Positions 1 through 64,000 of a stretch of 64,000 nt of DNA are shown here, piece by piece (the stretch's first letter is position 1; each line of letters begins with the position of its first letter). The notes beneath the pieces are model-generated. The model was given only the letters and a program-made list of their open reading frames with translations. It ran no database searches and was not told the origin of the DNA. A program made the position numbers and the translations under genes. Source of the stretch: Chimonanthus salicifolius (Eukaryota > Streptophyta > Magnoliopsida > Laurales > Calycanthaceae); contig CM023540.1 in NCBI GenBank assembly GCA_013350335.1, forward strand, positions 22,919,175 through 22,983,174, given 5' to 3'.

Positions 1-1640
1 TCACTTTATGCAAAATGGAAAAAATATATCTTTCAAATTTTAATAATTTTCTTTATTTACCTTTTTAGGGGGGAAAAAATATTTACTTTAGCTCTACATC
101 CTCTCCCCTATGTGACTCCATAGCCCTCCTAAATCTACCCCCATCCTTTACTTTTCATCCATGGTCTCCAAAGTTAACAAAAAAAATCAGTTTGTCAAAA
201 TTGCAAAGATAACTTACATAAACAAGTTTAAAGAGGACAAATTAGAAATGTAGAGTACTTTACCCTAGTAAATAAAAGAAGATCATCAAGATTTTTCAAA
301 TATCAACTCCATCTAGTATTTTTGCCATTCTAATCTAAAACCATGAAATGGATGTTTATAAGAAACGATTCTCAATTCTTTCGTCTATTTCATAATCTTC
401 GATCAAATGGCTAAAAATGCAATCTAAAGTTGAAATTTGATAATCCAAATTCCAAATATGAAGATCTTTCATCACTAATCATATGCCCCTTGTATGCCAT
501 GTTTCCTCACTTCATAAATAGCATTAGTTGAATGCTTGAATGTGCATTATAACACTGAGGATGTGCATGTCATGCACCCAAGCAAGCTGGATGCCTTGGT
601 TATTGTATACCAAATAATAGAAATCAAGCTACCCATCTCAAACGATAGAACACAATGTTTGATATGCCGGGTTAGATAAATAGAACGAGTCACTGACTCA
701 TTTGAGTTGGTCGAGTCATAACAAAATAGAATGAGCCCTCTGATTCTGGTTTCTCTCATGTGGAGAGTTGCCCGATTTTTCAAACTGTGCGTACCAACCC
801 ATGAATTGTCATATGACTCAATTTCAAGCCCATCATATAATTATGCACCATTTAATTAGGACATGGCCTTTCAAATACAGTTTAACTTTGGGCCATTTAA
901 ATTATATCTTAGGAGTTTTAGATGGTATTATCTCTTCATGACTGGGATGTAGTCTACACCCCATATATGTATTAATGTGTTATGTATTTATATATTTACA
1001 TATCTATGAGAAACAAACTTCAAGAAAATAACAGGATATTTACATATCTATGAGAAACAAACTTCAAGAAAATAACAGGATTGAACGATGAAGGATTGAA
1101 TAGTCATTGTAGCTTTTAGGTCATGAACCATCCAAGGGCTGGAGCTAACTAGTTCACAAAATTCAAGTTGACTTTAACTATCATCAAAAGATACACTAGA
1201 GTCTTCACACATTTAAGAGAGTAACCTAAAACAACAGTAAAGGCAGAAAATCCATGAACATGGCAAACCTGGTGAGCTCAGGCAGTGGCACCATTCTTGT
1301 CCCAAACTACAATCAGCCGAGAGAACCTTTACGCATATGCATTTGATCTACAAACTGCCTGTTGAAGGCTGGCTGGTAATAAGAATGGATAGACAAAATC
1401 AGATAACGAAGACATTACTTGAATAATTATCGTGGAGATGTAAGAAAACTTAATCACCTCGGTGCACGCATACTCAAGTGATTTAAGGGGTCCATAATCC
1501 TGAAATGCATGCTAAGTATATAGATTGCTGATGCTCTTATTATCATGAATAGGGACAGCATTCAAATGATGACACAAAGGGCCTCACTATCAAGTCCAAA
1601 AAATATCCCGGATTGGGATCCTAAGGCTGCTAGGATGTTG
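1..1640. other. AT-rich intergenic stretch
   Basis: I see no gene here. Reading frames are short and interrupted on both strands and show no recognisable protein. The only clear structure is a 44-bp tandem duplication, listed separately. Confidence 0.6.
993..1080. repeat. Perfect 44-bp tandem duplication
   Basis: The unit starting TATTTACATATCTATGAG and ending AATAACAGGA occurs at 993-1036 and again, head to tail and identical, at 1037-1080. Identity suggests a recent duplication in non-coding DNA. Confidence 0.9.
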
Positions 1641-2337
1641 AGAATAGAGGTGGGGATTCTTTATAGCAGAGGCTCACACACCATTTGAACTCAAGACCTG
1701 TTGCAGGGTGAATGATTCACCAACCACGAAGTCATCAAGGAATGGTAAACAGAAGTGGGTATTCTCTTGGAGAAAGTCAAAAGATGTCATTCTCCTATGG
1801 TCGAGAACCCCTCGTCATTGTCCTTCGAATATTTCAGTTGTTTGCACACTTGAAGAGAATCCAATGAAATTGAGCTTTCCCTCTAACCATAAAATCATTA
1901 TCATTACTGAAATATTAATGGAAGCAGACTCGAGCCTTACCACAGCCTGTCACGAGCCCTACTCTTGACCGTAGCATACGCCTCTCCTCATGCCTACCCC
2001 ATTTCCCTTCCCTTCTTTCACCTAATTGGAAACCGGTCTCTGCAGTATCGTTCCTTGTTTGTCCCCAATACCCATTTAAGCTACAGCTCTCCCTCCCACT
2101 TACTCCAACCAAGTTTCACTGTAGCCTATCCTGGGCCAGCAGTGGAACCCAGCAACCTTTCTCCATCAGTTGCCAGGCCCACTTCCAACACAGGGACCAA
2201 GAGTGAGCACACTAACGTCCAGCCAGGCCCAGATCCTGAACAGCCCAAACCACCCATTCAAGTCAAGCCCAGCTGTCTGGCCTGCCCAATTTCAAGCCCA
2301 AACATCCCAGGGGGCTGCAATCCAAATACAACAGACG

Positions 2338-2583
2338 CCAACCCTGAAGAGTGGCCCCAGCAGTTCCTTTTCAACCTCACGACCAAGGATTGTCTTTTTC
2401 TCCCTCACCTTTCTCAGTTCCTCCTTCCCATTCATCGCCTAACAAAACCCAATCCAAGGTCCAACCCTGAAGAGTGGCCCCAGCAGTTCCTTTTCAACCT
2501 CACGACCAAGGATTGTCTTTTTCTCCCTCACCTTTCTCAGTTCCTCCTTCCCATTCATCGCCTAACAAAACCCAATCCAAGGT
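2338..2583. repeat. 123-bp tandem duplication, in frame
   Basis: Units 2338-2460 and 2461-2583 are identical by eye. As 123 is a multiple of three, the reading frame stays open and a 41-residue segment beginning NPEEWPQQFLF is repeated twice. Confidence 0.9.
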
Positions 2584-2646
2584 CCCCCCCTCTCTTAAAC
2601 CTCCCTCCCTCCCTCCCTCCTCTAATTATCTTCAGCCCTCAAAAGT

Positions 2647-3182
2647 CTCTCCCTAATCTCCTGTCTCCACTAAAAACCCTTTCCCCTTTCCAAACATCAG
2701 CACATCATGTCTGTGCAAACCCGGCTATCCACTATCCAGCAGACCTGCTTTCAGAGCCAAGTAGTGAACCCTTTGTTTATGGGAGAATGGCCCCATCCCT
2801 GCTCCTGTCTAGCCGCTCCTCGGCTATGAGTGGTTGTCTCCCTTTTGGGCTTGATGCCATTGCATCTTCTCGCCTGGAGTCGATTCTGTCCCAGGTCTCG
2901 AACAGTTTCCCAAGCTCTCCCTAATCTCCTGTCTCCACTAAAAACCCTTTCCCCTTTCCAAACATCAGCACATCATGTCTGTGCAAACCCGGCTATCCAC
3001 TATCCAGCAGACCTGCTTTCAGAGCCAAGTAGTGAACCCTTTGTTTATGGGAGAATGGCCCCATCCCTGCTCCTGTCTAGCCGCTCCTCGGCTATGAGTG
3101 GTTGTCTCCCTTTTGGGCTTGATGCCATTGCATCTTCTCGCCTGGAGTCGATTCTGTCCCAGGTCTCGAACAGTTTCCCAAG
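2647..3182. repeat. 268-bp tandem duplication, out of frame
   Basis: Units 2647-2914 and 2915-3182 repeat head to tail, both starting at CTCTCCCTAATCTCC and ending at AGTTTCCCAAG. The period is not a multiple of three, so it breaks the plus-strand frame that crosses it. It starts about 60 bp after the 123-bp duplication ends. Confidence 0.9.
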
Positions 3183-3299
3183 CTCTCTTTGCTACCACAT
3201 TTCTTCAGGCCTCTCCAGATCTCTGGTCTTGGATGGAGTTTCCACTTCAGAGATAGACGCTCCAAATCAGTGCAGAAGTTGACATTGTCGCCTCTAAGA

Positions 3300-4115
3300 C
3301 TAGTTCTCAAGAGAACTCATGCAAATAGCTCAATGGGCCCCCATTAGACCATATGAATGGCTGAGTTTAAAAGGTCTTGACGTCTATATATTGTCTATAA
3401 AATCCCAATCTTGATCAAATAAGTGAAGCATGTTTTTTAGTAGCCTCATAATTTCAACTTTATTTGACAGTGGAAAATCATCAAGTTAGATCAACAAGCT
3501 TTAAAAGTGAGATTGGTGTGAAATTGGGTACAATACAAATTCATTGGTGGTAGGTGGGTGTTAGGAGGGAAATGGATTCATTAGTTCCAATTTGGGCCCC
3601 ACAAATCAAAGTTTGCATGAAGGTCTCGTGAGAACAATTACATACCAATCCAACTTTTAAAGACCGTTGATCTAACCTAAAAAATTTCCCCAGTCAAATA
3701 ACATTGAACTTTTAAGGGCTTTAAAATGCATGCTTCACTTATCTAATCAAGGCACCATATACAACCCAAGACCTTTCAAACCTATCCATCCATGTCGGCT
3801 CATGGAGCCCACCGACTATTTGCACTTAAATCCATAAGAGCTTGGTCTTAGGGGATCCAAAGTAAACACACACACATGAAGAGTTGAGGGATATACTTGT
3901 GTGGACATTAAGTTGCACAGACACAAAAAAAATCCCAATGTGTCACATTGGGACACCTACAAACACAAGTACAGATACTAACACACAGGACAACCATGTC
4001 GAACAAAATGTGCATGAGATGTCCCCATTACAATGCCCTCTTTTAAAAAAACAAAGCAAAGAGAGAGAGGGTGAGGGGGAGAGAGACCAGAAAATGGAAA
4101 GGTAGAGAAAGAGAA
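3300..4115. other. Intergenic stretch, no gene seen
   Basis: No coding or RNA signal that I can support. Frames are short, and the 4060-4100 part is a GA-rich low-complexity run. Confidence 0.5.
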
Positions 4116-4119
4116 ACGT

Positions 4120-4770
4120 ATCTTTATTTTTTTTGAAAGATAACTTCATAATTCAAAAGGGGGAAACAAGAAAGACAAGACAGCAAGACAAAAGAAGCCA
4201 ACAAAACAGGAAAACACACTCTCTCTCCAAAATTACGAGAATTTGTTTACAACTTCCGTAACTAAAGTCAACCCCTGACGAGCCATATCATCTGCAGCCG
4301 AGTTAGCAGATCAAGGAGCCCAAGCAACCTTAAAATCAAAGGAAGCAATAATATGCCGAATCCTTTCATTTTGTCCAAGAAAATCCATGGGCATTGGGAG
4401 CCCAACGCCCACCCAACGACTACCTGAGAATTACCTTTTACAATACTCAAACTCTTAACTTCTCCAACTCCAAAATGCCTCGCCATAAAGCAAACAATTC
4501 CACCTCAATTACTGAACCATTAGAAATTGGACCAGCAAAGGACAGTACTGTATACCCTGAATCATTACGGATGATCCCTCCGTACCTTGCCAGGCCAATA
4601 TCTCGCACACATACCTTTATTTTTTCCTCTTTCTCTTCTGTCACTTCACATAAAGTTTTGTCTTGGGAAAGGGGTGTTAGCCATAGAGGGGCAGAAATGG
4701 GGAGGCAGCCATGGAGAGGCTCCTTTTTGAGGAGAGACACTAAAGTTTGTGTAGATGTCATTTTATGTTT
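4120..4770 (-). mobile_element. LINE 3' end with RNase H-like domain, frameshifted
   Basis: On the minus strand two overlapping frames, 4761-4447 and 4486-4268, together resemble the RNase H domain at the C-terminus of plant L1-type LINE ORF2. The GGIIRNDSG segment matches the usual GGVLRD-type motif, followed by an E-containing helix (IEVELFALWRGI) and a VKG segment. The join needs a frame change near 4450-4480, so it is dead. The element ends in an A-rich tail, seen as T-rich sequence at 4120-4134 on the plus strand. Everything 5' of the RNase H domain is missing, as in a 5'-truncated insertion. No convincing target duplication was found. Confidence 0.65.
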
Positions 4771-5242
4771 CTACAAACTCTAAGACGTGAAATTGACACT
4801 TCTTTTCTTGAACGCTAACACATTTTCCCTTAAATATTAGCTTATGGAAACCTTTAGCTAGTCTTTAGTTATTATTATGCATACTTAAATAGACAATTTT
4901 GCCCCTAGATATTAATATATGTGAAGAAACTATTTTGCCTTTATTTATTTTGTTATATAAGCATATAAAATTAAAAAGAGACAAGGATATTAGATTTTTT
5001 TTATATAACCATAAATATCATTTTTATATTCTTAATATTTATTTAAATTAAATTGTTTTAAAATTTAAATAGGGTGTTGTGTCCCCATGTCCTAATTGTT
5101 TGGGGTCACCATGTCCAACAGCTTGTACTAGTGTTGGATACCGACGCTCGTATACATACCTAGTTACCTACGCAAGTGTGAACATATTGTAGTCTTATCA
5201 AAGATTTTGTTTAGTGCTAACTCCTAAAATGACCAACCCATG

Positions 5243-8200
5243 CTAACTTTGAATTGCTTGTAAAAACCATCTTACATTGCATTTGAATTGCATCAGTGTA
5301 GATCTCAGCAATTCATCCCCAACAATCAATCTCAGCTTCTTAATGAACTCTTCCCGAGTTAGTTTTTTACCCTGGCATAAAATTTGGCGATGCATCAATT
5401 TTGTGGACAGAACAAGAACGACCAACAAATAGCATGCCATTTTACCAAGCGATACCTTGAAAGCATCATAGTGAAAATCCAATGAATCCTTAGCCAAAGG
5501 AGAGATATTTTTCTGAACTGCAGCAAATAACATTGAAAATGGCATCCAAATTGAAGTGGGCAGCTTCACAGTACCTAACACTGGTGCAGAGTTCTGACCA
5601 TCCTTTACCTACATACAAGCATGGCTAAAAAGTGAGAAGACATTCACATTGTTCCAAATGCAAGGGATTGCATGAAAAAGAGACACTATGAGCATTCCAA
5701 TTTTTATTAATCTGATCAAGCCCTCAAGCTTCTCCATCTGGTTTAAATCAGGACAAATCAATGACAAACAAACTTGAGCTAAAAAGTTGAACTTCCATGA
5801 ATGAAAGCCCCCACTTGATAAAGCACCAACTGCTCAAATAAAAGCATGTCAGATAAAATGATTTTTTCTGTAAGGTATGTTAGATAAACTGATTGATTAT
5901 TATTTCATGAGCATTTAGGGGTTTTGATTCTTTGGAAACGTAAAGTGCCTTTTTTTAAAAAACATTAATGACTAAATTCCATTAAAATAGGAAAGGAGTA
6001 CATAAGAAGGATCTGAGTATAGGAGGTATATACTCAGAGCGAAGAAGAAGAACAAGAAATATTAAAAACATAAGAAAACAAGAAATAAAAGAAAATATAC
6101 ATCAAATAATCCACCCCAAACTGAAACCAAAGACCGGCACAAATCCCCTAACTCCCAAGGTTGGCGAGAGAAAAAAATTCCAAAGCCGGTGTTTGAAGAT
6201 GAACACAAGCTTTCACCAAGAAGTCTGCAACACAGTTTGCTGAACGAGGCGTATGAGTGAAAGTGATGTCATCCATTTTGCACAATCTCCAAATGTCCAT
6301 AGCAATGCAAACCAACCTCCATGGGGGGGATTTCTTATTACTAGCCCAGGAGATGGCATTAGTTAAGTCACCTTCGATAATGAGCTTACTGCCCCTAAAC
6401 CTAGACCAGACCTAAAGTGCTCTCCAAAATTGCTCTCAGTTTAGCCTTGTTTGATTCCATTAGCCATACTGATTCAGAAAAAAAGCTGGTAACATTCTAC
6501 CCTTATCGTCGTGAAGCACTCCACCAATTCCTGCCGGCCCGGGTTTGCCCCTAGTTGTGCCCTCAACATTGAATTTACATGATCCAAGAGGAGGCGTTAC
6601 CCACTTAACCGAACGCTTGCTAACTCTACCAACCCCTTTCATACAACCATCCCAAGACAAATAAAAATCCTCTGGAGCTAAACCCCAAAATTATTTACAC
6701 ATGGATAACCAACCAATCATCTGTCATTTCGCCCTCTTAAATACATCTCTAGGATTCCCTCTCTTACCCTTAAAAATCCTCCCATTGTGCTCTTTCCAAG
6801 TTGCCCAAAAGACGGTGAATGGAACCATTTTCCAAGCCACTCTATGTCTACCTCTAAAGGGGCTCCCCATCCAAGCCACCAATAAATCCTCCACTCCACT
6901 ACCAAAAACCCACGAGCATCCAAACAATCTTAGGAACAAAAACCACACAACCCCCATGAAGCGACACTTGCATAACAAATGGTCCCACAGACTTCTCTTC
7001 GACCTTACACAATGTACAAACTGTCGGATAGCCTCTTCTGGAGGAACGCATCTTCTCCTAAGATCTGTCTTACAAGGATCCTCTTTTTCAAAGCCGTCCA
7101 CACAAAGAATTGGATTCTAGGGGAATCTTGTTGTTCCAAACCAGATTGCAAATAGGAGGTGAGAATGAATTTGTTGCATATGTAGATCGCAAGATTGATT
7201 TTACTGAGAAAGACCTAGACGGCTCCAAAGACCAGATCCACTTGTCCCCATCCTCAATCCACAACCTATTATCACTAAGGATTTCAATCAAAGCTTGGTG
7301 GGAGGCAACCTCAAAGTCCCACAAGGTCCTCCTAAAGGAAATTGACCACTGTGGTGAATCATTGACTTCTCTATAATAATCACTGGTCAGAACTTCATGA
7401 TTTAGGCCCACCCTAAATAGTCTGGGAAACGTAAAGTGCCTTGACGCACCATTCCGCACAAGTGGAGCCAAAGTAAGTGATCCACTTGGTTAACCATATG
7501 GGGACATGATATATGCTTGGACAGGAAAACCACTTCTTTGAGAAAATAAGGAACCTACAAATCTTCTAGACAAACAGGGTATCTCTTGTTGGGATATGTG
7601 CCAAACCCAACTAGGCTTAGTGTTGACCATCTACACAACTTCAAATCTTCTTGGCCAGTAGGGTGGGGGTGGGGGTGCGGGAGAGGGTAGGAACCAAGTA
7701 CTTGATAAGAATGCATTTAATCTATGATGCGTACAGACATGAACACAAGGAGTGGAGATTGGATGCATCATTTTCCAAACTTAAGGATACAAGAACGGGT
7801 AACATGTCGATGTGAAAGTCAAGTGACTTACAGCTGCCAACATTTCAAGTGTGTTTCAATCAAAATTGAGGTTTTCATTGAAAATGGACAGTGGCACAAA
7901 AATCAAGGTAGTAATTGCAGAAAACAAAGGTAGTTTTCCACTTCACCTTGTAATTACCTATATTTGCTAAAAAGCATGTTTTCAATGAAAACGTTTATTG
8001 ATTCCTGTGCAAAAGGTATATTTTCCTTGCACGTAGTCCGTTTACTTCTCATGAGAAAACAAATCATAGATTCATAAGAAAAAACTTTATTGGAAATGGT
8101 GGTAACTTTTTTTCTATAAAATATTTATTTTTATGTTTGTTGACACAAGTATGGTGATGAGAAATCCTAGTAAAATACAAAGAAAAATGAAAAAGAATAG

Positions 8201-11200
8201 CAAAACCCAATAAGATATAACTCATTCCTAATACCAAATTTAGAGGTAAGAGGTTGCACCAAACACCCATGAAATTGTCAAGTCACATCAAGTTTGGATT
8301 AGGTCAAGTTACCCAATTTCTTCATCCGTCGAGAAGTTTAGCATGACCATATTAGGTCAATCCATTTATTGAGTTGAAATTTTATTTTTCCAAGTTGGCT
8401 TCGGGTCATGATGAGAAGTGGTTTGGATCACAAGTTGGGTTTGAATTGGGTCACGTCACAGGGTCATGTTTAGGTTGAGCTGAGAGCAGGTCGAATTTGG
8501 CAGTTTGGATTGTGGGATCAGATTCTAGTTGGGTCAGACTTAGGTTGGATCAATCCTGGGTTAGGTTCAAGGCTGTATGGGTTAAGGTGGAGTAGGATTG
8601 TTCTTTACGTTCACTAATTTTACACCTTTTCATAGAGTATAAGATGAGATAAGAAATGTGGGAAAAGAGGGCTCCTTTTCTCACATGTGAAACTGGTTTC
8701 CTATGAAAAAATTGGCAAACAAAAGTAAGACGAGAATAATTTTCATAGGAAAACCCTATGAAAACTAGCACAAACAAATGCACCCTACTAGAGCCCCATT
8801 TGCAAGGAAGCCAAGGAGGTGGGGGCAGGAAAGTTATTTTCTCTTCAATTGCCTTGCTGTGAGAAACACAAAACATGGGCTATGTGCCTACAGCACTTCA
8901 TATTTTAAAAGATGGAACTACCATGTACCATCAATAGTACCTAAGCTATGCCAATTTAGGTGGACCATGCTCCACCCCAGTGACTGATGCGACTCCAACA
9001 TGCCCAAAGGCCAAAAGCTAATCTCTTAAAAGCCCATGGGACCAAAACCATTTGCAGGTGGGCAATCGACATTTAAAATAGGGCACACTGAGTTGTTGGG
9101 TCAAAGCACCCGACTGACAACTAAAGGGGTTCATTTTCATGATACAATCAATAGCACTTGAACCACTTGTACATGACAAAAAAATGTAAGCACCAATGAA
9201 AATCCAGCAGAAAATAAAATAGTCCACAGCAAATGAAATTCAGAAATTACCCAACCTATAAACAGGAATGAATTATAAGGTGGACCTTATTGAGTTACAT
9301 TGCTATTAAAATGTTCACTAAATTAAGACTCATTTCCTATGTCCCTTCACTGTGTGCCTCTAACCACTCATGGATCAAAACTATTCACCATTCTATTGGA
9401 AGAATCTCAAGGCATAACGTGATTAAATAAAACTCAACGGTGCATCTCAAACAAATTGTTTATAGTCATCATGCATGGGTAACGTTACCGTTGACTAGCC
9501 GCACAGGTAGCTTAGTTGGTCTAAGCTTCTAGGAATTAGAGTAGAGGTCTTGAATTCAACTCCTCTTGGACTTGTCTGATACATGATGCTTGCAGTGATT
9601 TCACATATCCGTGGGATTAGTCTTACCTCCAATATGGGGTGGGGATACCCATGCTATCAAAAAACAAAAAAGTTGGGGCAGACTGCTTATTATGAAAGGG
9701 TATTGATTGAAATTTTTTTATGATGAAAAGTAAGCCCCACCAGGAGATGCTTGCTTGGCCTCACTTTAGTATACTTAAGGTTGACCTGATCTAATATTCC
9801 TCATTATGCAAACAGTTAGGACCAAAATTGCATACCAATTAGCCTTTTAAGCGTGTATAAAAGGGTCAAAACCCTAAATTAAACAAGTTGATTGTTGCGC
9901 TCTCTCTCTCTCATGCCTCTTTTGGCATTTTCACTAGATTACAAATTGGTCTTTTCCTAAAAAGGGTTGTATCCTATTGTATCCCATGCATAGCCCCCAT
10001 GTCATATTGTATCCACACAGGTAAGAACTGAGAAGGAATTTTCCACGTACTCGTGAAACATTGCATTTAATGCATTTGATGTTTGAGGAGGAAACCCTCT
10101 ATAAAAGGGGACCATAGAGAGATGAAAGCGGTAAGTGAAGTGAAAGGGTTAAGTGAGTTGTGAGAGTTCCAACAACAAACAAAAGCTTGGAATTGTGACT
10201 CCTAGTGTGGATCCCCAAGGAGAAAGTTAAGAGAGACTCTATGTATATGTTCTTGTGGCTTGAAAAACCTATGGTCCATTGTCAGAGAGAGTTAAAATGT
10301 AGCCAAATATCTTCAGAGCTCAAGTTGTGGATCACTGACGTGGCATAATCCATTATGAAAGTGATTTGATTCGTGAAAAAGATTTTCATATTGTAACTCT
10401 GCTTCTGCAGGATCTAACATCAAGCTATTTTCATCATCTCCATCCACGATAATGCCCATCCGATCAGCAATCTGGATCACCAAATCGCAAGTACAGAAGA
10501 CACATACCAATACCAAGCAAATTTCCTGATGCACTGGGCCCAACATTCCCTCCCTGCTAGAAACCAAAACTCATTACACATTAAACGAAGAAGCAAAGAA
10601 AGAAGAAAAACAAGACCATCTCACAGGATTAGTAGTAGAGATAGCTTGCCGGTCTTCAGCTGGAGCAACATCAGTGTTTCGCTTATCAACATCAGATGGA
10701 GCAAGATCAGCCAAGCACGCTGTGGAAAAGGAATACTAAATTAAACAGAAGTTTGCATCAACCAAAACAAGTCATATCAATCTTGTGAACTTCTGAATTA
10801 CCTCGATCAAATGGAGTCAGCTTAAAACTGACCAAGTACTCTGGATGTATATGTGTGTCCATTTGGGTACTCCATATCACATAATGCCTTGGATTATGAA
10901 GATCATCTACACCAGTATCAAAATCCTCGCAGCTGGGGCAGAACTGCTTACATCCTGGCTGAACTTGTTCCATGCTCCCCATAATTATTCGGCACAACAA
11001 CATGTGTTGTACGCCATTTTCGTCAACATCACAAAAACTCGCACTATAGGCGTTCAAAGAGAGATAAGGCATTATGCTTCCCTAAAGCAAACACAAGATA
11101 TTATACAATGCTAGTCCTGAATTTCCAGTGTTTTCATCAACATCACCATGTGTGCCAGGTGGGAATCACTTTTGAGAGGTACATAATGTTCATCCATTTG

Positions 11201-12611
11201 TGCAAATGTTAATGGTTGATGATCAAGCCACATCGAACAACCCAAACACCTGACTAACAGTTTTTCTCACTGCATATGGCATACCGTAACCATCCATATG
11301 CAGGTCAGTAATCAGATTGTTAGGGTCGTCCAATATGAGCTTTTTCTTTCCTAAGAATTGCCCAAGCAATGTAGTGCACCAGATAAACAATTTTGACTGA
11401 TGAGTGATTGAACAAATCATATTGAACAACCCTATTAGCCCTTCATTTGCGGGGCAGCAATCAGTTTGTTGGGACTGTCCAACATAAAAAGAAAAAAAAA
11501 TCTCTAAGAATTGCTTAAAATGTGAGGTTACAGGATAAGGGGCTTCGACAAGTAAATGGTGCACCTCACCTGCTTGGTGAATGAATAATCTGGAAACTCA
11601 GAACACGCATTAAAGTGTATTACCTCATCAAATAGATGGATTTAACAAGATAATCCACATAAACACAAAAAAATCAACCTGACATGAGCGCAATCTTCAG
11701 GCGCAAGACAAACACCAGTGCTAAAATACATTCTGTCTGACAACTTCCCAGTTTTCCCAAACCCATGAAGCAAAATTCTCACCATACCCTCCTTTGATGA
11801 ACCGTACCACCCCTGCCGTACATTGGCATCCCCACGAGAACTCTTTGTAATCTCCATTTGTTTCTCAAATGACTGCAACCGTGCCAATGCAGCACAACCC
11901 GTCGGTGCATAACGGTAGATACCAATTACATTGTTTTGTGTAGCAAATGTACCCAATCCTCTCAAAAACAGATTGTGCACAGTAATGTAGTCAATGCCAC
12001 TTTTTTCCAATTGTACTAGTTTCCCATCCAGGCCTTCAAATCCAAAACTATTTGAAACCCAAACATCATTTTCTTGAACTTCTTCTTTAACCCCTGAACA
12101 GACTTCCAACTCATCCACTGGAGAATCTGGGATTTTCTTACATTCTCTTGGTTCTGAACTATCTTTTTCACTTATCTGAAAATTGACATCCACCTCAATC
12201 TTGTTTCTGCTAGTCAGTGCATCATCAGAATCTAGGAAGATCAGTGGAAAGAAGCACTTACCCGATTCATCAATCCAAGCAACTGATCGCTGAGCCCAAG
12301 TTTTCAGATTGATCATGAACATATGCATGAAATCAACAAGAAAAATCTGACCACACATCGATATCTCCATGGCAGACGTACGGACCCTAAACGCACCAAT
12401 CAGATTCACCACCACGTCTGTTGGAAAGTCGCACCATTCTCCGTCGTTGAAGAACATCATGCGCCGGGGTGGCCCGCTCTTGATGAAATTCCCATAGTTA
12501 TGGACGGTGGACCTTGCGCTGTGGATACAACGGACATACCGCCGAGAGGCGCGGGATCTTCGATTGGGGCGTCTCGTAACTGAGAGGCCGCTTCCTTTTC
12601 GAACCCTCCAT
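5243..12611 (-). CDS. RCD1/SRO-type protein (WWE, PARP-like and RST domains), five exons
   Basis: Plant RCD1/SRO proteins are nuclear stress and development regulators; the RST domain binds transcription factors. Exons on the minus strand: 12611-11679, 11043-10802, 10719-10625, 5608-5456 and 5371-5243. All four introns are GT-AG and the phases agree. Counted from the ATG at 12460 they give 1401 nt, 466 residues. Seen: WWE domain at residues 1-76 (FFNDGEW, WIDESGKCFFP), PARP-like fold at about 150-340 (LLHGFG, CDVDENGVQHM, GVDDLHNPRHYVIW), RST at about 385-455 (WMPFSMLFAAV, LTREEFIKKLRLIVGDELLRS). The catalytic Tyr position reads GVCLAPED, fitting an inactive PARP. Family members have about 570-590 residues. 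The ATG at 12611 opens a Lys/Arg-rich start but meets TAA; the frame leading into WWE is offset by one. Intron 3 is 5 kb and holds a LINE. A GTAAGA in exon 5 could be a further donor. Confidence 0.85.
5934..7442 (-). mobile_element. 5'-truncated L1-type LINE with perfect 18-bp target duplication, inside the SRO intron
   Basis: GGAAACGTAAAGTGCCTT occurs at 5934-5951 and 7425-7442 and bounds the insert. Read on the minus strand, the insert begins within ORF2 with FPRLFRV and FRRTLWDFEV segments typical of the zf-RVT region (7423-7088), continues in another frame (7101-6724, WATWKEHNGRIF), and reaches an RNase H start at 6660-6460 (KFNVEG, PAGIGGVLHDDKGRM). It ends in an A-rich tail, T-rich at 5950-5957 on the plus strand. 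Stops and frame changes make it inactive. It lies in the same orientation as the host gene, in its third intron. Confidence 0.9.
9500..9675 (+). mobile_element. tRNA-derived SINE
   Basis: An A-box-like TAGCTTAGTTGGTCT (near 9511) and a B-box-like GGTCTTGAATTCAACTCC (near 9547) have tRNA spacing. A body of about 100 bp ends in an A-rich tail at about 9655-9670. It lies in SRO intron 3. Target duplications are not clear. Confidence 0.6.
9895..10312 (+). mobile_element. Possible LTR or promoter fragment with a TATA box
   Basis: A CTATAAAAGGGGACC box near 10100 is followed by a G/A-rich leader-like stretch, the arrangement of an LTR core promoter. No paired repeat, PBS or target duplication was found, so identity is uncertain. 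It lies inside SRO intron 3, antisense to the gene. Confidence 0.3.
10313..10471 (-). other. Possible alternative last exon of the SRO gene
   Basis: After the donor at 10625/10624 a candidate acceptor GTGATCCAG ends at 10472. The following 159 nt are open in the correct phase (phase 0) for 52 residues, starting IADRMGIIVDGDDEN, and end in TGA at 10313. If used, it would replace the RST domain with an acidic tail. RCD1-type proteins do not usually have such a tail, and the frame could be open by chance. Confidence 0.3.
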
Positions 12612-13060
12612 CTTAAAATTCAAACCTACAGTAGAAGAGAGAGAGAGGCCCTGTAATATCTACAGAAATTTACAGAGTTTGCCATCCATTCTCAGAGCGC
12701 ATACACGGAAGATCCCTGTAATAACGAACCACGAAGAAGTGTCAAACCCGGACTACACGAGGAAGAAAAATTCAACAAATCAAAAGCTGTTGAATTTCTA
12801 ATTTTTTTTATCTATCAGAAGTGTAAAGCAAGGAATGAGAACAAAACAGGACGGAAGAAAATTATAAAATAAAAAATCAATTTCTTGAAGAATGGAAACT
12901 GAGAAAGGGGAAAAAAAAAAAGGATGTGATATACAGAAGATTGAGAGTATGCGCTTGACTTACAGTGAAATAGTGAATACAAAGAAACGATGGAGAAACC
13001 CTAGAAAAGAAGAGCAATAGAGCAGACTTCAGTTGCAGGGGAGACGAGCGACACACAAAT
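12612..13060 (-). promoter_or_regulatory. Likely 5' leader and promoter side of the SRO gene
   Basis: The stretch upstream of the SRO exon has a GA-rich run at 12631-12647 and no long reading frame. SRO genes often have an intron in the leader. I cannot place a TATA box or leader splice sites with confidence. Confidence 0.3.
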
Positions 13061-13168
13061 TATTTCGGTCTATTGAAGCAGGCTCAATTCCAAGTCTAGT
13101 TGAGCACAAATTTTTCGGGTCTATTCACTCGGGCTTGTGTTGGGTCAGCCCAAGGAAAACCCCAAAGT

Positions 13169-13192
13169 ATATATATATATATATATATATAA
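13169..13192. repeat. (TA)n microsatellite
   Basis: Twelve uninterrupted TA units in intergenic DNA upstream of the SRO gene. Confidence 0.9.
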
Positions 13193-13914
13193 GAGGCATG
13201 AATGCTTTGGTCTTTAAAAAAATATATCAATATATCTCTTTTGATAATATAATATATTAATGTAGACACATGCCTCATTTACAGATGAGGTCCGTAACGT
13301 AATAGCAGCATTTGTATTTACAATTAATAAGCATATTAGGGGAGAGTTATAGCATACTAAAAGTTAAGAAGAAAAAGGGGTATAATGTGATGTAGTATTG
13401 ATTCCTAATTATGATACATTCAAATATACAAATACAAACAGTAATTATAGAATAAAATTGGTTGAAGTGAAATTAAAAGTTAGAAGGAAAAAACAGTAAT
13501 TTACTGTGTGAAGATGAATTGAAGATGGAGAAAATAATTAAGTATTGGAGTATGAGGTATTTTGAGGAAGGTAATCGAGGAAATTTAACTTTGTTCAAGA
13601 AAAACCTTTTTTATCATACATATTACGAGGAATAAGTGTATTCTCCAAGGCTTTCGAGAAAATTGTTTCAAGGGATGTCCCTTGGGAAAAAGGCGTTCTT
13701 CCGAAGTAATCTAACTAATGACAGAAGAGTTTTAAGAGAATAACACGTGTGTGATGTACTAAGAATTTGTTTATCAAAGTTTATTGGGAGATACATTTTT
13801 GGAATAAAAAGGAAAGGAATATTCTCATTTATTATCTAATTATAAGAAGGGTAGATGTATACACATTGAAGTCATTATAAATCTCCACTTTCTTCTTCCT
13901 CTTTCTTTTTTAAA

Positions 13915-14165
13915 AGTTAACTTCTATTCATCAAGAAAAATAACGGAGAAAACACAAATAGATAAGCTAACTTATCAGCCTCTGAATTAGCGGACCGGAG
14001 AACCCAAGACACCGAATATCCATAATATCATAGAATGACGAATCCTATCCATTTTATCAAGACAACATAAAGACAAAGAGACCCCGTAATCCAACCTTTT
14101 AAGATACTTCCAATTGTAACTTAATTCATCCAATGCCAAAACACCCCTATACAAGGAAACAATTT
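13915..14165 (-). mobile_element. LINE 3'-end fragment
   Basis: On the minus strand the frame 14220-13987 contains RNase H tail-like segments (RGVLALDEL, LDKMDRIRHSMI) that parallel the LINE piece at 4120-4770 (LDKMKGFGI). It ends in an A-rich tail, T-rich at about 13906-13912 on the plus strand. Heavily truncated and inactive. Confidence 0.5.
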
Positions 14166-14167
14166 TA

Positions 14168-15295
14168 TGCAATGTTATTAAACCCAATTCGACCCGTAGT
14201 TGACCGAGTGGGTCAACCATGGCCGACTACAAGACAGGTCGGGTTAGTTTTAAACCCAATGAGTTACAAACCCGTAAAAACCCTCCGTCACTCATGGGTG
14301 AACCTTGTTTATGGAATAAACTCGTGACCTGTTGGATTAAAAACCTGTTTTTAAAATAAAAAAAATTAAACAACTAAAATTATATATTTAATTTCGCATG
14401 CCCAAATGGGCAGCCCATAAAACCCAGCTAAAAACTGGGAAAGGGCAATTGTTACTAACTTTCTCATCCCCTTTTATAGCTTATTCATGTAGAAATTGTT
14501 TTCAAACTTACCGATGTGGGACTTGAGTAATGTAAACGTAGTGAAGAATTGTGAGAGATGGCCGTGTGTGAGAGATGGCTGTGAGTTTGTTGTATTACAT
14601 CACTACAATCTACATTTTAAGACAACAAGAAGATATTATCAAATAATAAAGTTGCATAAATGTAGATTTTAACATAGTTATACAATACTACAAATTAAAA
14701 TTTTATAATTTAAAATCTTAAAAAAATTACAGTAGATCAGACATTTATTAATTAAAATTCAATATGACTCAGAATCAATTAGAGTTCGTTCAATTTAAAA
14801 AAAAGTTGAATGTGAGAGTTGATAAATTATTTTGAATTTTTATTTTTTATAAATACTTAGTTGAATTTTCTCACTCGAGTAGCTGAATTTGAGTTTTCGA
14901 GCATGAGTCATTTATTATGTGTATTGTATTTTATATTTTATTTTTTATAGTTATTTATATTATATTATCTTATTTAATAATCAGTCGTTTAATATTATTT
15001 ATCATATTATATTGACTGAAACAGGTTTGAATGAGTTTATTTAATCCAAATTTCTCATGAAATGGTCTAGTAGGTGAGTCAATTTCTAAAATATTGCTCT
15101 CAACCACTAAAATATATATTGATAAAATGTTTTTTATATAAAATTTTATTTCAACTCATTAATTAAATCGTAGTTAATAATTTAATATTATATTAATGAT
15201 ACGTGTTTGACTACAGGTCAACCCGATTGAACCTTATTTAACCCACCCTTACTTTAAGACGGATCGCTCCACAGGCCGAGTTTTAAAACATTTGG
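14168..15295. repeat. Possible transposon with related inverted ends
   Basis: The left end (ATGTTATTAAACCCAATTCGACCCG) is loosely inverted at the right end (CGAGTTTTAAAACAT at about 15276-15290), with GGGTCAACC/GGTCAACCCG stretches just inside both. The interior is AT-rich and non-coding. No certain target duplication. Confidence 0.3.
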
Positions 15296-16371
15296 TTTTA
15301 TGTTTTTTTTTATTCTTAAAAGGTGTATTGCATTAAGTGATTTTCATTTATTTAATAAGTATAATCTCTCTTGATTTAAATGAATGAAACCAGTCTTAAG
15401 CCTTTTTTTCTTCTATATTCATCTCATCTTTCTTTTCTTGCATGCAATAATCCATGAATTTCTTAAACATTGATTACTATAAAACTCGAGCATATTTGTC
15501 CTTCACCACAAAAGCGGAAAACCAATGAAGTAAGAACCCAGAAACCATATCAGTTTCTTCAGTATCAAATCTTTCATAACCCCTTTATTTTTTTCTAAAT
15601 AGTTCAACCACTGACAATATTCCCACTAGCATCATCCTGCGATACTTACCAAATCAATTGACAATAAAGATGAGTTGAAAGATAAGAGTAAAAGGAAAAT
15701 AAGTTCCAAATTTAATTTTGTAACTTTAATTAGAGATGGTTGGTACTTGAAAATGACATAAAAATAAAAATAAAATATTAAGCACTAAATTAAATAAAAA
15801 GTTAAACAATTAATGCATAAAAAGACAATCACTTACTCTGTAGTTTGTATGGATAGATGGTCAATCATATAGGTTGTGTGTCAAAATCACATAGAATGAA
15901 CAATACCATTTACAATGAATAAACATATTAGAGAGTACTTAAGATTAGTATATTTAATGAGAAAAATATAAGTTTTCGTTGAGTTGAGTTCAACATAAAC
16001 TCTAACTCAAATCAGTTTTTAATTTGAATAAAAAATCAATTTTAATAAAAATATAAATTCTGTCATCTCAGTATTAAAAGTTAACATTTCGTTGCATTTA
16101 TTTTTTCTAATCATAAAGTTTTATTTATAATTAAAAATTAAATAATTTTATATAAAAAAATTTATAGACGAAGATTTCAAATTCTTAAAATTAATATTCA
16201 AGAATTCAAAATTACAACAGGCTGAAAATCCATGAATTTAGCCACTCCACAAACATGCCCTGAAAGCCATTGGAAATCTTAAATGCATCCAAACCAAACA
16301 TATGCTTAATGCAAAGATTGTCATATAACAGAGAGACAATGAGAGTAAGCGAGAATACGAGACTCCAGAGT

Positions 16372-16520
16372 TTCTTTTTTTAATTTACATGTAGGATATC
16401 ACAGGAAACCCAATGTAAAACTTCCATATCTACTGTCTTTAGGATACACAAAATTATACTATGGAAGTTCGAATATGATACCTCTTACTTTCCTAGATAA
16501 AAAGTTAATCATTTAAATTA
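16372..16520 (-). mobile_element. Degenerate SINE, minus strand
   Basis: On the minus strand it has a B-box-like ATATTCGAACTTCC, the body segment GTTTTACATTGGGTTTCCTG and a tail TACATGTAAATTAAAAAA, matching the SINE at 26750 in order and spacing. The A-box is poorly preserved. Confidence 0.5.
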
Positions 16521-18104
16521 TGTGGACGAGACTCTAGAGTTTTAAAGAAAAAGGTCAAAGGAAAGAATCCCACGTATGGGGACAAAGATTTACATCCAAA
16601 TAAACGGGTAGAGTGTAGCTGTGTAGACAATTTGCTTCAGCACTTGCCAATCCATAATACATACACCCAAAATGGTTAAGATTTATTTTATTTTATTTAG
16701 AATTTACGTGTGAAAAATCGTGGGAAATCAAGCGTAATTTTTTTTTTAAATATATGGTTTATCGTAAATAAAGTTTCTAAGTGCGTGACATGTTAAGACT
16801 TTAGGAAAGGGAAGGGAAAGGAGGGTGGGGTGATTTTTAAGAATTCAAGATCTTTTTTAAATATGAGAAAAAGAAAAGTAAATTATAACTATTCAATAAC
16901 TAAATAGTGAAAATTCACAATTACTTGTAATTATCTCTCTTATATTAAAATAAAGTAGTAACGCAAGACAAGCTCGATTAATAAAATCTACTCACTGATG
17001 GTCTCTTAAAAGAGAGAGAAAAGAGCCTTCCCATCTAAGGTTTAAAATAATGTCTCGGGCTGCATATCAATTGATACGGCTATATCAATACATATTGCCA
17101 GGAATGATTCGATGACATTACACATTCTCTCTCTCTCTTTGAAAAAAATACAAAAATTATAAAAAAAAATAGAAAATCTAATTTGAGCCTATTATTGGCA
17201 AATAAAACCGTCATTTTTATGAAATATTATACCATTGAGAGTCAAAATTCCTATATGAATAAAGTGTACTTAAAATTTTAAAAAATATATAAGAATTTTA
17301 GAAAATAGGAAAACAGTTTGAGGACATAACTAATATGAAATTCATGTTCTCTAGTATCATCTATTGACATGTATCTTTTATTATATTTTTCATTAATTTT
17401 TTGTTAAAGAAAATCTGAATTTCATAAGAATATTGGAATATTAAAAAAATCATAAAAATGTCCTAAAAAACATCATATGTGACAAAATCTCAAATGCACT
17501 CAAAGTTGGACAACAGCAAATAACAATAGAAAAATTTCCATAAAAAATAGAGAAATGGACTTTGTTATATTAAATATAAATCTTTAAATTCTTAAACTGT
17601 TTTGTCTCCTAGTTATAATGGAACATGCAAGACAACCCCATCTCCTGCAACTATCCACAAAACCCTTCACAAAGGTTAAGACTTTAGAGACCCACGTCAG
17701 AACAATTATTTAAAGTGAGGTAGGAACTTATAGAAAACCATGTAAAGGTCGAGGGAGAGAAGCTTTCATGGGGAGCTGTTGATGAAAGTGAAGAGAGAAA
17801 CGAAAGGATGTGGAGAGAGTGGTTAGAGAAGTAAAGATGTTAAAGAAGAGATTGATGGTACGAGGGGGGGAAAACATGGGAACATGGGTTCAGATCTATT
17901 AAGAGACTGAAGGACTAAAACTAGAAGAGTTTTAAGGAATTGAAGAGTTGAAATTAAGAGTTGGGTTGAAGAAATAGAGTGTGCCATGTGGCATTTTAAA
18001 ACTCTTGAACTTTTTTTTTTATAATGTATAAAATACATGAGGTGCATGCCATGTCATGGTATAATTAAATATTTAGAACATAAGTATTGCATTTTTTTTT
18101 AAGT

Positions 18105-18215
18105 GTAAAGGGGTTAGAATAATGGCAAGTGGAGTTCTGAGTTCGAATTTCACTTTATTCTAAAGGGTCACTCTCTATAAAATTACTTAGTGTGTATGAG
18201 CAACGCATCGAAAAA
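18105..18215 (+). mobile_element. SINE fragment of a second family
   Basis: A B-box-like GAGTTCGAATTTCAC is followed by GGTCACTCTCTATAAAATTA and TTAGTGTGTATG. The same segment occurs at 32450-32482 and, inverted, at 25140-25205, so this is a dispersed family. Confidence 0.45.
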
Positions 18216-19338
18216 AATTCGATCAATACGTAGCATATTAGCCAAATGAACACCAATACGTTGCGCTTGCAATAGATCGGTGCATAACAGACCCACCTTG
18301 TTGCATAGCAGGCCCACCTCGTTGCATTCACGTGTGGCTTTCCACGTGTGTGCCTGCGATTTAATGGGTTTTGGGTCAGTCCGTGCAGTGTGCACGAGTG
18401 ATCCAATTGGATTCTTCTTCTTCTTCTTTTTCATTTTCTGTTTTTGAGATCTACAACTAGCAAAAACTATTTTTTATATAAGAAACATTATCCATGTGTT
18501 AGCAAAGTCCCACATTACCTGTGGACTTTTAGATCTTGTGATTTATAAATGCATGAGCACCATCTCCTTTCAAATCGGATTTTAAGAATGAATTCTACTC
18601 ATGTGTTTGTAACTCCAACCGAGTATCTCAAGCTCTAGTGTTAAGGGAGAGTGTTAAAAAAGTCTCAGCATTGCTTATGAATATTAGATTTTAAAGTTTA
18701 TAAATGCAAAAACACCGTCTCCTTTCAAATTAATTTTTAAAAATGAGTTCTACTCGTAATAAGCTTAAATTCTATCATACCCTCTAAAGTGTAAACTATG
18801 CCAATATAATATTTATGGATCAATAAATATGAAAATAAAGAGATCAAAATATATTGATGAATGTGAATTGAAATCCGCCACTGTCGTCGCCTTTGTCACT
18901 ACGACTGAAGAGTGAGACATCGGAAAGATGTAGACGAAGAAGAATAAAAGGAAATAAAAGGAACATGAGTGCATGCTCTGCAAATTCTCCCGTTGAATCA
19001 TATCATGTGAGGATGAGATTCATCGACAGAAATCTATGGATGGAACTCCATATCTATCAATAATCCTCGAGCTCCTCTCTACTCTACTCTCACTGACTCT
19101 TTTCCATCAATCACGTGAACAAACGTCATCACCTCAGATGCTGTCCTCTCCAATTTCTTCAACTTGTCACCACCCTATTCTAGCTTCATCATATTTCCAT
19201 TTTTATATTATTTGTCTCTTTTTCTTGTATTCTTTCTTCTGTCTTCTACTGCCTTGCTTGGAATATCAACCGTCAACCTAAGAGACAAACTACAGTACAA
19301 CAGGGGCTTGGGGATTATCTTAAAAAATTCCAATTCAA

Positions 19339-19341
<3 letters not shown>

Positions 19342-19371
<30 letters not shown>
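19342..19371. repeat. (TA)n microsatellite
   Basis: About 14 TA units in intergenic DNA, with no gene nearby. Confidence 0.85.
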
Positions 19372-19374
<3 letters not shown>

Positions 19375-20759
19375 AAACCATGATAGTATGATACTTATTC
19401 ATTTTAAAACATGATATGGTTATTAAATTAAAGTAATATCAAAGTAGAGAGGACATAATCAATGTAATATTTGACCTATTAAATCATGACACAATTCTTA
19501 TTTTCTTACATTGTATTGAATTATAATGTAGTCCTTAATTTAAAACTATAAAATTTGAACTCCATAAAAATAACTCTTCCTTTAAGTGGCTTGTTTCTTT
19601 GATGAATTATGAAAATATAAGTCTAATGATCATCATGATCATCATATCCACCAATTTCATGAGTTTTTTACAAGACTAAATACAAGTCACATAACGAGAA
19701 ATAAGAGACTTCTGAGTAGACAATTAGGCAATCGTGGTGAAAAAAATCATACTAGGTTGGTTCTTGGAGAAAGGTACGGCTCAAATTGGGTCGAATGGGG
19801 TTGAGTTTTTAAAAATTCAATTTGAGTTAATATTTATAGAATTTGACGAACTATTAACTCGAAATTCTCGATTCGATCTGACTCGAATTCTAACATAATT
19901 TAACATAAATTCTAACTCGATTGGCATTTTGAAATCATTTTATCTTAATTTTAGTCGGGTTGAATTGAGTCAGAATGGGTTAGAAAGATTAACTTATAAA
20001 TCTTCAACTCAACTTGACTTAAATTTCCTTTGAAATTTTGTATTTTCAATCCGAATCGGTCCGTGGACCCAACTCGTATAATCTCATCGGCATGATTTGC
20101 TCGATCGAATTAGAATCTGACTCGAGTTTCACTCCGAAAGCAGATTCCCATCTGCAAACTGTTTCTTATTTATTTATTAAAAGCAAATTAAAGCAATTTA
20201 GGTATCTATGGACTCCTACGAGAGATCACTATCGCATAGGCATGTAAAACGAGTACTCATAAGACGACAAAATAGGATGATGATAAGTCTTTTAAAAGTT
20301 TCTTTTACTATGTTTTATTAAAAATGATCAAACAATTAGAGACGGAAATTTTAAATATTAAAAATAATTCAGTTGAATGAATTTTTAAAAGCTTACAAAA
20401 TTAATTTAAATGATTTAAATGAAGTAGTTTTTATAACTCATTTAAATAAATATATTTTTAATAAATCTATTACCACTTTAGTTAGTGATTCGTTTTCTGT
20501 TACGTTCGGGAGGAGGACTCTTAAATTGGACTCACTTTTTTTTAAAAAAATATAGTTTTGAATCCTTTTGAGAGATGTGATCGGAGGAAGGGTATAAAAT
20601 TCGACATCCGATAGATTCCCTCTATTTTATTTTTAATTTTTTGTTTTTTGAAAATATTGATTTTTTTATATATTTTATTTTTTCTAAATTAAAAAATAAA
20701 TAAATAATCCAAAAGAAAGTTGATTTTTTTTAAAAAATTGAAAAACGTAAATATAGGCC

Positions 20760-20965
20760 TAAGCCCACCACTGAATTGATTTTTTTTTTTTTAAACTGAC
20801 CAATATTAATATCGGCTGATATTTAACTGATAAAAAATTGTTTTATTGGTCATATCGACTGATATATAATACGTATGATCGATACAATACGTATTGGCTG
20901 TTAAAATTCAGTTCAAAAAAATCGAATCAAAATGGCAGATACAATTCGTATCGGTTGTTTTTGTT
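20760..20965. mobile_element. Decayed copy of the ATCGGCCGAT-type MITE
   Basis: TATCGGCTGATAT, ATATCGACTGATAT and CGTATCGGTTG repeat in a short span, like the subterminal repeats of the intact element at 52169-52644. Ends and target duplication are lost. Confidence 0.4.
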
Positions 20966-22124
20966 TCCCCTCGATTGGAGGATATTTACACTTGGGATAA
21001 AGAAAATGGTCTTTGTATCGTAAGCGCCCGTTTTGGCTATTTCATCGATATGGTGTGTAGCGGTTGCTACAGTTTCTCTCTCCTCTATTTTTTAATTTCT
21101 TCAAAAAATTCTTCCAACTTATCATATTCATTTTATTATTTTTTATTTTTTATTCTTTCAACTTATCATATTTATTTATATAATTTTTAAATTTTTATAT
21201 GAATTTCTTATAGGTCAAATTCTTCCAACTCATCAAATCTAATTTTAATTTTTTTATTATATTTTGTTCACTTTTTACATTATTTTTTACTTATTGGATT
21301 GAGAAATTAGTCAAATAAATTAAAATATAATATTTAAAATTTCATTTTTTTATTACCTATTTTTGGAAAAATTCTATCTATTTTATATTTTCATAAAATT
21401 GTATTAAACTATAAATTAAATGAACGATAGGACGATTCATTCGATAGCCATCTAAAACTGTTTCTTTTATATAAAGTAAATAGATATAAATTAATCACCA
21501 TGGCAAATGGTTACACTGCTCAAGTGCAATACAAATGATCAGCTATGGAGGAGGATTCATACTCGTGGTGCTTACAACTACAAGTTACCAATTAAAAATA
21601 AAAAGAAAAATTATATGGTTCAATGCTTTGTACTTGGTGCTCCTGACTTCAATTAAATTTACATAGAAGCATTTGTTATTATTTATATAGTCAATTCTTT
21701 TATTAATATAACAGTTTTATTTGTGTTTGACAACTCTAAATCTTAAGAGAATAATTTTTTGATGTGATGAGAGATGTCAATTAATGTGCTTAACAAGCAA
21801 CAAATTAAAGTAAATATATAGAAAAATTATAAAATACTAAATTACAAGTATTTTTTTTATAGATTATCTCTATATCTTGAGTCTAAGTATTCAATTGAAA
21901 CTCTGATTTGATTTTTATAATTTTTTATTTATTTTAGTAACAATCAATCTCTTCATCCGCTAGTAATCATCAAATAATAAGATTTTAATTTGCATAGATT
22001 TTCTCTTAATTTTTAAAATTTAAAATTTTTAATATTAAAATTTATCAATGGTCAAATCCACCTTACTCAAAAATTAAACACAACTCAAATTATCTATAAA
22101 ATAAAACTCATTTTTGATATAACA

Positions 22125-22260
22125 TGAGGTAGCTCAATTGATAACTTCTCGCTCGAAAAAAATGAGAGATTGTGAGTTCAAGTCGATTAATCAATGGTTA
22201 TGTAGGCGTTGGACGTCACTGGAAGAGAGAATTTTAGGAGAACTCACTTGACAACTCATT
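22125..22260 (+). mobile_element. tRNA-derived SINE-like sequence
   Basis: GGTAGCTCAATTGATAAC (A-box-like) and GTGAGTTCAAGTCG (B-box-like) stand at tRNA spacing. The corresponding place at the right duplicate start also has a SINE (53455-53635). The tail is poorly defined. Confidence 0.45.
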
Positions 22261-22704
22261 TTGCATTTGTGCTATGAGGGACCATACTTTTTCCTATTTC
22301 CAAATAGGGGGACAGAGAGAGAAAATGCAATGACTTTTAATACTAATATTCCAGAGATTTCTAGGCAAGGAAATCGATCACTCTATCCATCAAACATCCC
22401 CTTTGGCTTTGGCATTGGCACATGGATTTCTTCCCCAAAACAATGGACTTTCCACCACAAGACAAAACCCCAATCATCAATTCATTCTCGCAATGTAAAT
22501 GTAGGACCCAATTCCCTCAAAAGCTTTCAAAAACTTCCATGCCTTTCTACTGTTCATCAACCACTCCCGATTCTTGCCTCACATCTCCTCTTCTATCCTA
22601 CTAATGAAAATTGTAAATTCCTCTCCATTTCTTCTTTCATGCTGATGTATTTTTATAACGTAGATATCTCTATTTATAATATAAATATCTCCATTCTACA
22701 TTAG
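22261..22704 (+). CDS. Unknown ORF, 147 codons, repeated in the right duplicate
   Basis: The frame is open for 147 codons and aligns in the same frame with 53645-54133, including an indel of exactly three codons. No domain, signal peptide or membrane helix is recognised. It sits about 1.1 kb upstream of the DUF1677 gene on the same strand, so it may simply be promoter-side sequence. Whether it is translated is unknown. Confidence 0.25.
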   Translation: MHLCYEGPYFFLFPNRGTERENAMTFNTNIPEISRQGNRSLYPSNIPFGFGIGTWISSPKQWTFHHKTKPQSSIHSRNVNVGPNSLKSFQKLPCLSTVHQPLPILASHLLFYPTNENCKFLSISSFMLMYFYNVDISIYNINISILH

Positions 22705-22860
22705 ATGTAATATTAATTTTATAGGCATGTATAAATCTCTCAATTCATATACATTAATTAAGTTTATAAAAAGTAGCATATTAAAGTTGAGTGTGAATTG
22801 CAACTCGAATACTCTATTTCACTGAGACTTGCATTCTTCATCAATCCCCTAATTATTTTT

Positions 22861-23213
22861 TGTTAGGCCTGAATTTCCAACTCAAAAGGCTACCTTGATA
22901 GGTAGATTGACCTAGACCTTTATAGCTCCTTAGACTTTCCCCTTTCACAACTAATGTGGGACTCTCGTTCACATCCCAACAATCTCTCTCTCAAACGATG
23001 CTTTTCGACAGGATAGAATGTCGCCAACTATCCTGTTTGGTTAGGAGATCCTTGAGTCTACATACTGTGGCTTGGAGACTTTGCTTTAATACCACTGTTA
23101 GGATTTGGCTTCCCACCTAAAAAACTAACCTAATAGGTGAAGTGACCAATACTTATAAGTCCTTATATTTCCTCCCTTGCAACGGATGTGGGACTCTCGT
23201 TCGCACCCCAACA
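22861..23213 (-). mobile_element. TRIM (miniature LTR retrotransposon), left copy
   Basis: Short direct repeats at 22861-22981 and 23096-23213 start TGTTAGG and end CCAACA, and both carry GTGGGACTCTCGTTC. The internal part is only 114 bp. On the minus strand it begins with GTGGTATTAAAGC, a variant of the initiator-Met PBS, and ends with a purine-rich GAGAGAGAT next to the other LTR. It has no coding capacity. The same element is present in the right duplicate, so it predates the duplication. Confidence 0.75.
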
Positions 23214-23806
23214 TTTTCCACTTCATCAATGATAACCATTGTTTAAAAACTCTAAATAACACTGGGACAAATTAATCTGAATCAATTTAACACAATAGGA
23301 TTGAGTTTTTTTAGCTTTAATTTTATTTTAAAATTGAATGCACCTAAAAATTTCCATCCAATTGTGATGTCGTATGAAAGAATCACACCCATTAAGATTT
23401 CTCTCTGATGGAGGTGTTGGTGAGGGCATTTTGGTTATTATTCTAGGGACCCATTTTCTCCCTAGGAACCCTTTGGGTCAATGCATTGACTGGGACTGGG
23501 AGCTTAAAGATATCAATCTTTTAGACCAACTAACCTTCTCCCTATCCCCACTTTAAAAATGTATTCTGCACAATTCTTCAGCCTTCCCCTTTCATCCATG
23601 CTCTATATATTCGGGGAATTAGAAATGGAGGAAATTCGATCACTCCCTGAGCAAATATATTTGTAAAATAAACCACTGGAAGATGAATAGCCTGTTCTGG
23701 TAGCATCAGCACTTGCAACTGTGACACCTGCGGCAACTAGTGATAAACCAGGAGTCCAGTATCGAAGACCAGTAGTTGCAGCAGCGACGGCTGCGGCGGC
23801 GGAGTG

Positions 23807-24295
23807 ATGGGAAGCACAGAAGTGGTGAAGAAAGCTGAATGTGGGTGTTGTGGAATGTTGGAGGAGTGCACAGTGGAATACATCAGATGGGTGGAGGAGA
23901 GGTTTGGAGGTGTTTGGGTATGTGGCCTTTGTGAAGAAGCCATCAAGGAAGAGCAAGCACGGCTTGGGGTGGGCATTGAAGTGGCTCTGCAATTGCATTC
24001 CACCTTTGTAGAGACGGCCAACGCCGATCCCACCATTAACATTGCACGTTCAATCCTCCAGCTGCTCAAGAAGATCACTTCTTCCCTCTTCTTCTGTAGG
24101 GAAGAAGAGGATGTTCACTACCTTTCGGTGATGGAAGAAGTTAATTCTGTTGTCTCGCCATGTTTTTTTAATAGACTAATTTCACGAGTAAGTGTAAACC
24201 TCCCAATCTATAAAAGGGTTAAATTGATGGAGAGTAATTTCTTAGAGAGTGGCTTGAAGGAAATGAACGTAAGTCGAACTCCAGATCGCATTTGA
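23807..24295 (+). CDS. DUF1677 family protein
   Basis: DUF1677 proteins are small plant-specific proteins with a Cys-rich zinc-ribbon-like core; no biochemical role is firmly known. This single-exon frame of 162 residues has the core near residues 9-50: ECGCCGMLEECTVEYIRWV followed by GVWVCGLCEEAIKEE, with the two CxxC pairs intact. A DPTINIAR segment parallels the DPTVRVA-type motif found after the core in the family. The ATG at 23807 is chosen; the codon before it is GTG. The last 60 residues do not match what I know of the family, so the true end may differ. The right duplicate is frameshifted. Confidence 0.75.
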   Translation: MGSTEVVKKAECGCCGMLEECTVEYIRWVEERFGGVWVCGLCEEAIKEEQARLGVGIEVALQLHSTFVETANADPTINIARSILQLLKKITSSLFFCREEEDVHYLSVMEEVNSVVSPCFFNRLISRVSVNLPIYKRVKLMESNFLESGLKEMNVSRTPDRI

Positions 24296-24299
24296 TAAA

Positions 24300-25060
24300 G
24301 AGGAAAAGGCCAACTCCTGTTGCTTCCTTTGTTGTTTTGCCCTTTTTCTGTTCCTACTAGCATCTTGGTTAATGTCTTGGTAATTGGTATTGAGTGGCTC
24401 TGTTTCCTTCAGTGTTGAAAAAATTGGTATTGAGTGGCTCTGTTTCCTTCAGTTGTTGCTCAATGCCAAAACTCCAATGGACCAATGTCATGTTGGTCTT
24501 ATTTGTGGGAGTTGAAAGTGGAATTTCATTGACCTCATTTTCGTATAGCTTCACTTTAAATTATGAAGATGAGTATGTTGACACGTGAATAAACATAAAG
24601 AAAAATCAATTTAAGTTCATCACTTTAAAGTATATTTATTTGAAAATTACAAATATTTAATGGTAACATAACATTTGAATTTAGTTATATGGTTAAATAG
24701 TTTAGAATAGCATCAATTAATGGAAAGATGGTGAATTTACGAGGAAACAAGAAGCATCAACAAAGACTACCAAATATGCTAGTATAACTTCATTCTAAAA
24801 TTTTCCAATAAATAGTTCTTATTGTAATAGTGGGTGAAATTGTTCACCGAAATAGTTTTATAGTAAAAATTTAAGAAAAATATTTATAAAAGTTTTAAGT
24901 ACATTATACATTTTTTTAGAATATATACAAAAAGGATGATGAATGAGCAACGATGCTGGTGGAATGAGAAACAGTAGTCGTTGGTTATATTATGTTTAGG
25001 ATAGATCTTGATGACAATACCATTGAATAGATTCAACAGTGTTTGACAACTTTATTCACC
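24300..25060. other. Downstream of DUF1677, no gene seen
   Basis: Non-coding on both strands. It contains a direct repeat of about 35 bp (AATTGGTATTGAGTGGCTCTG at about 24380 and again at 24422). The right duplicate has only one copy. Confidence 0.5.
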
Positions 25061-25064
25061 ATTT

Positions 25065-25250
25065 TTTTTAATAAGGTGTCTAGGCTTCTTAGTTCACCTT
25101 ACTAATCTTTGGATTATGTGCAAACCTCTCTATTTAGATACACCAGATGATTCTATGGAGAGTGACCCTTTAGTGTGGAGTGAGAATCGAACAAATGACT
25201 TCTGTTTCCTGAGGTGGGTTCTTGGCCATCAATCCAATCCCTTTAGATTG
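25065..25250 (-). mobile_element. SINE, minus strand, second family, left copy
   Basis: On the minus strand an A-box-like GATGGCCAAGAACCC is followed by a B-box-like GTTCGATTCTCAC, then GGGTCACTCTCCATAGAA and an A-rich tail (T run at about 25063-25070 on the plus strand). Present in both duplicates (57085-57262), hence older than the duplication. Confidence 0.6.
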
Positions 25251-25254
25251 ACAA

Positions 25255-26335
25255 CTTTATTCACCATTGGATGTACTTTTAGTGAGTCTTGTGATGATCC
25301 ATCATTGAATGCATTTCAATGAAGTCTCCATGACGATCATCCACCATTGAACATATTTCAATGAATCTTCATAACTCGATTCACCAATGGGTACATTTAT
25401 GCAAAGTCTTCATGACATCATCCACCGTTACATGTGCTTCAATAGGTCTTTTAGACTTGATCCATTCTTGGATGAGTTTCAACTCGTCTTAGTGACATCA
25501 TCCTCTGTGGTTCTAACTCACGCTTAATTGGGCCAGTTCATTCTTGAATGGACCCCTTTCATTCCTCACTTGTCATAATGAGTGAGATCAGGGCCATCCT
25601 TTCCACGAGCAAGCCTGATTTGGGCCTCGTTAAGGTCTTTTGAATTGATCCAAGTTAACCCCCTATATGTTGATCGGGTTGCATGGTTTTTGGGTTTTAA
25701 ATAGATCTAACTTCGGCTTTTGAGTTTGAGTGGGTCTTAAGAATGCAAAGCCCGGGCCCTAACCCAAATAGGCCTGCATTTCAAACTTTTCAAGTTGAGA
25801 AGAGCCAACATTAATTGCTCTTTTTAAAAGTTCTAAGCACCTGACAGAACAGAAAATATAAGGAAATAGATGATTCATATTTTCATGTTCATAGGTCAGT
25901 ATTGATTAATATAAGTTAAAAATCATTTGATGCATCAAATCTTTATGATGTTTCTGCAATTTGCAGGTAGTGAAACTTAATCATATGAAAGAAGAGGAAG
26001 ATTATAGATCCAACTCCCTTTTTTTTAAAATTAAATTTTTTTTCAGAAACAATTATTCCATGTCCATGGAAGAGAGGACAGGAAAGTTTAAAAAAAAATC
26101 CAAAAATTAAGGGATAATTTTGGATCCGAGCCAATATCCTCAACATCAACTTGTTATTTTCTTTAGTTGTTCTATATGATGAACCATCTGATGCTCTGAA
26201 GCTCCTGCTCAATACCTCCTTGGCCAGGTAGTTCAGTTCAGACATGTAAATGCATTTCTCATCAATAAAGTTTGTCGTTGTCTCTCTCTCTAAAAAAAAA
26301 TGTTAATGTAAACCATGAATTTTTTTTTGGAAATT
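25255..26335. other. Non-coding stretch of the left duplicate
   Basis: No gene recognised. A 100-codon minus frame at 26245-25943 has no family resemblance that I can name. Its lower half is not alignable with the right duplicate. Confidence 0.4.
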
Positions 26336-26336
26336 T

Positions 26337-26692
26337 TGTTGAGCATGAAATCACAAAATCAAACCACATACAAGAAGAACACACAGATTTTACGTGGTTC
26401 GGCAAAACCATCTACGTCCATGGAACGTACATCAAAATTCCACTATGAAGAATATCCCGAACAAGTTACAAGGATTCCCAACCCTTTCCCTTTCTTCTTC
26501 CTCAGAGTCTCTTTCTCCTCTATGTTTCTTTCCTCTCTTCTCATACCTAGAGAAATCACACAGGCAAAGAAAACCCTAGAGAGAGAATATAAATACTAGG
26601 GCTTAAGTTACACAGATTGGGCCTACTGGACCTGAGCTTACATAAATACAGTTTGGCCCAGTAAAGGCCTTTTGAGCCAAAAAAATCCAACA
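26337..26692 (-). mobile_element. Solo LTR with 5-bp target duplication
   Basis: The element starts TGTTGAGC, ends ATCCAACA, and is flanked by AATTT at 26332-26336 and 26693-26697. It contains TTTTACGTGGTTCGGC, shared with the LTR of the retrotransposon at 37144-46359 in the same relative position and orientation. No internal domain or second LTR, so it is a solo LTR of a Copia-type or TRIM-like element. Confidence 0.8.
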
Positions 26693-26749
26693 AATTTATG
26701 TCTCAAAGAGAAGGACAAGTTGTGGCTCCACCAAAAATCTGTGGTGGAT

Positions 26750-26922
26750 CATCCATATGAGTGTAGCTCAACTGGTAATCTTCCTCCTCAAGAAGTGGGA
26801 GGTATTAGGTTCGAACCCCATGTCCTCACCTGATGTGCCTTAAGGGTAGTGAGTATCACCCGTGGGGGTTTTACGTTGGTTTCCTGCGGTTTCCCACACA
26901 TAAATTAAAAAAAGAGAGTAGA
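26750..26922 (+). mobile_element. tRNA-derived SINE with 8-bp target duplication
   Basis: GTGTAGCTCAACTGGTAAT (A-box) and GGTTCGAACCCC (B-box) are followed by a 100-bp body ending TTTCCCACACATAAATTAAA and an A-rich tail. TGGTGGAT flanks it at 26742-26749 and 26923-26930. It is the best-preserved copy of its family here. The tRNA-like head lacks a full cloverleaf. Confidence 0.8.
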
Positions 26923-26934
26923 TGGTGGATAAAA

Positions 26935-28770
26935 GGTTAAAAACTTTGATCCCAATCTGATGGTTGATATCAATTTTGATGCTAGGTGTCACTTTCGATA
27001 TTTGGGCTTTGTCAAAACATGGTGTTGATTACTAGAGAGAAGTGTGTAATTGGCATAAGTGAGATTGGTAAAATGTCTATTAGGTAAGAAAGAATTCAAG
27101 GAGGTAAAGATTTCATGTTTCGAATGAGATTCGAAGGGCAATTAATCTGTGTTTTCTTTGATGGGAATTGGATGATGTAAATCTGCGACTCTTTCATTTG
27201 TCCTTCCATCTTTTAATTCATCAACAATAACAACGAAGAGCAAAATGGGAAGAGCAGAATTTACATCATCTAGTTCCTCATCAAAGAAGAAGTGCCAGTT
27301 CAAATCAAATCCCAATTCGAAGGCCTGTGTGCATGCAAATGGAGGATCATAAACAAAACAAAAAAAAAGTGGAAATGATGGTGCAGCTAAGTGTCAAGTA
27401 GGATTGCAGTTGTTTGAGGATTATTGCTTGATAACCAAAGTTTTTCTTTTTTTAAATACGCTCCGTGCCATTAGATATCAAAGAATACAGTGTAGGAAAC
27501 TATTGGTGATTACAAAGGCATTGAAGATATTCAAAGAAACATTCTCAAGGAAGCTTATATTAACAGAGAGGAAAGGGGGGAAAAACCTTGAGAAGGCTTC
27601 TAAAACTTGTTAGAGAAGTGAGATCATCATTAAGCAAATCGATGTCTTTTCTACCATGTGAGAGGACTGATAATTCTGTATAAACAAGAAGTAAAGAACT
27701 GCTCATTGGATAAGTAAACAATATCATATGTGAAGTTCTATGCTATTGCATAGGTTTTTGTTTTATAGTATATATGTTTATGTTTTACATCCTTACAATA
27801 TGGTTCTCCCATCTCAAATAGGTTTGCTGTTTCATTGCTAATAAATTCTGTTTCTTAACAAAAAGGAAAATTACACTGGATAGAGATGGGTAGGAAAAGT
27901 AGAACTCACGAATCCGACTCTAAATAGATAGTATATACAAGTGTAAAGAAATGGGTGACAGTCATTATCTATACACAGATAAGAAGCTTTCTTGTTGTGT
28001 GGTAAGCATTTGCTGTTGTAAGTGACATATAACAAATTTCTTAAGCTATTTGGATTAGCATAAGATCACAAAGCTGGGGTGATGTGTGTCCAATGTTCAG
28101 CAACTTAGACAATTACGAAGTGGAAAAGCTTCATGTCTTGTTAAGCCCTGAAGATTGTTACATCCTAGGTATGAACTTGTAGGTTACGATTCAAATCCCC
28201 CAGACGGCCTATTCATAAATTTTTCCAAATCAAATAACAAGTGTCAATCCCAAATTGATGGAATAAATGATTGAAGATGGAATAATTTAAGGAGGTATTA
28301 CGAACATCCTACTATCCATAGTCCTTTCAACATTCCATCACCATCTGTCTATATAGTCTTCTGTATATTGTGAGGAGTTATGGGAGAAACAACTCATTTT
28401 ACATATCCACACTGTAAAGATTGTTTCTGTTTCTATGTCAACCTCTTAAAATTGCTATAAAAGGAAAATAGAAGAAATGAGAATCAAATCATTCCAACTA
28501 TACACGAAGTAATGAAAGTAGCACTGATTTAGACTGCAAAACACGCCAGTTTCTACACAAGCTTTTCAGTGTAGACACTCCCATTACATAATTATACATA
28601 GCTCAGACCCATAAACCATTGTTCCATTAGCAGCTTGACACTGCCAAAACAGACAAGTACCCCAACACATTTTCACTCTCTCCAAAACATCAAACTGGTA
28701 GCTAATAAAAGAAGAGAAGAGGAGTAACACTTCTCAGACCCTACTACTGGCTGAGCACCATTTTTCTGGC
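26935..28770. other. Region 3' of the left annexin gene
   Basis: No gene recognised. Most of it (to about 28412) is absent from the right duplicate. The last 350 bases, shared by both copies, are the likely 3' untranslated and downstream region of the annexin. Confidence 0.45.
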
Positions 28771-28776
28771 ACCAGA

Positions 28777-30762
28777 CTATTCCGTGGAACCCAAAAGATA
28801 GAGAAGGAAGGTACGGTAGTGACTAGATGTCTCCGACTGTATGGCATGCCTAAGAGTTTTTCCATACTTCTTGCCATACTCTTCCTTGATTTCCTTAATA
28901 TCAATCTCTGCTCTTGTCACTATAACACGTATGAGTGTGCTATCTGAAGTTCCCATGCTTTTCATGCTGTCAGTGCAACACCTGATGAAAATTTCAGCAC
29001 AAACAGATTGGGATTTTTTAAAATATGTTTTCATTGACGAAAACCATTGGACCCATAATTCTTCCAAGTGATAGGTCACTAAAATCAATTCATATTAGTG
29101 TTACTCATTGCCGGATTAAAATAAATTGCTCTGGGTTCTACTGAGCTTCAATCCACCACTTATTTCAACACCCACATCTAACTGTTGGTGAAAACTGTTC
29201 AAGAGTTTTAAGGATAGTGGATTCTTTCATCCTCATGAAAATTTTGGTAGGAGGATGACATCATAGGATCACTTCTCTTAAAATCTTTAAATTCATTGGA
29301 AAACTAAAGAACATTTAAAGGTACCTCAGCGAAGTATTTAGGACGATTCTTAGCACAATTTAAGATCGTTAGTAGTGCGTACAGGAAGCTTCCAGATGTT
29401 TCGGCATTCAATGCCTGCAAGGGGAGATCATATGGAGTTTTTGTAAACATTATCAGTATCATATTTTTTGTTTCTGAAACAAAAAAAAAAAATACATGTA
29501 TAGACTAACTCTGTCGTTATGTATTATCACTGTATGTCCTAAAAAATTTGACAAGAAAAATCATAAGATCCAGTCACTATTACAAGAGCCAATAAAACGG
29601 TAGCAAGATTGGCATATAATAGATTTGATTCTGCTTATGCTTTGGAGGAGAGGGAGGATAAAAAGAAAAAAATACAGGACATTATGGGATCTCATGGACC
29701 AATCTGGGCCTTTATATGGCTTGACAGTTCAACTTTGTTGAGCTTGATTGTATTTATGGACCAAAAGCTCAACAACAACCTGGCCCAAATTTAGGTCCTG
29801 TGTGACAACAAGAATTCTTTAATGGAATTTGCAGTTTACAAAGTAGAATATCTGCAAATTTCTATGAAAATCCAATCTTACTAAGAATTGTGGGCTATCA
29901 AGCTGACCGAGGTTTGCATTTGGTTACAAGAGAAAATTTTGGTCAATTTATATGGCCTAGTTTTCTGAACATCTTAATTACCAAACGAGTGCTTCATGTT
30001 CGGAAATTCATTATTTTTATTTAATCCAATGTGATGAATGCCCACAAATGAAGTTACCTTTTCAAGAGAGTGGCCATAGCAACGTTGATAAGCAGAATCA
30101 ACCTCAACCAAGTGTTCGCTGCTTCGTTGGACGAAAATTCGAATGAAAGTCTTCTCGTCCGTCCCAAATCTTTTCTCTCCGGCATTGTATAGCTGTTTGG
30201 CATCTATCTCTGGCCTTTTCTTGTCTACGATCCCTCCCTCATCGCGTTTTTCATTTAAACATGCAATCAGCAACTGCAATATGGAGGGTTTGGTTTGATA
30301 TATTGATGTCAGAGAAAGAGGGTAAGAAATTTATGCATGGACTGAACATTAAAACACAAAAGCAGAAATTAGTGCATTTTAAGAAGGACAAATAACATTC
30401 ATAAAAGATAAAAATAATCACATAACATTTATAGGAATGGTGGAAAGATACTTGGTAAAAGATACTGGAAGAGGTAGCAAAATACCAAGCAATGGAGAAT
30501 ATGAATTTTTGTAATAAGTTAAGAGTTGATTTAACAGCTTAGAAAGATAACTAAACAGATAGTAAACATGACTACAGTTATGATGGAAGAGAATTTGAAG
30601 GTTGCTTGTAGATGGAGATGGATGGAAAATAAAGCTGAAATTTCACCTGAATTATAAAAAAACCATGGAACTGATATCTCACCCTCATTAGAACATCTGG
30701 GTATGGATTCTGGAACAAAATATAACTTGGGTAGCCCAATTTACATGATCAAGATGGATTGT

Positions 30763-30820
<58 letters not shown>

Positions 30821-33800
30821 ATTGACCTGTTTGTGATAGCCAACGATTGGGGAAGTGAATGCATTGATGTCATCTGCGAGTTCAGATCCATATATTCTCT
30901 TGTATGCTTGTTTAATCCCCTGTAACTGTGATGGTGTTCGAGAACAAATTACTTCACTCACTGCCTGTTTATCTATGGACAATTTGCTTAATCCCTGCCC
31001 CACTATTGTTGCATCCCTTTCTGCTTCATCAAGCATCCACAGAGTAACAGCTCTCTGGGAAACACACGACAGCCAGTATTAATGCAATCACATTACTAAA
31101 ACATCAACAAGCTGAGTTGGTCCAGCATTATGAGAGATGGATTTTCATTTAACTTTTCAGACCCAGGTGAGAATGGGACTGAAGATCTGAAAATCCCGTC
31201 AAAAAGTCAATTCACGGGTCATGAATATTGAGATTCATCGATCAATAGGGATAAAAGGTCTGGTTTCAAGAAGTTTTAGAGCTTTTGGCGTGTTGATTAT
31301 GTGCCTAATAATCAATGATTAATACCTTGATGCCCCTGCAGAATGTTTTGCCAAGGGCGCCCGTCGGATCGAGGCTCAATTTGAGACCGAGTTTCTCACT
31401 GATGTCGGATTTTACTGTGGAACCCAACTCGGTCGCGACTCGATCGATTAGATGCTCTGAGTACTTGGAGTAGTATTCATCTTGGATCCGGCGACGGTGC
31501 TCTGGATCGCGATGGGCTAAAATATTGATAACCTCTCCAACGTTGCAGCCTCTTCCTGGATTCAATCCATCACCAGTCACCACACATGCACTTGATGTGA
31601 AACAAGCTAAAGTAATTCTAGCCGGGCCAGGCCGGGCCGGAGTTTAGACTTGCCTGAGCCCAGGCTAGAATTACAATTAAAGGGCCTGAGTCCAATTCAA
31701 GCCCGAAATGTATATGTGGGCATTCTTCTAAGCCTCAAAATGAAATATATTTTACATAAATTTTATATTTATAGGAAACAACAATTAAAGAAAATTTAAT
31801 TTAATAAAATGTGGCTCAAATTTGGGTTTGTGGGCCAAGCTCAAGCTTTCATGTACTAAACCTTGCTGCAACCTGAGTTGTCATTTGGGCCTGATAGGCC
31901 CAAAATGAGCCCAAACTATTTTTTTTTCATACAGCTTAGATCAGGCCTGACTCAAGTTGCACCCCAGGTAATTTTAGTTTGTCCTAAATTTCAACTCTAT
32001 GTGCTAAAGGATCTTATTGTGAAATAAACTTTGTAACATCAATTGATTCCAAATAGAATAGAAAATGAATTAGGATAGTTAAATAGTATTTTCATAAAAA
32101 GACTATAATGGCAAAGAATATAGCCCCACTGCATAGGGTACATATTGAAGGCACTAGAGAGAGGTCAATGTTCATGAACACAAAGTGAAGAGATAAAAAA
32201 TGACATATTAAACTATAGAGAGACTGATGATATACTTTATAATATGTTCAATTGGAGAAAAAGAAACTCACAAAACTGACCTAGATAAATAAGATGATGG
32301 TTGATGATGATGATGATGACTATAATGGTAAAGAAGAGATTTTTTGTGTCTTCAAAACAATCACATCAATGTGTACTTTTGTATATTGATTTTTAAAAGG
32401 AGTCACTTAATCGGCTTTCTACCTTGACTTTTGGTTATTAAATTTTAAAGGTCACTCCCTGTAGATTTACCTAGTGTGTGTGGCTAGGAGGCTTGTACAT
32501 GCCACAAAAATAGGGGTGAAACTCAGGTCGGGTCAGCGGGTCGGGGTCAGGTTGACAAGACAAAAACCCGCATGGAATTTGGGTCAGGTCGGGTTGAGGA
32601 ATTTTCAAGTTAACCCGACCTAACCCAGTCCAACTCGACTCGACCCGGCTAAAATTAGGTTAAAATGGGTTTAGAATGTGGGTCGAGTCAGAATTCGGGT
32701 TGAGTTGGGTTAGAATTCGAGTCGGGTCGGGTTCCGTATTTTATTGACTTGGGTCGGGTTGGAATTTAAGAAACCCGACCAGACCCGATTTCAGCCCTAC
32801 GCAAATATTTATCAGGTGCTCTAAGAGGCCTGGACACCTTGGTCATTAAAAAAATCATTAAAAATTCATCTCTTTAGATTGAAAGTTGACACAGTGACTT
32901 ATAGATAGACAAAATTTGAGCCAAAAATCAAATTTTAACCATTTTATCTTAGTCGTAAAAACTACTACCATTCTTAAAAATCACTACGATTAGGACGCCG
33001 GGTGAGTTTGACCACTATGATCATGTTTCTAAATTCTAATAATTGAACTTTAGAATGAAATTTTGTTGACTTGTAGCTCATCGAGTGTGTAATCTGAATG
33101 GTTTCTTTCTTAATAAACTTTAAGATAATTAAAAAAGAAAAATAGATCAGGTGTACACACATGGCTAAACGGGTCAATAAGTCCAACAGATGTTTATGGG
33201 CTTATTCAATTAGCTTGATCCCACCCGTTCAGTTAAACGGGTTAAGAATTTGGCCCAAGCCTGCAACCCCCCTAGGCTCAAACTGTTACATATGTCAACT
33301 CTGTTAATTTATGATGGATTCAAGTAGCTCTCAAATTGTGTTTGGACTCATGAAAAGGCTCAACTTTAGATTCTCTGATTATATTTAGTGAAAGTGAGAA
33401 GACTCTTCTACGTACAGAAGATTCATTGTGCACTTTAATTTATTTATTACTTATTGAGAAATGATAAATTTTACAGCCATTAAAGTGGAAAAATGGTGAA
33501 TAAAGCAGCCAAAATTTCATTAAAATTGATTCTACGTTCTAAACAAAAAGTTGTACAAAAATAGTTTTTGTGGGCCAATAATCTAGTCCATGAGCTTGAA
33601 GTCAGGCATGACATCAACCATTTAGTAATTGACAAAGCAAGCATTTGTTAGATACTTAGATGTGCCAGACCAGTTTGATCTGAGTGGGCCTTCGCTAGAA
33701 ATTCCTCATCAAAATACCATCCATTAAAATAAGTTTAATCAACTAAAACTTAAAAGGAAGAAATAGATTAATAATTTCTTACTTCCTTTGTGTATAATAT

Positions 33801-35033
33801 CACGATGATTAGGTTAGGTCGTTCCTACACGTTTAATGATGTGCGTTAGATATTTGAAAGGATCTGCTCAACACGCCACATAGACTGCGTTTGGATAAGA
33901 GGTAAATTTTTTTAGGGTGGATAACTAATTATGAATACTTGAAGACTAAGAGTCTCACTTTTGAAAACCTTTTTTATGCACGAGGTATTCATAATAGAGC
34001 CGTAGAGTCAGAGTGCTCTGTGAAAATTTGAAATCTTACAAGCAATGGTTAGAAGAGAGTAGAAGAAGACACCTTTGAAAGCGGTGTGGAGATGAATGGC
34101 ATCTTGCTCAGGCGTACGATTGAGAATGGCATCAGCACGATCACTTTTGCTGGGCAGCAGTTGAGCATAAACAGCAGAATCCTGGCTCCCCCAACTCCCT
34201 CGTGCTTCGAGAGGAGCAGAACCTCCACTGGCATCACTAGTAACAGTTGTAAGAGGAGGAGGAGGAGGGTCTCGACTGGTAGGTGGAGGAGGAGGAGGGG
34301 CATCAACAGGAGCAGGACCTCCACTAGGAGGAGGAGGGGCATCAACAGGAGGAGGACCTCCACTAGGAGGAGGAGGGGCATCAACAGGAGCAGGACCTCC
34401 ACTAGGAGGAGGAGGGGCATCAACAGGAGGAGGACCTCCACTAGGAGGAGGAGGGGCATCAACAGGAGCAGGACCTCCACTAGGAGGAGGAGGGCCTCCA
34501 CTAGCATCAGGAGCAGTAGGCGGAGGAGGGGCGGCGTTGTCTTGATTCGTAGGCGCGTCGTTTGTAGAATTGCTGCCAAAGTTGGACATGAGGCTTGACA
34601 TCATATCCTTGGCAGCGCCTATAGGTATCGTATCTTTTAAAGTTGCCTGGGCGTCTCTGCTCAAGTTCGAGACAGCATCCCTGGCATTTTCCAAAGGGCT
34701 GCTTTGCTCCTGCTTCGGCTGCTCCGCCTCTATCGCCTTCTTTTCAACCCAAGGATCTGAGGGCGGATCCGGTGTCTTCGCTGCAGCATCGCCGTTGGTT
34801 AACGGTTCTTCTTTGCCATTATCGGCGGCAGCTTCTTCTTTTTCGACCACCTCACCTTCTTCTTCTTCGTCTTCGACCGCCTCACCTTCTTCTTCTTCTT
34901 CGACCGCCTCACCTTCTTCTTCTTCGTCGACCGCCTCTTCATCTCCATTATCGGTGGCATCATTAAATTCTTCTTCAGTCGCCCCATTTTCATCATCAGC
35001 AAACGGCGATAGAAGTGTAGTCATGGTATTCAT
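28777..35033 (-). CDS. Annexin with long acidic/proline-rich N-terminal extension; last exon frameshifted
   Basis: Annexins bind membranes through calcium. Exons: 35033-34073, 31555-31326, 31054-30827, 30709-30683, 30273-30058, 29414-29325, 28981-28777. All introns are GT-AG and phases agree. Exon 1 gives 320 residues: acidic 20-75, a helical stretch 111-152, Pro-rich 168-262, then [12 protein letters not shown], the usual annexin start. It joins in phase 1 to [17 protein letters not shown], repeat I. Repeat II follows ([18 protein letters not shown]), a 27-nt microexon, repeat III ([17 protein letters not shown]) and repeat IV ([20 protein letters not shown]). The core resembles annexin D5. 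The start is bounded by an in-frame TAG 12 nt upstream. In exon 7 one extra base gives TGA at 28972-28970, removing about 64 residues including most of repeat IV. Intact length would be about 651, twice a usual plant annexin. Confidence 0.85.
30766..30816. repeat. (GA)n microsatellite next to annexin exon 3 donor
   Basis: A pure GA run of about 51 bp lies 10 bp inside the intron after exon 3. Read with the gene it is (CT)n directly downstream of the GT donor. The right copy has a longer, interrupted run. Confidence 0.9.
31612..31674. repeat. Short foldback repeat in annexin intron 1
   Basis: GTAATTCTAGC at 31612-31622 is perfectly inverted at 31664-31674, with GGGCC-rich sequence between. 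The right duplicate has the same foldback, but split by a 327-bp MITE. Confidence 0.75.
31680..32500. other. Annexin intron 1, repeat-derived part
   Basis: Part of the 2.5-kb first intron. It has repeated GGGCC/GGCCC words (31621-31960), suggesting an old non-coding element, then AT-rich sequence with a (GAT)n run near 32300. No coding exon is needed here. Confidence 0.45.
32511..32799. mobile_element. hAT-type MITE, left copy
   Basis: Left end TAGGGGTGAAAC, right end inverted as TAGGGCTGAAAT. The interior is built of CGGGTCGGGTT words. The 8-bp flanks CACAAAAA and CGCAAATA match at six of eight positions. The right duplicate has the same insertion at 62742-63019 with better-matching ends. 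Confidence 0.65.
34300..34494 (-). repeat. Coding minisatellite, five 39-bp units, in annexin exon 1
   Basis: Five head-to-tail 39-bp units (34300, 34339, 34378, 34417, 34456) each encode 13 residues of the pattern [13 protein letters not shown]. The variable residue alternates Ala, Pro, Ala, Pro, Ala, so the array probably grew as 78-bp pairs. The frame is kept throughout. Confidence 0.9.
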
Positions 35034-35039
35034 GGGATG

Positions 35040-35890
35040 CAGCTAGAAAAGCCCAAAGGCAGTGAAATGGAGTGAAGTGGAAGAGGAGGAAGAACAGGGG
35101 CAGGAACGTAATGAAAGAGCTCTGAATATCCCATGAAGTGCTAACGCTCTTTTAGAGATGAACCCCAACTGAGCAATCAGTGCTGCCCATGCAAGTAGGC
35201 CCCACTCTCTCCACTATTCATTGCTTCCATTGGCTCATCTAAAGGCCAATTGACTCGAGTCATTTTTTATTAATAATTTTAGACACGATGTGATATGGGT
35301 CCCAACTCTCTTACAGAATACTTGTGCGTTGATGAAAGAGTGGACCCTACAAATGTATCAAAGAGGCTAAAGATGCTCAACTAAATTAGAATATAATTAT
35401 GTATCTGATATAAAGTGATGATGGTAAACCATTTAGTATTTAAACTAATATTTACCAATTTTTCATCTTATAATTAGATGACCATTAACATCTAATCAAC
35501 ATAATTTTTATTCACTGAGACATTCCTAAGCTCATCATCATGTTAGTCTAACTCCACTTTACACCGAGATGCGTGCATCATGAATCTCCAGTGGATCTCA
35601 CCTCACGTGAAACAGGAACAATGAGAGAGAATTATCTCTCTATTTTAGCACAGATTGTCTTGTAAGTTGAGCTGAATTGGGCCTTGAAATGAAGGCCCGT
35701 CCCAGAATTCAGCTGATCTTGTCATATAAAGTATTTAGAGAAATACCTGTTTGAGAGAGTTCAAGATTTTGAAATTTGTGCTTGAGTTGAAATCTATTTT
35801 GATTGAGTCAATTTGGACGATTCATCTTTTCTTAATTGTGTTTATGAATAGATAGGAGCTTATGGTTTCATGTAATTGGGCTTTTTGCAT
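35040..35890. other. Upstream of the annexin gene
   Basis: The first 100 bases are the likely leader. The rest is non-coding, with no TATA box that I can place with confidence and no recognisable repeat. Confidence 0.4.
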
Positions 35891-35900
35891 GCTTTTTAGG

Positions 35901-36300
35901 GGGTGACCATTCTAACATAGGAAAACTCTTTTAGCAGATATAGGTTTTAGTGAACTTCCTATTTTATCCCCATCTGTCCTTATAGAAAAATTAAAAAAAA
36001 ATATAATCAAATATTCAGAAATCGGTTCACTTTCCAGTGAATCGGTGCACTGTATCGGTGCACAGACTGGATAAGTGGAAAATGGAAATTTGAGGAAAGT
36101 GATCCGGTCGATGCACTGATTTCTTGAGACGTGAAAAAGTCCAAATCGGTGCACCGATTCACTGAAAAGTGATTTGGTCAGTACATTGATTTCTGAATGT
36201 CTGATTTTTTAATTTTTTCGTATGAACGGATGGGGGTAAAGTGGAAAGTCCTGAAAACATGTGTTTACTAAAAGACTGTTCCCGTTTTCGGATGGACACT
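35901..36300. mobile_element. 400-bp Mutator-type MITE with perfect 9-bp target duplication
   Basis: CTTTTTAGG flanks the element at 35892-35900 and 36301-36309; nine bases is the Mutator-superfamily length. Both halves form a long imperfect foldback: GGGTGACCATTCT pairs with the right end, CCCCATCTGTCC with GGATGGGGG, and an inner pair near 36020-36050 and 36144-36175 around ATCGGTGCAC. Non-coding. Confidence 0.85.
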
Positions 36301-36309
36301 CTTTTTAGG

Positions 36310-37143
36310 ATGGCTTTATGGTATTAAAAAGGATTCTATTTGTAAGAAGGGGTAGCAAAGGGGTCACAATTTTCATTAGGAGGAGGAAGATAAAGAGTTC
36401 CTGCCCAGTCTGCTATAATGAAAGAGACCAAAAATAAAGTGTGAAGGGTTCATGCTCTGTTTAGCTTTTTAGAGTGGTCATACAAGGATAAATGTAAAGA
36501 CATATTCCATAGCTTAGCTTTTTAGAGAGACAGGGAATATTTTATCTTTGCTTTGGACCTGATCATGACTCCCCACTAATGTAAATCTCTAGGTTTTCTT
36601 AAGAAAATGTTTATTGTGAACTGGTGTATAATGAATTGTTATCTAACTTTTAATCGCAATCTTTGAATTGAATAATCGGTTGAATTTAAAAGTAATTTCT
36701 AACACTTTTTTATTTATGTAAAGGTTATGATTTATCTTCGAACTCAAATTTGTACAATTCCAATATACTTAGATGGAAGTGTTATCCTTTTTGTAGTCAA
36801 ATATAAAGAGAATAAAAGGTAGGTGGCCTGGAAACTATGGAAAGTCTGCCAAAGTCTGCCATGGGTGATATTAGTATGTTGTTTGTGGTGTAGATTCAAT
36901 CTCATATAAGGAGATGGATTGTATGGTCAAGATAGATGACAATCTTTGCAATTTTTTTATTTGAATTGTGTTTAAACAAAGGCTTTGGGCCATTTTACAG
37001 ACACACCAAGGAAGTTGAGGTTTTGCTTCATCCATTCGAGGTTCATCCATTCGAATTATGCATGATGTCAATTTTACGAAAGGTAGTTTTCGACCATATT
37101 CCATTCTTTCGGTGATAAGTTGGAGTTTTAGTTCATCCATTCG
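36310..37143. other. Left flank of the LTR retrotransposon, no gene seen
   Basis: Non-coding. The last 120 bases have three copies of TTCATCCATTCG; the retrotransposon inserted at the third. Confidence 0.5.
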
Positions 37144-39090
37144 TGTTGGTCAAGCTAGATTGTCCTAGAGGGGGGTGAATAGGACAATTGCGGAATTTTA
37201 AATTTCTTTCGAACTTTGGTCAATTAAAATTGGGTTTTTACTAATTAATCCAATTGATCTTCCAAAATATTGAGATTTATAATAAATAATGAATGTGAAG
37301 TGAAATCTCAGCAAACACAACTTCACCAAACAAGTGTGGTAGAAATATAAGAAATAAACACAAATGCATAAAGTAAGGTGAGGAGGTGAGAAGAGATGGA
37401 AAATCTTGACACAAGGATTTTTACGTGGTTCGGCAACCTTGCCTACATCCACGCCTCAAGTACACCACTTGAGGATTCCACTAACTTTCTCCTTCACGGG
37501 TGGAGAAGAAACCTATTACAATCATTGATCTCCTTAACGGGTAGAGATCGAACCTTTACAACACTTGATCTTTTTCACTGGTGAAGATTTGACCAATGAC
37601 ACACAAGAGAACACCTCTCTTGAAATTTCACAAGGGTTACACCAACCCTTTACAATTTTCTCAATAAATAATGGAAAGAATAGTTTTTGAGAAATACCAA
37701 GAACACTAGCCTCGAATTGCTTGAAGTAACTTCGGCGTGCTCTTGAATGTCCTTCTCCTTGCTATGCTCCTTGGTGATGAGTAGATGCTCCGTTGAATAT
37801 CAAACCAAAGATTAGGAGAAGAGGTTTAGGGAAGATAAATGATTTTCCTATGAGAACAATCTATCCCTAAAGGTTCTCTTAAATACACACCCAAGAGTGA
37901 GCCTAAGATGCTCAAGATTTGCCTATGAGAGCTTTGAGTGTGAATGAGATTGAGCTTAAGAACTTTGGTAATCTAACTATGGAGATTTAGTGCTCTTGAA
38001 ATGATTGGGAGTCTTTGAGAATGTTAGAGAGCATTTTTCTCATCAAGAATCAAACTTTGGAATGCCCTAAGGTCATACATTTAAAGCCCTCTTGAAAATA
38101 TGGCCGTTGGAAGTCGAAATCACAAGAATAGAGCCGTTAAAAACTTCCCGTTGCTATTTCAGTCGACTGAACTTAAGATTCAGTCGACTGAAATGCCCAG
38201 CAATGACCGTTGAAACATCTGGGCATAATTCAGCCGACTGAAACAAATATTAAGTCGACTGAAATAGTTTAAGTCGACTGAAACATAAATTCAGCCGACT
38301 GAAACTCGTCTGAGGCTGAAAAGACGAATCTGCAGCACATTCAGTCGACTGAAACATGAATTCAGCCGACTGAATCTCGGCAGTTTTGGTACACCTCCAC
38401 TAAAATGACCATAACTTGGGTTTACGAACTCGGTTTTGAGAGTTCTTGGGCTCTTTAGAAAGATCATTGAGAGATCTATCTACTCACCAAATTTGGTCCA
38501 ATTTGAGGTGCATTTGATATCTCAAATAATCTCTCAAATTAAGGGTATATGACAAAATTGTTTTGATATGTTTTGCACCCTTTCATTAAAATGCTCATAA
38601 CTTGAGCTATACATTTCCAAATTGGGTGTTCTTGGACTTTTTGAAAAGCTCTTTTAGTGCTCCATCAAATCATTAAGATTTTACTAATACATGGGAACAT
38701 TTGATGGGAGAAAAATCTTGTCCAAAATAGAGCAAAATTCACCTAACCTAAGAAATCCAAATTAGCCCAACCAAATTCTAAGTTATGGATTCTAAAGTTT
38801 GTCCCAATGGTAATTCTAGGTCTTGTAAGTCATTGCTAAGGTCCAAATACCTGTGTTGGTTGATATTCATGACGTTCTTCCGATTTCGGTGCAATACCTT
38901 CTAAATGACGTGTCTTCTGGAGCTTCAAACTTGATTTGACTACATAAGTCTTCCAGAGGCACGGTCTTGACACCCGAACAAGGTCACGACAAGTCACACA
39001 AATTGACAACTCATGACTCAGTCGGACACAGTCACGGAATTGACAACTCAGTCTAACTCAGGGGAGGCAGATTTAATTTTTAAGCCAACA
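37144..39090 (-). repeat. 3' LTR (minus-strand element)
   Basis: TGTTGG...CCAACA ends, 1947 bp. Differs from its partner at only one noticed base. Contains the eight-fold palindrome cluster at 38158-38374 and TTTTACGTGGTTCGGC near 37421. Confidence 0.95.
38158..38374. repeat. Eight copies of a 14-bp palindrome in the LTR
   Basis: TTCAGTCGACTGAA or close variants (TTCAGCCGACTGAA, TTAAGTCGACTGAA) start at 38158, 38179, 38229, 38250, 38269, 38290, 38340 and 38361. The same cluster is at 45427-45643 in the other LTR. Spacing is irregular, so this is a set of binding-site-like motifs, not a simple tandem repeat. Confidence 0.9.
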
Positions 39091-39661
39091 ATCTCCCCCT
39101 TTGTCAATTTCGTGACAAAACCTAGAGAATACTCTATGCAGTCCCAAATACAAATTACAGACTTTAACAAGTACAAATACATGCCAAGTACAAAAATACA
39201 ATATTACAATAATCTCAATACACTTGGACATGACTGTATGAAGTCTGAAGGCTTGAAGGTTCAAGGCTGCTCCCCCTTAGAATATGCCTGCGATATTCCT
39301 GTATGCACAACATAAATGACATATTCTGGTAGAAAGTAATCTCCCCAATCGTTAGTGACAATAAACAATATGTGTTTAATTTTATAACATGTCTTAAAAT
39401 AACAATTGCTCCCCCTATCTTTGATACCAATATTGAATTTTTGTTTCTCCCCCAATCTTCATGTATTGACCCTTCAAAAGTTTTCTCTCATGAAAACATT
39501 TGTGTCTCCAGTATTTCAATATTTCTCCCCCTTTTTGTCAAAATTGACAAAGGGCCATGTTAAGAATTTTACATGGAGCACAAGATGGTCATTTGAATAA
39601 GTATAACCTCTCCAGGTTATCATAAACCTTGTCAAATAAGTATTCACATTTACTCCCCCTT
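39091..39661 (-). promoter_or_regulatory. Polypurine tract and a series of PPT-like tracts
   Basis: The PPT directly at the 3' LTR is AAAGGGGGAGAT (minus strand, 39102-39091). Further GGGGGAG-type tracts lie at about 39270-39278, 39409-39416, 39447-39453, 39525-39532 and 39653-39660, with no comparable density elsewhere in the element. The one at 39525 also shares the neighbouring TTTGTCAA context. Confidence 0.8.
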
Positions 39662-42600
39662 AATGTTGGAGGGTGACAAAGGTCTAGAGGTACATGTCAT
39701 AGCATCTCATCATTCATCTAGACAAATATACCTATATAGGGGCAAATGTAATGAGTTATACTAAGACAATGCCATATTTCCAAATGGTATGTGATATGAC
39801 TATAAGCATGGGGAAGGGGAGGAAGGAGAGAAAGGGAAAGCCAATGGTATTTTCAAGATCATTCCAAGTGATACTATATATGGATAGAGATTTAACTTTT
39901 AAGTCCCATTAGTGATACCACTATGATCAATTTAATGGTCTTACACAGTTCTCTTAATGTTCTATGGTTATGAACTGAGGCCAAACAATGAATTTGATAC
40001 CAAATGAAACACAATGATATATATATTTGCCAAAATAAAAATGTCATAAATTTTCAAAACTAATATAATTATGTACGACATTCGGAGAAATGCATCACAA
40101 GTGTACATGGGTAAGGGATGAGACATTTTGACAAGATATACATGTACACAGGGATATTCAAGCATTCATACTTCCATGGAATAACGAACATATACCAATC
40201 ATGCATATCATCATGAAAGCAATTGTAAGACACACCATTTTCCACAAATACATTAAATTGATTAGCCACATTTAAACATAAGTATTTGGGAAGACCATCT
40301 ACCCTATTTGTTTTCAAATATCACACCCCATCAAGAATATATGCTCACAAGTGAAGAATACCATCCATTTATCCAACAAGCAATGCACTAATCTTCCAAT
40401 TTGAAAGCACATGAAAGATCCACCCAACTTTTCATTTTTCATGAATAATCAATAGATTTGACTATCATAAACACCATATGTATTCATGAAAAATGCGAAC
40501 TACTTATGGATATTTGATCATGTACTATTAAAACATTATTCATGAGCATCTTTTATTTTTAACACTCATAAAAATATGCCACTATTAAAGAACTAGAGTT
40601 TTAAAACAAGGTAGATGGAGTTGGAAGTTCTAGGGACCTATAAAGAGTGTGACTAGGTTTGAGGCCATTGATTAAAATAATTAAGTTCATTGTCTGAGAA
40701 GTCCATCCAACCCAAGTTATGTACTGTGGTGAGGTTATGAAATCATCATTAATAGAAGTCATTAAAATGAAGCCAAGGGTGAAGTCATATGAGTGGAGCG
40801 CAGAAAAGAATGCTCATGATTTAGAACAGAGTATTCAATGTGGAATACATTTATGAAGCATAAGTAGTCATGCCACACTATGATCATAAGATAGGAGTGG
40901 AAGATTGATGTTCAGATAAGCTCTATGTGGATGTTCATGAGGTTGTTGCATGAAAAGAGTATTGAGTGATTCATCCAAAAGTGATTGACCAGTATCCCTT
41001 AAACATTTATGGAGAGGGGGAATTTTGAAAAGTATGAGAGTAAACTACTTATAGAGTACTCTTTCCAAGGTATTATCAATTTGTTTTTCTCCAATTGTAC
41101 ATTTCCGCACATGACTCATATAATCATCCATTTAGCCCAGTGTAAAGTTGTTTTCACTTAATAGAATCATAACAACAGGGCTTCATTTGTCTTTTATAGC
41201 CAAGAACACATGTAAGTACAAAGGACAAGGTGTTGGAGACAATTATTTGCCATTCATATCTGATACCATAGATAATTATGAAAAGTTGTATGGTCCAAAA
41301 CAATGCCAATCATGAGAGTGTCTTCATGAAGTAATTATAACAATTTCAGCAATATACACTTTAAGAGAGTGACATCTCATCCTTAATGTTCACTTGAATG
41401 ACGGATCATAGCAAGGTATGAAAACAATTCACAAAAGATCAATGATTTTGTGAAGCATTTTAATTTGTGACCGTTTCATTTTTCTTTAAACTCAAATGTT
41501 ATCATGGAAATCAAGTCATAATATAAGTATACAAATTACAGATGGCAAGCCCATAAGATAAGTCAATAGGAGTTGCATTTCAAGCATATTTATCAAATAA
41601 AAGAGATATCTTTAGCATGAGTATTTCTATATCCCTTATAACCCAAATGATTGACTTGTGGATATAGCATGAGTTTCAGGGTATGAAATTTAGATTACCA
41701 AAATGCAAGCCAATATGATGTTTTAATTCGGATTACATTTCATTTTTACTAAGCTACTTTGACTTCCATGTATAAGATAAGATTTTATCATTGTCAAGAT
41801 ATGGAAGATCAAGGTGAAGGGCTAATTTTCATTAAGCATTATTCAGGATGAGGGACACTGTGGCTTTCAGTTTTACAGTTAAATGCCTTTTAACTTCAAA
41901 TCAGTACTAAACCATCAACTAAGGATTTAGTGAAAATCATGGGAATGAATGAGACGTCTCATGAAGATGTATTGGCCAAATGGATGTTTTCACAATGTAT
42001 GTAATGACCAAAGATATTCATTCAAGAGATAGCCACAACATATAATTCAGACATGAAAATATTTTCAAGGATGCTCAAGGTATAATCATCGAGTCAAGCC
42101 AATATGGGGATTTTTAGCACAGAACCAGAGTTACTGCAGTTTGCAGTAACTGAAATTTCAGCATATTTTGGTATGGCTGAATTTGAATAAGAAAGGTCTA
42201 GTGGATTAAATTATGTTCATGAAGGAGAAGATCCATAATAATCCTTAGACGATAGTCATTCATTCAGTTGTTATAGTGATTTGGATTTTACTTGAAAGTA
42301 TATTCAATCATGCTCATACAATCCTTTGGACATGCTTACAAATGAAAGTTATCTAGATCATATCTCAAGTTTATCAAATGTGAGACCTACTTCTAATTAT
42401 CCATTTCAGTCCTTCCAGACATATCAAGATTCCTCAATTTATCATTTACTGAAAGGTGCAGATGTGTATAAATGAGAAAGTGGAAATAACCTAGTATTTA
42501 TCCATATCACAAACATTTTGCATTGTGTAATGGTGCTAATGTTTCTGTTAGTCATTCATCAATAATACCAGACATAAGACCAAAAATTGAGCAGTAGATA

Positions 42601-42821
42601 CCCATTATGTCAATCAGTAATAGCAAGCCATATATATATATTCATTCCTCAAGTATGATACTCATAAAAGAAACAGAACATATACAGATTCATCAAATAT
42701 AAGTAATACGGCAATAGATGATTAAGGCAAGAAGAAATCCAAACATGACAGATTCTAATGTGAAGGTATATGTTTAAGAACATGGAATCTGACAGAGGTT
42801 CAAACTCATGAGTGTCAAGAT
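39662..42821. other. Non-coding interior of the retrotransposon
   Basis: About 3.2 kb, AT-rich, where pol would lie. No frame over about 80 codons and no recognisable integrase or reverse transcriptase piece on either strand. What it descends from is not visible. Confidence 0.65.
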
Positions 42822-44345
42822 CTAACCCACTCCCCTAACTTTGGGAACCCATTGGGTGATAGAAGAAGGTCTACGGGGTCCAATGATGTCAAACACATGA
42901 ACATTTGACTTTCTCTTTTCAGTGTTCTTGTTTGTTTGACAGAATTTTGTAAATTCATTTAAAGCTTCAATTAATTTATGAGTTAAGGCATAATTTAGAT
43001 TTCCATTTAAGTTGTTATGCCTTTGTCCTTGATTTTGAAATTTTGGTGGATAACTCTTTTGATTTTTGTTTACAAATTTTTTTCTTATCTTTGAGTTAGC
43101 ACTTTTTGATTCTTCATTGTGAACCTTTTGCCTTTGATATTTCATTTTTATTTGATTTGCATTTTGATATTGATTTTCTTTTCTTGATTTGCATTCAAAC
43201 ATTAGATGCCCGGTTTGCCCACAATAAAAACATTTTATGATTTTGAGTGGAGGAGTTGAGAGAGACTTACTTTTTACAAAAATAGTTGGTTTGACGGATT
43301 CTTTAACATTTTTCTTGTCATAACCAAGACCCGTCTTATCTCCAAAGGGTTTACTCAATTTCAAGAGTTTTTCAAGTTTCTCTTCTCCTTTGGTGAACTT
43401 CAATTCAAATTTTTCTTTATATCGTTTTAAATCATTTACTTCTTTTATGAGCTTTTGATTTTCAACACTTAGAATTGATTGAGCTTGTGGAATATGGTTT
43501 TTTAGCTCTTTGAGTTCATTTTTTATTTTGGCATTTTCTTCTTCTTCACCACTTAGCACAATTTTCAAAAGTTTATAGTCTTCTTTTAATAAGTGAAGTT
43601 CATGCTTTAGTTTTCTTACTTCATTTTCAAGATTAGCTTTTTCTTCAATTTCCATTTTTAAGCACTCTTCAAGTTTTAGACAATCTTTTTGTTTGGCGTT
43701 AGAATTTTCTTGAATTTTATCTCCTTTAAATTTTAATGCCTTTTCTTTAGCTAATTCTAATTCTTTTAAGATTTTCTCATTTGTTAACTTTTCATAACTT
43801 AGCTCATTCGAAAGTTTTTTGTTTTCATTCATTGCCTTAGTAAATCTTTTAGTTAACTTTTCAAATTCAAGACATAGATCTTTATAGCCTTCTTGAAGAA
43901 TATCATATTCTTGTTCTTCTTGTAAATCTTCATCTTTAGGTTCTTCAATTATATTATTGACATTATTATGTTCAAGAGTTTGGATGGGTCCTAGACAATA
44001 GACTTCTTCCATCGTTTCTTCCTTCTTAGGTTTTTCATGGGTTTCCTCTAAAATGTCCCATGCCTCTTTTGCGGTTTCACATGATATGATGTTGTCCAAG
44101 ATGTTTGATGAAACGGCACAAAATATGGCATCAAGGGCTTTTGCATTGGCCGAGTGCATACTCTTTTCAACATCACTCCAAGTGAAGTAACTTTTGATTG
44201 GTTGAGTCCAACCACATTTAATCATTTCCCAAAGAGCTCCATCTACTTTGATTAAACATACATTCATTTTAGCTCTCCAAAGAGCATAGTTGGAGCCATC
44301 AAAGATTGGAGGACTCATCATAGCCAAGCTATCTCCCATTGACAT
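42822..44345 (-). CDS. gag: Copia/Sirevirus-type gag polyprotein, 507 aa
   Basis: Gag forms the particle in which the element's RNA is packaged. The frame is uninterrupted. Residues 12-105 match the first half of the Copia gag core (PPIFDGSNYALWRAKM, ETAKEAWDILEETHE). The second half of that core, normally 100-plus residues, is absent: the sequence passes directly to a Lys/Glu-rich segment. Residues about 140-330 form a long coiled coil. KPFGDKTGLGY at 332-342 is typical of Sirevirus gag. A CCHC zinc knuckle (C372, C375, H380, C385) follows, then a basic Asn/Lys-rich stretch. It ends with a QWVPKV segment like the gag/pol junction of related elements, then stops. Confidence 0.88.
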   Translation of the reverse strand: MSMGDSLAMMSPPIFDGSNYALWRAKMNVCLIKVDGALWEMIKCGWTQPIKSYFTWSDVEKSMHSANAKALDAIFCAVSSNILDNIISCETAKEAWDILEETHEKPKKEETMEEVYCLGPIQTLEHNNVNNIIEEPKDEDLQEEQEYDILQEGYKDLCLEFEKLTKRFTKAMNENKKLSNELSYEKLTNEKILKELELAKEKALKFKGDKIQENSNAKQKDCLKLEECLKMEIEEKANLENEVRKLKHELHLLKEDYKLLKIVLSGEEEENAKIKNELKELKNHIPQAQSILSVENQKLIKEVNDLKRYKEKFELKFTKGEEKLEKLLKLSKPFGDKTGLGYDKKNVKESVKPTIFVKSKSLSTPPLKIIKCFYCGQTGHLMFECKSRKENQYQNANQIKMKYQRQKVHNEESKSANSKIRKKFVNKNQKSYPPKFQNQGQRHNNLNGNLNYALTHKLIEALNEFTKFCQTNKNTEKRKSNVHVFDIIGPRRPSSITQWVPKVRGVG

Positions 44346-44398
44346 TTTACTAGCTTAAGATCAACTCTTAGACGGTTAAGTCGAGTACAAGAGACCTC

Positions 44399-44410
44399 GC
44401 TCTGATACCA
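44399..44410 (-). promoter_or_regulatory. Primer binding site for initiator Met tRNA
   Basis: TGGTATCAGAGC on the minus strand, two bases after the 5' LTR end. This is the usual plant initiator-Met PBS and fixes the element's orientation. Confidence 0.93.
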
Positions 44411-44412
44411 AT

Positions 44413-46359
44413 TGTTGGTCAAGCTAGATTGTCCTAGAGGGGGGTGAATAGGACAATTGCGGAATTTTAAATTTCTTTCGAACTTTGGTCAATTAAAATT
44501 GGGTTTTTACTAATTAATCCAATTGATCTTCCAAAATATTGAGATTTATAATAAATAATGAATGTGAAGTGAAATCTCAGCAAACACAACTTCACCAAAC
44601 AAGTGTGGTAGAAATATAAGAAATAAACACAAATGCATAAAGTAAGGTGAGGAGGTGAGAAGAGATGGAAAATCTTGACACAAGGATTTTTACGTGGTTC
44701 GGCAACCTTGCCTACATCCACGCCTCAAGTACACCACTTGAGGATTCCACTAACTTTCTCCTTCACGGGTGGAGAAGAAACCTATTACAATCATTGATCT
44801 CCTTAACGGGTAGAGATCGAACCTTTACAACACTTGATCTTTTTCACTGGTGAAGATTTGACCAATGACACACAAGAGAACACCTCTCTTGAAATTTCAC
44901 AAGGGTTACACCAACCCTTTACAATTTTCTCAATAAATAATGGAAAGAATAGTTTTTGAGAAATACCAAGAACACTAGCCTCGAATTGCTTGAAGTAACT
45001 TCGGCGTGCTCTTGAATGTCCTTCTCCTTGCTATGCTCCTTGGTGATGAGTAGATGCTCCGTTGAATATCAAACCAAAGATTAGGAGAAGAGGTTTAGGG
45101 AAGATAAATGATTTTCCTATGAGAACAATCTATCCCTAAAGGTTCTCTTAAATACACACCCAAGAGTGAGCCTAAGATGCTCAAGATTTGCCTATGAGAG
45201 CTTTGAGTGTGAATGAGATTGAGCTTAAGAACTTTGGTAATCTAACTATGGAGATTTAGTGCTCTTGAAATGATTGGGAGTCTTTGAGAATGTTAGAGAG
45301 CATTTTTCTCATCAAGAATCAAACTTTGGAATGCCCTAAGGTCATACATTTAAAGCCCTCTTGAAAATATGGCCGTTGGAAGTCGAAATCACAAGAATAG
45401 AGCCGTTAAAAACTTCCCGTTGCTATTTCAGTCGACTGAACTTAAGATTCAGTCGACTGAAATGCCCAGCAATGACCGTTGAAACATCTGGGCATAATTC
45501 AGCCGACTGAAACAAATATTAAGTCGACTGAAATAGTTTAAGTCGACTGAAACATAAATTCAGCCGACTGAAACTCGTCTGAGGCTGAAAAGACGAATCT
45601 GCAGCACATTCAGTCGACTGAAACATGAATTCAGCCGACTGAATCTCGGCAGTTTTGGTACACCTCCACTAAAACGACCATAACTTGGGTTTACGAACTC
45701 GGTTTTGAGAGTTCTTGGGCTCTTTAGAAAGATCATTGAGAGATCTATCTACTCACCAAATTTGGTCCAATTTGAGGTGCATTTGATATCTCAAATAATC
45801 TCTCAAATTAAGGGTATATGACAAAATTGTTTTGATATGTTTTGCACCCTTTCATTAAAATGCTCATAACTTGAGCTATACATTTCCAAATTGGGTGTTC
45901 TTGGACTTTTTGAAAAGCTCTTTTAGTGCTCCATCAAATCATTAAGATTTTACTAATACATGGGAACATTTGATGGGAGAAAAATCTTGTCCAAAATAGA
46001 GCAAAATTCACCTAACCTAAGAAATCCAAATTAGCCCAACCAAATTCTAAGTTATGGATTCTAAAGTTTGTCCCAATGGTAATTCTAGGTCTTGTAAGTC
46101 ATTGCTAAGGTCCAAATACCTGTGTTGGTTGATATTCATGACGTTCTTCCGATTTCGGTGCAATACCTTCTAAATGACGTGTCTTCTGGAGCTTCAAACT
46201 TGATTTGACTACATAAGTCTTCCAGAGGCACGGTCTTGACACCCGAACAAGGTCACGACAAGTCACACAAATTGACAACTCATGACTCAGTCGGACACAG
46301 TCACGGAATTGACAACTCAGTCTAACTCAGGGGAGGCAGATTTAATTTTTAAGCCAACA
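44413..46359 (-). repeat. 5' LTR (minus-strand element)
   Basis: TGTTGG...CCAACA ends, 1947 bp, followed on the minus strand by the PBS. The palindrome cluster lies at 45427-45643. Confidence 0.95.
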
Positions 46360-46366
46360 ATTCGAA

Positions 46367-46392
46367 ACTCCGTTTGCCCATACAAACGGAGT
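46367..46392. repeat. Perfect hairpin beside the retrotransposon insertion site
   Basis: ACTCCGTTTG at 46367-46376 is inverted at 46383-46392 around a 6-base loop. No T-run follows, so it is not an obvious terminator. Confidence 0.7.
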
Positions 46393-46595
46393 GAGTGATC
46401 GAGTAACGTTACTATGTCGAAGTTGATCTGAAAATCTCCTTAGACGTCGAGATTCTTTGAGTTTGAATTTTCTTGAATCTATTGAATTCATGCCGGATCT
46501 TGCAGAATTCGTTATTTTCTACTTTCTTTTAGTATAAAGACATAATTAGGCAAAATAGCATATGTATCAATGCAATCATCCTTATACAAAAATAT

Positions 46596-47272
46596 CGGTA
46601 AGAGGCAATGCAACGGGAGGTTTGGTCTCCTCCGCCGCTTGGTTCTTTAAAATTTAATGTGGATGGTGCTTCTAGGGGTAAGTCTGGACCTGCTGGGATT
46701 GGAGGAGTACTTAGAGATTATTTGAGCCACAGTAGTATCGTCTTCTCAGAATTTGTGGGGTCTTTGGAATCGAATGAAGTGGAGCTTCTTAGCATTAGGA
46801 GAGCCTTGACCTTAGGTGTTGTTTTGGGGGGAGGTAGGTTAGTTATTGAGAGTGACTCTTCCAACGCCATTAAATGGACTAGTGGGGTGAAGCGTCCCCC
46901 GTGGAGACTTACCTCTTTGGTGAGGGAGATTAAGGTGTTGACTGCCGAAATGGATGTGTCTTTTTCTCTCATTAGTCGATCAGTGAATAGAGTAGTGGAT
47001 TTTTTTGCTAAAAATGGCATTGATGGAACTATTCGGGGTTTTTTTCCATTTTTAGGAAGGATTTCTATTCTAGTTGGACTGTTTTTGTAATTTGTTGATT
47101 TTAGCTTATTGTTTTCTTCTTTTTGGACTGTTTTTGTAATTTGTTGGTTTTAGCTTGTTGTTTTCTTCTTTTGTAGTCTATCTCTCTCAGACCTTTTTTC
47201 TTTTTTTTTTGCTCTTCTGTATTATGATCCTTTTATTAATGAAATCTTTATTGTCACTGTTAAAAAAAAAAG
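46596..47272 (+). mobile_element. LINE 3' end with RNase H domain and poly(A) tail
   Basis: The frame 46608-47090 (160 codons) is the RNase H domain at the end of plant L1-type ORF2: KFNVDGASRG and PAGIGGVLRD, ESNEVELLSIRRAL, VIESDSSNAI, and RSVNRVVDFFAKNG. The first three acidic residues are in place. Downstream, a segment of about 50 bp (TTTTTGTAATTTGTTG, TAGCTT, GTTTTCTTC) is tandemly repeated, and the element ends in an A-run at 47262-47270. Everything 5' of RNase H is missing. The domain lacks stops, suggesting a fairly recent insertion. Confidence 0.75.
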
Positions 47273-47274
47273 GT

Positions 47275-48300
47275 AATGTTATTATTAGCTTTCCATTGTG
47301 ATAATTTTATATGAATATTATAATTAAAGTAAATAAAAACAAAAAATATCAAATTACTTATTTAAAAGCTTAAAATCTATAAATTGAAAATATAGAGGGA
47401 TTTTAGTTAATTATTGGCACCATACATCATAATACGATTAAATATTGTGACATTATCATCTATAACAACACTTTAAATATATAAAAATAATATTATCAAG
47501 AATTAAACTATCAAAATATTTTTCAGGATATTGAAGATAATTGTGATGGTGTTCAGAAGCAGAGACCCTCACATAGATCAATAGAATTTGTAAAAAAAAT
47601 TGTCCCAGTTTGGTTTGCTAGTCTGGTGACGTAAGCAATAAAAATTAAATTTCAAGACCAGAATAGAAAAGGTAGATTAAAAATATATCGATCAATTTAT
47701 CTAAATTGGAATTTTTTTTATTTATAATTATTGACACTTCACAAGAACTTTAAAAAAAGAATTCCAGATTTTTGTGCAGTGAGTCAGTGACAGGTATGAA
47801 GTTATGAACTATAGTGGTACTGCGTACTGGGTAGTGATTGTTTGTGATGAGGTCATATATTTTACGTCAGCGCCTACGTCATTCGCTGCCTTCTGCCTTC
47901 TCCCTTCTGATCATTGAAGAGAGATAATAATTTTTTGTAATTAAATAGCCATAAATGGGTAATCCTCACGCGATACTTTTGTGTAATTAGACTTTACCTT
48001 TCACCGTTGTCGTATGAATAATTTAAAAAATTAATTATCAAAATATATCTACTTTATATTTTATGAATTTTAAAATTGATTTTAAGTGAAAACGATAAAA
48101 TCGTATTCATTTAAAATAAGTCTCAGAATTTATAAATTTTAAATTAAATAAATTTAATAATTTATTTGTAAAAATCGGTCGAGAAACGACCTCATTTGAA
48201 AACTCGAGCGAAACGTGGGAAAAACCAACAGTTGATAAAGGAACTAGAACAACTCGCCATTTTGGAGTGATCGGCTCGCGCTGTGTGAGTATCACTACCC
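47275..48300. other. AT-rich intergenic, no gene seen
   Basis: Short frames only; no motif recognised on either strand. Confidence 0.55.
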
Positions 48301-48324
48301 TTTAATAAAATTCAACGACTCCGT

Positions 48325-48490
48325 TTTTTAATTTAGGTGTAGAAAATTGCGGGATATCCAGTGTAAAACCTCTACGGATGAATCCACTATCCCTAGGGCA
48401 CACCAAGATTAGGCCATGGGAGCTCGAATCAGCAACCTCCCACTTCTTGTATTCAGAGGCAACCAGTTAAACTACACCTGATAAAGACTT
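48325..48490 (-). mobile_element. tRNA-derived SINE, minus strand
   Basis: On the minus strand: GTGTAGTTTAACTGGTTG (A-box), CTGATTCGAGCTCC (B-box), GAGGTTTTACACTGGAT, then TTTCTACACCTAAATTAAAAAA. Same order and 3' end as the SINE at 26750. Confidence 0.7.
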
Positions 48491-51245
48491 ATTACTCTTC
48501 AAAATTGTGGATTCAAGCTTCATACAAAACCGGCTTAAATGAAAATAATTTATCAAATTTAAAAAAAAGTTAAATCTATATTAATAGGATAAATGACAGG
48601 ACTATGATGATGAATTTAAAGATTAAAATTTTAATTTTATTATCATGTAATGAAGAGATTTATACATAGATTTAGAAGATAGAAGATTCATTTATAGATC
48701 CCATATTAGCTCAAATTCTCTTACTTTTAAGATATTTATTTTAGTCTATTATTTACTAAATATTTAGATAATCTTTTTTAGAGATTGAAACTTTTAATAT
48801 CTAAACATTTAGAGGAGCAAAACACACGTTAAGAATGAATGTTAAATATGATTATGCAAAATTATGAAAATGCTCTTTGTGTATAATTTATTTTTTTGTA
48901 ATTTTGAAGTTATACAATAATACAAAAAAATATAGGATACTTCAATGGGTAAAATATTCAAAATCTTATTTTCATGAACTTTGAAGTAAATAAAACTCAT
49001 AGATAAATACCATGAAACTCTTCTCTAAAAGCATTGCTAAAAAAATGAAATTATGCAGAAACTTATTGCAACATATTTATATAGGGAAAGTCTAAAAAAT
49101 GTCTTAAGCATTTATATAATTTTAAAAGTCAAATTGTTTTTCTTTTACTATTAAGAAACCCCTAAACTTTAATGAAGATCTCAAAAATCCCTTGTAACTG
49201 ATAGTAAATACATACTATCATGTAAATAAAATAAAAAAAACCCTTGTCACAAAGAATTAGGAAGAAAAAGAATATTATTAGTTTATTACTAATCACTTGT
49301 GTAAAATAAAATAAAATAAAATAAAGGTGAGGAATAACCATGAAAGTATTGAAAAATCCTACGACTATTTAAGATAACCTCAAAAAAAACCCATGAAATG
49401 TTTCAGTTTAAAAGAAAATAAAATTAACAAAAATATAGAGTGTTACTTCTTCAAAAATAAATTATTATTAAACTAAGTAGCAAGGGATATATTCGTATGG
49501 GTGGATAATGTGCGAGGGTGATGTGAGTAATCCAACCACCCTTATACTATCGACTTGCTTAGCTCCAAAAATTTGAGGGACTTAAATCGCTTGAAGCCTG
49601 TGAAGATGAGGCTCAGTTCCTTCCTCACAAACTCGGGTTTTAATTCAGGTTGAGTTTCAATAAATTCAATTAAACTCATTTAAAAAATTATTGAATCCGA
49701 TTCGAACTGAGTTTCTCAACTCAATTCAACCTAAATTTTTGACTCGACTCAAGTCGAGAACGGTTTTATAACTCGTGCGCTCAGGTCAGATCAGATTGGG
49801 TCGGACTGCTTTTAAACTTCTCAACTCAATCCGACTCAAATTTCATATAAATTTATTTTTTCCCAACCCAAGATATAAAAAACATAATCCAAACCTATTG
49901 ATTTATCAAGTAAGACCATACAGGTTGAATTAAAACTCGACGTAAGTTTCACCTCTCCTACCACAAACCAATTTCACAATGCCCTTAAATTTTACAGACC
50001 GACAACTCTTTTCCATGACTCATTCCATCAAAGTACTTCCGACCGTCACCGTCTCCATAGGTTGGTGCAACATGACAATGCATCGGATTTTAGCTTTCCA
50101 GCTTCAGCAGTCGGGATGTAATTTCAGTCTATACATGCTGACATCTACTACTAAGACGTTTGCAACCAGTTACATTTGGTATTGTAATATGTAAGAAGAA
50201 TCTAAATCATGGTAACGTACCTATTGGAGTGAAATGCAAATATAAAGATTCTTCTTGATAAAAACCCACTTTATTAGTGGTTGTCCACTCATTTGCAGAG
50301 AGTATGAGACCAAGTTCAATCTTGCCATATAGTTGAAAAATAATTGTCTACACCATGGCTAGGAAAAGCACGGTTCATGCTTTTAAATAGTTGTTTTAAC
50401 TGCCAATTTTATATGTAAAATTGAAAGATCATAAGTTTTATTTAAAATAAAGAAATACAATTAAGAATTTTAAGAAAGAATTAAAATTGATTGCTAAATA
50501 CTATAATTAAATATTGAATATAAAAGAGTAGATGTATCATCTCTGGAAATTTTAGTAAGACTTTTTTTAGAATTTCTCACGTGTTAAAAAAAAAAATTGA
50601 ATAAAGACATGAAATGCTATTCGTTCGGCCAATAAAAATATCATTCTTACTATAAAATTAAAATACGATGTCTACCAGCACAAAATAAAAGTGTCTACCA
50701 GCCTTTTTTAACGACTCTCTAATCTCTATGGTGTGGAATGGCATAAACCCTTCTTTTTGTTGGGATTTCAATGGCCACGTCAATGTGACAAGGACTGATA
50801 TCCAACAAACTCATGTGGTTCAGAATTGGAGTTCAGTCTGGCTTTTATCTTTTCAAAAGATAAAGTGAATAAAGAGAACAGTGGATAAATAAAAAGTGAA
50901 GTGATTAGCCCTTACCCTATAAAGTGTGAACATTTGCTTCCTTAGCTTATCGAGATGTTCTGTCCACAAGTGTTTGATACTATCATACTTGGTAACTCAA
51001 TTATTCACAGCCCTTTGTCTCATTGTATATTTATTATTATGAACTATGTCTCACATGATTGAATTAGATAAATTTTTTTTTTTTCAAATGATATGATTAA
51101 GAGAATTTCTTTATTTTAATTATAGTAACTTTGTTATATTGACTATAAAAAACTAATAGCATATAGTAATTAAAATTTAAAATAAAATAATTAGATAAAG
51201 TTCAAATTTTATATTTCTATTAAATATATTTTATTAAATGGTTGT
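48490..51245. other. AT-rich intergenic, no gene seen
   Basis: No coding signal. 49640-49880 is rich in CTCAACTCAATT and GACTCGA words like the interior of the hAT-type MITEs, but no ends could be placed. Confidence 0.5.
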
Positions 51246-51247
51246 AT

Positions 51248-51654
51248 CAGAGGTCAAAAAAATGCTCCGGCCGATATGCAAATATCGGCCGATAAGTTTC
51301 TCTCTCCTCCGGTATTCAAAACCGTGAAAAAACCACAAGAAACCGTGAAAACCGTAAAAAACCACAAAAAACAGTCTAAAACTGTCAAAAACCACAAAAA
51401 ACTGCAAAAAACCGTAAAAAACAGTGAAAAACTGTATTGATTTTTTAAAAAAATAAATTTAAAAAAATTAATTTTAAATACCAATATTTATGCATATTGG
51501 CCGATATGGTGACCGATATTATAGACCGAATATCAGCCATATCGGCCGATAATCGTTTTGTACTGCCGATACGATATCATTCAGTCTTAAAAAATCGATA
51601 TATATCGACTGATACGATATGTCCGATATGTATCGGCCGATATTTCGACCCCTG
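51248..51654. mobile_element. hAT-type MITE with ATCGGCCGAT palindromes
   Basis: Starts CAGAGGTC and ends TTTCGACCCCTG. Both ends carry repeated ATATCGGCCGATA motifs, and the interior is a run of CCGTGAAAAACC-like words. No clear target duplication, so bounds rest on the related element at 52169. Confidence 0.65.
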
Positions 51655-52168
51655 AGATCTATCTTAACTAGTTGCCTCTCTCTAACATTGAAAAACTTGA
51701 ACATTTTCCTCAAAATCTGTTGGAACTTTCAGTACACTTTACAATAATTTCTGTTATCTACTACGTGAACTTTTACCACTCTTTCTCTGTCATAATTGAG
51801 TGACTAACACTTTGATTATCATTCATTAATGTTAGTATTTTGTTCGAAGTGGGCCTAACATGAATAATGATATCCCTTTCAAATCCCACTTCCTGTGTGG
51901 ATGAGTGTTGTCTACGTCATATTTATTTATTTATTTTGTCTTCTTTTATGGGAGTTGAGCCAGACTTCAATGATTAACGTTGTATCTCGTTATTAAAGTG
52001 AAATTTACATGTACTCGATTTTTCTGTCCTACACATTCATTTTTAGATTTTACATTGAAATTACTAATTTGCTCCTACATTTTTCACTCATTCGAATGAA
52101 CTGCTACAGTATTCTGCCACAGTGTTCTGTGTTACTATTCAAGCCATTCGTTCGATGATGCTACATAC

Positions 52169-52644
52169 TAGGGGTAAAAAAAACGCCCCAGTCGATATTT
52201 CGGCCGATATGCATATCGGCTGATAAGTTTCTCTCTCGTCAAATATTTAAATTTCTCTCTCCTCTCTCTCTCCAATATTTAAATTTCTCTCTCCTCTAGT
52301 ATTCAAAACCGTGAAAAAACTGCAAAAAAAGTGAAGAACCGTGAAAAACCGTGAAAACCACAAAAAATCGTGGAAAACTATATTGGAAAATCGTGAAGAA
52401 CTGTGAAAAACCGCAAAAAACCGTATCGATTTTTTTTATAAAAAAAATAAATTAAATTTTAAATACCGATATTTATGTATATCGGCCGATATGATGACCG
52501 ATATTGTGGACCGAATATCGGCCATATCGACTGATAATCGTTTTGTACGGCCGATACATATCGTATCGGCCGATATTGTTCGGTCTTAAAAAACCGATAA
52601 ATATCGGCCGATACGATATGTCTCGACCGATATTTCGACCCCTG
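52169..52644. mobile_element. hAT-type MITE with perfect 8-bp target duplication
   Basis: CTACATAC flanks it at 52161-52168 and 52645-52652. Ends are TAGGGGT and ACCCCTG. Subterminal ATATCGGCCGATAT-type palindromes occur near both ends; the interior is CCGTGAAAAACCG-rich. Eight bases and the YAGGGGT end fit the hAT superfamily. Non-coding. Confidence 0.85.
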
Positions 52645-52664
52645 CTACATACTGCACACAGTAA

Positions 52665-53300
52665 TACATAGTGAATTATTTAAATAATAAAATTTCCTTT
52701 AAAACTTTAAAGTTATTTTTTAAGCACTGTGTATTTTCAAAATTTCTCAAATTGAATATCCAGACTAATTACGATAACCTGATAAAAATACTTTAAGACT
52801 TTAAGGTCTCTTTTGACACTTCTAAATGCTTAAAACACAGTATTTTACAAATAAGTGAATCCCTTATTTAAGATTTTATGGTCTTCTGATAAAAATACTT
52901 TAAGACTTTAAGATCTCTTTTGACACTCCTAAATGCTTAAAACACAATATTTTACAAATAAGGGTATCCCTCGGCTGTGCCGAAAACACATTTGACAGTG
53001 TCAAAAGACCTTAAAGTCTTAAAGTATTTTTATCAGGTTATCGTAATTAGTCTGGATATTCAATTTGAAAATTTTTAGAAATACATAGTGCTTAAAAAAT
53101 AACTTTAAAATTTTAAAGGAGATTTTATTATTTAACTAATGCACTATACATTATTGCAGCATCGGCAACATAGACCGTTATTTTTTAAACACTGTGCATT
53201 TACAAAATTTCTCAAATTAAATATCCAGATTAATTACGATAACGTGATAAAAATACTTTAAGACTTTAAGCTCTCAAATTAAATATCTGGATTATTTCTC
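52665..53300. repeat. Foldback repeat with a third arm
   Basis: Left arm about 52675-52822 is inverted at about 53000-53151; the shared core includes GATAACCTGATAAAAATACT and its reverse complement. Between the arms a segment around CTTTAAGACTTTAAG and CACTCCTAAATGC is itself repeated. A further direct copy of the left arm follows at about 53180-53270. The ends are close to the preceding MITE. Confidence 0.75.
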
Positions 53301-53454
53301 AAACTGTCCCTAGTTTGAGTTCTAACTGTGTAAACTCGGAGGCATCCTGTGTGAGTGTGGGGCATTCTCACGAGGGATTTAGGAGGGCCTTGCCTCGTGA
53401 TTCTCCTCAATTATAAAAAAAAAAATTTAAAATACAACTCAAATTATCTCCAAA

Positions 53455-53635
53455 ATAATGTAGCTCAATTAGTTGCATCCCACTTCAGGAAATAAGAGAT
53501 TATGGGTTCAAGCTTCTATAATCTAACTTTGGTATATCCTCAGGATAATGAGATCATCTTTGAAGATTTTAATTTAGATATCTTATGATTTTTCACGTAT
53601 AAATTTAAAAGAAAAACGCATGTGCTTTTTCCTAT
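53455..53635 (+). mobile_element. tRNA-derived SINE
   Basis: GTAGCTCAATTAGTTG (A-box-like), GGGTTCAAGCTTC (B-box-like), then TTTTTCACGTATAAATTTAAAAG at the 3' end, as in the family at 26750. It marks the start of the right duplicate. Confidence 0.55.
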
Positions 53636-53644
53636 TTTCAAATA

Positions 53645-54133
53645 ATGGAAGAGAGAGAAAGTGTAAAAACTTTTAATACTAATATTCCACAGATTTCTAG
53701 GCAAGGAAATCGATCACTCTGTCCATCAAACATCCCCTTTGGCTTTGGCATTGGCACATGTATTTCTTTCCCCAAACAATGGACTTCTCACCACATGACA
53801 AAACCCCAATCATCAATCCATTCTTGCACAGTAGATGTAGGACCCAATTCCCTCAAAAGCTTTCAAAAACTTGCAAGCCTTTCAATTGTTCATCAACTAC
53901 TCCCTATTCTGGCTTTTCTTTCCTCACATCTCATCTTCTATCCTACTGATGAAAATTGTAAATCCTCTCTCCATTTCTTCTTCATCAATGCCCTAATGTA
54001 TTTTTATAGTATAGATATGTCACCCTATATTGAAGGTAAAGAGACATGTATAAGAAAATGGCCTATTGAAGTTGAGCACGAATTAAACTCAAAACCTTAT
54101 TTTATGAGACTGGTATTTTCATCAATACCCTAA
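53645..54133 (+). CDS. Unknown ORF, 162 codons, counterpart of 22261-22704
   Basis: Open in the same frame as the left copy over about 110 codons, with an extra three codons near FLSSHL. The two differ at their starts and ends. No domain recognised. It may be non-coding upstream sequence of the DUF1677 gene. Confidence 0.25.
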   Translation: MEERESVKTFNTNIPQISRQGNRSLCPSNIPFGFGIGTCISFPKQWTSHHMTKPQSSIHSCTVDVGPNSLKSFQKLASLSIVHQLLPILAFLSSHLIFYPTDENCKSSLHFFFINALMYFYSIDMSPYIEGKETCIRKWPIEVEHELNSKPYFMRLVFSSIP

Positions 54134-54141
54134 TTCTTTTT

Positions 54142-55255
54142 TGTTAGGACTGGATTTCTAACCTAAAACACTAGTCTGATAGATAGATTAGCCTAGTCTT
54201 TTATAACTCCTTAGATTTCCCTTTTTAGAACTGATGTGGAAATTTCGTTCACATCTCAACAATTAGGGGTGAAACTTGGGTTAGGTTTTGGCCCGACCCG
54301 ACTGACTCGACCCGAAAATATTGTGGGTTGGGTTATAGAAATTGTAAACTCGGGTCGGGTTGGGTTAGGAAAAAAAAACCCGACTGAAATTCGGGTCGGG
54401 TTGGACTGAAGAATTTAAATTTCAACCCGACCCAACCCGAAAAAATCCGATCCGGAAAAACCCTACCCGTATTCATAACTTAAATAAAACCCTAAATACA
54501 TTTACCTTAATGAAACCCATTCGGGGCCCCTTCCACTCTTACAATAAATTAGAATATTACAAGTCCCATATAAATTGTCATCTAAGGATCTTCTAAAAAA
54601 CAAAAAAAAAATTCCTTACAATTTATATTCGGGACTTGTAATATTCTATTTTATTTTGATTAGATGTAACACATTATTATTTATTGTTTGCATGTTTGAT
54701 AGGTTGATGTAGTATCTTTTTTTTTAATGGATTGATGAAATATTTAATATTGAATTGTTAGATTTGAAGACAACAATATGGGTTACTTGGGGGAGTACTG
54801 GATAACTTCTTGAAGTAGGAAGGAAAGGCTCACTCGGGCTAACTCGGGTCGGGTCGGGTCAACTCTCGGGTTGAGGGTATTAGCAATTCGGGTTGGGTTG
54901 GGTTGACATACTCGAGTTTGCAATTCGGGTCGGGTCGGGTCGGGTTCAAATTTTTTTAACATGGGTTAGGGCTGGGTTTGTCAAAACCCAGCCCGTCCGA
55001 CCCGAGTTTCACCCCTACCAACAATCTCTCTTTCAAACTGAGCTTTCCGACTGATAGAATGTCACTGACTATCCCGTTCGGTCAATAGATCCCTGAGTCT
55101 ACATGCTTTGGCCTTGAGAGTTAGCTTTGATACTACTCTTAGAACTAGACTTCCAACCCAAAAAACTAACTTGATAGGTGGAGTGACCAATCCCTTATAA
55201 GTCCTTATATTTCCTTCCTTATAATGGATGTGAGACTCTCGTTCGCACCCGAACA
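54142..55255 (-). mobile_element. TRIM, right copy, split by a hAT-type MITE
   Basis: First LTR 54142-54261 (TGTTAGG to CAACA) and second about 55137-55255 correspond to the left TRIM. The MITE 54264-55017 sits just inside the first LTR border. The second LTR start has decayed. Confidence 0.7.
54264..55017. mobile_element. 754-bp hAT-type MITE, right duplicate only
   Basis: Ends TAGGGGTGAAAC and GTTTCACCCCTA are perfect inverted repeats of 12 bp. Flanks TCAACAAT and CCAACAAT match at seven of eight. The arms are CGGGTCGGGTTGGG-rich; the middle holds a hairpin around ATATTACAAGTCCC (54561 and its inverse near 54640). Same type as 32511-32799 but longer. Absent from the left TRIM, so it inserted after the duplication. 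Confidence 0.85.
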
Positions 55256-55850
55256 TTTTCCACTTCATCAACGATAACTATTGTTTAAAAACTCTAAACA
55301 ACACCGGGACAAATTAATCTGAATCAATTTAACACAATAGGATTTAGTTTTTTTAGCTTTAATTTCTTTTTTCTTTTAAAATTGAATGGACCTAAATTTT
55401 TTCATCCTATTGTGATGTATGAAAGAATAACACACATTAAGATTTCTCTCTTATGAAGGTGTTGGTGAGGGCATTTTGGTTATTATTCTAGGTACCCATT
55501 TTCTCCCTAGGAACCCTTTGGGTCAATGCATTGACTGGGACTGCTGGGATCTTAAACATTCTTTTAGACCAACTAACCTTCTCTCTATTCCCACTTTAAA
55601 AATGTATTCTGCACAATTCTTCAGCCTTCCCCTTTTCATCCATGCTCTATACATTTGGGGAGTTAGAAATGGAGGAAATTCGATCAGTCCCTTAGCAAAT
55701 ATATTTGTAAAATAAACCACTGGAAGATGAATAGCCCGTTCTGGTAGCATCAGCACTTGCAACTGTTACACCTGCGGCAACAGTGATAAAACCAGAAGTC
55801 CAGTATCGAAGACTAGTAGTTGCAGCGGCGGCGGCTGTGGCGGCGGAGTG

Positions 55851-56054
55851 ATGGGAAGCACAGAAGTGGTGAAGAGAGCTGAATGTGGGTGTTGTGGAAT
55901 GATGGAGGAGTGCACAGTGGAATACATCAGATGGGTGGAGGAGAGGTTTGGAGGTGTTTGGGTATGTGGCCTTTGTGAAGAAGCCATCAAGGAAGAGCAA
56001 GCACGGCTTGGGGTGGGCATTGAAGTGGCTCTGCAATTGATTCCACCTTTGTAG
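55851..56054 (+). pseudogene. DUF1677 family protein, right copy, frameshifted
   Basis: The Cys-rich core (ECGCCGMMEECTVEY, GVWVCGLCEEAIKEE) is almost unchanged from the left copy. Then two bases are missing at about 56038 relative to the left copy, giving a stop after 67 residues. Further small indels follow (about 56115-56145), so the downstream part is decaying. A short core-only protein is possible. Confidence 0.7.
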
Positions 56055-56209
56055 AGACGGCCAACGCCGATCCCACCATTAACATTGCACGTTCAATCCT
56101 TCAGCTGCTCAAGAAGTCATTTCTTCCTCTTCTTCTGTAAGGAAGAAGGGGATGTTCACCCCTTTCCGTGATGGAAGAAGTTAATTATGTTGTCACGTAC
56201 ACTAATTCC

Positions 56210-57080
56210 ACGAACATGTGTAAATCTTTCAATCTACGCAAAAGTTAAATTGATGGGGAGTAACCCCGTGAAGAATGATTTGAATTAAATTGATGGGGAG
56301 TAAGAATGATTTGAAAAGATTGAGCGTAAATCCACTCAAAATCTCACTTTATAAAAAGAGTGTCTTGGCCGCAAGGAGAACCCTTGCTGTTTTGCCCTTT
56401 TTCTGGTCCTATTAGCATCTTGGTTAATGTCTTGGTAATTGGTATTGAGTGGCTCTGTTTCCTTCATTTGTTGCTCATTGGTGGCTTGGTGAAAATGTGA
56501 ATACTGTCAAATGCCAAAACTCAAATGGTCATATTTCATGTTGGTCTTATTTGTGGGGGGAGTAGAAAGTGAAATTTCATTGAACTCATTTTCGTATTTC
56601 GTATAGCTTCACTTTAAATTATGAGATGAGTATGTTGAAACGTGAATAAACATAAAGACAAATCAATTTAAGTTGATCACTTTAAAGTATATTTATTTGA
56701 AAATTACAAATATTTAATGGTAACATAAGATTTGAGTTTAGTTATATGGTTAAATAGTTAAGAAATGGAAAGATGATTGAATTTACTAGGAAATTAGAGG
56801 TTATCAACAAAGACTCTACCAAAGATCTAGTAAAACTTCATTCTAAAATTTTCCAATAAATTGTTCTTATTAGTGGGTGAAATTGTTAACCAAAATAGTT
56901 TTATAGTAAAAATTTAAGAAAAATATTTATAAAATTTTTAAGTACATTATACATTGACGATGAATGAGCAACAATAACGGTGGAATGAGAAACAATAGTT
57001 GTTAGTTATATTATGTTTCTGATAGATCTCGATGATAATACCATTGAATAGATTCAATAGAGTTTTGACAACTTTATTCA
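56210..57080. other. Downstream of the right DUF1677 copy, no gene seen
   Basis: Non-coding, aligned with 24230-25060 of the left duplicate with scattered indels. Confidence 0.5.
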
Positions 57081-57084
57081 CCAT

Positions 57085-57262
57085 TTTTTTTAATAAGGTG
57101 TCTAGGCTTTTTAGTTCACCTCACTAATTTTCGAGTTATATGCAAACATCTCTATTCAAAAACACCAGATAACTTATAGAAAGTGATCCTTTAGTGTGGA
57201 GTGAGAATCGAACACATAACTTCTGTTTCCTGATGCAGGTTCTTGGCCATCCCTCCAACCTC
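57085..57262 (-). mobile_element. SINE, minus strand, second family, right copy
   Basis: Counterpart of the SINE at 25065-25250, with GTTCGATTCTCAC and the T-rich tail side retained. Confidence 0.55.
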
Positions 57263-57264
57263 CT

Positions 57265-58600
57265 TGGATTGACAACTTTATTCACCATTGGATGTACTTT
57301 TAGTGAGTCTTAGTGATGATCCATCATTGAATGCATTTCAAAGGAGTCTACATTGAACATCATCCACCATTGAACATATTTCATACATGTGCTTCAATAG
57401 GTCTTTTAGACTTGATCCATTCTTGGATGAGTTTCAACTCGTCTTAGTGACATCATCCTCTGTGGTTCTAACCCACGCTTAATTGGGCCAGTTCATTCTT
57501 GAATGGACCCCTTTAATTCCCACTTGTGATAATGAGTGAGATCAGGGCCATCCTTTCCACGGGCAAGCCTGATTTGGGCCTCGTTAAGGTCTTTTGAATT
57601 GATCCAAGTTAACCCACTCTATGTTGAACGGGTTGGCATGGTTTTTGGTCTTTAAATAGATCTAACTTTCGCTTTCAAGTTTGAGTGGGTCTTAAGAATG
57701 CAAAGGCCAGGCCCTAAACCAAATAGGCCTGCATTTCAAACTTTTCAAGTGGAGAAGAGTCAACATTAATTGCTCTTTTTAAAAGTTCTAAGCACCTGAC
57801 ACAACAGAAAATATAAGGAAATAGATGATTCATATTTTTATGTTCATAGGTCGGAATTCATGTATGATTTATCTAAGAGAGCATCAATTTATTGAGTTAT
57901 TCTGAATCTGATAAAGCAAGTTTTCTTCTCAAAGTTGTAGTGAACATGATGTAAAATGGAATATATTAAACATCTATCAATCAATAAATTTCTTGACCTT
58001 AATGTAGCTATTTTTTAACATGACTGTGCTACTGGACAACAAATTACTTAGAATTGTGAATGTATATTGTTCTTGGTGACCTAGAATAGATAAATGCGAT
58101 ATGCCTTGAATGATGATGAGGCAGTGACTGATCCAATGTCATCTCCTTTATCCGTAGCCACCAACGCATTGCAAACACTAAAAAGGTAGAATTGAACTGT
58201 TTATAGAGAAGGACAAGTTGTGGCTCCACCCTCTGTAAAGATTGTTTCTGTTTCTATGTCAACCTCTTAAAATTGCTATAAAAGGAAAATAGAAGAAATG
58301 AGAATCAAATCATTCCAACTATACACGAAGTAAAGAAAGTAGCACTGATTTAAACTGCAAAACACGCCAGTTTCTACACAAGCTTTTCAGTGTAGACACT
58401 CCCATTACATAATTATACAGACCAATCTCTCAGACCCATAAACCATTATTCCATTTGCAGCTTGACACTGCCAAAACAGACAAGTACCCCAACACATTTC
58501 CACACTCCACAAAACATCAAACTGGTAGCTAATAAGAGAAGAGGAGTAACACATCGCAGACCCTACTACTGGCTTTTAAATGAGCAGCATTTTCCTAGCA
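57265..58600. other. Region 3' of the right annexin gene
   Basis: No gene recognised. 57850-58205 has no counterpart in the left copy. From 58232 the sequence matches the left gene's downstream region again (left 28413 on). Confidence 0.45.
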
Positions 58601-58605
58601 CCAGA

Positions 58606-60599
58606 CTATTCCACGGAACCCAAAAGATAGAGAAGGAAGGTACGGTAGTCACTAGATGTCTCCGACTGTATGGCTGCCCTAAGCGTTTTTCCATACTTCT
58701 TGCCATACTCTTCCTTGATTGCCTTAATATCAGTCTCTGCTCTTGTCACTATAACGCGTATGAGTGTGCTATCTGAAGTTCCCATGCTTTTCATGCTGTT
58801 GTGCAACACCTGATGATAAATTCAGCACAAACAGATTTGGATTTTTTAAATATGTTTTCATTGACTAAAAGCATTGGACCCAAAATTCTTCAAAGTGATA
58901 GGTCACTAAAATCAATTCATATTAGTGTTACTCATTGCCGGATTAAAATAAATTGCTGTGGAATGTACTGAGCTTCAATCTGCCACTTATTTCGACACCC
59001 ACATCTAACTGTTGGTGAAAACTGTTCAAGAGTTTGAAGGATAGTGGATTCTTTCATCCTCATGAAAATTTTGGCAGGAGGATGAAATCATAGGATCACT
59101 TCTCTTAAAATCTTTAAATTCATTGGAAAACTAAAGAACATGTAAAGGTACCTCAGCGAAGTATTTAGGACGATTCTTAGCACAATTTAAGATAGTTAGT
59201 AGTGCGTACAGGAAGCTTCCAGATGTTTCCTGCATTCAATGCCTGCAAGGGGAGATCATATGGAGTTTTTGTAAACATTATCAGTATCATATTTTTTGTT
59301 TCTGAAACAAAAAAAAAAAAATACATGTATAGACTAACTCTGTCGTTATGTATTATCACTGTATGTCCTAAAAAATTTGACAAGAAAAATCCTAAGATCC
59401 AGTCCCTATTACAAGAGCCAATAAAACGGTAGCAAGTTTGGCATATAATAGATTTGATTCTGCTTATGCTTTGGATGAGAGGGAGGATAAAAATAAAAAA
59501 CTACAGGACATTATGGGATCTCATGGACCATAAATCTGGGCCTTTATATGGCTTGACAGTTCCAACTTTGTTGAGCTTGATTGTATTTATGGACCAAAAG
59601 CTCAACAACCACCTGGCCCAAATTTAGGTCCTGTGTGACAACAAGAATTCTTTAATGGAATTTACAGTTTACAAAGTAGAATATCTGCAAATTTCTATGA
59701 AAATCCAATCTTACTAAGAATTGTGGGCTACCAAGCTAACCGAGGTTTGCATTTGGTTACAAGAGAAATTTTTGGGCAATTTATATGGCCTAGTTTTCTG
59801 AACATCTCAATTACCAAACGAGTGCTTCATGTTCGGAAATTCATTATTTTTATTTAATCCAATGTCATGAATGCCCACAAATGAAGTCACCTTTTCAAGA
59901 GAGCGGCCATAGTTTCGCTGATAAGCAGAATCAACCTCAACCAAGTGTTCGCTGCTTCGTTGGACGAAAATTCGAATGAAAGTCTTCTCATCCGTCCCAA
60001 ATTTATTCTCTCCGGCGTCGTATAGCTGTTTGGCATCTGTCTCTGCCCTTTTTTTGTCTACGATCCCTCCCACATCACGTTTTTCATTTAAACATGCAAC
60101 CAGCAACTGCAATATGGAGGGTTTGGTTTGATATATTGACGTCAGAGAAAGATGGTAAGAAATTTATGCATGGACTGAACATTAAAACACAAAAGCAGAA
60201 ATTAGTGCATTTTAAGAAGGACAAATAACATTCATAAAAGATAAAAATAATCACATAACATTTATGGGAATGGTGGAAAGATACTTGGTAAAAGATACTG
60301 GAAGAGGTAGCAAAATACCAAGCAATGGAGAATATGAATTTTTTTAATAAGTTAGAGTTGATTTAACAGCTTAGAAAGATAACTAAACAGATAGTAAACA
60401 TGACTACAGTTATGATGGAAGAGAATTTGAAGGTTGCTTGTAGATGGAGATGGGTGGAAAATAAAGCTGAAATTTCACCTGAATTATAAAAAAAAAAAAA
60501 CATGAAACTGATATCTCACCCTGATTAGAACATCTGGGTATGGATTCTGGAACAAAATATAACTTGGGTAGCCCAATTTACATGATCAAGATGGATTGT

Positions 60600-60684
<85 letters not shown>

Positions 60685-61420
60685 CATTGACCTGTTTGTG
60701 ATAGCGCACGATTGGGGAAGTCAATGCATTGATGTCATCTGCGAGTTCAGATCCATATATTCTCTTGTATGCTTGTTTAATCCCCTGTAACTGTGATGGT
60801 GTTCGAGAACAAATTACTTCACTTACTGCCTGTTTATCTACGGACAATTTGCTTAATCCCTGCCCCACTATTGTTGCATCCCTTTCTGCTTCATCAAGCA
60901 TCCACAGAGTAACAGCTCTCTGGGAAACACACGACAGCCAGTATTAATGCAATCACATTACTAAAACATCAACAAGCTGAGTTGGTCCAGCATTATGAGA
61001 GATGGATTTTCATTTAACTTTTCAGACCCAGGTGAGAATGGGACTGAAGATCTTAAAATCCCGTCAAAAAGTCAATTCACGGGTCATGAATATTGAGATT
61101 CATCGATCAATCGGGATAAAAGGTCTGGTTTCACGAAGTTTTAGAGCTTTTGGCGTGTTGATTATGTGCCTAATAATCAATGATTAATACCTTGATGCCA
61201 CTGCAGAATGCTTTGCCAAGGGCGCCTGTCGGATCGAGGCTGAAATTGAGACCGAGTTTCTCACTGATGTCGGATTTTACTGTGGAGCCCAACTCGCTAG
61301 CGATTCGATCGATTAGATGCTCTGAGTACTTGGAGTAGTATTCATCTTGGATGCGGCGACGGTGCTCTGGATCGCGATGGGCTAAAATAAAGATAACCTC
61401 TCCAACGTTGCAGCCTCTTC
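58606..61420 (-). CDS. Annexin, right copy, core exons 2-7; N-terminal exon beyond the window
   Basis: Exons: 61420-61191, 60919-60692, 60546-60520 (27 nt), 60106-59891, exon 6 ending 59152, and 58809-58606. They match the left gene in length and phase, and the last exon is open to TAG ([35 protein letters not shown]). Exon 6 has one base more than the left copy: with the old acceptor (59242) it runs into a stop. The same change makes AATGCAG, whose AG would start the exon at 59229, in phase, at the cost of four residues (ALNA). So the gene may work. Exon 1 should start its donor end near 64039, just outside. As the sixth base of repeat I the GRGC motif replaces the usual GxGT. Confidence 0.82.
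60603..60683. repeat. (GA)n microsatellite, right copy
   Basis: About 80 bp of GA with one or two A interruptions, ten bases inside the intron after exon 3; longer than the left copy's 51 bp. Confidence 0.9.
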
Positions 61421-61539
61421 CTGGATTCAATCCATCACCAGTCACCACACATGCACTTGATGTGAAACAAACATGATTGTGGCTAAAGTAATTCTAGCCG
61501 GGCCGGGCCGGGCCGGCGGGAGTTTAGGCTTGCCTGATC

Positions 61540-61866
61540 CAGGGGTTTAAATCTCGTAAAAATTTGGTTGATATGGCCGAAATTTCGGCCGATTTCTTCT
61601 TTTTTTAAAAAAAAAAACAAATATCAGTTGTGGCCGGGCCAATATCTCGGCCAATATTTGCCTATAATGGACGAATATCGGCCAATATTGACAGATATTT
61701 TTATTTATATTTTTTTTTAAAACAGCCTTTTTAATTTTTTTAAATGAATTTTTTCATAAAAAAAAAAAAGCCACCGAGATTTCCAAAAATAAATAAAATT
61801 TGAAGAGAGAAAGAATTCGCCCGTGAAGTCAGCCAAAATCTCAGTCCGACTGAATTTCTACCCATG
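61540..61866. mobile_element. 327-bp hAT-type MITE in annexin intron 1, right copy only
   Basis: Ends CAGGGGTTTAAAT and ATTTCTACCCATG. Flanks GCCTGATC and GCCTGGGC each differ by one base from GCCTGAGC, the empty site still present at 31651-31658 in the left copy. The interior has CCGAAATTTCGGCCGAT and AATATCGGCCAATATT, so it belongs with the ATCGGCCGAT family. Confidence 0.8.
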
Positions 61867-62741
61867 GCCTGGGCCAGGCTAGAATTACAATTAAAGAGCC
61901 CGAGTCCAATTTCAAGCCCGAAATGTATATGTGGGCATTCCTCTAAGCTACAAAATGAAATATATTTTACATAAATTTTATATTTATATGAAACAACAAT
62001 TAAAGAAAATTTAATTTTATAAAATGTGGCTCAAATTTAGGTTTGTGGGCCAAGCTCAAGCTTTCATGTATTAAACCTTGCTGCAACCTGAATTGTCATT
62101 TGGGCCTGACATTTTAGGCCCAAAATGAGCCCAAACTATTTTTTTTTATACAGCTTAGATCAGGCCTGACTCAAGTTGCACCCCAGGTAATTTTAGTTTG
62201 TCCTAAATTTCAACTCTATGTGCTAAAGGATCTTATTGTGTAATAAACTTTGTAACAGCAATTGATTCCAAATCGAATAGAAAATGAATTAGATGATGAT
62301 GTTGATAGTTAAATAGTATTTCCATAAAAAGACTATAATGGCAAAAGAATATAGCCCCACTGCATAGTGTACAGATTGAAGGCACTAGAGAGAGGTCAAC
62401 CTTCATGAACACAAAGTGAAGAGATAAAAAATGACATGTTAAACTATAGAGAAACTGATGATATACTTTATAAGATGTTCAATTGGAGAAAAAAAAACTC
62501 ACAAAACCGACCGAGATAGATAAGATGATGGTTGATGATGATGATGATGACTATAATGGCAAAGAAGAGATTTTTTGTGTCTTCAAAAGTATCACATCAA
62601 TGTGTATTTTTGTATATTGATTTTTAAAACGAGTCACTTAATCGGCTTTCTACCTTGACTTTTGGTTATTAAATTTTAAAGGCCACTCCCCGTAGATTTA
62701 CCTAGTGTGTGTGGGTAGGAGGCTTGTACATGCCACAAAAA

Positions 62742-63019
62742 TAGGGGTGAAACTCTGGTCGGGTCAGCGGGTCGGGGTCAGGTGGACAAAACAAAAACCT
62801 GCATGGAATTCGGGTCACGTCGGGTTGAGGAATTTTCAAATTACCAAGTCCAACCCGACTCGACCTTGCTAAAATTAGATTAAAATGGGTTTAGAATGTG
62901 GGTCGGATCAGAATTCGAGTCGAGTTGGGTTAGAATTCGAGTCAGGTTGGGTTCCATATTTTATTGACTTGGGTCGGGTTGGGATTTAAGAAACCCGACT
63001 TGACCCAATTTCACCCCTA
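62742..63019. mobile_element. hAT-type MITE, right copy of 32511-32799
   Basis: Ends TAGGGGTGAAAC and ATTTCACCCCTA, 278 bp. Same position within the duplicate as the left copy, so inserted before the duplication. Confidence 0.65.
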
Positions 63020-63681
63020 CGCAAATATTTGTCAGGTGCTCTAAGAGGCCTAAACACCTTGGTCATAAAAAAAATCATTAAAAATTCATCTCTTTAGATT
63101 GAAAGTAGACACAGTGACTTATAGATAGACAAAATTTGAGCCAAAAATCAAATTTTAACCATTTTATCTTAGTCATAAAAACAACTACCATTCTTAAAAT
63201 TCACTAAGATTAGGACAAGGGATGAGTTTGACCACTATGATCATGTTTCTAATAATTGAACTTTAGATTGAAATTTTGTTTACTTGTAGCTCATCGAGTG
63301 TGTAATCTGAATGGTTTCTTTCTTAAAAAACTTTAAGATAATTAAAAAAGAAAAATAGATCAGGTGTACACACATGGCTAAACGGGTCAATAAGTCCAAC
63401 AGATGTTTATGGGCTTATTCAATCAGCTTGATCCCACCCGTTCAGCTAAACGGGTTAAAAACATGGCTCAAAGTGTTACATATGTCAACTCTGTTAATTT
63501 ATGATGGATTCAAGTAGCTCTCAAATTGGGTTTGGACTCATGAAAAGGCTCAACTTTAGATTCTCTGATTATATTTAGTGAAAGTGAGAAAACTCTTCTA
63601 TGAACAGAAGATTCATTGTGCACTTTAATTTATTTATTATTTATTGAGAAATGATAAATTTTACAGCCATTAAAGTGGAAA

Positions 63682-63974
63682 ATTGAGATTTTTTTACCCA
63701 GACCCGCGTTGGATGCTTTATGAGGAGGGTAATAAAAAATGAATACCATAGCAAAGGCAAAAAGGTAATTTTTTTATCCTTATCCTTAATTTACCAAGGG
63801 TAACAAGGGAGGTTACCTCACACCCCCTCATCCAAATGTACAGTGACCACACATGCTGCGTTTGGATGGAGGGTAACTGTTCGTTACCCTTGTGTGGTAA
63901 CTAAGAGTCACTTTTGGAAACTTTTTTATTCAGGGTAACCTCAGATAACCCCTTTAAAAAAGCAGCCATTGAGT
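63682..63974. repeat. Copy-specific repeat near the window end
   Basis: This stretch replaces different sequence at 33495-33885 in the left copy. It holds CTCATCCAAATG and, inverted, GTTTGGATGGAG, plus several GGGTAAC/GTTACCC words, suggesting a MITE. Ends not fixed. Confidence 0.4.
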
Positions 63975-64000
63975 CAGAGTGCTCTGTGAAAATTTGAAAT

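Follow-up and report, generated by a model that had tools for sequence, protein, structure and literature searches.

A tandem annexin gene whose first exon encodes a long acidic and proline-rich N-terminal extension

The window (the whole stretch of 64,000 nucleotides that was analysed) carries two tandem copies, A and B, of an annexin gene on the minus strand. The first exon of copy A encodes an acidic and proline-rich extension in one piece with the annexin start, and the annexin core shares an insertion in repeat I with long annexins of Lauraceae and falls into one clade with them. The account that we favour, and hold to be reasonably probable, is that of a tandem magnoliid D5-like annexin with a first exon extended upstream, the intact members of which would tether cargo to membranes and of which copy A has recently been damaged.

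Exon structure of copy A

Exon 1 (34073..35033, minus strand) is 961 nt long and has an uninterrupted frame of 320 codons plus one base, with the extension as residues 1–306, the annexin start as residues 307–320 and the last base as the first of codon 321. The annexin start and this base are followed directly by GTGTCTTC. Exon 2 (31326..31555) is read from 31555, where it is preceded by GATTGAATCCAG (...AATCCAG) and opens with GRGCNVGEV in the matching phase, giving a canonical GT–AG intron of phase 1 at the 34073/31555 junction; it encodes the bulk of annexin repeat I, with an insertion of ∼30 residues after ATELG. Exons 3 (30827..31054), 4 (30058..30273) and 5 (29325..29414) follow on the same strand with GT–AG junctions throughout, all in phase 0, and exon 6 lies at 28777..28981. 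There are no stops in exons 1–5. According to Pfam, the spliced exons 1–5 contain Annexin (PF00191) in three stretches (E = 2.7e-45), and the tail of exon 6, read in its own frame, contains it as well (E = 2.8e-19).

The first-pass annotation had proposed that the frame 35033–34073 closes with an annexin start at a phase-1 GT donor, that the next annexin exon opens at an AG in the matching phase and that the long acidic, helical and Pro-repeat extension lies in one exon with the annexin start; our reading of the exons bears out all of these. Its 320-residue N-terminal exon is correct as a count of codons, of which only ∼306 are extension and the last ∼14 are annexin start. As that reading stopped at exon 2, the frame break in exon 6 was overlooked.

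A non-repeat stretch of 336 nt in exon 1 (34835–34500) has no stops in frame 0, compared with six and four in the other two forward frames. By codon usage, the coding frame is the best of the three forward frames in two of the three non-repeat pieces, with small margins and no clear separation. In land-plant annexin genes the first intron is reported to be in phase 1 and the others in phase 0, and the introns of copy A fit this plant annexin (D family) pattern. Given this conserved phase pattern, the extension looks like upstream growth of the ancestral first exon rather than the addition of an exon.

Composition and predicted structure of the extension

The extension runs from an acidic stretch through a middle segment with a predicted helix and five proline repeats to a linker ahead of the annexin core. 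The acidic segment (residues 1–92; 34758..35033, minus strand) is 41% D/E, has a net charge of −35 and includes a 9-residue repeat. The helical segment (residues 113–153; 34575..34697, minus strand) is predicted from a single-sequence model, with helices at 113–135 and 138–153, and its amphipathicity is reached by 37 of 2000 shuffles. The 13-residue repeat PPPPSGGP(A/P)PVDA occurs in five copies at residues 181–245 (34299..34493, minus strand). At the nucleotide level, exon 1 holds a 39 nt tandem array with a 97% match and no indels, and a 27 nt array with ∼7% indels in which the frame is still open. The tail of copy A suggests a route by which such an extension can arise: in-frame repeat growth inside an ancestral first exon, without exon shuffling.

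AlphaFold, run on exon 1 with no alignment, gave a mean pLDDT of 51.6 and low confidence over most of the exon; it placed the two helices of the middle segment (block means of about 80 for residues 113–135) and the annexin start helix at 308–319. A protein search with residues 92–172 returned 97 candidates, none of them at an E value of 10 or better.

Copy B and divergence between the copies

A possible second copy of the exon beyond 64000 had been raised in the first-pass annotation, and a second copy of the gene is present inside the window; its exon 1 would fall past 64000. Copy B (58606..61420, minus strand) comprises exon 2 (61420–61191), exon 3 (60919–60692), exon 4 (60106–59891), exon 5 (59242–59152) and an intact exon 6 (58809–58606), and is 94% identical to copy A in DNA over a 3,228-column alignment. 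Its exon 5 has one extra base (91 nt compared with 90 nt in copy A); a new AG 13 bases into this exon would restore the frame, with four residues lost.

Over 315 codons in register, copies A and B differ with Ka = 0.041 and Ks = 0.078 (Fisher p = 0.045). In introns 2–5, 44 of 1807 aligned bases differ (0.025), which is below both Ka (p = 0.027) and Ks (p = 0.0002). As Ka exceeds the intron divergence, these sequence comparisons suggest that selection keeping the protein since the duplication has been weak at best. Positive selection was considered as the cause of the faster divergence of exons than of introns and was set aside, as CpG transitions explain part of the exon excess: without them, 33 of 968 exon and 61 of 2200 non-coding positions differ, which is no difference (p = 0.36).

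Frame break and calcium motif

Read in the phase that exon 5 dictates, copy A has GTG TTG CAC TGA at the start of exon 6, giving a stop (28972–28970) after three codons, where copy B has GTG TTG CAC AAC AGC. The product as drawn has 578 residues and ends three residues into exon 6. Past the stop the repeat IV frame (28971–28777) is otherwise open (to GSTE) but one base out of phase. The four annexin repeats of copy A are thus not in a single frame and, owing to this shift, its four-repeat core is not intact; copy A is probably damaged. Alternative acceptors for exon 6 were also considered: each of the seven in-frame AGs that precede repeat IV is followed by a stop before the repeat is reached, and of eight further in-frame, stop-free AGs inside it, the first (28905) already costs ∼25 residues of repeat IV.

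The GxGT motif (type II Ca2+ site, GxGT-(∼38)-D/E) is absent from exons 2–6 of both copies, read exon by exon and, for exon 5 of copy B, downstream of the extra base. In repeat IV, both copies have SMGT. The strict GxGT site occurs once in each of the four Lauraceae proteins checked (P0002, P0003, P0005 and P0064).

Relatives and family placement

A search with the core (residues 300–575) gave 167 proteins at an E value of 0.001 or better among 2025 candidates, of which the best 120 were examined. The first eight matches include Cinnamomum P0002 (622 residues), Persea P0003 (677 residues) and P0005 (703 residues), and Magnolia sinica P0004 (366 residues) and P0007 (375 residues), all at 55–56% identity. 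A second search used the core of P0005 with length limits that leave out ordinary 316-residue annexins and gave 34 proteins, 12 from plants and 22 from animals or unnamed sources (by the names given). In nine of the 12 plant proteins, the annexin part is preceded by more than 100 residues: P0002, P0003, P0005, P0064, P0041, P0122, P0015, P0141 and P0037. Repeat I is missing or rearranged in P0041 and P0122, and the N-terminus of P0037 resembles membrane helices, so that some of these long plant entries are doubtful gene models. Both searches are restricted to proteins with short words in common with the query and so fall short of a full survey of plants. The first-pass annotation had treated the extension as out of the ordinary for a plant annexin; the search for proteins with a long N-terminus before the annexin domain qualifies this, as gene models from Lauraceae have one too. 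The residues before the annexin start motif number 294 in Cinnamomum P0002 and 345, 374 and 297 in Persea P0003, P0005 and P0064, respectively.

The repeat I insertion (up to ∼30 residues) lies between helices D and E, directly after the acidic residue of the D–E loop. It is present in eight of 12 aligned sequences (the window gene, four from Lauraceae and three from Magnolia), is shorter in P0015 and is found in none of the four canonical D5 sequences. A regular-expression survey for the insertion yielded a score for only 51 of 145 proteins, and no count is drawn from it. In a tree of 24 sequences over repeats I–III, the two window copies and six Lauraceae sequences form one clade (100/98), which joins three Magnolia sequences (100/99); canonical D5 proteins, including another Magnolia protein and one from Annona, lie outside this insertion-type group. 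On its core sequence, the window gene is placed as a Laurales-type long annexin in a magnoliid D5-like group, which makes a magnoliid related to Lauraceae the most likely source of the window. No paper about long tails in plant annexins, or about annexins as a family in Lauraceae or magnoliids, is among the literature matches listed (open-licence papers). Long magnoliid annexins already exist as gene models, without description among those matches, and the window tail belongs with them.

An AlphaFold model of P0002, built on 24 sequences, is confident over most of the core. A helix is drawn at 107–136, with a pLDDT of about 60 in the middle and under 50 at the ends, and nearly all of the remaining tail is below 60. 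The repeat I insertion (355–357 and 359–372) is below 50 and lies between helices 340–357 and 372–385. In the PDB, each of the 50 matches that Foldseek lists for this model is an annexin or an annexin fusion, and annexin A11 ranks third.

Relationship between the extensions

The window tail and the four Lauraceae tails profiled share an order, from an acidic start to a P/Q-rich part toward the core. The net charge of the first 120 residues is −32 in P0002, −35 in P0003, −39 in P0005 and −27 in P0064, similar to the −35 over 92 residues in the window, and in the two tails that were modelled a helix is predicted at similar positions (113–135 in the window and 107–136 in P0002). The alignments between them are weak and in part out of place. 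In permutation tests of segments, five of 20 comparisons fell under 5% of shuffles (1, 11, 19, 35 and 43 of 1000); two of these match acidic to acidic sequence and three involve the linker, with the linker matches landing at residues 81–159 of the Lauraceae tails, away from the core. The helix and Pro segments of the window tail had no match to the Lauraceae tails in the 20 comparisons. The linker match to P0005 (1 of 1000 shuffles) aligns to residues 96–121 of P0005; it was rejected as positional evidence because it falls away from the core and because a test restricted to the 60 residues adjoining the core was null in all four Lauraceae tails. In a profile comparison of the extensions, 23 of 100 block-shuffled controls scored as high as the observed comparison. 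These sequence comparisons do not establish that the window extension is homologous to those of Lauraceae.

Alternative explanations

The state of exon 6 can be read in other ways. Copy A might be a working three-repeat long annexin that uses the exon 6 stop and in which the arm and repeats I–III are functional; the stop sits in the last exon, where nonsense-mediated decay is not expected, exons 1–5 are free of stops and Ka/Ks between the copies is 0.53 (with the Fisher p of 0.045 given above). We regard this as very unlikely: beyond the stop, the repeat IV frame has stayed open and still resembles annexin, a sign of a recent accident in copy A, repeat IV is kept in exon 6 of copy B and in the Lauraceae relatives, and Ka is greater than the intron divergence. 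It is less improbable, though still somewhat unlikely, that the exon 6 shift of copy A and the extra base in exon 5 of copy B are both assembly errors and that the gene is in fact a normal, undamaged long annexin. Each copy has a single shift and its frames are otherwise open on either side; however, neither shift lies within a long homopolymer, each adjoins a substitution in the alignment (28971 and 29403) and the change in copy B creates the new AG that would restore its frame. We retain the reading of copy A as a recently damaged member of the pair, on account of its broken exon 6 frame.

The extension itself might be removed by splicing, either within exon 1 or by skipping from the acidic repeats to exon 2, such that little or no extension meets an intact annexin start. 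Three strong phase-1 donors (AAG/GTGAGG, at 34912, 34885 and 34855) lie in the acidic repeats in frame with exon 2, and pyrimidine-rich in-frame acceptors occur within exon 1 (for example at 34204). These sites are consensus matches only, however, and exon 1 is open from end to end; joining exon 2 directly from the three donors would leave out the annexin start, which is helix A of repeat I. Exon 1 has no in-frame Met beyond residue 149, which rules out a short annexin from a later ATG in this exon, and the Lauraceae gene models retain the extension. We consider such splicing to be unlikely. A stronger contender, which we would call possible, is that separate repeat expansions within the same exon gave rise to the window and Lauraceae extensions independently, instead of a single gain followed by rapid change. 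The sequence tests do not establish homology, and Rhododendron P0141, with its different low-complexity extension of 458 residues, indicates that such gains can repeat. Against this, long extensions are present in seven of the eight members of the window–Lauraceae clade (the N-terminus of copy B is outside the window, and in P0041 the model is rearranged, with the acidic part in mid-protein), and the window tail and the four Lauraceae tails profiled all run from an acidic start to a P/Q-rich end. The upstream-extended, tandem D5-like gene with a damaged copy A remains the account that we carry forward.

Function and comparison with known systems

Under this account, a D5-like annexin gene of a magnoliid would be present in two or more tandem copies and its first exon would have grown upstream. 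Before the annexin core, the extended exon would encode an acidic arm that is mostly disordered, then a short helix and a linker of proline repeats. Where a member is intact, its core may dock on membranes with the arm projecting from the concave side, and the arm may bind partners or self-associate and so tether cargo to the membrane, as the ANXA11 tail does. By analogy with A7 and A11, the intact Lauraceae genes could plausibly serve as membrane tethers; in copy A, with repeat IV out of frame, such a role is doubtful. We suggest, tentatively, that magnoliids evolved long-tailed annexins of their own in parallel with A7 and A11. In these tandemly arrayed genes, a single exon would join a rapidly evolving disordered arm (acidic head, helix and Pro/Gln-rich stalk) to a core whose repeat I has an enlarged loop on the membrane side, and the proteins would act as calcium-gated tethers for cargo or condensates. 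To our knowledge, long floppy front ends are known from annexins of animals and are said to be absent in plants. If a magnoliid clade breaks the short-N-terminus rule, it would offer a natural way to ask whether annexin tails that are long and of low complexity repeatedly evolve toward tethering or condensation.

Canonical plant annexin D5 (316 residues) has the annexin core in common with the window gene and differs from it in two ways: 15 residues precede the start motif, and repeat I has no insertion (four sequences aligned). The Lauraceae D5-like models (Cinnamomum micranthum P0002 and Persea americana P0003, P0005, P0064 and P0122) are closer: like the window gene they have a long N-terminal extension that is acidic and then P/Q-rich, and they belong to the same clade. 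Their cores are 55–56% identical to that of the window gene (P0002, P0003 and P0005) and carry the same repeat I insertion (P0002, P0003, P0005 and P0064). Their extensions, in contrast, lack the PPPPSGGP repeats and are not convincingly alignable with that of the window, and P0002, P0003, P0005 and P0064 have an intact repeat IV and a strict GxGT site, unlike the window copies. Rhododendron simsii P0141 (758 residues) is likewise a plant annexin gene model with a long low-complexity extension, but with PPEV/TTESI-type repeats, no repeat I insertion (by eye) and a position in a different clade. Of the animal proteins, annexins A7 and A11 resemble the window gene in having an annexin core behind a long Pro-rich N-terminus, as described in two sources (PMC10882027; PMC6890474); according to these, tails of annexins bind partners and the longer ones are rich in proline (PMC10882027), and the low-complexity tail of ANXA11 joins RNA granules while its core binds lysosomes (PMC6890474). 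Unlike those of A7 and A11, the window tail opens with a strongly acidic stretch, followed by a predicted helix, and it belongs to a different lineage; condensation or partner binding would be ascribed to it by analogy with these proteins.

A collinear duplicated segment spans 22287–33492 and 53625–63682, the pieces of which are 85–96% identical. The segment bears a DUF1677 gene (PF07911 match at 23747–24295, E = 4e-24) as well as the annexin; the tandem unit is thus larger than the annexin gene. Comparison of the annexin copies (28777–31555 versus 58606–61420) showed more differences in exons (43/968) than in introns (64/2200), with a synonymous divergence of 0.078 against 0.025 for introns. 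CpG transitions account for only part of this exon excess.

The window also has an LTR retroelement (37144–46361) with terminal repeats of 1949 bp that match each other at 99.95% identity. It contains a copia-type gag with a CCHC knuckle (42822–44354, minus strand), and an ORF scan of the element found no other ORF of ≥110 amino acids; the element therefore looks young and gag-only. A further ORF on the minus strand (11645–12619) has a WWE domain (PF23467, E = 1e-29), a domain of the kind present in plant RCD1/SRO proteins.

Long tails also occur on other plant annexin models. The Persea model P0122 (621 residues) has several repeats of ∼18 residues, of the type DTYKDTKQQAEETQKMAS, in the middle segment of its tail, which by eye appear LEA-like. 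The Rhododendron simsii gene model P0141 (758 residues) has a 458-residue extension of PPEV/TTESI repeats; it is placed outside the magnoliid clade, and its extension is possibly an independent long tail.
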